The notes beneath the pieces are model-generated. The model worked only from the letters and a program-made list of their open reading frames with translations. It did not search any database and was not told where the DNA came from. Below are positions 1 through 35,563 of a stretch of 35,563 nt of DNA, one piece after another. Both the position numbers and the translations under genes were made by a program. The DNA is taken from positions 1 to 35,563 of the IMG/VR virus record IMGVR_UViG_3300021364_000078, one strand, 5' to 3'. Within the stretch, counting starts at the first letter, position 1. Each line of letters starts with the position of its first letter. This stretch comes from a virus.

Positions 1-116
1 GTAGCTGTAGTGGCAGCGTATGAGCATGGAGACATGAAGATGCGTATTTTGGAAGTAACTATCCGATGCTAGGCTTCGCTTTTATGGACAGGATCTACAA
101 AGGCGATTGTTGGTAA
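1..116 (+). pseudogene. C-terminal end of an upstream gene, apparently frameshifted
   Basis: The left edge cuts into a gene. Frame 1 reads VAVVAAYEHGDMK up to base 39 and then soon stops (TAG at 70-72). The frame starting at 39 carries on with a protein-like tail, beginning DAYFGSNYPMLGF and ending YKGDCW before TAA at 114-116. One extra G after base 39 would join the two into a continuous C-terminus. The terminator at 147-180 lies about 30 bases after the second stop, which fits 116 as the true gene end. In T4-like phages a baseplate wedge gene often precedes the fibre cluster, but too little is visible to name it. The shift may be a sequencing or assembly error, a real mutation, or less likely a recoding site; no canonical slippery heptamer is present. 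Confidence 0.5.
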
Positions 117-146
117 TCCTTAATCCAACCTATCAATATTATATAG

Positions 147-180
147 AAAGGTCTGCAACATAATTGCAGGCCTTTTTTTA
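147..180 (+). terminator. Rho-independent terminator
   Basis: AGGTCTGCA (149-157) pairs with TGCAGGCCT (165-173), nine pairs with one G-U, around a seven-base loop. A run of T follows and A residues precede it. It separates the truncated upstream gene from the fibre cluster. Confidence 0.85.
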
Positions 181-207
181 CACATTATAACCCATTTTTT
201 CTTATTT

Positions 208-215
208 GATAAATA
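208..215 (+). promoter_or_regulatory. Late promoter (GATAAATA) for the fibre cluster
   Basis: GATAAATA, followed by CTT, lies just after a terminator and about 80 bases before the first fibre-cluster gene. It differs by one base from the T4 late box TATAAATA. The same octamer recurs in most other gene gaps of this window and twice overlaps a stop codon near a gap, which supports it as the late promoter of this phage. The predicted leader is about 75 bases. Confidence 0.7.
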
Positions 216-296
216 CTTATGTCTAACAGCGAGCCGCGAGGCGGACTTATGCAGGAACCCACTGCGTAGACCTAGAACGTCAAAAAGGAGAAAACA

Positions 297-662
297 ATGG
301 GACGTCCAGTAAATAAAAGAAACTTCGGTGCAACCGGTGTTGATGCAACACCTACAGTGCCAATTAGATTCCACGATGGATCAAGCCTTATTGAAGGTAA
401 AATACTTTCACAAAGAGGAACAAACAAATTTAACTGCTCAAACGACGGTGATACAATCACAAGAATTTGCAGATTAACATCAGATGGTTCCGCTCCAAAT
501 GCAGAATTTGAAGCACAAATAATCGGTATAGCAGCAGGCGGTAATGCAGTAGCTATTAAAAAACTGTTTAACAGAACAGCAGTTGATTATGATAACAATC
601 GTTATACATGGACAACTGAAGACGACTCGACAGAATCACTACTACGTTTGACAGCTATCTAA
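297..662 (+). CDS. Small virion-associated protein, first gene of fibre cluster
   Basis: This is a 121-residue protein starting MGRPVNKRNFG, with a strong ribosome site (AAAAAGGAG) seven bases before ATG. It is polar, has two Cys residues (around 58 and 70), and no signal peptide or membrane segment. Its composition suggests a compact beta-rich fold. It is the first gene after the late promoter at 208, eleven bases ahead of the next structural gene, so it is probably co-expressed with the fibres. I recall similar proteins at the start of structural clusters in marine T4-like phages, but I cannot assign a function. A minor structural or fibre-attachment role is inference from position. Confidence 0.75.
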   Translation: MGRPVNKRNFGATGVDATPTVPIRFHDGSSLIEGKILSQRGTNKFNCSNDGDTITRICRLTSDGSAPNAEFEAQIIGIAAGGNAVAIKKLFNRTAVDYDNNRYTWTTEDDSTESLLRLTAI

Positions 663-673
663 GGACTTTATAG

Positions 674-1885
674 ATGGCCAGCAAGATTCAACGATTAGGC
701 GTAAAGGATTATAGGATTATTCTAGATACCGTAGGAGATGTCTCTGGCGGTGCTGATAATGCTTCAATCACATTGGATGTTGGTGAATTTGGTGCTGTTA
801 ATATAACCGGAGCACTAGATGTTGCCGGTGAACTTACTTCTATTTCTAGCACAGATTTAGAAGTTTCTGACAACATTATCTACATCAACGTTGGAGGTGG
901 ATCAGCAGGTGGTATACCTAACACAAATCCATTATTTGGACAAAGTGGTATCACTATAGAAAGATTTGCCATAGACGGTAATAATCCGCAGCTAGTCTTT
1001 GATGAAGCGTTAAGAACAATTGATGGTTCAAACTTTGGTGACCCTAGTATTTTACCAGGTAGAAAAGGTGCATTCAGTTTCCAATCTGAAAATTCAGGAG
1101 CAGATCCTGATACTAGACTTAGAACAAATTTTGGTTTATGGACACAGAGTGTAAGTGTTGCAGATGATCAAAATCTATATTTGTTAAACAACCAAGCTAC
1201 GGCAGGAGCAAATGTAGGAGATGCAGCTGAAGCTACCACAGGTATTGTTACAGTAAGAGGAACTGCATGGGAATTAGATGGTGGTAGCACTCTTGTTCCA
1301 TATGAGGAAAGAGTATTTCCATATGAAAACAGAGATGCAACTAGAAAGATTATCAATGTAGACGGTAATCAGGATAGACTAGCAAGTCCTCCAGATCAGG
1401 ATGCATTAGTAACAGTTAAAACATTAACAGACTATGTAAGAGATTATCACGAGTTCAATTACCAAGGTAAAATTGCAAAAGATTATATTTTTGGTAGTGA
1501 AACCAAAGTTGAAATTTTTGATGATGACGCCGACGGATTAGGTTCATTTAGAATCGACGTAGACGTTAACGGATCACCAAGTGCAAAGTTTTATTCTACA
1601 AGAGTAGAATTAAATCAAATACAAGTTTCGGCAACTGAAATATCTTCTATCGGTGCTAATACAAGTGTAACACTTAGAGGCAACGGCGAAGGTGTTGTAG
1701 TAGACGACTTCCAAGAGTTTACAGTTCAAGATCCTCTTACTGTTGATACACCAGTAGCAGGAACAAGAGTTTATGCTAATACTTTAGCAGACGGAGGCAC
1801 AGGACTTTACTTTGCACATCAAGACGGAACCAGAGATGAATTAGTTAGTAGAAATAAAGCATTACTTTTCAGTATAATATTTTAA
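674..1885 (+). CDS. Virion structural protein (fibre/adhesin-like), 403 aa
   Basis: This 403-residue protein starts MASKIQRLGVKDYRI after an AAGGA ribosome site. It is rich in Gly, Asp, Thr and Val and has short repeated beta-strand patterns such as ITLDVGEFGAVNITGALDVAG, typical of trimeric phage fibre shafts. The C-terminus (GTGLYFAHQDGTRDELVSR, then KALLFSIIF) resembles the conserved ending of structural proteins in marine T4-like phages. It has no catalytic motif, signal peptide or membrane segment. It sits between two small structural genes and ahead of a giant fibre gene, so a tail-fibre or baseplate-decorating role is likely; that role is inferred from composition and position. Confidence 0.75.
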   Translation: MASKIQRLGVKDYRIILDTVGDVSGGADNASITLDVGEFGAVNITGALDVAGELTSISSTDLEVSDNIIYINVGGGSAGGIPNTNPLFGQSGITIERFAIDGNNPQLVFDEALRTIDGSNFGDPSILPGRKGAFSFQSENSGADPDTRLRTNFGLWTQSVSVADDQNLYLLNNQATAGANVGDAAEATTGIVTVRGTAWELDGGSTLVPYEERVFPYENRDATRKIINVDGNQDRLASPPDQDALVTVKTLTDYVRDYHEFNYQGKIAKDYIFGSETKVEIFDDDADGLGSFRIDVDVNGSPSAKFYSTRVELNQIQVSATEISSIGANTSVTLRGNGEGVVVDDFQEFTVQDPLTVDTPVAGTRVYANTLADGGTGLYFAHQDGTRDELVSRNKALLFSIIF

Positions 1886-1895
1886 GGAAGCAAAA

Positions 1896-2228
1896 ATGGC
1901 AATAGCGAATACAACAATAAATTTAACAGACACTTTGATACTAACTGTTCCTGCTGATAAGTCTTATGCTATTACTACTATTTTGGTTTGCAACACTGCG
2001 GTAGACGACGGAACCGGTTTAAGCGATACAGGATTTGACATGCATGTTATTCCAAATGGACAAACAAAAACTGATACAAATCTAGTTATCAATAATGTAA
2101 GAGTAGCAGCGGAAGATACATTTACTTTTAATGTAGAAAGAATAGTATTAGAACAAGGCGATAGCGTGGTATTTGTTGGTAGAACACCGACAAATTTAAG
2201 TGCAACAATTAGTTATTTGGAAGTGTAA
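1896..2228 (+). CDS. Small beta-sandwich-like structural protein
   Basis: This 110-residue protein starts MAIANTTINLTDTLIL after AAGGAAG. Alternating hydrophobic and polar residues run almost end to end, with no helical stretch, which suggests a small beta-sandwich such as a fibre-tip or decoration domain. The stop codon is immediately followed by the ATG of the 2224-residue fibre, and the likely ribosome site for that gene (GGAAG, about 2219) lies inside this gene, so the two should be translationally coupled. Fixed pairing with a fibre gene suggests a fibre accessory, assembly or tip protein. I cannot name the family. Confidence 0.7.
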   Translation: MAIANTTINLTDTLILTVPADKSYAITTILVCNTAVDDGTGLSDTGFDMHVIPNGQTKTDTNLVINNVRVAAEDTFTFNVERIVLEQGDSVVFVGRTPTNLSATISYLEV

Positions 2229-5200
2229 ATGAAGTTTTTTAAGAGACAAACCATACATGAGAGAAAGGTCGGAGACGGTAGTATAATACTGACTGCTGAC
2301 GGTAATGTTGAAATTACTCCTCCAAGCGGAGAGGTAACAATAGATGGTAATGTCAACATTTCCGGAGATGCCTCTGGACCAAAAACAACTGATGTATTAT
2401 ATGTTAGCCAAGATGGCGACGATGCAAACGATGGGCGCAGCGAAGGAAAGTTTGGTGCTAAAAGAACTATCAAAAGTGCAGTAGAACAGTCTGTTCCTGG
2501 AACAACAATTATTGTTGCACCAGGTGATTACTATGAAAACAATCCAATTACTTTACCTGACTTTGTAACTATAACAGGGCAAGGCGAACTACGTAATACA
2601 AGAATATTTCCAAAAAATAACACACAAACAATTTTTTATGTAGGTAACGGTTGTTATCTATACCAGTTAACATTCCGTGGTTTAAGATATCCAGGCTGGT
2701 GTGCAGAAATACGTCCAGGCACACTTTGCACAACCTCACCTTATATTCAAAACTGCACAAACATGAATGGTCCTTGGCTTAATGATGGAACAGAATTTAT
2801 ACCTTTTGAAACAGTTCAAATAGAAGGCATCGAACCTAGTGCAAGACCACTGATGGTTGAGGATTATCCAGATTTACCATTTGACAAACAAATAAATGAC
2901 ACTGGCGGCGGTGGAGGTATGTATGTCGATGGTGACGCATACGATCCTGCTTCGCTTGTGTTTTCATTTGTTGCAGACGCATTTACGCAGATTGCTCAGG
3001 GTGGTATAGGATTCTGGATTGATAACTTTGGTTATACTCAAATCGTTTCTTGCTTTACAGTTTTCTGTTCAACAGGATTTAAAACTACAAACGGCGGTTA
3101 CCTGTCAATTTCAAACTCAGTTAGTGACTTTGGATTAGAAGGTTGTGTTGCTGACGGGTTTTATCCAATTGCATACACCACAGCAAAACCTACCCAAGAC
3201 TATTTTTCAAGTGTAGCTAGTGTGACTGTAGATAATCCTGGCGCAGGGTATACATCAGCACCTACAGTTACTTTTGAAGCACCTGAAGGTGCTGGCGGAA
3301 TTACTGCTACAGGCACAGCAGACATTGATAACACAACAGGTAGAGTTTCTGGAGTAACAATTCTAAATGGAGGAAGCGGGTATACTAGAATTCCTTCAGT
3401 TACATTTTCAGGAGGCGGACCTACTGTTGACGCCCAAGGTATTGTAAACTTATCAAGTAACACAGTTATACAAATTGACAGTTTGAGAGACAAGCCGGCA
3501 ACAGGTAGTATTATAAAATTCCAAGAGGACGACACATACTATTTCATTACTGGTTCTGAAATAGTTCAGCCTCCTTTTGTTTACGATGAGGACGTATGTA
3601 GAAGAGATACAAGGCGAATAATTGATGCTGTAACCGGGGATGTTGTTCTAGGAACAACCTATCAATCTCAAGCAGCAGCTACAAGTTATTTACGTGCTAC
3701 AGCAAGCAAAGTTTTACTCGATCAATTAGCACCTACAGTTTATGCATTAGAAGCAGCTAGAGACTACATGAAAGCTGAAATTACTAATGAAGCAATGAAG
3801 GATGAAATTGATCAGCGCTTTAACATTATTACCAGCACATTAAATGCGGGTGATAGCAGTGTTATACCAGAAGCTGGCAGTGATTTGGTTTTAAATGATC
3901 TACCAGATATTGATCCAGGTATAAAACAAGCTAAAGACAACATCTTAGATAATAGAGATTTTATTATTGAAGAAGTAACTGCATACATAAACGATCAGTT
4001 TACAGAACTCAGCTACAACCAATTGCAATATGAAGAAGATATGCAAAATCTAATAAAAGGTATTGCAATGTATGTTGCTTTAGGCAGCAATCAACATGTT
4101 GTTAGATTAGGACAAGAAATTGAGATTAGAGCTAGATTTAAAACATTGTATATCAACAGTTTTAAATTTATACAAAATGCACTAGAAAATCTTGCTCAAG
4201 TCCAAGCAGATGCTACAGCTTTAGAGCGTGTAACTGAAGGAATGAATACGTTTGTTAACATCACAGACGATGGCGATAGCAGTCTTATTGTAATCGATAT
4301 TCCAAATCACGATGGTGCATCAGGAACTTCAAATCCAAAAGACGCAAAGGATCAATTGCTTGCAAACAAAGATTTTATAACAGCTGAATTTGTTGCCTAT
4401 ATACAAAATGAAAATCCTGATTTTACAATTGATGCAGCACAGTTTGAATTAGACTTTGAAAGATTTGTAGAAGCATTAGCATTTGACGTGTTGTATGGTG
4501 GCGATAGTGCTACAGTGCAAGAAACCAAATACTATTATGGAAATTTTGATTTTACTGCTCTAGAGTCAACTGAATTACAAACAATGGTTGATGCATTTGC
4601 AAGAATGAGATTTGTATTAGGAAGAGTTGTTAGAGGACTATTTGTAACAAAAACACCAGGCAATGCTGAATCACAGGACTTTTCACAACTAACAGCAACA
4701 GCCAGTGAAGCTGATGCTATTGATGCTTTGTTATTCAACACACAAGATGTTATTGAAAATCTTACACTTACAAGATTGCCTACTGAAAAAACATATCCAG
4801 TTTTTGAAACAGAAGCGCAAGCATTGCAAGATGCAGCAAACACAGTATTAGGCCAAGAAACAATAATTATAGCTAATGCACAAGCAGATATAAATGCTAC
4901 ATATCCTACGCTTACTTACAACATAGACAAGTGTAAACGTGATGTAGGATATATTATTGATGCTGTGTATATTGATGCACAATTGGAATCAAACCACAAC
5001 AGTATTACAGCCGGTCTTGCTTATCACAGAGCAAACACTGCGTATTTGAATGTTGAACAAAAGCCAGCAACAATTATAGCATTATTAGAAGCTAAAAGAT
5101 TGAGTGTAGATGCAGCAGCTAGAGATGTAAATTTTGCTAATAGAGTAGATGCTCTTTGGACAGATGTAATCAATCTAATACAATATGATCAGTTACCAAG

Positions 5201-8200
5201 CGAAGGAACTGAATATACTGTTCCTGGCCCAGCAAGCAATGAACTTATATACACACGAGATCAGTTGGTAGCCAACAGAGATTTCTTAAAAGCAGAAACC
5301 ACTGCATACATTAACAACAACTACTTTGTATACGACCAAGCCAAGTGCGAAAGAGACACTGGTTTAATTATTGATGCTGCTTATTATGATGCTGCATTAG
5401 GAACGAATTACAATGCAGTAACAGCAGGTCTTGCTTATCAGAGAGCAAACAGTGCATATGTTCAAAGCGATCAACAAACAGAAACTGTTGCTGCAATCAA
5501 TTTTGCAAAAGGCGAAGCTAGCACAGCAACAGCAGGCGATGCTACTGCACAAAGTCGTGTTGAAGCAGCATTTGATGAAGTAGTTGATATTATTGTTAAC
5601 GGAACAACCAGCACAGATGATGCTGCTGATACACTAGTATGGAACACAGTAAACTTACAAACTGCATTTCAGGTTCAAGCAAAAAATCAACTGCAAAATA
5701 ACAGAGAATTTTTAGCAGCAGAAGCAGTAGCATTTATTGAAAATAACTATGTAAACTTTACTTACGACCAGGCCAAGTGTGAAAGAGATATTGGCCTAAT
5801 GTTGGATGCAGTAGCACTTGATGTTGCACTTGGAACAAACTATAACAGTGTTACAGCAGGTCTTGCTTATCAGAGAGCAAGTAGCAGTGTAGTTCAAGAC
5901 GGTCAGCTATTACAGACAAAAGCAGCAATTGAATTTTTAAGAGATGCAACAGTTCTTTTAGGATTTACTCAAGATGCAGAAACAAGAGTATTAGCAGGTT
6001 TTAACGAAATAATTGATATACTTGAAAATGGAGTTGTTAGCACAGATACAGCAGCAGATGCATTGGTATTTCCAACTCCAACAGGAGCAAGTGCAGACAA
6101 AGTTGCAGCAAAAGATCAATTAATTGCAAATAAAGAATTTATAAAAGATGAAATTATAGCATGGATTGCTGCAAACTTTCCAAGTCTAACATATGACTCA
6201 ACCAAATGCGAAAGAGATGTTGGTTATATTGTTGATGCATTGTGTCATGATATTTTATACGGAGGAAACTTTGCAACTCGAACAGTGGCAAACAGCTACT
6301 TTGTAGATGGAGTCAGTCAACTAGGCGATCCTGCAGAAGAAGCTGCAACGGCAGATGCTTATGGAAGATTAGCAGATATTGTAGGCGATATTGTAATTGA
6401 AGCTGCTGTAGTTAAAACACCAGCAAACGCATTAAATCAAGACACAACAGGCACTCCAGCAAGCTCTACAGAAGCAGATGAAGTATCGGGCTTAGTCCAA
6501 GTTATAAGACAAGTTATTGCAGATGGCAATTTAACAAGTCTTCCAACAGAACAACTTCCTAGTGTGCTTTGGGCAACAGTAGATTATCAGCAAGGTTACA
6601 ATACTATTAAAGGCAACAAAGTATTGCTTCAAACTGATACAACTGACTTTATATCAGATACCTTCCAAAGTTTTACATTTAACACTGATAAATGTAATAG
6701 AGACACAAAATACATTGTTGATGCACTAACGTATGATATCTTTTATGGTGGTAATAGTGCAAGTGTTGAAGCAGCAAGAAGCTACTTTGTTGGTGCCGTT
6801 AGTCAAGTTGCTGGACAGCAAACCGAAACAGCAAATGCCTTAGCATATATTTCTACAATAATTAGAGATGTGTTACTAGATGTAGCGGTTGCAAATCCAG
6901 AACAAACTGATGAAACACAAGATACAACTGCAAGCACTGCTACTAATGATGAAGTTACAAAAGCACAATCATTACTACAGACTTTCCAGGATGTAATTAT
7001 CAACGGAATTGATAATCTTCCTACTGTAACTTATCCAAATGCAAATCCAATTACACCAAGTGAATTAAGCATACAGGCTGCTGTTGATAATTTAGCATCT
7101 GAAAAATCTACTATTATTACAGATACAATAGACTTTATTTCAACTACATACAATGGATTTAGTTATGACGAAGATAAATGTGCTAGAGATGTAGGATACA
7201 TTGTTGACGCTGTTGTTCACGATGCATTATACACAGGTAATTATGCTACACTGGTAGCAACTAATGCTTATTTCTTAGGAGCAGCGCAATACATTCCTCC
7301 TAGTCAGGTTTCACAAACTGTAGATGCATTTACACATTTGAAATCAGTAGCAGGTGAATGTATTAAAGGTGTTGCTGTTACTCCTACACCAGGAAATGCA
7401 GAAACACAAGTTTTAGGTGGAAATTACGGCACCACAATAGAAGAAGCAACATGCGATGATTTATTTGATCTTGTAATTGATGCTATTAATACAGGTGGCA
7501 CAGTAGGACCTCAGTATACACAAGTATTACCAGACTTTACTTGGTTAAGTGATGCAACAAAATTGGTTGCAGCAGATCTACTAAGTCAAAAAGCCATAAT
7601 ACAAAACACTGTTATTACATACATTACTGATAACTTAATTGGTTTCGAATACAATATTGACAAGTGTAAAAGAGATACAGGTTATATTATTGATTCTGCA
7701 ATATACGATATGATGTATGGCGGTAACAAGCAAACTAAACGTGCAGCAGAAGCATATTATAATGGAGCAATCCTAGGTGCTGCAAAAGTCGGAAATGCAG
7801 ATCAAACCTTAGTAACTGCCTATACATATTATCATTTGGCAAATGTAATGCAAAAGGTAGCAAACAATGTTGCTATCACAAAGAGTTATAATAACCCGGA
7901 AACGCAAGATTTAAGTATACCAGATGGATCTACCATAGGCGGTGATACATTAAAAATACTAGTTGATAGAATAGGTTTAGCTATACAACAAGAGTATACT
8001 ACAGGTTGGACACAACTAGAACACAACTATCTATTAGGTAGTAGTGAATACTTAGAAGATCGAAATACAATTCTCGAAGCCGAAGATTCAATTGTAGATA
8101 ATACTATTGCAGACTTGAATTTACAATTTGGTGGTATTGCTAACATTACAGTATTCCCAGGAGTTGTAAGTGTAACTACAGATAAATTTGCTGCACTTTA

Positions 8201-8903
8201 TAACGTGTCAACTATTTCAACATCGGGTCATGCCTTTGAATACGTAGGTGCTGGTATAACATACAATGCACTTCCGTTCTTTGGCGGAACTGCAATACCT
8301 GAAGAAGAAATTAAAGAATCAAACCAAGGTAAAGTGTTTGCCGGAGGCACAGTTGACCAAATTGGTAACTTTAGAGTTGGTAACTTCTTTGCAGTAAATG
8401 CTCTTAATGGTAGTATTACACTTAACGCTAATCAATTAAACCTAAGCGGTTTAACAAGTATTGGACCACTGATTAGAGACGGTGTGCCAGTTGGTGTTGA
8501 GATGAAAGAAATCAGCAACAACCCAGCATTGTTAGCAAGCACAGGTGCAATAGATGCAAACACTGTTCCTACACAAGCAGCAGTTTCAACATATGTTGAA
8601 AACAGATACTTAAACAAACTTACAGGTGGCACTGTAAACGGTAGCACAACGTTTGATATTGACGTAACTGTTGACGGAACTTTAATTCTAACAAATAACG
8701 ATTTAGAAGTTCAATACGGCGGAACGGGTGTAAGCGAATTCACAGAAGATGGTATTTTGTATGGTGACACTGCTAACCCTATAAAAGTTACGGCAGCAGC
8801 AGGCACATCCGATGCAACAGACAGTTTCCAAATACTCACTGTAACAAGTGATGTTGATAGCACTCCAATATGGACTGACACAATTGATGGTGGTAGCTTC
8901 TAA
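2229..8903 (+). CDS. Giant fibre-like structural protein with K-C-x-R-D repeats, 2224 aa
   Basis: This is a very large virion protein, probably a tail fibre or side appendage. Residues about 55-330 look like a right-handed beta-helix (pectin-lyase type): VYVSQDGDDANDG, then short strand repeats and SPYIQNC near 171. Residues about 335-400 hold two G-x-GYT repeats (PGAGYTSAPTVTF, GGSGYTRIPSVTF). From about 450 to 1950 there are ten copies of a mainly helical repeat keyed by K-C-x-R-D-x-G-Y-I-I-D-A; the Cys is at 457, 902, 1040, 1184, 1327, 1489, 1651 and 1813, and two copies near 601 and 739 lack it. A module near 2003 (GAGITYNALPFFGG) and a GGTGV segment near 2164 end the protein. Start is coupled to the gene before. 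It is a paralogue of the 3253-residue protein downstream but lacks its S74 chaperone. Host-binding function is inference. Confidence 0.85.
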   Translation: MKFFKRQTIHERKVGDGSIILTADGNVEITPPSGEVTIDGNVNISGDASGPKTTDVLYVSQDGDDANDGRSEGKFGAKRTIKSAVEQSVPGTTIIVAPGDYYENNPITLPDFVTITGQGELRNTRIFPKNNTQTIFYVGNGCYLYQLTFRGLRYPGWCAEIRPGTLCTTSPYIQNCTNMNGPWLNDGTEFIPFETVQIEGIEPSARPLMVEDYPDLPFDKQINDTGGGGGMYVDGDAYDPASLVFSFVADAFTQIAQGGIGFWIDNFGYTQIVSCFTVFCSTGFKTTNGGYLSISNSVSDFGLEGCVADGFYPIAYTTAKPTQDYFSSVASVTVDNPGAGYTSAPTVTFEAPEGAGGITATGTADIDNTTGRVSGVTILNGGSGYTRIPSVTFSGGGPTVDAQGIVNLSSNTVIQIDSLRDKPATGSIIKFQEDDTYYFITGSEIVQPPFVYDEDVCRRDTRRIIDAVTGDVVLGTTYQSQAAATSYLRATASKVLLDQLAPTVYALEAARDYMKAEITNEAMKDEIDQRFNIITSTLNAGDSSVIPEAGSDLVLNDLPDIDPGIKQAKDNILDNRDFIIEEVTAYINDQFTELSYNQLQYEEDMQNLIKGIAMYVALGSNQHVVRLGQEIEIRARFKTLYINSFKFIQNALENLAQVQADATALERVTEGMNTFVNITDDGDSSLIVIDIPNHDGASGTSNPKDAKDQLLANKDFITAEFVAYIQNENPDFTIDAAQFELDFERFVEALAFDVLYGGDSATVQETKYYYGNFDFTALESTELQTMVDAFARMRFVLGRVVRGLFVTKTPGNAESQDFSQLTATASEADAIDALLFNTQDVIENLTLTRLPTEKTYPVFETEAQALQDAANTVLGQETIIIANAQADINATYPTLTYNIDKCKRDVGYIIDAVYIDAQLESNHNSITAGLAYHRANTAYLNVEQKPATIIALLEAKRLSVDAAARDVNFANRVDALWTDVINLIQYDQLPSEGTEYTVPGPASNELIYTRDQLVANRDFLKAETTAYINNNYFVYDQAKCERDTGLIIDAAYYDAALGTNYNAVTAGLAYQRANSAYVQSDQQTETVAAINFAKGEASTATAGDATAQSRVEAAFDEVVDIIVNGTTSTDDAADTLVWNTVNLQTAFQVQAKNQLQNNREFLAAEAVAFIENNYVNFTYDQAKCERDIGLMLDAVALDVALGTNYNSVTAGLAYQRASSSVVQDGQLLQTKAAIEFLRDATVLLGFTQDAETRVLAGFNEIIDILENGVVSTDTAADALVFPTPTGASADKVAAKDQLIANKEFIKDEIIAWIAANFPSLTYDSTKCERDVGYIVDALCHDILYGGNFATRTVANSYFVDGVSQLGDPAEEAATADAYGRLADIVGDIVIEAAVVKTPANALNQDTTGTPASSTEADEVSGLVQVIRQVIADGNLTSLPTEQLPSVLWATVDYQQGYNTIKGNKVLLQTDTTDFISDTFQSFTFNTDKCNRDTKYIVDALTYDIFYGGNSASVEAARSYFVGAVSQVAGQQTETANALAYISTIIRDVLLDVAVANPEQTDETQDTTASTATNDEVTKAQSLLQTFQDVIINGIDNLPTVTYPNANPITPSELSIQAAVDNLASEKSTIITDTIDFISTTYNGFSYDEDKCARDVGYIVDAVVHDALYTGNYATLVATNAYFLGAAQYIPPSQVSQTVDAFTHLKSVAGECIKGVAVTPTPGNAETQVLGGNYGTTIEEATCDDLFDLVIDAINTGGTVGPQYTQVLPDFTWLSDATKLVAADLLSQKAIIQNTVITYITDNLIGFEYNIDKCKRDTGYIIDSAIYDMMYGGNKQTKRAAEAYYNGAILGAAKVGNADQTLVTAYTYYHLANVMQKVANNVAITKSYNNPETQDLSIPDGSTIGGDTLKILVDRIGLAIQQEYTTGWTQLEHNYLLGSSEYLEDRNTILEAEDSIVDNTIADLNLQFGGIANITVFPGVVSVTTDKFAALYNVSTISTSGHAFEYVGAGITYNALPFFGGTAIPEEEIKESNQGKVFAGGTVDQIGNFRVGNFFAVNALNGSITLNANQLNLSGLTSIGPLIRDGVPVGVEMKEISNNPALLASTGAIDANTVPTQAAVSTYVENRYLNKLTGGTVNGSTTFDIDVTVDGTLILTNNDLEVQYGGTGVSEFTEDGILYGDTANPIKVTAAAGTSDATDSFQILTVTSDVDSTPIWTDTIDGGSF
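3576..8090 (+). repeat. Ten-unit protein repeat array (K-C-x-R-D repeats)
   Basis: This coding repeat encodes units with the pattern (F/L)-x-Y-(N/D)-x-x-K-C-x-R-D-x-x-x-I-(I/V)-D-A, a nearby YGGN or LGTN segment, and downstream (L/F)-P-T and N-(K/R)-x-F-I segments. Cys codons lie at 3597, 4932, 5346, 5778, 6207, 6693, 7179 and 7665. The last four are exactly 486 bases apart, while earlier units are 414-432 bases long. Two units without Cys are centred at 4029 and 4443. DNA identity between units is modest, so these are old duplications. Confidence 0.85.
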
Positions 8904-8918
8904 AAAGCTACCACTTTT
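8890..8918 (+). terminator. Terminator overlapping the stop codon of the 2224-aa fibre
   Basis: GTGGTAGCTT (8890-8899) pairs perfectly with AAGCTACCAC (8905-8914) around a five-base loop, followed by TTTT. The left arm encodes the last residues of the fibre and the loop contains its TAA stop, so the terminator is built into the coding end. Confidence 0.85.
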
Positions 8919-8926
8919 ACTCCTAT

Positions 8927-8934
8927 GATAAATA
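8927..8934 (+). promoter_or_regulatory. Late promoter (GATAAATA) for the 3253-aa fibre
   Basis: GATAAATA starts nine bases after the T run of the preceding terminator and 85 bases before the next ATG. The expected start, about six bases after the box, is near 8940. The giant fibre gene therefore has its own late transcript. Confidence 0.7.
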
Positions 8935-8936
8935 AC

Positions 8937-8961
8937 TTTATAACGATTTCTATCGTATAAA
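8937..8961 (+). promoter_or_regulatory. 5' leader hairpin of the 3253-aa fibre transcript
   Basis: TTTATAACGAT (8937-8947) pairs with ATCGTATAAA (8952-8961) with one bulged A and a TTCT loop. It sits at the predicted 5' end of the late transcript. No T run follows, so it is not a terminator; a 5'-end stabilising role is inference. Confidence 0.5.
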
Positions 8962-9011
8962 AACGGGCGTCTGCATAGACCTGACCCAGACCTAAATAGG
9001 AGGCAGCCGTA

Positions 9012-12000
9012 ATGGCAACAAAGATTAGACACAAGCGAAGTGCGGTCGCGGGTAAACAACCCCTAGTATCTCAATTAGATTCAGGCGAATTAGCAATTAA
9101 CACAGCAGATGGTAAAGTTTTCCTACTGCGTGACGATTCAACAGTTCAAGATATTACAAAACGTATTTTTGACAATGATACAGAAATTGTTGTCACCGAT
9201 CAAGGTGCAGAGAATGTAGCAGAAATAAATGTTAGAATGAACGGAGTTGATACTGCTCAATTTACAGCAGCAGGTATGAACTTGTATAATGATTTAGATA
9301 TCGAAAATGCAAAAACTTTAACATTCAAAGAACTTACCGCAGCAGGCGACGACGGTGTAGGTATTAAAGCACCGGATGTGTTAGACTCAGGTTACAATAT
9401 GACATTGCCTCCGTCACAAGGAACAGTGGGTCAGATATTAGCAACAAACGGAAGCGGTGAATTATTTTTCCAAGATGCTGATATCTTTGGAGGAAACACA
9501 GTATATGTTTCGCAAGAACAAGGTGATGATGCTAACGATGGACAGAGCGCTCCAGTTAGAACTGTTAAAAGAGCCTGTCAAATTGCCTCCGGGTTGGTTT
9601 ACAATGCAGACGGTAGTATCAACTTTAAACGTGTAAACATCAAAGTTGCGGTTGGCGACTATACAGAACAAAACCCAATTATTGTTCCAGATAACACAGT
9701 TATCAAAGGCGACGGTTTGCGTGGTTGTATTATCCGTCCTGCAAACGCCAACTTGGACATGCTACGTGTTCGTAACGCATGTTACTTTGGTGAATTTACG
9801 TTCCGTGATGGTGTAGACAACAACTTTGTTCCTACTATTACAGCAGACTATGCCGTGGCATTTGACGATCCTTTTGATCCTGCTGTAACAGACCGTGCAG
9901 ATTATACAAATCTACCAGATACAAGACCAACAATCTTTACATCACCATATATTCAGAACTGTTCGATTATTTCGTTCTTAGGTATGAACGGTGCTAAGAT
10001 TGACGGTTCAAAAGTTGAATCACCCAACGTTCCGACATACGGTATTGAGGCTGAGAATCCGGTTATTGGTGCTATACCTGAACAAGGTAAGTCAATGGTT
10101 GCTAACGCATTTACTATTCTATCATTTGGTGGAACAGCGTGGCGACTAACCAACGATGCTTATGCACAGATCGTGTCTTGTTTCGAAATTTTCCTACTCA
10201 ACGGTGTTTACTGTCAGTCAGGCGGATATTGTTCAATTACCAACTCTGCTACAAACTTTGGTTTATATGCTCTTAGAGCTAGTGGGTTTTCGCCAAAAGC
10301 ATTCCAATTTGATAGAAGTTTTGTTACAGCAACCGGTGCTGCTGACGGAAAACAAACAGTAAGCATTGTAGGTATTAATCGTGACGCTCCTGTTGAAGAA
10401 TTTGTTTTACGCTTTAGAGAATCAGAATATAAGAAAGCATATGAGTTACTTTTATCAAACAAAGATCTAATTGCTTCAGATGTTGTTACATGGATTAACG
10501 GACAAATCAGTGCAGCAACACCTAGTATCTGGGCAGGCTTTACATACAATGAAGACAAATGTAAAAGAGATGTTCAAAAAATATTAGATGCAATTAGATA
10601 TGATATTTTATTCAACAGTAATTACAGAACAATTAGTGCAGCATTACGCTATTTTAACGGTAATGGAACATATTTCTTAAACAACCAAGTCGACCAAACT
10701 GTTGCAGCTTTTGCTCAAGCAAAAACGTATACAGCTAACTATTTGTCAGATGCAACTGCGACCAGCAGAGCAAATGCGCTGTGGGATGAAGTAATTGACA
10801 TTATTCAAAATGGTGAAGGTAATGCTGATGCATACAGCTATCCTACACCAACAAGCGGCACTGATAATGCTAGTGATACTGGTTATTTAAATGCAGCTAC
10901 CCAATTAACAAACAACACTGCATTTATAAAAGACGAAGTAAACAGCTGGATTGCAGATCAGGTATCCGGAGAAATAGCACCTTTTACAAGTAGTTTTGTT
11001 TACGACACTGCAAAATGTGCAAGAGACATTGGTCTTATAATTGATGCGTTAATTTATGACTTAACCTACGGCGGTAATTTACAAACTTACGAAGCAGCAC
11101 TTGCATACTTTGTTGACGGTGTAGCACAATACGGTAGCGGCCAGTTAGAAGAAACTGTTGCTGCTTATGGTAGATTGAAAACAGTAGTTGAACAAGTTAT
11201 TGTTGAAACTGCGGTAACAACATCAAGTGGAACTGTAGAAACACAAGACACAACAGCAGATGCTGGTAGTGCAGCCGCAGCAACCACAGCCGGCGATAGA
11301 ATACAAGAAATTATTGATTACCTAAACGATTCGTCAACTCTTCCAACTAGAATTGAGCCGGATCTTACTTGGGTAAACAGTAATCCGGAATATAGTGCCT
11401 ATGCAGAATTAGACACCACAGGTCAAATTAATATAGCACAAAATGTTACACAATGGATTAATGAACAAATCCAGGCTAACATTTGGTATGGATTTACATA
11501 CGATGCATCCAAGTGTAACAGAGATACTCAACTTATTGTAGAAGCTGTTGCAAAGGACACTTGGGACACAGGTAACAGATATTCACGTAGTGCTGGTCTT
11601 GCATACTATACACGTAACTTGCAAGATAGTTCTCAGATAACAATCAGTGGGCAGGAATTACAAACTATTGCTGCTATTGATTATGCTAAAACAGAAGCAT
11701 TAACGTATATTTCAAGTTTGGCAACAGCAGTGCAAGATTTTGTCGGAGCAAGTTTTGATATTGTTACTACAATTATTAATGATCCTAATGACTTGCCAGA
11801 TCCTACTGAAGTAAGTAGTGCAGGCGATATTACAAATAATTACAAAACTACTCCTACAGAAACAACATTTAATGCTGCCACAGCAGTCAATGCAACTACT
11901 AACATTATAACAATTGTAGGACATGGATTTACAAACGGACAAAAAGTTATTTACGATCCAAATGGTAATGCAGTAATACAAGGACTTGACGACGAACAAC

Positions 12001-15000
12001 AATATTATGTCAAACTTCTTAGTGAAGATGAATTTACACTAGCGTTTGACGATAGTTTGGATTTTGATGTTAACATTATTTCTACAAGCACAGGCACACA
12101 CAAATTCCTTTCTGGTGTAATAGAATTCTTTGTTGACGAGATTTTAAGTAGTCACACAACTTACCAAACACTAGAATTAGAATCTGGATCTGAAGGATTT
12201 GAATTTGTTCCTGGTAGAGCAATTACAGGCACAACAGGATCAAATAATAACAGTGCTATTGTTACAAGTTGGACACCTAGAGATCGTTTACTTGTAGTCA
12301 GTATTGAAGAGGTTGCAGTAGGACAAAGTCTACTGCGTATCCAATTTGACGAAACAAGTGTTATTGATTCGGACCATACAAGTGGCACACCTAATACTAA
12401 TATTGGTGTTAACGAAGCTGCTTCTAAACTAGGACTAGGCACAGCAACATTCAGTGTTACAGCTACAGACGGAAGTAGTGCATTGTCTAATCTATCAAAC
12501 CTGCCAGAAGTGCAATGTTGGTTCCACAGGCCTTCTGTTGTTAACTCATCTGCACACACTTGGGAATATGCAGGTTCTGGAACAGACTATAATGCATTAC
12601 CACAAAACGGTGGTAACACTAGATCAGAATACGAACAGTTTGAAGAATTGCCAGGACGAGTTTATTCATCAGGAACAAACGAACTTGGTGACTTTAAAGT
12701 TGGTGACTTTATTACAGCGTTTAACAGAACTGGTAATATTACCTTTAGAAACAAAGTGCAGGTGGACGAACTTGATGCACTGAGATTGAGCTTGTCAGAT
12801 GTTGCTATTGAAGAAATTTCAACCAGTGTTAACTTGGGTGACGATGAAATTGGCGGACCTGCTGATAGTAGACTTCCTACACAGTTAGCAGTAAGAAGCT
12901 TTATTAGTAACAGACTAGGTGGCTTTGTTGACAAAACTGTATCTACTGCGGCCGTGCCGGGTGCTATTGTTCAGTTGAACGTCAATGGCCAGCTAAACCC
13001 TGATTTGATTCCGGCCACACGTCAGTTTACAAACACAAATACACCAGGTTACCAATCACGACTAGAACAAGTAGACGATATTCCAGCTGTTGATTTGAAA
13101 GCTGGTGATATTGCTACTGAGAACTACGAACAGGTAGAACTTGCATTGAGCGGCATCATCACCGCTAATGACGGCGATGAAATAACACAACCTGGTGTAG
13201 CAGGAGCCGTGGCGTATTCAAAAGGCAACTACAGCCTAAGCACTAACATACTTGTTGTTACACAGGGCGGTGCCTGGGATGATAACGAAGACTCAACAGG
13301 AGATCCATGGGAAGTAAGTGCAGGAAATCTTTTTGTAAATGGCGTAGATTCAGGCGTAAACATTACATCTAAAGGACCAAGCACAGAGATTGTTGACAAC
13401 TGGTTCTTACGTAGTTCAAATTCAAGTCAGTTCTTGGTATTAGATGCAACTCAAAGTTATACGTTTACCACTGATGAAACATGTAGTTTGACATTTGCAG
13501 AACGTAACAGCGATATTGCAACTGTAACAACCAGTGCTGCACACAATCTACAAGTAGGTAATACAGTTCAAATTTTGAACACAACAGACGAAACATTTAA
13601 TGAAAATGGTCTAGTTTTAAGTGTTCCTAGCTCTACGACATTTACTTACACAAACGTAGACAGTGCTGATCCTACAAAAGCAAGTGCAGCAGCAACAGGA
13701 ACAGTTAGAACTATTGTTACCTCTGCAGACGGTAATGCTCAAGGTGCTGTTACAGAATTCCGCAGTGGTATTGCTGTAAACGTAGACAACGCAAATATCG
13801 TAGGCGGTAGTGGTTACCAGCCTGTTTTAGGAACACTGGTTTACGAAAGTGTGCCATTACAAGCCAAAACAGGGTCAGGAACAGGAGCAACAGCTAACCT
13901 TACAATCACAGCAGGACAGGTAACAGATGTTGATGTAAACAGAGGTGGAACCGGGTATGCTGTGGGCGATCTATTAGAAATCAATGCCAGTGATGTGGGT
14001 GGCACAGGAAGCGGATTTGAAATAGAAGTAACAGCTATTGAAAAACGTGCATATGTGAATATTTTAGGTGGCGAACTGTTTGTTGCTAGTGCATCATCAT
14101 TAGACTTTGTGGAAGATAACACTGCTGTTGCTACTGCAAAAGAAATAAACCTAGACGATGTTATAACACATAATTTCTTAGCTGGTGATGTAAGTGGTGG
14201 CGGTAATGTTGACTATACAACTTATAGAATAACAATTCCAAACCACGGAATGAAAAATGGCGATCCGGTATTGTATGATACTATAGGAAACGTTCCAATT
14301 GGCGGATTGTTAAACGAACAGGTATACTATGTAAAGCGTATTGATAGTAATACTATTGAATTATATGAAGGCTTTGCACTACTTAATCAAGTTGAATTTA
14401 CAAGCACACCGGCTAACAACAATCATAACATCACACGTCAAACAATAAACATAACAGATAATAGTATTATTGTTGAGGATCACGGTTTAACCACAGGTGA
14501 TGCTATACGTTTTGAATCATTAACTGATGGATCAAGTGCTAACGAACTGTTCGGCACAGTTGGCGCAGGCGGACCAGTTGACACCGGCTCTAGATTCTTT
14601 GTTGGTTCTGTTACTACAAACTCATTTACAATACACGCACTGCGTTCTGACGCATTGAGTAGCATAAACGACTTGGTAACAAATGCTCAAGATATTACAA
14701 CAATAGGTGTAGGAACTGCTGAAGTTATTACTAACAATGTTCAAGTTGAAAGTGTAATTAATACATCAAGTAGATTGCTTGATAACTGGAACACACTTGC
14801 TGTTACAAACATTGACGCAGAAAATATTATTTCGGGAACTATTTCACCTTCGAGATTGGCAAGTGCAGGAACACCTAACACAGATACTTTCTTGCGTGGT
14901 GATAGTAGCTATCAAACTGTTGTTCAAAGTCTTAAAGTTGCAAATACAACAGACAACCCAATTACACTTACAGGATCGAGTTTAAGTGGCGAATTCTATG

Positions 15001-18000
15001 GTGATCCAGTTAACATTGGTATTTCCAACGTCGACCTAGATGTTCTTGGAACATTTTCAACATTAGGTGTTGCTAGATTCTTACAGTCACAATTTGATGT
15101 GGATGCAGGCGGATCAGGACAAGTATTCATCAAAGACGGTGTTGTTGACGCAGGAACGTTGGATAGTTTAGACAGTGCTTACTTCCTCAATCCAAACAAC
15201 CTAACCAGTCTTGTTCCTGTAACTAGAGGCGGAACAGGCATTGGAACTTATACTGTTGGTGCTATTGTATATGCACAATCAACATCAACACTAAATGAAT
15301 TAGAAATAGGAAGACAAAATACTTTCTTAAGATCAAACGGCACTACACCAGAGTGGGGCACAGCACTTGATCTTGCTGAAGGATTGGACGTTGGATCAGC
15401 AGCACTTACATCATCAAGCACAGGTGCTGGTAGAGTTTATAACAGCAATGTAAGTAGTTTAAAAATTGGAGGCGATGCAACCAATATTACAATTGGTAGT
15501 GCAGCAGGATCAAGAAATTTATTTACATTTATTGCTAGCTATGAAGCAACAATTTCTAGAGATGTTGCAGTAAATTTAGAAAGCATAGTTGCAAACACTG
15601 CTGAAGCAGCAGGCAATGGCGACAAAGAAATTATCTTATCAGATACAACTGGCATTTTGGCTGGAATGATTGTAACTGGTAGTGTGGCTATTCCTGCTAA
15701 TACAACTGTAAGTGGTGTCACTGACGATGCAATATATCTAAGTAATGCTACAACAGGAAGTATACTTACTAGCACTGCACTAACCTTTACTTATACTCCT
15801 TATACTTTAGGTATATCAGTTGGTGATAGAATTAATATTGCAACCAGTGGTGTAACCAATCTAGACGGAACATGGCCTGTTAGTGGTGCTACGGCAACTG
15901 CTACATCTTTTACAATTAGAACAGACGATCTGGTTACAGCAGATCCGTTAGATGTTCCTGCAGGATCAGCTACCATTAACGGTAACCTAGTTCTTCGTAA
16001 CGAAAGTATTGTAATAGGACAAGCAGAAACAGATACTGCACCTAACGATGGAATTATAAAAGGGGTAAACGCACTTGGAACAGATGTTTCAGGTGGTGAT
16101 CTTACTATACAAGCAGGGTTAGGCACAGGCGCTGCTACAGGCGGAGATGTTATTATCAAAACGGGAGACGTAGGTTCTACCGGTGATATACAAAATGATG
16201 CACAAGTAAGAATGCGTTTTAATGCAGGCGGCGATACAGAAGTTACTGGATACACAAATTTCTCAACAGATGGTGCAATAAACTTTCCTGTTGGTAATAC
16301 CGCAGCTAGAACATCCCCACCAGCAGCAGGTGATGCAAGATTCAACAGTGAGATTGTAGCATTTGAAGGCTACGATGGAACAAACTGGGCACCACTAGGT
16401 GGTGTAATTGATGTCGATCAAGACACAAAAATCATTGCAGAGACAAGTGCAGGTGCTGATAACGATGACTTAGACTTCTTTACAGCAGGTGTCCAAAGAT
16501 TGTCGATTGACCAGGATGGTGATTTTAGATTTGGTGCATCTATTAACAAAGTTATAATGGACGGCGCAACCGGCGACACTAACATTGCAGGCACATTAAC
16601 TGTAGAAGGTGACTTTGTTGTAAATGGAACAACCACAACAATCAACGCTACAACACTTACAGTTGATGATAAAAATATTGAACTAGGATCGGTTGCATCA
16701 CCAACAGATGCAACAGCTAACGGTGGTGGTATAACACTAAAAGGTGCTACAGATCACACAATAACATGGTCAAATGCTAACGCTAGTTGGGATTTCAGTG
16801 AACATGTAAATATTGTTAGCAACAAAGAATACAGAATTGCAGATACCAAAGTGTTAGATGCAACATCTCTAGGTGCTAACATTGTTGATAGTAGCCTAGT
16901 AACCAGTGCGTTAACAACTGTTGGAGCTCTAGACTCAGGTAGCATTACCAGCGGCTTTGGAAATGTTAATATCGGAACAAATACATTTACTGGTAACGGT
17001 AGTGGATTGACTACGCTAAATGCTAGCCAACTTACAACTGGCACTGTTGCAGGTGCTCGCTTAGGCGGTAATCAAACAATGGCAGGTGTTAAAACATTCA
17101 GTAACACCAGTTCTGCAACTTCAACTACAACAGGTGCTGTTAGAATAAGCGGAGGCTTAGGTGTTGCAGGAGCATTGTTTGCTGGTAGTCTAAACACAGC
17201 AGACGGTAGTGGTATAGGAAACTTGAATGCAAGTAACCTGGATAGCGGAACTGTTCCAAACGGTAGAATCACAGGCATATACAGTAACCTAACTGGAACT
17301 GGTGCTTTAAACCAAGGTAGTATTACAAGCGGCTTTGGAAATATTAATATTGGAACAAGCACATTTACAGGTAACGGTAGCGGTCTTACAAACGTAGATG
17401 CAGAAACACTGGATGGACTAGATAGCACAGCATTTTTACAACGCACTGGCGGAACAATGACTGGTAACATCACTTTCAGTGATGACCAAGAAGGTGTTGT
17501 TTGGAGTAGAAACACCGACGGTGCAAGTATTAGATTCTACAACACAGGTGATGGCGATAGTAACAGTAGACTAGAATTTAACATCAACGACAACGCCAAC
17601 GAAGACTTCCGTTTCACATATACTCAAAGTGGAACAACAACAGAACTGCTTCGTATGTTACCAGATGGTGGACAAAATGGTATCACATTCCGTGGAAACA
17701 CTGTTTGGCATGCTGGCAACGATGGACCAGGGTCAGGACTAAATGCAGACCTATTTGATAACCTAGGTAGCGGATCATTCTTACGCAGTGATGCAAATGA
17801 CAGTTTCTCAGGAACACTTAGTGGTAGCGGCGCTATCAACATCAGCGGTAATATTACAGCTAATGTATTCACCGGAGATGGTAGCGGACTAACAGGTATC
17901 AGTGCCGACAATGCTAACACATTAGATGGATTAGATAGCACACAGTTCTTACGTAGCGATGCAACTGATATCATGACAGGTTGTTTGGTATTTAGAGGAC

Positions 18001-18773
18001 AAGTTGACAACTATGACGGTAACGACAGAAGTGCCTACTGGGATTATGACAACAAAGTTGCAGCAGCTTTTGAACCAGCTGCTAACGACGGTGCTGTTGC
18101 TATACTATTCAAATCGGTAGGTAACTCACCAAGTGACTTTGCATACATTGTTTATGACGAAGATTATCCAGAAGCAGGAGTTTCTGCTGGTGAAATTGGT
18201 TGTTTACTTTTAAGTTCACAAAATGACGGAACAGGATCATCTGACCATGTGCGTGTGAAATCTCGTTTGGTTGTTGAAGCTGATATCTCAAGTAGTGATC
18301 CTACCAATGCTTTCCAAGTTAAAGCAACCAACACCACAACAGACTTGTTTAGAGTTGCACGTGGCGGCGGAGTTTTCTCATCCGGCGAAGTTACAGCTTA
18401 TTCATCAGATGCCAGATTGAAAACAAATATAAGCCCAATTACAAATGCTATTGAAAAAGTAAAACGCTTGAATGGTGTAAATTATGATTGGGTTGAAAAC
18501 ATCGAAGAGTTAGGATTTAATCCTAAAATCAAATACAATGATGCAGGTGTGTTAGCACAAGAAGTGCAAAAAGTGCTTCCACAGGCTGTTGCACCAGCAC
18601 CGTTTGATGTAAGTGTTAATCCGTCAACTGGAGAAGAAACCAGCAAGTCAGGCGAAGAATACTTAACAGTTAAGTATGAAAAGATGGTTCCGTTGCTTAT
18701 AGAAGCAATCAAAGAACAGCAAAACGAAATCGACGAACTCAAGGAGATGGTTAAGAAACTACTCGATAAATAA
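9012..18773 (+). CDS. Giant tail fibre protein with C-terminal S74 chaperone, 3253 aa
   Basis: This is probably the main long fibre. The start has a strong ribosome site (AGGAGG) and the fibre N-terminal signature ELAINTADGKVFLLRDD. Residues about 165-440 are beta-helix-like (VYVSQEQGDDANDG, SPYIQNC). Three K-C-x-R-D repeats follow, with Cys at 517, 669 and 835. Several H-G-x-x-x-G-D/Q-x-V modules lie near 970, 1509, 1744 and 1823, and a YNALPQNGG module matches the upstream fibre. The last third is a shaft of repeats such as FTGNGSGLT and TLDGLDSTAFL. From about 3130 the S74 intramolecular chaperone begins with SSDARLKTNI; family knowledge puts self-cleavage before Ser3132, releasing about 122 residues. 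GVLAQEVQKVLPQAV and a C-terminal coiled coil are the other S74 signatures. The protein should trimerise and then shed the chaperone. Confidence 0.9.
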   Translation: MATKIRHKRSAVAGKQPLVSQLDSGELAINTADGKVFLLRDDSTVQDITKRIFDNDTEIVVTDQGAENVAEINVRMNGVDTAQFTAAGMNLYNDLDIENAKTLTFKELTAAGDDGVGIKAPDVLDSGYNMTLPPSQGTVGQILATNGSGELFFQDADIFGGNTVYVSQEQGDDANDGQSAPVRTVKRACQIASGLVYNADGSINFKRVNIKVAVGDYTEQNPIIVPDNTVIKGDGLRGCIIRPANANLDMLRVRNACYFGEFTFRDGVDNNFVPTITADYAVAFDDPFDPAVTDRADYTNLPDTRPTIFTSPYIQNCSIISFLGMNGAKIDGSKVESPNVPTYGIEAENPVIGAIPEQGKSMVANAFTILSFGGTAWRLTNDAYAQIVSCFEIFLLNGVYCQSGGYCSITNSATNFGLYALRASGFSPKAFQFDRSFVTATGAADGKQTVSIVGINRDAPVEEFVLRFRESEYKKAYELLLSNKDLIASDVVTWINGQISAATPSIWAGFTYNEDKCKRDVQKILDAIRYDILFNSNYRTISAALRYFNGNGTYFLNNQVDQTVAAFAQAKTYTANYLSDATATSRANALWDEVIDIIQNGEGNADAYSYPTPTSGTDNASDTGYLNAATQLTNNTAFIKDEVNSWIADQVSGEIAPFTSSFVYDTAKCARDIGLIIDALIYDLTYGGNLQTYEAALAYFVDGVAQYGSGQLEETVAAYGRLKTVVEQVIVETAVTTSSGTVETQDTTADAGSAAAATTAGDRIQEIIDYLNDSSTLPTRIEPDLTWVNSNPEYSAYAELDTTGQINIAQNVTQWINEQIQANIWYGFTYDASKCNRDTQLIVEAVAKDTWDTGNRYSRSAGLAYYTRNLQDSSQITISGQELQTIAAIDYAKTEALTYISSLATAVQDFVGASFDIVTTIINDPNDLPDPTEVSSAGDITNNYKTTPTETTFNAATAVNATTNIITIVGHGFTNGQKVIYDPNGNAVIQGLDDEQQYYVKLLSEDEFTLAFDDSLDFDVNIISTSTGTHKFLSGVIEFFVDEILSSHTTYQTLELESGSEGFEFVPGRAITGTTGSNNNSAIVTSWTPRDRLLVVSIEEVAVGQSLLRIQFDETSVIDSDHTSGTPNTNIGVNEAASKLGLGTATFSVTATDGSSALSNLSNLPEVQCWFHRPSVVNSSAHTWEYAGSGTDYNALPQNGGNTRSEYEQFEELPGRVYSSGTNELGDFKVGDFITAFNRTGNITFRNKVQVDELDALRLSLSDVAIEEISTSVNLGDDEIGGPADSRLPTQLAVRSFISNRLGGFVDKTVSTAAVPGAIVQLNVNGQLNPDLIPATRQFTNTNTPGYQSRLEQVDDIPAVDLKAGDIATENYEQVELALSGIITANDGDEITQPGVAGAVAYSKGNYSLSTNILVVTQGGAWDDNEDSTGDPWEVSAGNLFVNGVDSGVNITSKGPSTEIVDNWFLRSSNSSQFLVLDATQSYTFTTDETCSLTFAERNSDIATVTTSAAHNLQVGNTVQILNTTDETFNENGLVLSVPSSTTFTYTNVDSADPTKASAAATGTVRTIVTSADGNAQGAVTEFRSGIAVNVDNANIVGGSGYQPVLGTLVYESVPLQAKTGSGTGATANLTITAGQVTDVDVNRGGTGYAVGDLLEINASDVGGTGSGFEIEVTAIEKRAYVNILGGELFVASASSLDFVEDNTAVATAKEINLDDVITHNFLAGDVSGGGNVDYTTYRITIPNHGMKNGDPVLYDTIGNVPIGGLLNEQVYYVKRIDSNTIELYEGFALLNQVEFTSTPANNNHNITRQTINITDNSIIVEDHGLTTGDAIRFESLTDGSSANELFGTVGAGGPVDTGSRFFVGSVTTNSFTIHALRSDALSSINDLVTNAQDITTIGVGTAEVITNNVQVESVINTSSRLLDNWNTLAVTNIDAENIISGTISPSRLASAGTPNTDTFLRGDSSYQTVVQSLKVANTTDNPITLTGSSLSGEFYGDPVNIGISNVDLDVLGTFSTLGVARFLQSQFDVDAGGSGQVFIKDGVVDAGTLDSLDSAYFLNPNNLTSLVPVTRGGTGIGTYTVGAIVYAQSTSTLNELEIGRQNTFLRSNGTTPEWGTALDLAEGLDVGSAALTSSSTGAGRVYNSNVSSLKIGGDATNITIGSAAGSRNLFTFIASYEATISRDVAVNLESIVANTAEAAGNGDKEIILSDTTGILAGMIVTGSVAIPANTTVSGVTDDAIYLSNATTGSILTSTALTFTYTPYTLGISVGDRINIATSGVTNLDGTWPVSGATATATSFTIRTDDLVTADPLDVPAGSATINGNLVLRNESIVIGQAETDTAPNDGIIKGVNALGTDVSGGDLTIQAGLGTGAATGGDVIIKTGDVGSTGDIQNDAQVRMRFNAGGDTEVTGYTNFSTDGAINFPVGNTAARTSPPAAGDARFNSEIVAFEGYDGTNWAPLGGVIDVDQDTKIIAETSAGADNDDLDFFTAGVQRLSIDQDGDFRFGASINKVIMDGATGDTNIAGTLTVEGDFVVNGTTTTINATTLTVDDKNIELGSVASPTDATANGGGITLKGATDHTITWSNANASWDFSEHVNIVSNKEYRIADTKVLDATSLGANIVDSSLVTSALTTVGALDSGSITSGFGNVNIGTNTFTGNGSGLTTLNASQLTTGTVAGARLGGNQTMAGVKTFSNTSSATSTTTGAVRISGGLGVAGALFAGSLNTADGSGIGNLNASNLDSGTVPNGRITGIYSNLTGTGALNQGSITSGFGNINIGTSTFTGNGSGLTNVDAETLDGLDSTAFLQRTGGTMTGNITFSDDQEGVVWSRNTDGASIRFYNTGDGDSNSRLEFNINDNANEDFRFTYTQSGTTTELLRMLPDGGQNGITFRGNTVWHAGNDGPGSGLNADLFDNLGSGSFLRSDANDSFSGTLSGSGAINISGNITANVFTGDGSGLTGISADNANTLDGLDSTQFLRSDATDIMTGCLVFRGQVDNYDGNDRSAYWDYDNKVAAAFEPAANDGAVAILFKSVGNSPSDFAYIVYDEDYPEAGVSAGEIGCLLLSSQNDGTGSSDHVRVKSRLVVEADISSSDPTNAFQVKATNTTTDLFRVARGGGVFSSGEVTAYSSDARLKTNISPITNAIEKVKRLNGVNYDWVENIEELGFNPKIKYNDAGVLAQEVQKVLPQAVAPAPFDVSVNPSTGEETSKSGEEYLTVKYEKMVPLLIEAIKEQQNEIDELKEMVKKLLDK
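10540..11830 (+). repeat. Three K-C-x-R-D repeats in the second fibre
   Basis: These units match the repeats of the upstream fibre (FTYNEDKCKRDVQKILDA, FVYDTAKCARDIGLIIDA, FTYDASKCNRDTQLIVEA). Cys codons lie at 10560, 11016 and 11514, so the spacing is 456 and 498 bases. Their presence in both fibres points to duplication and unequal expansion of a shared module. Confidence 0.8.
18765..18772 (+). promoter_or_regulatory. Late promoter box embedded at the fibre stop codon
   Basis: GATAAATA here is made of the last codons and stop of the fibre gene (GAT AAA TA of TAA). The expected transcript start (about 18778) falls at the left arm of the next hairpin. It would drive the 58-aa, 123-aa and glycosyltransferase genes. 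Confidence 0.45.
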
Positions 18774-18775
18774 AA

Positions 18776-18805
18776 GGATAGCCAGATTTACTGGCTATCT
18801 TTCTT
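18776..18805 (+). terminator. Terminator after the 3253-aa fibre
   Basis: GATAGCCAG (18777-18785) pairs perfectly with CTGGCTATC (18791-18799) around ATTTA, extended by a G-U and A-U pairs, then TTTCTT. It starts three bases after the fibre stop. The T tract is interrupted by one C. Confidence 0.8.
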
Positions 18806-18812
18806 GACACGT

Positions 18813-18820
18813 TTTAAATA
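18813..18820 (+). promoter_or_regulatory. Possible weak late promoter (TTTAAATA)
   Basis: TTTAAATA lies after the terminator and 35 bases before the ATG of the 58-residue gene. It departs from the GATAAATA used elsewhere at two positions, so it is a weaker candidate than the box at 18765. Confidence 0.3.
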
Positions 18821-18854
18821 GTGTGTTAGCATAAACTAAGAAACAGGAAAAATA

Positions 18855-19031
18855 ATGCCATTACCTCCTACCGGAAGCCAAATTACAATGAGTCAGATCC
18901 GCAACTACTTTGGATCATCAACAACTCCGATAAACCTAGGCGGAACATTGGGCCCTTTTATTGGCATTTCAAATGGTAATACTATTTCAATGAGTAGTAG
19001 TTTTGGTGGTTATTATTTCCCAGCAACATAA
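18855..19031 (+). CDS. 58-residue virion-like protein with SQI-x-MSQIRNYFG motif
   Basis: This short gene starts at ATG 18855 after an AGGAAAAA ribosome site and ends at TAA 19029-19031; the next gene starts twelve bases later. The protein begins MPLPPTGSQITMSQIRNYFG and ends in a Gly/Ser-rich segment with a second S-M-S box (NTISMSSSFGGYYFP). Short proteins starting with a variant of LPxxGxIxMSxIxxxxG occur beside fibre genes in many T4-like and other tailed phages and also as domains of tail proteins. The ribosome site, close packing and family-like motif make it a real gene. A small fibre-tip or decoration role is inference. Confidence 0.75.
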   Translation: MPLPPTGSQITMSQIRNYFGSSTTPINLGGTLGPFIGISNGNTISMSSSFGGYYFPAT

Positions 19032-19043
19032 TAGGAGCACACT

Positions 19044-19415
19044 ATGAAAACACTTTATGAAGTCTTGAATGTAGACTTGGCCGAAGAATATACAAAGGTA
19101 AGAAAAGAAAACACTTTACTTGCTCTTGATCTAGACGACGAACTAGAAGCACAAGTTATTGCAGAAATTCAAGCTATGGATATTCCAGAAGATGATGAAA
19201 GTTATCACTGGACACACAAATTTGGAAAATTAGCAGGAGCAGATCTTTTAACCTTAGGAAAAGTTCAACCAGAAAACATGTTGGCTATGGCTAATCTAGG
19301 AGACGAAGATTTCCAAAAAGCAGTGAAAATTGCAACAACTTCTGCACGTTCAATGAATACGCTTACAGTAGAAGCAGAAAAAGAACTTAATCAAGAGACA
19401 GCACCAACACTATAA
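19044..19415 (+). CDS. Conserved-looking hypothetical protein, 123 aa
   Basis: This 123-residue acidic protein starts MKTLYEVLNVDLAEEY after an ATAGGAG ribosome site. It is predicted to be largely helical, with many Glu and Asp, no Cys, and no membrane segment. A central SYHWTHKFGKLAGADLLTLG stretch is the most distinctive part. The stop TAA overlaps the ATG of the glycosyltransferase gene (TAATG), so the two are translationally coupled. I do not recognise the family. Its position between a fibre-tip-like gene and glycosyltransferases would suit an assembly or regulatory partner, but this is a guess. Confidence 0.7.
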   Translation: MKTLYEVLNVDLAEEYTKVRKENTLLALDLDDELEAQVIAEIQAMDIPEDDESYHWTHKFGKLAGADLLTLGKVQPENMLAMANLGDEDFQKAVKIATTSARSMNTLTVEAEKELNQETAPTL

Positions 19416-20005
19416 TGCAATTAAGTATTTGTATTCCTGCTCGAGATCAGGTTCATACAGTATTTGCTCGTAGTCTTGCGTATCTTACAAGTAAACTTAC
19501 TGCAAAGAATATAAATTATGATTTGCATATTGTGTCAAGCAGCGTTATTGCTGAATCAAGAACACGGTTAGCAAATGAAGCATTGAATGCAAATGCTACT
19601 CATTTGCTTTGGTTAGATACTGATTTACATTTTCCACCAACTATAGTAGATACCTTTTTAAAACACGACAAAGATATTGTAGCAGCAAACTATAGCACTA
19701 GATACAGTCCTTACCAATCTGTTGCATTTACTGATCCTGACAATATAGAGGAAAGATTGGATGCTACTCGTGGTTTACACAAGGTGTGGGCAGTGGGTAT
19801 GGGATGTATGATGATAAAAGCAGAAGTTTTTGACAAACTTCCTAAACCTTGGTTTGCTCATCAATATAATAATGAAACCGATAACTTCAGCGGCGAGGAT
19901 ATATATTTTTGTAATCTAGCATACAAACACAACATTGATGTTTGGATTGATGCAGATGTAAGTATGCAAATGGCACATATAGGAATAAAGGCTAATAAGT
20001 TATGA
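19415..20005 (+). CDS. GT-A type glycosyltransferase (family 2-like), 196 aa
   Basis: This is a predicted cytoplasmic glycosyltransferase using a nucleotide-sugar donor. The N-terminus MQLSICIPARDQVHTVF matches the first strand of GT-A enzymes. HLLWLDTDLHFP (residues about 63-74) gives the D-x-D metal-binding motif. GMGCMMIKAEVF (about 130-141) and FSGEDIYFCNLA with a late MAHIG His complete the usual acceptor-side motifs. It is shorter than typical bacterial family 2 enzymes but matches phage-encoded short forms. It overlaps the genes on both sides (TAATG and ATGA). The target could be a virion protein or a host glycan; the sequence does not say which. Confidence 0.8.
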   Translation: MQLSICIPARDQVHTVFARSLAYLTSKLTAKNINYDLHIVSSSVIAESRTRLANEALNANATHLLWLDTDLHFPPTIVDTFLKHDKDIVAANYSTRYSPYQSVAFTDPDNIEERLDATRGLHKVWAVGMGCMMIKAEVFDKLPKPWFAHQYNNETDNFSGEDIYFCNLAYKHNIDVWIDADVSMQMAHIGIKANKL

Positions 20006-22632
20006 GAGCTATAGACAGATTTGAAAAATATGGTAGTCCGACTTTTAATGGACAAGATTATTTAAAAAATCATATTTTGGATAAATTTCCAATTGTAAAA
20101 ACTGGAGATACAAATAATCTCGAACAAGTATGGAAAAACAATTATGATAGCGAATATGTATGGCTTGTTGATGACAGTATAAGAACCTTTGATACATTTC
20201 CTTGGTATTTTAGGCCTAGACAAGAAGAAGAAACGTGTATTCATAAATTTCCATATGTGCATAAGAATAGCAAGAAAATTATCAGTTATGATAAAGTAAA
20301 ACTGGTTCCTACACAAAAACAAAAGTATAAAGAAATAGAACACAATTATATTTGCGGATGTTACGATCCTTATTATGGAAAAGAAAAGTTTGATATTTTC
20401 TTTATAGACGGCGACAGCACTCAAAAAGAATGGGCTATGAATAATATTCCTAATGTGCAAATCGTAGAATCTTTTGAACAAGCACAGCAAAGATCGTTTA
20501 CTGATATGTTTTGGGTTGTATGGCATGATACAATAATGCGTCCAACATTTAAGTTTTCATATGTGCCAGACGATTGGAGTTTAGATTATGTTCATACTTT
20601 TGGCAATGGAGATTTAGATCAGCTTGATGGCATTATACTTTGTCCAAAAAACTATGCAATGACTGATAAAGAGTTAGAACACAGATTTTTTGCCAAAAAG
20701 AAAGAAATAAGAATTGTAGCTAGCGATCCAAGAAAGTTTGATCAATTTAAAATAAACAATTACAATGATTATCAACACGCATTCAAATACAGCACTACAG
20801 AAATGTTTTGGGGAATACCCGACTGTATTGACATTGTAAATGATGATATTTTTTCAATGTATATTTCTTATCATAATAAAGCTGATAGAAAACAAAATCA
20901 TGTGTTTAAAAATGGAACACGCTACGACGGGCTTGTGTTGTATAGCAAGCATAGCATAGTGACCGAAAAAGAAATAATTTATAAATTTATTGCATCTAGA
21001 ATTGAACACGATTTAGAAGTAAGTAAACCTAAACCATTTGATAGATTTACTATAAACACTTACGAAGATTATCTCAATGCTATAAAAGATACTACCACAG
21101 ATATGTTCTGGGGCATTCCGGATGACGTTGATGTAAAAAAAGATTTTAAATGGGACGAAGAATTAGACAAAGATGAAATAGATAGAAGAACAAATTACAT
21201 TTTCTTAAATGGTGAGCATAGAGACGGTGTAGTGCTGTTTAATAAGTTTGAAGAAGTTACAGTTAAAGAAATTGAGAATAGATTTTTTGTTAACAAAAAA
21301 GAATTAGATATTGTTGCCAGCGAACCAAAGAAGTATGATAAATTTACCATAGATACTTATGAAGATTATACTAATGCATTGTATAGCAGCAAGACAAATA
21401 TGTTTTGGGGAGTGCCTAGCGATGTAATTGTTAGAGACGATTTTGATTTTTCATTGTATTTTAGTCATTATAATAACCATGATAGAAATACTAATCATAT
21501 TTTCAATAATGGAAAATACAAAGACGGAGTTGTGCTTTTTAGTAAAAATTCTTTAGTCAGTGAAAAAGAAATAGAACATAGATTTTATATTACAAAAAAA
21601 GAATGGAATATAGTTGCTAGCGATCCTAAGCCGTATCCTGTTTTTAATGTTAATAATTACAAACAGTATTTAGAAGCATTTGATAAATCTCCTACTGATT
21701 TATTTTTTATTAAACCTGATGATATCATTGTAAATGATGATTTCAATTGGAATTTTTATATCGATCATCATAATCAATACGAAAGAAAAATAAATCATGT
21801 TTGGAAAAACGGCGAGTATTTTGACGGTATTGCATTAACTAGTAAATCTTTGAATTTAACAGATAGAGAAATTGAGCATAGATTTTATGCCATCAAAAAA
21901 GAATACGACACACAAGCCAGCAAACCTAAACCTTTTGATATTGTTTTTATAAGTTACAATGAGCCTAATGCAGATGAAAATTTTAAAAAACTTACTGAAA
22001 AATTTCCTAATGCAAAAAGAGTAAATGGTGTAAAAGGAATACACCAAGCACATATTGCTGCTGCCAAAATAGCAAAAACAGATATGTTTTGGGTTGTAGA
22101 TGCAGATGCACAAATTATTGATGACTTTGAATTTGATTATCAAATTAGTCATTACGATTTAGATGGACGAAACACAGTGTATGTATGGAGAAGTTTAAAT
22201 CCTATAAACGGATTAATTTATGGGTATGGCGGAGTTAAATTATTACCTAAGCATTTAACTTTGAATATGAATACAAACACGCCTGATATGACTACAAGTA
22301 TAAGTCGAAACTTCAAAAGTGTGCCACAAATGAGCAACATAAGTGCATTTAACACTGACGAGTTTTCTACATGGAAAAGTGCATTTAGAGAATGTGTAAA
22401 GTTAGCCAGCAAATCTATAGACAGACAAAATGACGAAGAAACTGAGTTTAGATTAAATGCATGGTGCACCAGAGGTATTGACAAACCATTCGGTGATGCG
22501 GCGATTAGCGGTGCTATTCACGGCAAAAAATACGGTGAATTTGCGGCGAATAATACTGAAGCATTGAAAAAGATAAATGATTTTGAATGGCTAGAAGAAC
22601 AGTTTAAGCAATCATATCAACAAGACGTATAA
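20002..22632 (+). CDS. Multi-unit glycosyltransferase-like repeat protein, 876 aa
   Basis: The protein is built from seven related units, each marked by a hydrophobic strand ending in M-F-W and then an acidic turn. The aligned strand starts are residues 52, 169, 268, 368, 467, 567 and 695. Only the last unit reads FWVVDADAQ, an intact D-x-D (D700, D702) as in GT-A enzymes; it follows FDIVFISYNEPN (about 645) and VNGVKGIHQAHIAAA, the usual core strands. Units 3-6 read FWGIPD-like sequences in which Pro or another residue replaces the first Asp. A repeated linker (EIEHRFYxxKKEyxxxAS) separates units. The C-terminal 170 residues are unique and include WCTRGIDKPFGDAAISGA. The start overlaps the upstream glycosyltransferase stop (ATGA). 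Likely one active transferase domain behind inactive binding units; that is inference. Confidence 0.75.
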   Translation: MRAIDRFEKYGSPTFNGQDYLKNHILDKFPIVKTGDTNNLEQVWKNNYDSEYVWLVDDSIRTFDTFPWYFRPRQEEETCIHKFPYVHKNSKKIISYDKVKLVPTQKQKYKEIEHNYICGCYDPYYGKEKFDIFFIDGDSTQKEWAMNNIPNVQIVESFEQAQQRSFTDMFWVVWHDTIMRPTFKFSYVPDDWSLDYVHTFGNGDLDQLDGIILCPKNYAMTDKELEHRFFAKKKEIRIVASDPRKFDQFKINNYNDYQHAFKYSTTEMFWGIPDCIDIVNDDIFSMYISYHNKADRKQNHVFKNGTRYDGLVLYSKHSIVTEKEIIYKFIASRIEHDLEVSKPKPFDRFTINTYEDYLNAIKDTTTDMFWGIPDDVDVKKDFKWDEELDKDEIDRRTNYIFLNGEHRDGVVLFNKFEEVTVKEIENRFFVNKKELDIVASEPKKYDKFTIDTYEDYTNALYSSKTNMFWGVPSDVIVRDDFDFSLYFSHYNNHDRNTNHIFNNGKYKDGVVLFSKNSLVSEKEIEHRFYITKKEWNIVASDPKPYPVFNVNNYKQYLEAFDKSPTDLFFIKPDDIIVNDDFNWNFYIDHHNQYERKINHVWKNGEYFDGIALTSKSLNLTDREIEHRFYAIKKEYDTQASKPKPFDIVFISYNEPNADENFKKLTEKFPNAKRVNGVKGIHQAHIAAAKIAKTDMFWVVDADAQIIDDFEFDYQISHYDLDGRNTVYVWRSLNPINGLIYGYGGVKLLPKHLTLNMNTNTPDMTTSISRNFKSVPQMSNISAFNTDEFSTWKSAFRECVKLASKSIDRQNDEETEFRLNAWCTRGIDKPFGDAAISGAIHGKKYGEFAANNTEALKKINDFEWLEEQFKQSYQQDV
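20150..22200 (+). repeat. Seven-unit tandem repeat in the glycosyltransferase-like protein
   Basis: Codons for the aligned M-F-W strand begin at 20155, 20506, 20803, 21103, 21400, 21700 and 22084. The four steps from 20506 to 21700 are 297, 300, 297 and 300 bases, a period of 99-100 residues. The first and last steps are longer (351 and 384 bases). Confidence 0.85.
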
Positions 22633-23041
22633 CTGTTTCTAATTTGCTTTGATTTGTTTTATTTCTTAACGTATTGTTTAGACCTTGATGCAAAGGCTTG
22701 GGCCATTTTTTAAATGCTACCCATGCATATCCATCATGTTCGTTGTTTAATTTTGGAATAAATTCGTTTTCTACTACACACAAATATGTGTGAAAATGGA
22801 AAAACTGATCATTAGAAATAAAACTTTCCAACGGAACAGTTTTCTTTATTTCGGGTGTTTCGCCTATCTCTTCTACGATTTCTCTTTGCAAACCTTCCCA
22901 AGGAGTTTCGCCGTCTTCATTAGTGCCTCCAACTAGTCCCCATAATTCTTTTTGTTTACCTTGGGTTCTATGGAGTAGCAAAAAACGTTTAGTTTTTAAA
23001 CTATAGAATAAGGTTCCGCTGCATGTAATTTTTTTATTCAT
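22604..23041 (-). CDS. Nudix hydrolase, 145 aa
   Basis: This is a pyrophosphohydrolase of the Nudix superfamily. The complete Nudix box G-x5-E-x7-R-E-x-x-E-E-x-G is visible at about residues 39-61 (GTNEDGE, then REIVEEIGE), so the metal-binding Glu residues are intact. LWGLVGG before it and the 145-residue length fit a single-domain MutT/NUDT-like enzyme. Substrate cannot be read from the sequence; candidates include oxidised or non-canonical NTPs, nucleotide sugars and dinucleotides. It starts 13 bases after gp15 and is the last gene of the minus-strand gp14-gp15 unit. Its 3' end overlaps the end of the convergent 876-residue gene by 29 bases. Confidence 0.9.
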   Translation of the reverse strand: MNKKITCSGTLFYSLKTKRFLLLHRTQGKQKELWGLVGGTNEDGETPWEGLQREIVEEIGETPEIKKTVPLESFISNDQFFHFHTYLCVVENEFIPKLNNEHDGYAWVAFKKWPKPLHQGLNNTLRNKTNQSKLETVIRLVDMIA

Positions 23042-23054
23042 AAAAATAGTTATA

Positions 23055-24905
23055 TTATAAAACCAAATCCCAGGTGCCGTTTGAATAGTAACCGTCGATG
23101 GCTTTTTGCCAAAAATAACTGTTGAAATAGTATTGTGTGTTTGTTGTAAGATTTGTTATGTAAACAGTTTCTGTCGATTCGCTTGCGTCAAATACTATAT
23201 TCCACTTGCTACCATCCCATTCTACAATATCATAATGGTCTGCAATAAAGTCATCACCTGATACACTCTTCCAGGCATCAGCCCCATCTTCGTTCAAGTA
23301 TAATACATAACGAACAGTTACATCAGCAGGCGCTGGCGAGTCTAGTTTAATCACATACTTGTCGTCTTTGTTAATTGCAGTAGATGTTACCTTAACACCG
23401 TTAACAAAAATATCATGTCCATATACAGCATCAAAGTCTGTTTCTGTATCAATAGTATTATCAGGCAACAAGAAAGATTGCTTGCGCTCAACTTTACCGC
23501 CAATAGGTGCTAACATAAGCAAACGTGCTCCTAAAGGAATATCTGATTTAGTAGCACCGTAGTGTGTAATAGGATTAAATGTTCTAGGATTAATTATATA
23601 ATCAATTGTGCCTTCATCGTTTGCGCTACGAGCAATACCCGGTATTAGCGTATCTGTAGGCAAAGTATCTACATCCCATTCAATGTCTAATGTATATTTG
23701 TCGGATGCGTTAATAGTAAATGTTCCAACAATTGGATTTATTAATTCGGCTCTTTTTAATCTTATTTGACTAATACCTTCTTGATATGTAGCAAACTCCT
23801 CAGCCTCTATTACATTAAGCCATGTAACTTCACCTATGCGTAATTTTTTATTAATACTTAGTTTAGCAGTATCACTATCAATAATTATATCAAGATTTCT
23901 GTAAGTTGTAACTAATGGAGCCTTTAATGTTAACTGCGTATCAGAAGCCACGCCATAAACATTTCGTGGTCTTGAATCGTCATCTGGATCGACAATTACA
24001 TCGTCAAATTCGCCTTTGACTAATCCATCTTTTGGAGCAACTGTTCCTGGTTCGACAGTGTTAGCACCAACACCTATCACTGTATTAGATGGATCTGTTA
24101 AATCTGTTAATCCGTTGCCTATGTTTGTTTGACCATCGTTAATAACACTTCCATCAGGTAAAACTGTTATATCGGAGGTGTTAGACACATCTGTTCCTGT
24201 ATCTGGATTGAAGCCATCTAGTTCAACTGTTCCTGTATCTACGTTGAATACACTTGTAATAATACTTGTAATTACACCTAGCTTCTTAACTTTTGCAGGA
24301 GGTGAAATGTATATAGGAGCAGTAAATGCCATTGTAGCAACATCTATATCTGATTCGGTGCCAGTAGGTATACTTCTACTGCTAAACGTCAGGCTGTCCA
24401 TATTTAATACAGTAAGACTTGTCCAGTCAACATAATTGTCACTGGTTTGTAATTCTAAATCAGGATTAAAGATCATTAGTATCTGTTCCATGATTTGCAA
24501 TTTTTGTTCTGTGTTTGTAGTCCATAAATCTACATTAACGCTGAGATTATAAGGCGTAGGATGCAAACGTTCTACTGTATAACCATTGCCTTGTGTGGTT
24601 TTATATTCTTTAGCAACAGGATCCCATTCACGCTCTCTTACATTGACCTTGCTAACAAAACTACTGTCGCTCAAACGTGTTCTATCCATTTCTAATGCAG
24701 TAATATAAACTGCCATGCGAGGAGCACTTGGCATTTTGTTTTCACTATTATCTCGCATGATATTAGAAACTTGTCTAGTCAAGTCTCCATACATAACAGG
24801 AACATTTGTTAAGTTACCGTCACTGTCCTTGTATTGGAAATAACTGAAAGCTCTTATAATTTGGCTTATATATCTACGTATTTGTCCATCATAAAAAAAT
24901 TGCAT
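23055..24905 (-). CDS. 15: Tail sheath stabilizer/completion protein gp15, 616 aa
   Basis: gp15 caps the end of the contractile tail and joins it to the neck. The N-terminal 215 residues match T4 gp15 in order: FFYDGQIRRYISQIIRAFS (T4 has a similar FYNSSFRRY start), then NVPVMYGDL, a P-x-P-Y-N-L motif, EQILMIFNPDL, and TMAFTAPIYISPPAKVKK. T4 gp15 is 272 residues, so about 350 residues are added here. The extension is Asp/Thr/Val-rich and beta-like, and ends WDGSKWNIVF plus YYSNGTWDLVL, which looks like a small Trp-rich C-terminal domain. The start codon overlaps the gp14 stop by one base. It is read from the divergent promoter at 26328. Confidence 0.85.
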   Translation of the reverse strand: MQFFYDGQIRRYISQIIRAFSYFQYKDSDGNLTNVPVMYGDLTRQVSNIMRDNSENKMPSAPRMAVYITALEMDRTRLSDSSFVSKVNVREREWDPVAKEYKTTQGNGYTVERLHPTPYNLSVNVDLWTTNTEQKLQIMEQILMIFNPDLELQTSDNYVDWTSLTVLNMDSLTFSSRSIPTGTESDIDVATMAFTAPIYISPPAKVKKLGVITSIITSVFNVDTGTVELDGFNPDTGTDVSNTSDITVLPDGSVINDGQTNIGNGLTDLTDPSNTVIGVGANTVEPGTVAPKDGLVKGEFDDVIVDPDDDSRPRNVYGVASDTQLTLKAPLVTTYRNLDIIIDSDTAKLSINKKLRIGEVTWLNVIEAEEFATYQEGISQIRLKRAELINPIVGTFTINASDKYTLDIEWDVDTLPTDTLIPGIARSANDEGTIDYIINPRTFNPITHYGATKSDIPLGARLLMLAPIGGKVERKQSFLLPDNTIDTETDFDAVYGHDIFVNGVKVTSTAINKDDKYVIKLDSPAPADVTVRYVLYLNEDGADAWKSVSGDDFIADHYDIVEWDGSKWNIVFDASESTETVYITNLTTNTQYYFNSYFWQKAIDGYYSNGTWDLVL

Positions 24906-26323
24906 TAGTAATCTGACCTCGGTCTAAGTGCTTTAGAAATAGCTTGTCTTTCGGCCTCACGTCTTGCATATATGTAGATATCATACCTACCAGTAAGTTC
25001 AAGTTTCTCTTGAACGTTGTTAATAATAGGCAACTGAATACGCAATTTTCCGGTTCCATCGTCAGAAAATAGATCTGGATGATCTTCTAAAGCATAATCA
25101 TATTCTAACAATGTGTTTTGGTTTTTTATCACTACAAAAAGAGCTGTTGTAGGATAACTTATATCAGTATCGATAATTATATCATCCTTTTCTGCATTAA
25201 CAACGTCTGCACCTAATTTATTAAAATACATATAGTTTGTATTATTAATAAATGTGCCTTTTTGTGTATCTCGTGTATCGTTTGGTGTCATTGTAGTGCG
25301 AACATCGTCTTCAACTTTTTTCCATGTTCTTCCTGTATAGTAAAATAAACGGTTTGGAAAAAAATCTTTTCTTAAAAAATAATCTCCTTGTGAACTTAAA
25401 TTACTTGCAGGAAAATTTACTCCTTCGCCATAAGGAACACCATTTGGTGGCAACCCATCGCCAACTAAGTATCCCAAATATGCACTATTAGGAGGATTCA
25501 TCATCAACATATCAGCAGATATTAATCCGTCCGCAGTTAATTCTGTAGTGTCTGCACTGAGTATATATACTTCTCCGTTTTCTCTAACTGTAACTGTAAA
25601 GAATTGAGTTGTATCATATCCGCTTGCTTTTACATCTAATTCTGCTTGTGCAATAACAGCCTCATTAATTTCCATTTCTTTGCTATACGTGCTAAGAACA
25701 TCACGTAAAGTATTGCCTTCAGGATTGTCTTCGTCTGCTGGCAAGTTCAAAATATCTTTGTATTCTTGAGAATCAACAAGTTGTTTTAGTTTAAGTCTAT
25801 ACAAGTGCGGATACCAAGTCTGACTAAATCCTTCTGCTGCACGATTTACATCTTCTACTACATAAAATCTTTTTAGTGCAACGTCAAAATCATTAAGTGC
25901 ATACTCATCTTTAAGGTGCGGTAATTCAATTACATCACCACTAATAAATTTTCTACCTAATGTTTTTACACTGCTGTTAATATGCACGGTCAAGAATATC
26001 ATATCATTGCTTAAAAAAATACCAAACTGACTAAGATCAAAGTAGGCCTCTTGGACACTGTAATGTCCTCTAAGCGTATAAACGTCTTCGTCATACTTTC
26101 TGTCACGATTCTCTAAAAAAAGTAAGTCTTGTATGTTCTTAACGCTAACATTTTCATACTGAGGTTTGTCAGCAGTGGCATCACCTTCGCTGGCTAATTT
26201 TGGACCTAGATACTTATGCACAACTACATCTGTTCCACCTACAGTGAATTGTTCAAAGATAATATTATCTATAAAATCGTAGTCGTTGCTTTTAGTTGGT
26301 CTATATAAACTTAATCGTGGCAT
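24905..26323 (-). CDS. 14: Neck protein gp14, 472 aa
   Basis: gp14 belongs to the T4 neck-protein family and, with gp13, forms the head-to-tail connector. Recognisable stretches are FLSNDMIFLTVHIN, GDVIELPHLKDEYALNDFD, LKRFYVVEDVNRAAEGF and WYPHLYRLKLKQLVDSQEY (residues about 100-195). It is much longer than T4 gp14 (256 residues); the rest, including FFPNRLFYYTGRTWKKVEDD (about 330), is an extension seen in marine relatives. It is transcribed on the minus strand, away from gp13. Its ATG begins only four bases after the minus-strand late box, so the transcript may have no leader; no Shine-Dalgarno site is visible. Confidence 0.8.
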   Translation of the reverse strand: MPRLSLYRPTKSNDYDFIDNIIFEQFTVGGTDVVVHKYLGPKLASEGDATADKPQYENVSVKNIQDLLFLENRDRKYDEDVYTLRGHYSVQEAYFDLSQFGIFLSNDMIFLTVHINSSVKTLGRKFISGDVIELPHLKDEYALNDFDVALKRFYVVEDVNRAAEGFSQTWYPHLYRLKLKQLVDSQEYKDILNLPADEDNPEGNTLRDVLSTYSKEMEINEAVIAQAELDVKASGYDTTQFFTVTVRENGEVYILSADTTELTADGLISADMLMMNPPNSAYLGYLVGDGLPPNGVPYGEGVNFPASNLSSQGDYFLRKDFFPNRLFYYTGRTWKKVEDDVRTTMTPNDTRDTQKGTFINNTNYMYFNKLGADVVNAEKDDIIIDTDISYPTTALFVVIKNQNTLLEYDYALEDHPDLFSDDGTGKLRIQLPIINNVQEKLELTGRYDIYIYARREAERQAISKALRPRSDY

Positions 26324-26327
26324 ACTA

Positions 26328-26335
26328 TATTTATC
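26328..26335 (-). promoter_or_regulatory. Late promoter for gp14-gp15-Nudix (minus strand)
   Basis: The plus strand reads TATTTATC, so the minus strand reads GATAAATA. With the plus-strand box at 26341 it forms a perfect nine-base inverted repeat, TATTTATCG-ACA-CGATAAATA. Only four bases separate it from the gp14 start codon. Confidence 0.7.
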
Positions 26336-26340
26336 GACAC

Positions 26341-26348
26341 GATAAATA
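26341..26348 (+). promoter_or_regulatory. Late promoter for gp13 and following genes
   Basis: GATAAATACT lies 16 bases before the gp13 ATG, with a GGAG ribosome site at 26354-26357. It is the plus-strand half of the inverted repeat shared with the minus-strand promoter. Confidence 0.75.
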
Positions 26349-26364
26349 CTATTGGAGATAACTT

Positions 26365-27126
26365 ATGGCTGATACTACTACAGAGAAACAAGAAATTTTT
26401 AATTATGTTAATACCTTCTTGGGTGGAGGTATGGTTGATGTAGAATTGGATCCTATACATTATGAAACAGCGTTGGAAAAATCACTAAGCAAATATAGAC
26501 AACGCAGTGAAAACAGTGTAGAAGAAAGTTACATTACTTTACCTTTAGAGCAAGACAAGAACGAATATATACTTCCGCAAGAAATAATCGAAGTTAGAAA
26601 AATATACAGACGTAGTATAGGAAGTAGACTTGGCGGAAGCGCCGACGGTGGTAGTTTGTTTGAGCCATTTAACCTAGCATATACAAACACATATTTGCTA
26701 GCAGGCAGTGGCATAGGCGGATTAGCCACATACGATTTCTTTGCACAGCAACAAGAACTTGTAGGACGTATGTTTGGTAGTTTTTTAGAATTTACTTGGA
26801 ACACCAGCAATAAAAAATTAACAGTATTACAAAGACCACGAGCAGATGAGGAAGTATTACTTTGGTGCTACAACTATAGACCAGACTTTGAACTGTTTAA
26901 AGATTATAAAGCATACCAGTGGATCAAAGATTATACACTTGCTAACTGCAAATATATGTTAGGCGAAGCACGTAGTAAATTCTCAACAATTGCTGGCCCA
27001 GGCGGCGGAACAACATTAAACGGTGATACGCTAAAAGCCGAAGCACAGCAAGAAATGGAAAAACTTGAAATGGATCTTGCAATGGCTGTTGCAGGTGGAA
27101 CAGGATACGGGTTCTTAATTGGATAA
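26365..27126 (+). CDS. 13: Neck protein gp13, 253 aa
   Basis: gp13 is the head-proximal neck protein that completes the filled head and contacts gp14 and gp15. The sequence matches the marine T4-like form: FNYVNTFLGGGMVDVELD near the start, YETALEKSLSKYRQRSENS, then LWCYNYRPDFELFKDYKAY and DYTLANCKYMLGEARSKFS, and a Gly-rich tail. It is shorter than T4 gp13 (309 residues). The start has GGAG eight bases upstream. Its last codons overlap the TTG start of the methyltransferase gene. The call rests on recalled family sequences plus its place opposite gp14/gp15. Confidence 0.75.
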   Translation: MADTTTEKQEIFNYVNTFLGGGMVDVELDPIHYETALEKSLSKYRQRSENSVEESYITLPLEQDKNEYILPQEIIEVRKIYRRSIGSRLGGSADGGSLFEPFNLAYTNTYLLAGSGIGGLATYDFFAQQQELVGRMFGSFLEFTWNTSNKKLTVLQRPRADEEVLLWCYNYRPDFELFKDYKAYQWIKDYTLANCKYMLGEARSKFSTIAGPGGGTTLNGDTLKAEAQQEMEKLEMDLAMAVAGGTGYGFLIG

Positions 27127-27619
27127 ACGTAACAGAATTGCTGTTGAACAAACAATTGAATACACAGGAAAAACACATCGGAGACATTTTTTAAATTGGT
27201 TTGTAAAAGAAAACAATATAAAAAGTATGGCCGAAGTTGGAGTAAGGCACGGTAGCACTTGTTTTCATTTGCTAAACAATAATCCAGAATTAAAAATATA
27301 TGCTATAGATAAAAGCATAAATGGATTTTACAATGAAACAATTAAAAAAAGATATGGTAATAGATTAATTGCTATAGAAGCATTTAGTCACATAGCTGCT
27401 GATTCAATCAAAGACGGTTGCTTAGATTTAGTTTTTATCGATGCAGACCATAGTTATGAATGTGTAAAAAATGATATTCTAGCATACACACCTAAACTGA
27501 AAGCAGGAGGATGGCTTACTGGTCATGACATAGATTTTCCTGGTGTGAATAAAGCAGTAAATGAATTAGTAAAACATTACGAAGTTGGAACCAATAATGT
27601 TTGGTTGACAAGCATTTAA
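27119..27619 (+). CDS. SAM-dependent methyltransferase, Methyltransf_24 type, 166 aa
   Basis: This is a predicted class I methyltransferase. AEVGVRHGST (about residues 38-47) is motif I, which binds S-adenosylmethionine; KIYAIDKS is the second-strand acidic motif; DLVFIDADHSYE (about 104-115) is the strand-4 motif typical of the Methyltransf_24 family, often linked to sugar or small-molecule methylation in polysaccharide clusters. The start is TTG at 27119, overlapping the gp13 stop. An ATG at 27227 would begin inside the motif I strand and is less likely. There is no strong ribosome site, so coupling to gp13 is probable. Substrate unknown; sugar methylation alongside the phage glycosyltransferases is one option. 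Confidence 0.75.
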   Translation: MDKRNRIAVEQTIEYTGKTHRRHFLNWFVKENNIKSMAEVGVRHGSTCFHLLNNNPELKIYAIDKSINGFYNETIKKRYGNRLIAIEAFSHIAADSIKDGCLDLVFIDADHSYECVKNDILAYTPKLKAGGWLTGHDIDFPGVNKAVNELVKHYEVGTNNVWLTSI

Positions 27620-27639
27620 TTTTCATATATTATGTAACA

Positions 27640-28143
27640 ATGCAAAAATTAAAATTACTAGTAATCGGTCACGGCAGGCACGGTAAAGATACTGTTTGTG
27701 AAATATTACGTGATAAGTATGATTATAGTTTTGAGAGCAGTTCTCGGTTCTGCTCTAAGTTGTTTATATACGATATGTTGAAGGACAAATATGGATATAC
27801 TGATGAAGAACAGTGCTACGCTGACAGGCATAATCACCGAGCAGAATGGTATGATGCTATCTGCGATTATAATGTTCCTGACGCGGCACGTCTAGGCAGA
27901 GAAATATTTAAAGCGCATGATATCTACTGTGGATTGAGAAACAAGCGTGAATTTTTTGCTATGAAGAATACAGGTGTATTTGACCATGTTATTTGGGTAG
28001 ACCGCAGCGACTATCTTCCTCCAGAAGACAAAAACAGCATGAGTTTAGAACCTTGGATGGCAGACTATCATATTGACAACAACGGAACACTTAATGATTT
28101 AAAATTTTGGGTTAAAGATTTGATGTCATATTTACATAGTTAA
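27640..28143 (+). CDS. P-loop nucleotide kinase (gp1/dNMP kinase-like), 167 aa
   Basis: This is a predicted deoxynucleoside monophosphate kinase of the T4 gp1 type, which phosphorylates dNMPs for phage DNA synthesis. GHGRHGKDT (residues 10-18) is a Walker A motif with the GKDT of T4 gp1, and the C-terminus YHIDNNGTLNDL resembles the gp1 tail (NDGSLEEL type). At 167 residues it is shorter than T4 gp1 (241), with a compact lid region around DRHNHRAEWYD. ATG 27640 is chosen over the in-frame TTG at 27601 because it puts the first strand two codons in and avoids overlap with the methyltransferase. No clear ribosome site is visible. Nucleotide specificity is unknown. Confidence 0.7.
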   Translation: MQKLKLLVIGHGRHGKDTVCEILRDKYDYSFESSSRFCSKLFIYDMLKDKYGYTDEEQCYADRHNHRAEWYDAICDYNVPDAARLGREIFKAHDIYCGLRNKREFFAMKNTGVFDHVIWVDRSDYLPPEDKNSMSLEPWMADYHIDNNGTLNDLKFWVKDLMSYLHS

Positions 28144-28187
28144 ACACGCATTTTTCTTGTTATAAACCCCATTTTCTATGCGGATCA

Positions 28188-28195
28188 GGTAAATA
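28188..28195 (+). promoter_or_regulatory. Possible late promoter for gp18 (GGTAAATA)
   Basis: GGTAAATA differs from the usual GATAAATA by one base and lies 32 bases before the gp18 ribosome site region. A TTATAAACCCCATTTTCT stretch 28 bases upstream resembles the one ahead of the promoter at 208. Confidence 0.45.
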
Positions 28196-28227
28196 ATAGT
28201 AATAATGACCCATAGGAGAAAAAAACA

Positions 28228-31200
28228 ATGGTAGGATTAGTATCACCAGGCGTTCAGGTAAATGTAATTGACGAGAGTTTTTACACACCGGCCGAACCTG
28301 GCACAACGCCAATTATTTTTGTTGCTACAGAACAAAATAAAGTTAACGGAGCAGGCACAGGTATAGCTCCAGGAACACTAAAAGCAAATGCAGATAAAGT
28401 TTACTTGATTAGTTCACAAAGAGAACTTGTTGAAACTTTTGGTGATCCTAAATTTATTACTGATGCAAATAACAATCCTGTTCACGGAGGGGAACAGAAT
28501 GAATACGGACTTCAAGCAGCATACAGCTACTTAGGCGTAAGTAATCTTGCTTATGTAGTAAGAGCCGATGTTGATCTTGCTGCACTAAATGGTAGTCCTA
28601 TTCCTACTGCGGCTGATCCAGATGATGGCACATACTGGTTAGACACAGAATCATCTACTTACGGTGTATTTGAGTGGAATGGTGCTAGCATTTTGACAGC
28701 AGGCGGACAAACATTTACAAATAAATTACCAATAGTAATTTACGACGAAACACAACTTGTAGGTAACAGTGTTACAGGTATACCAAAAGGGTCAGTTGGT
28801 GCTGTAGGCGATTATGCACTTGTTGCAACTACAAACATTGTGAAATCATATTATAAATCTCCAGGTAACGCTACAGGACTTTCAGCAGGACAATGGGTCG
28901 AAGTTGGTAGCGCAAATTGGAAAGCAAGCTGGCCTGTAGTAACAGCAGCTAATCCAAATGTAACTATCGTTGCAGGTGATGCATTTGACATCATTACAAA
29001 TGTAGGAACAACAACAGTTACATCAACTGGAGACTTAGAGCAATTTGTTATTGACATTAACACAGCATGTGTAAGTGCTGCAAACGGTGTAAGTGTTGCA
29101 CTAGTTGATGGCAAAATGGAATTTTATGTGGATGGTAGTGATGGCGAAATGACACTAGCAGATGGTAATAACACACCGCTTGCTACACTAGGTATCACAG
29201 CTGGACAATATGTAACTCCTAAGTTACAAATTACTCCTCACACAGAAGTTCCAGAATACAAAACAAATGACACAACACCACGTCCGACAGGTTCGCTTTG
29301 GATTAAAACCACAGAACCAAATCTAGGCGCACGTTGGAGAGTAAGACGTTGGAACGAAAGCACAGAGCTTTGGGATTCAGTAGATGCACCAATTTATGAT
29401 TCAAACGTAGATGCATTATATGAGTTAGATCGCTCTGGTGGCGGATCAAACTTAGCAGCAGGTGATTTATATATTCAAGCAAACGTTGCAGCAGATACAA
29501 GCCCAATTGGTAATTTCAGAATTTATGTAAGAAATGCTAGCGGTGCAACAACTGTAACAACAGGAAAGTTTGATACAACAACATTAACTGCTGGTTCAAA
29601 ATCTTTTGATATTGCAGAAAGTGATGCAGGCTCAGGCACAATGGGTGCAGCGAAAACAGCAACATTTGTTGCCACTGGTAGCTCAGACGATGCAGACTTA
29701 ATGGCAGAAGCAATCAACTCATTAAACTTTGAAAACATTGTAGCAAGTGTTGACAGCCAAGATAGGGTTACAATCACTCATAGAGACGGCGGTGAAATAC
29801 ACTTTGTTGATACAAGCAATGCATTAACTGATGCAGGGTTTACACCATATGATACGTCTGCACTAACAGGCACAGTAAACTTGTATTGGCAAGATGGCGC
29901 ATCTGGATCAGATCCAGAGCAATATAAAGCATCTCTTTGGAAGCCACTAACATATACTGCAAGCGATGATGCACCAACAGCACTAGCAGCTGACGGCGCA
30001 TTATGGTATAGCAGCGTCATTGACGAAGTAGATATTATGGTTCACAACGGTGAAAAGTGGGTAGGTTTACTATATGATGGTGCTTCTGGACAAAGCAATA
30101 TTGCTAGCCCATACTATGATGTAGATCCAGCACAAGCACCAGATCCAGCAGGACCTTTTGTAAGAGTTACAGCACCAGAAGACGGTGATCGTTCAGACGG
30201 CGGTAACCTAGTAGATGGCGATATTTGGGTAAGCACAGCAGATATGGATAACTATCCAAGAGTTTACCGTTATAATACTTTACTAGCACAATGGGTAGAG
30301 CTAGACGGAACAGATCAAACAACTGAAAATGGCGTCTTATTTGCAGACGCACGTTACAACACAAACGGTGCAAACAGTGACGAAGCAGGTGATATAGCAG
30401 ACTTGATGACAACTGATTACGTTGATCCAGACTGCCCAGATCCAGCACTATATCCAAAAGGAATGTTGCTTTGGAACCTGCGTAGAAGCGGATTTAATGT
30501 AAAGCGTTTTGTGCGTAACTATATTGACACTGCGCAAGACAACCCACAGTATGGTCCAGGTGATGGCGAATCAATGATTAACTATTATCCAAACCGTTGG
30601 GTTACAGAATCAGCTAACCAAGAAGACGGAAAAGGTAGCTTTGGTAGAAAAGCACAAAGAAAAGTTGTTGTGCAAGCACTACAAGCTACTGTAAACAGTA
30701 ATGAAGATATTAGAGACGAAGAAAGACGTATCTTTAACTTGATTGCTACTCCAGGATATCCAGAGCTAATTGGTGAAATGATTAGTTTAAACTACGACAG
30801 AAACTTAACAGCATTTGTTGTTGGCGATACACCATCTAGACTAGCACCTAACACTACAGAACTAAACGATTGGGCAACTAATGCTGCACTAGCATTAGAA
30901 GACAATGATAACGGTTTAGTTAGTAGAGACGAATACATGGGTGTTTGGTATCCATGGGGCTTTACAAGTGATAATGTAGGTAACAACATTGTTGTTCCTC
31001 CGAGTCATATGGTTCTTAGAGTAATTGCGCTTAATGACCAAGTTGCATTTCCTTGGTTCGCACCAGCAGGAACAAGACGCGGCGGTGTTACAAACGCAAC
31101 CAGCGTAGGATATGTAAACAGCGAAGGCGAGTTTGAGAGTATTTCTCTTAACGAAGGACAGCGTGATACACTGTATACACAAAATGTAAACCCAATTACA

Positions 31201-31590
31201 TTCTTAGTAGGCGCAGGACTAGTTGTCTTTGGACAAAAGACTCGAGCAAGAAACGCAAGTGCGCTAGACAGAGTGAACGTAGCAAGACTTATCATTTACA
31301 TGAGAAGTCAACTTACAAAACTTGCTAAACCTTATCTATTTGAACCAAATGATAAGATTACAAGAGACGAAGTAAAACAAGCAGTAGAAAGTTTGTTAGT
31401 TGAGCTTGTAAGTTTGAGAGCACTATATGACTTCTTAGTTGTATGTGACGAATCAAACAACACACCGGCTAGAATTGACAGAAACGAACTATATGTTGAT
31501 ATTGCAATCGAACCAGTCAAAGCAATTGAATTTATTTACATTCCATTGCGTATTAAAAATACTGGTGAAATATCTGGACTATCTGCTTAA
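28228..31590 (+). CDS. 18: Contractile tail sheath protein gp18, enlarged, 1120 aa
   Basis: gp18 forms the contractile sheath around the tail tube. The N-terminal segment (VSPGVQVNVIDESFY, then LVETFGDP and YGLQAAYSYLGVSN) and the C-terminal core (about residues 746-1120: GLVVFGQKTRARNASALDRV, VARLIIYMRSQL, EPVKAIEFIYIPLRI) are clear sheath signatures. T4 gp18 has 659 residues, so some 460 are extra, mostly between about 130 and 720. The insert contains G-x-x-W-x-x-(T/S) units with Trp at 137, 358, 593 and 667, three of them followed by a (Y/R)-x-W/Y-N and W-V-x-L or similar segment. Start: TAGGAG ribosome site. The insert should project from the sheath surface. Confidence 0.95.
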   Translation: MVGLVSPGVQVNVIDESFYTPAEPGTTPIIFVATEQNKVNGAGTGIAPGTLKANADKVYLISSQRELVETFGDPKFITDANNNPVHGGEQNEYGLQAAYSYLGVSNLAYVVRADVDLAALNGSPIPTAADPDDGTYWLDTESSTYGVFEWNGASILTAGGQTFTNKLPIVIYDETQLVGNSVTGIPKGSVGAVGDYALVATTNIVKSYYKSPGNATGLSAGQWVEVGSANWKASWPVVTAANPNVTIVAGDAFDIITNVGTTTVTSTGDLEQFVIDINTACVSAANGVSVALVDGKMEFYVDGSDGEMTLADGNNTPLATLGITAGQYVTPKLQITPHTEVPEYKTNDTTPRPTGSLWIKTTEPNLGARWRVRRWNESTELWDSVDAPIYDSNVDALYELDRSGGGSNLAAGDLYIQANVAADTSPIGNFRIYVRNASGATTVTTGKFDTTTLTAGSKSFDIAESDAGSGTMGAAKTATFVATGSSDDADLMAEAINSLNFENIVASVDSQDRVTITHRDGGEIHFVDTSNALTDAGFTPYDTSALTGTVNLYWQDGASGSDPEQYKASLWKPLTYTASDDAPTALAADGALWYSSVIDEVDIMVHNGEKWVGLLYDGASGQSNIASPYYDVDPAQAPDPAGPFVRVTAPEDGDRSDGGNLVDGDIWVSTADMDNYPRVYRYNTLLAQWVELDGTDQTTENGVLFADARYNTNGANSDEAGDIADLMTTDYVDPDCPDPALYPKGMLLWNLRRSGFNVKRFVRNYIDTAQDNPQYGPGDGESMINYYPNRWVTESANQEDGKGSFGRKAQRKVVVQALQATVNSNEDIRDEERRIFNLIATPGYPELIGEMISLNYDRNLTAFVVGDTPSRLAPNTTELNDWATNAALALEDNDNGLVSRDEYMGVWYPWGFTSDNVGNNIVVPPSHMVLRVIALNDQVAFPWFAPAGTRRGGVTNATSVGYVNSEGEFESISLNEGQRDTLYTQNVNPITFLVGAGLVVFGQKTRARNASALDRVNVARLIIYMRSQLTKLAKPYLFEPNDKITRDEVKQAVESLLVELVSLRALYDFLVVCDESNNTPARIDRNELYVDIAIEPVKAIEFIYIPLRIKNTGEISGLSA

Positions 31591-31598
31591 TATCATAA

Positions 31599-31626
31599 TG
31601 AGGGGGCAAAAATAAATGTCCCCTCA
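31599..31626 (+). other. Strong hairpin between gp18 and gp19, no T tract
   Basis: TGAGGGGGCA (31599-31608) pairs with TGTCCCCTCA (31617-31626), ten pairs with one G-U, around an eight-base A/T loop. No T run follows, so intrinsic termination is doubtful. It ends four bases before the gp19 late promoter and could protect the 3' end of gp18 mRNA. Confidence 0.7.
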
Positions 31627-31629
31627 AAT

Positions 31630-31637
31630 GATAAATA
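31630..31637 (+). promoter_or_regulatory. Late promoter for gp19
   Basis: GATAAATACAT lies 25 bases ahead of the gp19 ATG and immediately after the gp18 3' hairpin. It gives the tube protein a transcript of its own, suited to its high copy number. Confidence 0.75.
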
Positions 31638-31661
31638 CATGTGAATAGGAGAATAGATTAA

Positions 31662-32288
31662 ATGGCAATCTCAACACTTACAAATATCACAGTTCCATTA
31701 GCAAACGATACAAGTGCTAATAACCAAGGCCTATTAATGCCTAAGCTACAGTATCGTTTCCGTGTAACGTTAGAAAATTTTGGAGTTTCTGCAGATACAC
31801 AAGAACTAACAAAACAAGTTGTAGACGTATCGCGTCCAAATGTAAACTTTGAACAAATGACACTTGATGTGTATAACTCAAAAGTATTCCTTGCCGGTAA
31901 ACACACATGGCAAGAAGTATCACTTAACCTACGTGACGATGTAAACGGTAACGTTCAAAAATTAGTAGGTGAGCAATTACAAAAGCAGTTCGACTTCTTT
32001 GAACAAGCAAGTGCTGCTTCAGGCTTAGATTACAAATTTACAATGCGTATGGAAATCCTAGACGGTGGCAACGGAACCGCTGCACCTATCGTATTAGACA
32101 CATGGGAATTATACGGTTGTTACCTAACTAGTGCAAACTACGGAACATTAGATTATTCGCAGAGCGCACCTGTTCAAGTTGAACTAAGCATCCAATATGA
32201 TAATGCAGTTCAAACACCGCAAGGCTCAGGCGTTGGAGCACCAGTTCCACGTAACGTTAGCTCGTTAACAACAGGCGGCGGTATATAA
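31662..32288 (+). CDS. 19: Tail tube protein gp19, 208 aa
   Basis: gp19 polymerises into the rigid tube inside the sheath. The protein has the tube-family order: LMPKLQYRFRVTLENFG, a V-x-R-P segment (VSRPNVNFEQMTLD), W-Q-E-V-S-L-N-L-R-D-D, then YKFTMRMEILDG, LDTWELYGCYLTSANYGTLDY and a final VELSIQYDNA strand. T4 gp19 has 163 residues; this one adds about 25 residues at the N-terminus and a Gly/Pro-rich tail. Ribosome site AATAGGAG. It has its own late promoter and its own terminator, fitting an abundant product. Confidence 0.95.
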   Translation: MAISTLTNITVPLANDTSANNQGLLMPKLQYRFRVTLENFGVSADTQELTKQVVDVSRPNVNFEQMTLDVYNSKVFLAGKHTWQEVSLNLRDDVNGNVQKLVGEQLQKQFDFFEQASAASGLDYKFTMRMEILDGGNGTAAPIVLDTWELYGCYLTSANYGTLDYSQSAPVQVELSIQYDNAVQTPQGSGVGAPVPRNVSSLTTGGGI

Positions 32289-32313
32289 ATTAATTAAGAG
32301 ATTGCTAACTAAA

Positions 32314-32339
32314 TTAAGGAGCCTATGGCTCCTTTTTTT
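32314..32339 (+). terminator. Rho-independent terminator after gp19
   Basis: AAGGAGCC (32316-32323) pairs perfectly with GGCTCCTT (32327-32334) around TAT, followed by a run of T. It ends the gp19 unit before a new late promoter. Confidence 0.9.
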
Positions 32340-32363
32340 ATAATCTACGCACTTATATAATAA

Positions 32364-32371
32364 GATAAATA
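32364..32371 (+). promoter_or_regulatory. Late promoter abutting the second tube-like gene
   Basis: GATAAATA is only five bases from the ATG at 32377. T4 late transcripts start about six bases after the box, so transcription would begin at or next to the start codon. Confidence 0.65.
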
Positions 32372-32376
32372 TTAAT

Positions 32377-33669
32377 ATGAGTAACTCGGCACAATTTGAC
32401 AATTTAGGAGCAATAGGTGCGCCCAAAGGTGATGTAGGCGATTACGCCCATGCGGCTGCATTATATTTACGTAGTAATTATAGACTAACTCCAAAAACAA
32501 AATTTCTTTATCATGTTGTATTCAATCTGAATCAAGAAGCATTGTCTACATTGGGTTCTGCTGGTAACAGTTTCAACAAGAAAGAATTAAATCTATTGTG
32601 TAGCCAGGCTGAAGCACCAAAGTATTCAATTGATACAGATACAAAAAATCAATACAATAGAAAAAAAGTTATACAGACTAGAATGCGCTATATGCCATTG
32701 CGTTTTACATTTCACGATGACAGACAAGGAACAACCAACTTGTTTTGGGAATCTTACTTTAGATACAATTACCAAGATCCTAATTTAAAAGAAAGTGATT
32801 TTAATCCTAGAAATTTATATGCAGGAAGTTTGAATAGCCGTTATGGACTTGATAAATTAAAGTCGGCCGGTCCGTTGATAAAATCTATAACAGTAAATCA
32901 AATATACAGCATTGCAGCTAATCCAAAATTTGAAGCATTTACACTTGTTAATCCTATCATAGCATCTTGGGATCACGACGAATTAGATCAAACTGATGGC
33001 GCCAACTTTTTACAAAATACCATGTCTATCGAATATGAAAGTGTGTATTATGAACGAGGTAATACTGGAGAAGACAATCCTGTCGGGTTCAGAGATCCAG
33101 CACATTATGATACTGGACAAAGTAAATTATCAACCGGCGGCGGCACTAACACAGGATTTATCGCAGATAATAGTAATGCATTTTCTGATCTTGTAAAAGG
33201 AAATATTCCTATATCTACACTACTTGCTGGGTTTAATATATTCAATCAAAACTTGCCTACAAACAATACTGGATTTAGTATATCAGGACAACCAACTACA
33301 AATCCTATCCCAGCAGGACAAAATAGTTTTCAATTTCCTAGACAGACTACCTACAGTTCAAGCACAGAATCAACTCAAGCATCTTCACCTGTTATAAACG
33401 GTATTACAGGAAGAAGTAGAGGAGAAATTGCACAAGCAGCTTCACAAAATAGTTTGTTTGCATCTGAACTAGCACAGAGCGCTTTCGCTGTATTGCCTAG
33501 TTCTTCGTTTGATAGCGACTTACAAAACGCACTACAAGACTATTCACTTGCAGGTAATATAACAGAACGTAATGCAGTATTTGCCAGTTTAAGCGAATCT
33601 CAAAAACAGAGTGCTGTAAATACAGCAATAGAAAACATACCTAATATACAAAGAAGGTTATCGGCATGA
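32377..33669 (+). CDS. Second tail-tube-like structural protein, 430 aa
   Basis: Residues about 35-235 follow the tube-protein layout of gp19 and its relatives: KTKFLYHVVFNLN, a central LCSQAEAPKYSID, RMRYMPLRFTFHDD, FWESYFRYNYQD, then FTLVNPIIASWDHDELDQTD and MSIEYESVYYERG at the end of the fold. T4 has such relatives in the tube initiators gp54 and gp48, so a tube-end or baseplate-tube role is plausible. The C-terminal 190 residues are Ser/Gln/Asn-rich and low in complexity, with a helical end. No ribosome site is visible and the late promoter box is five bases upstream. The stop overlaps the next start (ATGA). Function is inferred from fold-like pattern and position. Confidence 0.7.
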   Translation: MSNSAQFDNLGAIGAPKGDVGDYAHAAALYLRSNYRLTPKTKFLYHVVFNLNQEALSTLGSAGNSFNKKELNLLCSQAEAPKYSIDTDTKNQYNRKKVIQTRMRYMPLRFTFHDDRQGTTNLFWESYFRYNYQDPNLKESDFNPRNLYAGSLNSRYGLDKLKSAGPLIKSITVNQIYSIAANPKFEAFTLVNPIIASWDHDELDQTDGANFLQNTMSIEYESVYYERGNTGEDNPVGFRDPAHYDTGQSKLSTGGGTNTGFIADNSNAFSDLVKGNIPISTLLAGFNIFNQNLPTNNTGFSISGQPTTNPIPAGQNSFQFPRQTTYSSSTESTQASSPVINGITGRSRGEIAQAASQNSLFASELAQSAFAVLPSSSFDSDLQNALQDYSLAGNITERNAVFASLSESQKQSAVNTAIENIPNIQRRLSA

Positions 33670-34049
33670 GTAGTTTAACAGATCCTAGTATTAATCCAGA
33701 AACAGATCCTAATAATCCCAAAGGCAGTGTAAAAGCCTTTTTTGACAAATACTTTGTTAAAAAAATCAGCATGAGTGCTAACGAAGTAGACAGTGTAGTT
33801 GGATTTTTTGAAAAACGAGGGTTTGATAAACAAAGTGCAATTGCAACAGCAAGTGTTTTACTTCAGCAGGCTAAGATTGACAATGTAAAAGTTTTTAGTT
33901 TACTTGATACTTTGAGAGGATTAAATGAAGTTCAAATAAGTCAGTTGGTAGCAGCAATACTTAACAGTAACAGAAGTGCAGTTAGCGGATTAGGCTATAG
34001 AATTAACAGCGACTTTATTACAAAAGAACAAAGAAATATTAAACTATAA
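33666..34049 (+). CDS. Conserved small structural/assembly protein, 127 aa
   Basis: This 127-residue protein has a flexible start rich in Pro, Asp and Asn (SLTDPSINPETDPNNPKG), then a helical body: VKAFFDKYFVKKISMSANEV, DSVVGFFEKRGFDKQSAIA and LQQAKIDNVKVFSLLDTLRG. The end, GLGYRINSDFITKEQRNI, is more beta-like. I recall close relatives in marine T4-like phages near neck, tube or head-completion genes, but no function. It overlaps both neighbours by one or four bases (ATGA before, TAATG after), so it is tightly coupled to the tube-like protein and gp4. An assembly or baseplate role is a guess. Confidence 0.7.
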   Translation: MSSLTDPSINPETDPNNPKGSVKAFFDKYFVKKISMSANEVDSVVGFFEKRGFDKQSAIATASVLLQQAKIDNVKVFSLLDTLRGLNEVQISQLVAAILNSNRSAVSGLGYRINSDFITKEQRNIKL

Positions 34050-34486
34050 TGTCACGTTTTGCCCAAGGAAAATACACATGCAAAAACCCTGACAAGTATA
34101 TTGGAGGAAGAAATCCTACATATCGTAGCAGCTGGGAATTTGCATTTATGCGTTTTTGTGACACAAATGAAAGCGTAGAACAGTGGGCTAGTGAAGCAAT
34201 AAAGATTCCTTATAGAAATCCTCTAAGTGGAAAATATACAATTTACGTGCCAGACTTTTTTATTGTTTATGCAGATAAGACTGGCAAAAAGCATGTGGAA
34301 CTTATAGAAATAAAACCTGCTAACCAAACAATATTAGAAAAAACAGGAAAAAGTAGAGCTAATCAATTACATTTTGCTGTAAATCAAGCTAAATGGGCAG
34401 CAGCAAGAGCATACTGCAAACAAAAAGGCATTACCTTTCGTATTGTAAACGAAGGAGATATTTTCCATCAAGGCAAGCGTAGATAA
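34049..34486 (+). CDS. 4: Head completion protein/nuclease gp4, 145 aa
   Basis: gp4 acts on packaged heads to make them competent for tail joining and has a TnsA-like nuclease fold. The match to T4 gp4 runs end to end: a QGKY start and NPDKYIGGRNPTYRSSWEFA, W-A-S-E-A-I-K-I-P-Y, PDFFIVYADKTGKKHVELIE, IKPANQ, then VNQAKWAAARAYCKQKGI and FRIVNEGDIF. The likely active-site set, E of RSSWE, D of VPDFF, and E-x-K in LIEIKP, is complete. Length is close to T4 gp4. It overlaps the upstream stop by one base. The late box at 34482 overlaps its stop. Confidence 0.92.
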   Translation: MSRFAQGKYTCKNPDKYIGGRNPTYRSSWEFAFMRFCDTNESVEQWASEAIKIPYRNPLSGKYTIYVPDFFIVYADKTGKKHVELIEIKPANQTILEKTGKSRANQLHFAVNQAKWAAARAYCKQKGITFRIVNEGDIFHQGKRR

Positions 34487-34489
34487 ATA
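34482..34489 (+). promoter_or_regulatory. Late promoter overlapping the gp4 stop codon
   Basis: GATAAATA spans the last gp4 bases and its TAA stop (A-GAT-AAA-TA context, stop at 34484-34486). The predicted start near 34495 leaves a leader of about 20 bases before the next ATG at 34516. Confidence 0.6.
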
Positions 34490-34515
34490 ATAGTAGTATT
34501 TAATGGACTACAACA

Positions 34516-35001
34516 ATGACAAAAAAACTTGAAGAAATGTTAAATTTGCCAGAAAACAAAGATTTACCGGAAACTGAGCCCGAAATTGAATTGCCTGCCG
34601 AACACGAATCGACATTTAGAGACATAGAAGAATTTGATAAAATTGCTAGTGCGCTGCCAACTGTAAAAGGGCTAGGTGACATGGCAGACAAAGAACTAAA
34701 CGAAGTAGCTAACAAGGCAATGAGTGCATATGAAGATTTAATGGACCTTGGAATGAATGTTGAAAGTAGATATTCAGGTAGAGTATTTGAAGTTGCCGGC
34801 ACTATGTTAAAAACAAACCTAGATGCTAAAGTTGCAAAATTAGATAAAAAACTTAAAATGGTCGAACTACAACTTAAAAAAGAAAAGATGGATAGAGATA
34901 GTGGACCAGGTGATGGCGATATTGTCAATGGCGAAGGCTATGTTGTCACAGATAGAAACAGTCTGTTAGAGCGTCTAAAAGGTCTTGATAAAGATAAATA
35001 G
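34516..35001 (+). CDS. 16: Probable small terminase subunit, gp16-like, 161 aa
   Basis: gp16 recognises phage DNA and regulates the packaging motor. This 161-residue protein is acidic at the N-terminus (LNLPENKDLPETEPEIELP). It has a central helical core, AYEDLMDLGMNVESRYSGRV followed by FEVAGTMLKTNLDAKVAKLD, corresponding to the T4 gp16 segment with a D-S-P-R-x-x-E-V-F-x-x-L-M pattern, then a Lys-rich coiled coil and a short C-terminal motif (YVVTDRNSLLERL) like the T4 gp16 end. T4 gp16 has 164 residues. The gene lies next to gp4 rather than before gp17 and gp18 as in T4. No classical ribosome site is visible. The call is pattern-based and moderate. Confidence 0.6.
   Translation: MTKKLEEMLNLPENKDLPETEPEIELPAEHESTFRDIEEFDKIASALPTVKGLGDMADKELNEVANKAMSAYEDLMDLGMNVESRYSGRVFEVAGTMLKTNLDAKVAKLDKKLKMVELQLKKEKMDRDSGPGDGDIVNGEGYVVTDRNSLLERLKGLDKDK
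34993..35000 (+). promoter_or_regulatory. Late promoter overlapping the gp16-like stop codon
   Basis: GATAAATA is formed by the last codons and stop (GAT AAA TAG). It precedes the final gene by 22 bases, with an AGGAT ribosome-like site between. Confidence 0.6.
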
Positions 35002-35022
35002 TATATAATAGGATCCATTAAA

Positions 35023-35563
35023 ATGAAAAAATTTGCTGATTATTTAACTGAGTCTAAAAAGACATATGAATTTAAAATTGGAATTGCAGGAGAGTTGCCC
35101 GAAGATTGTGCAGACCGTATGGAAACAGCCATGCAAAAATTTGGTTGCATTAAATTATCAGATGGTAAGAAAACTCCAATTCAAGAACGTCCATTAGATT
35201 TTCCACAGTTGGAAAACATGGAAGTAACATATTTTGAAACAGAATGCACTTATCCCACAACTCCTCAAGTGCTACAACACTACTTAGGAAGTTGCTGCAA
35301 TATTCCACAAAGCCATTTGATTGTGCGTAATCCAAACGAACAACAAGAACTTTATCAGCAAGAAAAAATGGAAGAAGTATACGAGCCTATGCTAACAAAA
35401 GAAGACATGGGCGGCGAGAGTGCGCAAGAATCAGTTGGCGGCAATCGTGTAATGGATCTACTAAAAGAATTAGAAACTGCTCGCAGTGAACGCGGCAACG
35501 ACTATGTAGGCGATGCGCCAGTGGGCGAAAGTGCTGATATTAGCGATGCTGAAAATACAAAAA
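35023..35563 (+). CDS. Acidic structural/assembly protein, truncated at right edge
   Basis: An open frame runs from ATG 35023 to the end of the window, about 180 codons without a stop. It starts MKKFADYLTESKKTYEFKIG, has FPQLENMEVTYFETECTYPT near 65-85, two adjacent Cys (GSCCN), and an acidic, helical C-terminal part (MDLLKELETARSERGNDYVG). I recall similar proteins between portal and prohead protease genes in marine T4-like phages, sometimes labelled prohead core; I am not certain of this. Its own late promoter lies 22 bases upstream. The true length and the next gene (portal, large terminase or protease) lie outside the window. Confidence 0.7.
   Translation, partial: MKKFADYLTESKKTYEFKIGIAGELPEDCADRMETAMQKFGCIKLSDGKKTPIQERPLDFPQLENMEVTYFETECTYPTTPQVLQHYLGSCCNIPQSHLIVRNPNEQQELYQQEKMEEVYEPMLTKEDMGGESAQESVGGNRVMDLLKELETARSERGNDYVGDAPVGESADISDAENTK

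Follow-up and report, generated by a model that had tools for sequence, protein, structure and literature searches.

Tandem phycobiliprotein-like beads with a putative bilin site in the giant tail fibres of marine phages

We analyzed a stretch of viral DNA of 35,563 nucleotides (IMG/VR record IMGVR_UViG_3300021364_000078, positions 1 to 35,563; here called the window) that encodes two giant tail fibre proteins with 13 copies of a helical repeat. Profile alignments and predicted models indicate that the repeat almost certainly has a phycobiliprotein-like fold by remote homology, and we consider it probable that these tail fibres consist in part of phycobiliprotein-like beads with a putative bilin site. 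This assignment would give a name to a domain previously unrecognized both in a large group of marine phages and in most T4-like cyanophages examined, whose annotations there read only tail fibre or structural protein. It would also mean that a fold known to bind chromophores occurs in a virion with the attachment site retained. Among open-licence papers, we found no earlier account of a chromophore-binding fold with its attachment site inside a virion.

The features of the window are as follows.

2229..8903, plus strand: giant fibre protein 1, 2224 aa, with an N-terminal part, ten phycobiliprotein-like units and a C-terminal part (ORF and translation; PHROG tail fibre families, E 5.5e-107)
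3483..3908, plus strand: fibre 1 unit 1, C-R-R-D, atypical N-terminal part (profile E 2.9e-38; alignment)
3915..4313, plus strand: fibre 1 unit 2, Y-E-E-D, without Cys and Arg (profile E 6.8e-40)
4326..4808, plus strand: fibre 1 unit 3, F-E-L-D, without Cys and Arg, long class (profile E 5.4e-52)
4815..5228, plus strand: fibre 1 unit 4, C-K-R-D, short class (profile E 4.2e-45)
5235..5636, plus strand: fibre 1 unit 5, C-E-R-D, short class (profile E 1.8e-47)
5661..6083, plus strand: fibre 1 unit 6, C-E-R-D, short class, modelled over window positions 5658-6098 (AF2 model, VIA)
6090..6572, plus strand: fibre 1 unit 7, C-E-R-D, long class, modelled over window positions 6087-6590 (AF2 model, VIA)
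6576..7046, plus strand: fibre 1 unit 8, C-N-R-D, long class (profile E 2.8e-50)
7065..7544, plus strand: fibre 1 unit 9, C-A-R-D, long class (profile E 1.8e-56)
7548..8018, plus strand: fibre 1 unit 10, C-K-R-D, long class (profile E 3.3e-48)
9012..18773, plus strand: giant fibre protein 2, 3253 aa, with three phycobiliprotein-like units, a long C-terminal shaft and a terminal Peptidase_S74 chaperone (PF13884, E 8.7e-16; PHROG tail fibre, E 3e-191)
10422..10853, plus strand: fibre 2 unit 1, C-K-R-D (profile E 1.3e-48)
10884..11372, plus strand: fibre 2 unit 2, C-A-R-D (profile E 9.9e-51)
11385..11858, plus strand: fibre 2 unit 3, C-N-R-D (profile E 1.2e-39)

Ten of the 13 units lie in the ORF at 2229-8903 and three in the ORF at 9012-18773. 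A unit profile gave exactly 13 matches in the window (weakest E 2.9e-38), covering 3483-8018 in fibre 1 and 10422-11858 in fibre 2; because this profile was made from those same units, the result demonstrates their coherence and not their independence. Successive anchors were 144, 138, 163, 138, 144, 143, 162, 162 and 162 residues apart in fibre 1 and 152 and 166 residues apart in fibre 2. These values agree with an earlier, sequence-only reading of the window, which had counted ten plus three copies in two length classes, with three exact 162-residue steps at the end of fibre 1, and whose coordinates were essentially correct. The same reading had assigned a single conserved Cys to each unit. 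This held in part: the lone-Cys pattern greatly exceeds chance expectation, with Cys in 197 of the 221 diverse units described below, but only 11 of the 13 window units have the Cys of K-C-x-R-D. Tyr and Phe occupy this position in fibre 1 units 2 and 3 (anchors at residues 601 and 739), and two window units, 7 and 9, carry additional Cys. The strict regular expression C.RD matched eight times in fibre 1 and three times in fibre 2. No tandem repeats were found at the DNA level in the 876-aa neighbour.

The diverse set was assembled from 671 rows of related contigs by dropping those with fewer than 100 aligned residues and those at least 70% identical to a kept unit. A length and strand filter was passed by 163 of the 221 units, from which 120 were randomly drawn and joined by nine window units in a 129-row alignment. 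The family matched by most of these units was PF00502 (13 of 129 at E ≤ 1, best 0.0026; the next families matched 2 of 129), and in the window itself PF00502 gave no match at E ≤ 0.001 and none above its curated cut-off of 22.2 bits. When a phage-only profile was run against 2433 cyanobacterial ORFs, the first 84 ranks were phycobiliproteins. Using hhalign, the units aligned with a full-length set of 44 phycobiliproteins over 130 columns (E 2.7e-7), with their Cys on the bilin-carrying Cys and a match-column score of 42.6, compared with at most 18.6 in 100 column shuffles. The flanks still aligned in register after masking of the motif (score 20.5, compared with at most 12.2 in 100 masked shuffles). 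Since the flank signal persists after masking, this points to remote homology and more than a common motif. Group-wise hhalign to CpcA or CpcB alone gave alignments limited to the N-terminal half and helix E. In single-sequence PDB searches with the whole proteins, fibre 1 had no match, and the matches of fibre 2 were confined to its shaft and C-terminal regions. Matches of the unit profile to talin, Abl and pilin were judged to be chance, as was a hit of vATP-synt_E on a helix (E 0.021). Separately, weak alignments were obtained with six cyanobacterial proteins that have C-W-R-D.

One unit of each length class was modelled with AF2. The model of unit 7, of the long class, had a pLDDT of 96.0 and a pTM of 0.90, and that of unit 6, of the short class, had a pLDDT of 89.2, a pTM of 0.84 and seven helices. 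The best VIA match of the unit 7 model was phycoerythrin (2vjh_B; Z 15.9, 2.1 Å over 130 residues), and all 50 listed matches were phycobiliprotein-type chains (Z 15.9 to 14.1). For unit 6, the best match was allophycocyanin (9i1r_A; Z 16.8, 1.8 Å over 120 residues), and the 50 listed matches comprised phycobiliproteins, the ApcE bilin domain and engineered or designed biliproteins (Z 16.8 to 15.0). Foldseek ranks 1 to 37 for the unit 6 model were phycobiliprotein chains throughout, with modest E-values for the unit models (best 0.005). In these models, both length classes have a globin-like fold with phycobiliprotein helices, and BFVD models of tail proteins from cyanophages show this fold as well. 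Chance or convergence, with a short C-x-R-D helix arising in an unrelated bundle of helices, is an exceedingly unlikely explanation; helical bundles often score well and the single-sequence Pfam matches are weak, but the two length classes, modelled separately, yield the same family among the listed matches, and the masked-motif flank signal exceeds all 100 shuffles. The sequence-only reading had correctly identified a genuine helical repeat family whose Cys is conserved for a reason. Its view that no named family applies has to be given up: fold and profile alignment match a described domain, the phycobiliproteins (Pfam PF00502), an outcome it had named beforehand as counting against it.

The N-terminal X and Y helices are absent. 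Unit residue 1 aligns with phycobiliprotein residue 31-35 in most of the listed single-domain chains, and the short units (138-144 residues) leave no room for these helices. In phycobiliproteins, the X and Y helices pair the alpha and beta subunits. Their absence from the units makes alpha-beta ring assembly and light harvesting unlikely. Instead, the models and alignments support a fibre built from tandem beads: globin domains with helices A, B, E, F', F, G and H would be strung head to tail to form the helical stretches of the giant tail fibres.

We then considered what the conserved motif may do. C-x-R-D is complete in 194 of the 221 diverse units, and where the Cys is missing (24 units), its place is taken by large hydrophobic residues, for example F, Y, W and L. 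After clustering at 50%, Arg and Asp were retained in 96 of 96 units with the Cys, while the 15 Cys-less units had Arg in three cases and Asp in eight. Tyr +30 and Thr +46 vanish along with the Cys; Asn -26 and Ile -22 stay. This joint conservation and joint loss suggests that the C-x-R-D site is a functional ligand pocket. CXRD is described as a bilin-attachment motif with Arg and Asp as hydrogen-bond partners (PMC10151467); correspondingly, the lone Cys of the units would sit at the bilin-attachment place alongside a chromophore-holding Arg and Asp.

The sequence-only reading had proposed that the Cys forms inter-chain disulfides, metal sites or a fixed packing contact, and this found no support. 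Axial disulfides or metal sites in a trimeric fibre would suit a virion protein with one Cys per unit and few others (0.14 per unit across the diverse set). However, the monomer models put the Cys in helix E of a compact globin, and in the profile alignment it coincides with the bilin Cys; Arg +2 and Asp +3, needless for a disulfide, covary with it, and the covarying positions of the 221 units include no accompanying Cys or His pattern. We therefore regard disulfides or metal sites as very unlikely. A ligand site better fits a Cys that coincides with the attachment Cys and is lost together with Arg, Asp, Tyr and Thr while scaffold positions remain.

Units were found in 18 of 22 cyanophages tested, in cyanomyovirus giant fibres and gp7-type baseplate proteins (S-PM2, Syn1, S-RSM4, S-WAM2, P-HM1 and others), annotated merely as short tail fibre, tail protein, structural protein or baseplate wedge; P-SSM2 and S-SM2 gave no unit. 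In S-PM2, S-CAM3, S-WAM2, Syn1 and S-RSM4, a gene for the bilin lyase CpeT precedes the unit-bearing fibre gene by 0.7-1.4 kb. The CpeT-adjoining fibres have the Cys in 27 of 27 units read and C-x-R-D in 23 of them. Among 35 gp7-type copies, CxDD occurs in 11, CxTD in 8 and CxRD in 7 (4 of 78 rows were dropped from the cyanophage motif counts because of a gap at the motif).

A single-unit query found 80 unit loci in metagenomic records, and 24 of the records were searched whole. In 4 of these 24, genes for heme oxygenase and a bilin reductase sit next to each other, by the listed coordinates not beside the fibre genes, and CpeT was found in none of the 24. Two large records with nine units each, of 281,658 and 256,558 bases, lacked reductase, heme oxygenase and CpeT in the first case and reductase in the second. 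A firm link between units and bilin reductase was not borne out from either side. Only 1 of 11 records chosen for a reductase relative had units (the twelfth relative was the seed record, already among the whole-record searches). Conversely, among 26 of 80 sheath relatives, picked from contigs of at least 20 kb without covering all of these, 12 had units and none had a reductase. psbA and psbD were absent from all 30 metagenomic records searched for them, 27 of them unit-bearing; the idea that all unit phages are cyanophages was dropped on this ground, and most hosts may not be cyanobacteria.

These distributions bear on a structural bead that binds no bilin, in which C-x-R-D would be retained for hydrogen bonds or packing inside the unit that shape helix E and the F-G loop. 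Such a bead would account for the many unit-bearing records without bilin genes, the phages without photosystem II genes, the gp7-type copies that hold the fold while often losing the Arg, and the units in which F, Y, W or L stands in for the Cys. Nevertheless, it leaves unexplained why Cys, Arg and Asp are kept so strictly together and lost jointly with Tyr +30 and Thr +46, unlike scaffold positions, why the Cys position is identical to a known attachment site, and why CpeT is a neighbour gene in five cyanophages. We consider the bilin-free bead rather doubtful.

Returning to the bilin-bearing bead, we see an even chance that the ligand is a covalent bilin, which the host could supply or the phage could make with a heme oxygenase and bilin reductase of its own, with the fibre-adjoining phage CpeT helping to load it in some cyanophages. 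The resulting pigmented rod might serve in light sensing, quenching or shielding, or be stabilized by the chromophore. More tentatively, the fibres of some marine phages could be biliproteins with many covalent bilins each; phage CpeT, heme oxygenase, PebS, PcyA or PcyX might then serve at least partly to colour the fibres of the phage itself instead of the antenna of the host, and the pigment could make adsorption light-dependent. Light-dependent adsorption has been reported for several marine cyanomyoviruses (PMC2984593). If some marine phages do have pigmented, possibly light-sensing tail fibres, a biliprotein tail fibre would be substrate and sensor at once, and old questions would become testable.

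The units share the globin helices and the Cys-x-Arg-Asp of helix E with the light-harvesting phycobiliproteins of PF00502 (phycocyanin, phycoerythrin, allophycocyanin) and the ApcE bilin domain, but differ in being tandem-fused in virion fibres, without X/Y helices and under the Pfam curated cut-off. BBAG-1 and BBAG-3 of heterotrophic bacteria and cyanobacteria are phycobiliprotein paralogues, some with CXRD, for which lyase-free bilin binding is reported (PMC10151467). BBAG gene clusters include heme oxygenase and a pre-PcyA-type reductase; some unit-bearing records have heme oxygenase and bilin reductase genes side by side, by the listed coordinates away from the fibre genes. As described, BBAGs are free-standing cellular proteins clustered with Fe-S and V4R genes (PMC10151467), whereas the phage units are virion repeats. 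Cyanomyovirus giant fibre and gp7-type baseplate proteins carry the same units, the latter often with CxDD or CxTD, not CxRD. smURFP and other small biliproteins are engineered, free, biliverdin-binding proteins with no virion context. They represent a minimal phycobiliprotein fold, and smURFP (6fzn) matched the unit 6 model with Z 15.2.

The window, a virus record of 35,563 bases, carries genes for a tail sheath, tube and head closure, together with two giant fibres. Searching it with a profile of the repeat returned exactly 13 matches, ten in the first fibre and three in the second, the same thirteen that the sequence-only reading had counted. The spacing that it gave was also borne out, with 138 to 166 residues between units and, closing fibre 1, three steps of exactly 162. 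The lone Cys that it gave to every repeat was found in 11 of the 13 units; units 2 and 3 of fibre 1 have Tyr and Phe at this position, and the Arg is likewise gone from both. The features of the window are as follows.

2229-8903, + strand: giant fibre 1, 2224 residues, ten repeat copies
9012-18773, + strand: giant fibre 2, 3253 residues, three repeat copies
18405-18590: Peptidase_S74 (chaperone of endosialidase), C terminus of fibre 2, E 8.7e-16
19415-20005: glycosyltransferase-like protein (Anp1), adjoining the 876-residue protein
20002-22632: 876-residue protein with about five loose repeats, each ending TDMFWGIPDDV-like; no Pfam match
22604-23041: NUDIX hydrolase, among the tail genes
23055-24905: T4 gp15-like sheath stabiliser, among the tail genes
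27119-27619: small methyltransferase, among the tail genes
28228-31590: tail sheath, 1120 residues, sharing about 41% identity with jumbo phages Phosso, Atu_ph07 and PA5oct; carried by many viral contigs

Relatives were collected by scanning viral contigs with one unit. In the best 80 of 125 related stretches, an iterated profile found 653 domains in 117 open frames, with a maximum of 23 in a frame of about 4180 residues. A diverse set of 221 units, all less than 70% identical, showed strong column conservation (numbered from the Cys): Cys 0.89, Arg +2 0.90, Asp +3 0.95, Asp +14 0.98 and Tyr +30 0.90. Run against the PDB, the 13-unit profile picked up phycocyanin weakly, with the unit Cys lying on the phycocyanin K-C-x-R-D Cys, and a 129-unit profile put phycocyanin on top (E 0.012; 7 of 10 rows). 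The Pfam Phycobilisome family (PF00502) was matched by 13 of the 129 units (E ≤ 1, best 0.0026), and every other Pfam family by at most 2.

Predicted structures also matched phycobiliproteins. The AlphaFold2 model of a long unit (unit 7 of fibre 1; pLDDT 96.0, pTM 0.90) had only phycobiliprotein entries in Foldseek rows 1 to 21 against the PDB, at E values of just 0.005 to 0.043. With a second structural aligner, all 50 listed rows were phycobiliprotein-type chains (Z 15.9 to 14.1), superposing at about 2.1 Å across 130 residues, with the unit start aligned to phycobiliprotein residue ~33; one of these entries, titled only "bacterial fluorescent protein", is a phycoerythrin relative. The short unit (unit 6 of fibre 1; pLDDT 89.2, pTM 0.84, seven helices) had phycobiliprotein chains in Foldseek rows 1 to 37 and, with the second aligner, matched allophycocyanin at Z 16.8 (1.8 Å, 120 residues); the 50 rows listed there were phycobiliproteins or other biliproteins, including smURFP and one designed near-infrared protein. 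This aligner carries a warning that helical models can score Z 14 because their arrangement is a common one, rank 50 then standing at 6 (up to 13); the rank-50 values here were 14.1 for the long unit and 15.0 for the short one. The models place the extra length of the long class between helices G and H. Against a viral structure library the unit had 20 rows at E ≤ 0.001, matching predicted tail proteins and structural proteins from cyanophages.

We also compared sequences independently of the models. The target set was drawn from 80 cyanobacterial loci retrieved for phycocyanin; it comprised 2433 open frames, 180 of them phycobiliproteins. A profile of phage units only ranked phycobiliproteins at positions 1 to 84 (best E 0.0013), and they made up 111 of the 119 matches at E ≤ 10. 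Using hhalign, the 221-unit alignment matched 44 phycobiliproteins over 130 columns (E 2.7e-7 for one comparison, probability 93.3), with the unit Cys on the attachment Cys and Arg-Asp on Arg-Asp. Scored on match columns only, the comparison gave 42.6, compared with at most 18.6 in 100 column shuffles, 11.2 for a reversed control, and a mean of 32.6 (maximum 37.7) when the motif was retained and the remainder shuffled. Masking the motif helix left 20.5 in the correct register, versus at most 12.2 in 100 masked shuffles; the homology signal therefore reaches past the motif. Yet group-wise alignments cover the first half alone (CpcA 41.6 over 55 columns, CpcB 28.9 over 58), the signal left after masking is mostly N-terminal, and window units do not attain the Pfam cut-off for PF00502. 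We therefore treat the unit as a remote homologue, name it a phycobiliprotein-like domain and leave it outside PF00502. The N-terminal X/Y helices of phycobiliproteins are absent from the units.

In phycobiliproteins the chromophore is described as attaching at the CXRD motif, whose Arg and Asp hydrogen-bond the bilin; some bilin biosynthesis-associated globins, which are related, also have CXRD and bind bilin without a lyase (PMC10151467). C-x-R-D is complete in 194 of the 221 phage units. The Cys is lost in 24, and with it Arg (20 of the 24 versus 3/197 units with Cys), Asp (11/24 versus 0/197), Tyr +30 (15/24 versus 6/197) and Thr +46 (18/24 versus 22/197), while Asn -26 is kept in 22/23 Cys-less units. 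About ten of the 24 Cys-less rows come from related phages and duplicate the same two positions of the window, so the count was redone at 50% clustering (111 units). Units with Cys kept Arg in 96/96, Asp in 96/96, Tyr +30 in 91/96 and Thr +46 in 80/96; those without kept them in 3/15, 8/15, 7/15 and 6/15, respectively. In this set Asp +14, Asn +20, Gln +42 and Tyr -5 showed weaker Cys-linked losses, and Asn -26, Glu -19 and Ile -22 none. Joint loss across helix E, helix F and the F-G region with the scaffold kept is the pattern expected of a ligand pocket, and we infer that the ligand is a bilin.

Sequence and models support a fibre containing tandem phycobiliprotein-like beads. Each bead would retain the pocket, with a bilin, supplied by host or phage, joined to the Cys, and the lyase-family protein CpeT would assist in some cyanophages. 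Speculatively, the chromophore might give the fibre a light response, or protect or stiffen it; a light-responsive fibre would fit the light-dependent adsorption reported for several marine cyanomyoviruses (PMC2984593). Phage CpeT and bilin enzymes have been assigned a role in host antenna support (PMC10452541), and a genome comparison describes their roles as a mystery or unresolved (PMC3037559). Among the papers that searches of the open-licence literature returned, no title or abstract opening reported phycobiliprotein-like domains in phage fibres; a report elsewhere is possible.

A single unit matched 65 of 50,697 annotated phage records, all cyanophages. By profile, units occurred in 18 of 22 cyanophages tested, seven of the 18 having been picked for a match, and were not found in Pelagibacter phage HTVC008M, Atu_ph07, PA5oct, SCTP-2 or T4. 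The nearest matches of the window sheath are in jumbo phages that infect Sinorhizobium, Agrobacterium and Pseudomonas (~41%), and 12 of 26 metagenomic sheath relatives searched carried units. No photosystem II reaction-centre gene was found in 30 metagenomic records (27 with units); both cyanophage controls were positive. Very large frames with units occur in loci L296-L304 (S-SM1, S-SSM5, Syn19, Syn33, P-SSM7, P-RSM4, S-ShM2, P-SSM4 and Syn9), at about 6200 to 7100 residues in the seven listed; their units mostly read CxDD or CxTD where CxRD would stand, which looks like an exchange of the Arg in these copies.

CpeT (PF06206, a bilin lyase family) was present in 14/18 unit-bearing cyanophages versus 0/4 without units. 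Among 15 cyanophages not picked by unit match (for two of them, Syn1 and S-ShM2, a match was nevertheless known beforehand), the counts were 9/11 versus 0/4 (one-sided Fisher 0.011, kinship ignored). In the five phages that gave a full-length CpeT match (S-PM2, S-CAM3, S-WAM2, Syn1 and S-RSM4), it lies upstream of the gene for the giant unit-bearing fibre, at a distance of 0.7 to 1.4 kb; the units read in that fibre gene, over the fetched part of the gene in S-PM2 and S-CAM3, have Cys in 27/27 and C-x-R-D in 23/27. Baseplate-type (gp7-type) genes have C-x-R-D in 7/35 units. CpeT was found in 0/24 metagenomic unit-bearing records; heme oxygenase adjoins bilin reductase in 4/24 (4 of the 8 with at least 100 kb). 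Such pairs occur in unit-bearing phage contigs (loci L185 and L187; records G008, G013, G017 and G018) where photosystem II genes were not found. In reverse, units occurred in 1/11 reductase-seeded records and the reductase in 0/26 sheath-seeded ones; phage-made bilin is therefore not general, and host-made bilin could be the general supply. The S-PM2 record (L171 10185-15012, NC_006820) annotates 16 tRNA genes within the unit-bearing fibre gene. These coordinates look misplaced, because ARAGORN places no tRNA inside the fibre gene and nine just upstream, around CpeT.

Follow-up and report, generated by a model that had tools for sequence, protein, structure and literature searches.

A predicted phage glycosyltransferase of the GT-A type carrying a variable array of truncated, motif-less copies of its own domain at tail-fibre loci

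The window analysed here, which is the whole 35,563-nucleotide stretch of IMG/VR virus record IMGVR_UViG_3300021364_000078, is a myovirus tail locus. Its sheath protein shares about 41% identity with the sheaths of the jumbo phages Phosso, Atu_ph07, and PA5oct. Two tail fibre genes are located at 2229..8903 (2224 aa, by its tail-fibre annotation) and 9012..18773 (3253 aa, a PHROGs tail fibre). The latter is the giant fibre, TF2, and its C-terminus resembles, by eye, an autochaperone of the S74 type. It is followed by a conserved neighbour of 123 aa (19044..19415) assigned to phrog_1409 in PHROGs, by an Anp1-like glycosyltransferase of 196 aa (19415..20005), and by the array glycosyltransferase gene (20002..22632 including the stop codon, 876 aa). 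The Anp1-like protein matches PF03452 above the cut-off and phrog_1574 ('unknown function'), and has a D-T-D of its own; the end of its gene overlaps the start of the array gene by four bases. All five genes are on the plus strand. In tail-type contigs with any number of units the gene order is giant fibre, phrog_1409 protein, Anp1-like glycosyltransferase, array glycosyltransferase, a nudix gene and two structural genes on the minus strand, and neck, and the Anp1-like gene lies directly upstream of the long array form wherever contigs cover that stretch. No sugar-nucleotide synthesis genes were recognised within the window.

The tail sheath gene (28228-31590) encodes 1120 aa against a PHROG profile of 915 positions; the extra length is probably an inserted surface domain, and a SAICAR_synt match at 256-313 looks like chance. 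Genes for a methyltransferase (PF13578) and a dNMP-kinase-like protein occupy 27119-28143, between the neck and sheath genes, and this place of the dNMP-kinase-like gene is conserved in many relatives.

The reading frame at 20002-22632 is open and free of stops, and frame and neighbours are identical in tens of independent contigs. We compared the 876-aa protein with itself and obtained scores of 508, 482, 346, and 245 at offsets of 100, 199, 299, and 99, whereas the top score in 20 shuffles of the protein was 52. Chance periodicity was therefore ruled out, and the preliminary description of this DNA was right in reporting seven tandem glycosyltransferase-like units with a period of 99-100 residues in the middle ones. 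An HMM of the middle units scored 102-135 bits on U2-U6, 34 bits on the core of U7, and weakly (30 bits) on U1. U1 (residues 28-130, approximately; 20083..20391) is a divergent N-terminal GT-A-like segment and the fastest-evolving part of the protein. U2 (residues 131-244; 20392..20733) is a cap unit that retains a beta1-alpha1-like start at residues 131-148. The middle units are U3 (residues 245-344; 20734..21033), U4 (345-444; 21034..21333), U5 (445-544; 21334..21633), which is one of the most conserved, and U6 (545-644; 21634..21933), which directly precedes the terminal domain. U7, or the B domain (645-876; 21934..22629), is the complete GT-A domain.

From U1 to U7, the residues at the aligned position of the D-x-D motif are DDS, WHD, PDC, PDD, PSD, PDD, and DAD. 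The one complete motif, D700-A701-D702 (22099..22107), was located from the sequence and an alignment of relatives; further D-x-D strings at residues 136, 204, 375, 389, 480, and 719 are all off the aligned position. Both aspartates were present in all 60 terminal domains examined, where they are invariant in the alignment, in none of 152 middle units, in two of 55 cap units, and in two of 17 U1 segments. The claim that only the last unit keeps the motif is thus borne out, as is the replacement of the first aspartate in U3-U6; the alteration supposed for U1 was of another kind, this unit having kept the first aspartate and lost the second. The same counts show that homologues with intact catalytic residues in most of their units did not turn up. 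In the middle units the first motif position is never Asp and in most cases Pro, Trp, Ser, Tyr, Asn, or Thr; the second aspartate is retained in 47/55 cap units and 74/152 middle units.

The Pfam model Glycos_transf_2 (PF00535) scored 15.7 bits on U7, below its gathering cut-off of 23.3, and at most 19.5 bits among the scanned relatives. No family was matched in PHROGs at E 0.001 or in NCBIfam at E 1, the PDB gave no sequence match even with a 59-sequence profile, and tblastn of P0001 and of single-domain members found nothing in 50,697 deposited phage records. An AlphaFold model of the full protein had a pLDDT of 85.6; because its pTM was only 0.57, the relative placing of the units in it is uncertain. 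In a Foldseek search of the PDB with this model, the top 50 matches were all GT-A-type glycosyltransferases (E 1e-5 to 5e-4), among them K4CP, ppGalNAc-T, ArnC, WrtF, RmlT, and SunS. The C-terminal domain, residues 645-876, is predicted from its sequence to be the sole catalytic part, acting through D700/D702. The glycosyltransferase family to which it belongs appears to be undescribed; the fold and the D-x-D chemistry are already known.

The units are derived from GT-A domains and are truncated cores of the glycosyltransferase domain. A profile of the units aligned to that of the glycosyltransferase in hhalign with a probability of 96% (E 4e-9, 84 columns, 26% identity). Each middle unit, of about 100 aa, corresponds to the beta2-alpha2-beta3 segment, the dead D-x-D, and the hairpin strands, helix, and long strand that follow; it lacks the first beta-alpha element (beta1-alpha1) as well as the acceptor half at the C-terminus. 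The AlphaFold model of the U5-U6 pair was better defined (pLDDT 96.2, pTM 0.85). Searched alone against the PDB, this pair had mostly GT-A matches, the best of which, bovine beta4GalT1, was not significant (E 0.034), so that the GT-A assignment made in the preliminary description is upheld by hhalign and by the full model and not by two units on their own. The weak matches of the pair include the capsid glycosyltransferase domain of PBCV-1 (2p6w), a viral single-domain GT-A enzyme acting on a structural protein (E 0.17, also not significant).

With the first aspartate missing in 152/152 middle units and beta1-alpha1 missing as well, these units do not qualify as functional glycosyltransferase domains. 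The sequence EIEHRFY, which had been taken for a constant linker, belongs to the fold: in the model it forms a helix inside the unit (521-526, 621-626), and a long strand comes after it (532-542, 632-642). The first Glu of EIEHRFY does not vary across a 97-row alignment of two units. The residues conserved in the units, in U5 Y456, H499, G509, L512, E523, K533, and S540, overlap little with those conserved in the glycosyltransferase domain.

We estimated dN/dS in the closer orthologue pairs. The ratios, which are approximate because dS is high in many pairs, were 0.02-0.24 for U2-U6 and 0.06-0.19 for the glycosyltransferase domain; U1 and the N-terminus evolve faster than U2-U6. Every well-defined unit is under purifying selection, and the low ratios rule out decaying pseudogene copies. 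For 200 of the 209 units the closest match lay in another protein, mostly in the unit at the corresponding position, which excludes recent expansion by slippage for most units; the few recent duplications are n4/n5 in locus L015 and n2/n3 in L125. Together, the lost motif, selection resembling that on the glycosyltransferase domain, orthology by position, and newly conserved residues indicate that the units most likely now serve a new, position-specific, non-catalytic role.

A terminal B domain was present in 162 distinct complete proteins from scans of viral contigs; the search for homologues with other unit numbers, proposed in the preliminary description, thus found forms with none to 11 full units. 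No full unit was present in 55 proteins, in seven of which the B domain is fused to a paralogous 'A' glycosyltransferase; 20 had one, nine two, 17 three, 12 four, 36 five, and 13 six to eleven. The lengths rise in steps of about 100 aa (220-234, 339-359, 440-457, 546-561, 653-674, and 739-775 aa), U1 adds about 130 aa in tail-type forms (e.g., 868-880 aa with five units), and the two longest complete chains reach 1471 and 1500 aa. A DNA pattern scan on KEIEHRF added 101 loci, with the family present in 99. No array lacking a terminal glycosyltransferase was found among the family loci, save for arrays cut by contig ends and one split array. In the latter (L334:275-4691), two overlapping ORFs in different frames encode 906 aa with nine units and 654 aa with four units plus the glycosyltransferase, due to either a frameshift or an assembly error. 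On the B-domain tree the unit count changed at least 33 times, compared to about 96 times for shuffled labels; it is inherited but labile. The carriers are uncultured, probably giant phages, and the dead copies ahead of the intact domain number up to about twelve.

Some relatives have further parts. About 220 additional residues follow the glycosyltransferase domain in L008:5001-8300 and L089:4330-7641. At L045:4986-7595 and L077:4992-7601, the A and B paralogues are joined in one chain of 869 aa with about 330 further residues; elsewhere the two genes are adjacent and separate. Single-domain B homologues also occur in bacteria (L159-L238; Streptomyces, Photorhabdus, Roseibium, and Bdellovibrionia MAGs), mostly at 28-49% identity. 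No Pfam or NCBIfam name was found for these, and by sequence they would constitute an unnamed bacterial glycosyltransferase family. The Photorhabdus homologue is located in an operon with a GT4, two GT2, and an ABC exporter.

In a second genomic context, on contigs of up to 383 kb, the array gene follows the A glycosyltransferase and other conserved genes, and radical-SAM enzymes are encoded downstream. All 16 of these contigs tested had a tail-collar gene on the same strand, 7-18 kb upstream of the array gene as worked out by hand from the contig ranges; in L250 the cluster comes after a collar gene and three genes that are fibre-like. Linkage to virion structural genes is therefore present in both contexts, through tail-fibre synteny in one and the collar gene in the other. 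The radical SAM enzymes, one with a SPASM domain, adjoin the A/B pair at L036:6899-10401 and L063:7742-8905, which suggests that peptides or sugars are modified further at the tail-fibre locus. Relatives of the Anp1-like glycosyltransferase were found in 108 phage records, mostly of cyanophages; in a Manatee Spring phage the gene lies between the major capsid and tail tubular genes, and in Synechococcus phage ACG-2014f it adjoins collar and baseplate genes. TF2 has 3169-3932 aa alongside five-unit forms and 3055 aa alongside a three-unit form. The idea of the array as a ruler for fibre length found no support, as TF2 length does not visibly track unit number, although the few complete fibres give this comparison low power.

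We give even chances to the reading that the gene encodes an enzyme from an undescribed family of GT-A glycosyltransferases with which the phage decorates its own tail fibres, and that the dead units serve as an arm or docking surface holding the fibre or a partner glycosyltransferase. The C-terminal domain (residues 645-876) would transfer a sugar onto the fibres using D700/D702; the 3253-aa fibre is the proposed substrate and the 2224-aa fibre a possible second one. The N-terminal solenoid of truncated, dead cores would form a rigid arm and docking surface that grips either the very long fibre or the Anp1-like partner enzyme during modification by the terminal domain, and the number of units would set its reach or the number of contacts. 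This reading builds on the computed homology between units and glycosyltransferase, the truncation, the loss of D-x-D, purifying selection, copy-number variation, and tail-fibre linkage; catalytic activity, the fibre as substrate, and the arm or docking role are what we infer from these. A more specific version is tentative: through about 3 to 12 duplications, dead GT-A half-domains may have become a modular arm in which each unit, specific to its position, reads or measures the giant fibre, so that the one active domain glycosylates defined sites along it. In mycobacteriophages, phage-encoded glycosyltransferases are known to modify the phage's own capsid and tail tube (PMC12363180; PMC12619734). 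Those of Che8, Corndog, and Myrna act on virion proteins, as in the model proposed here; the available portion of the source describes no array of units in them, and the comparison is one of descriptions only (PMC12363180).

A position beside the fibre genes could equally be expected of a host-receptor-modifying or serotype gene. The enzyme might then alter host surface polysaccharide for receptor masking or superinfection exclusion, with the array binding the growing glycan or the host's glycan machinery. Bacterial B-domain homologues do reside in clusters of the polysaccharide or natural-product type, and sugar clusters of jumbo cyanophages have been interpreted in this way (PMC7824862). We nevertheless consider it unlikely, as no sugar-nucleotide, flippase, or membrane genes were seen adjoining the array gene, the linkage to tail structural genes is fixed in both contexts, and the middle units lack the donor site. 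The location among tail structural genes and the regular solenoid of variable, adhesin-like length would also suit a part of the virion, namely a structural arm or adhesin-like fibre segment tipped with a present or former glycosyltransferase domain. This is quite improbable: the units are homologous to an enzyme and lead into a glycosyltransferase with an intact active-site motif, and the single-domain relatives (220-234 aa) resemble plain enzymes.

The preliminary description had taken the inactive copies for sugar or nucleotide binders in a processive or multivalent machine. The frequent retention of the second aspartate and the strongly conserved polar residues of the units would agree with a vestigial or altered binding site used in such glycan handling; however, the middle units are without the beta1-alpha1 element, the first aspartate, and the acceptor half, and the residues conserved in them (Y456, H499, E523, K533, and S540) are largely new. 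Retained binding is unlikely because the cores are truncated, and only one intact domain is present where a bifunctional or processive polymerase like K4CP would have two complete active ones; we judge this reading very improbable. Least probable of all is that the array has no specific partner and acts merely as a spacer or to aid solubility. Such a role would fit the many copy-number changes on the B-domain tree, but orthology by unit position and the low dN/dS in each unit point to something beyond length.

The terminal domain of the array glycosyltransferase has its fold and D-x-D in common with GT2-like GT-A enzymes (K4CP, ppGalNAc-T, RmlT, SunS, and WrtF), from which it is set apart by the lack of a PDB sequence match and a Pfam GT2 score under the cut-off. 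Chondroitin polymerase K4CP, the top Foldseek match, likewise has more than one GT-A domain in tandem. The two GT-A domains of K4CP are complete and active, whereas the array glycosyltransferase has one presumably active domain and five or more incomplete, dead ones. To our knowledge, multi-domain glycosyltransferases carry one or two full domains and never arrays of truncated dead cores, and in the literature searched for tandem dead glycosyltransferase units we found no account of one. Arrays of this kind, variable and made of truncated, dead copies, thus appear to be undescribed. Two proteins of uncultured Caudovirales phages in BFVD, A0A6J5LK21 (804 aa) and A0A6J5L5L5 (1076 aa), both annotated as 'uncharacterized', have predicted structures that align with a pair of consecutive units (E 3e-7 and 2e-6; TMq 0.51 and 0.54; 11-13% identity). 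Because of this match, they are probably divergent arrays, as judged from the models.

The protein shows clearly how an enzyme fold can be trimmed and multiplied to give a non-catalytic scaffold while still joined to the intact parent domain; forms with no full unit, with 1, 2, or 3, and with as many as 11 all occur in nature. It also ties an unnamed glycosyltransferase family to the tail-fibre loci of uncultured phages, some of them very large. Glycosylation of the fibres would affect host recognition and the escape from binding proteins.
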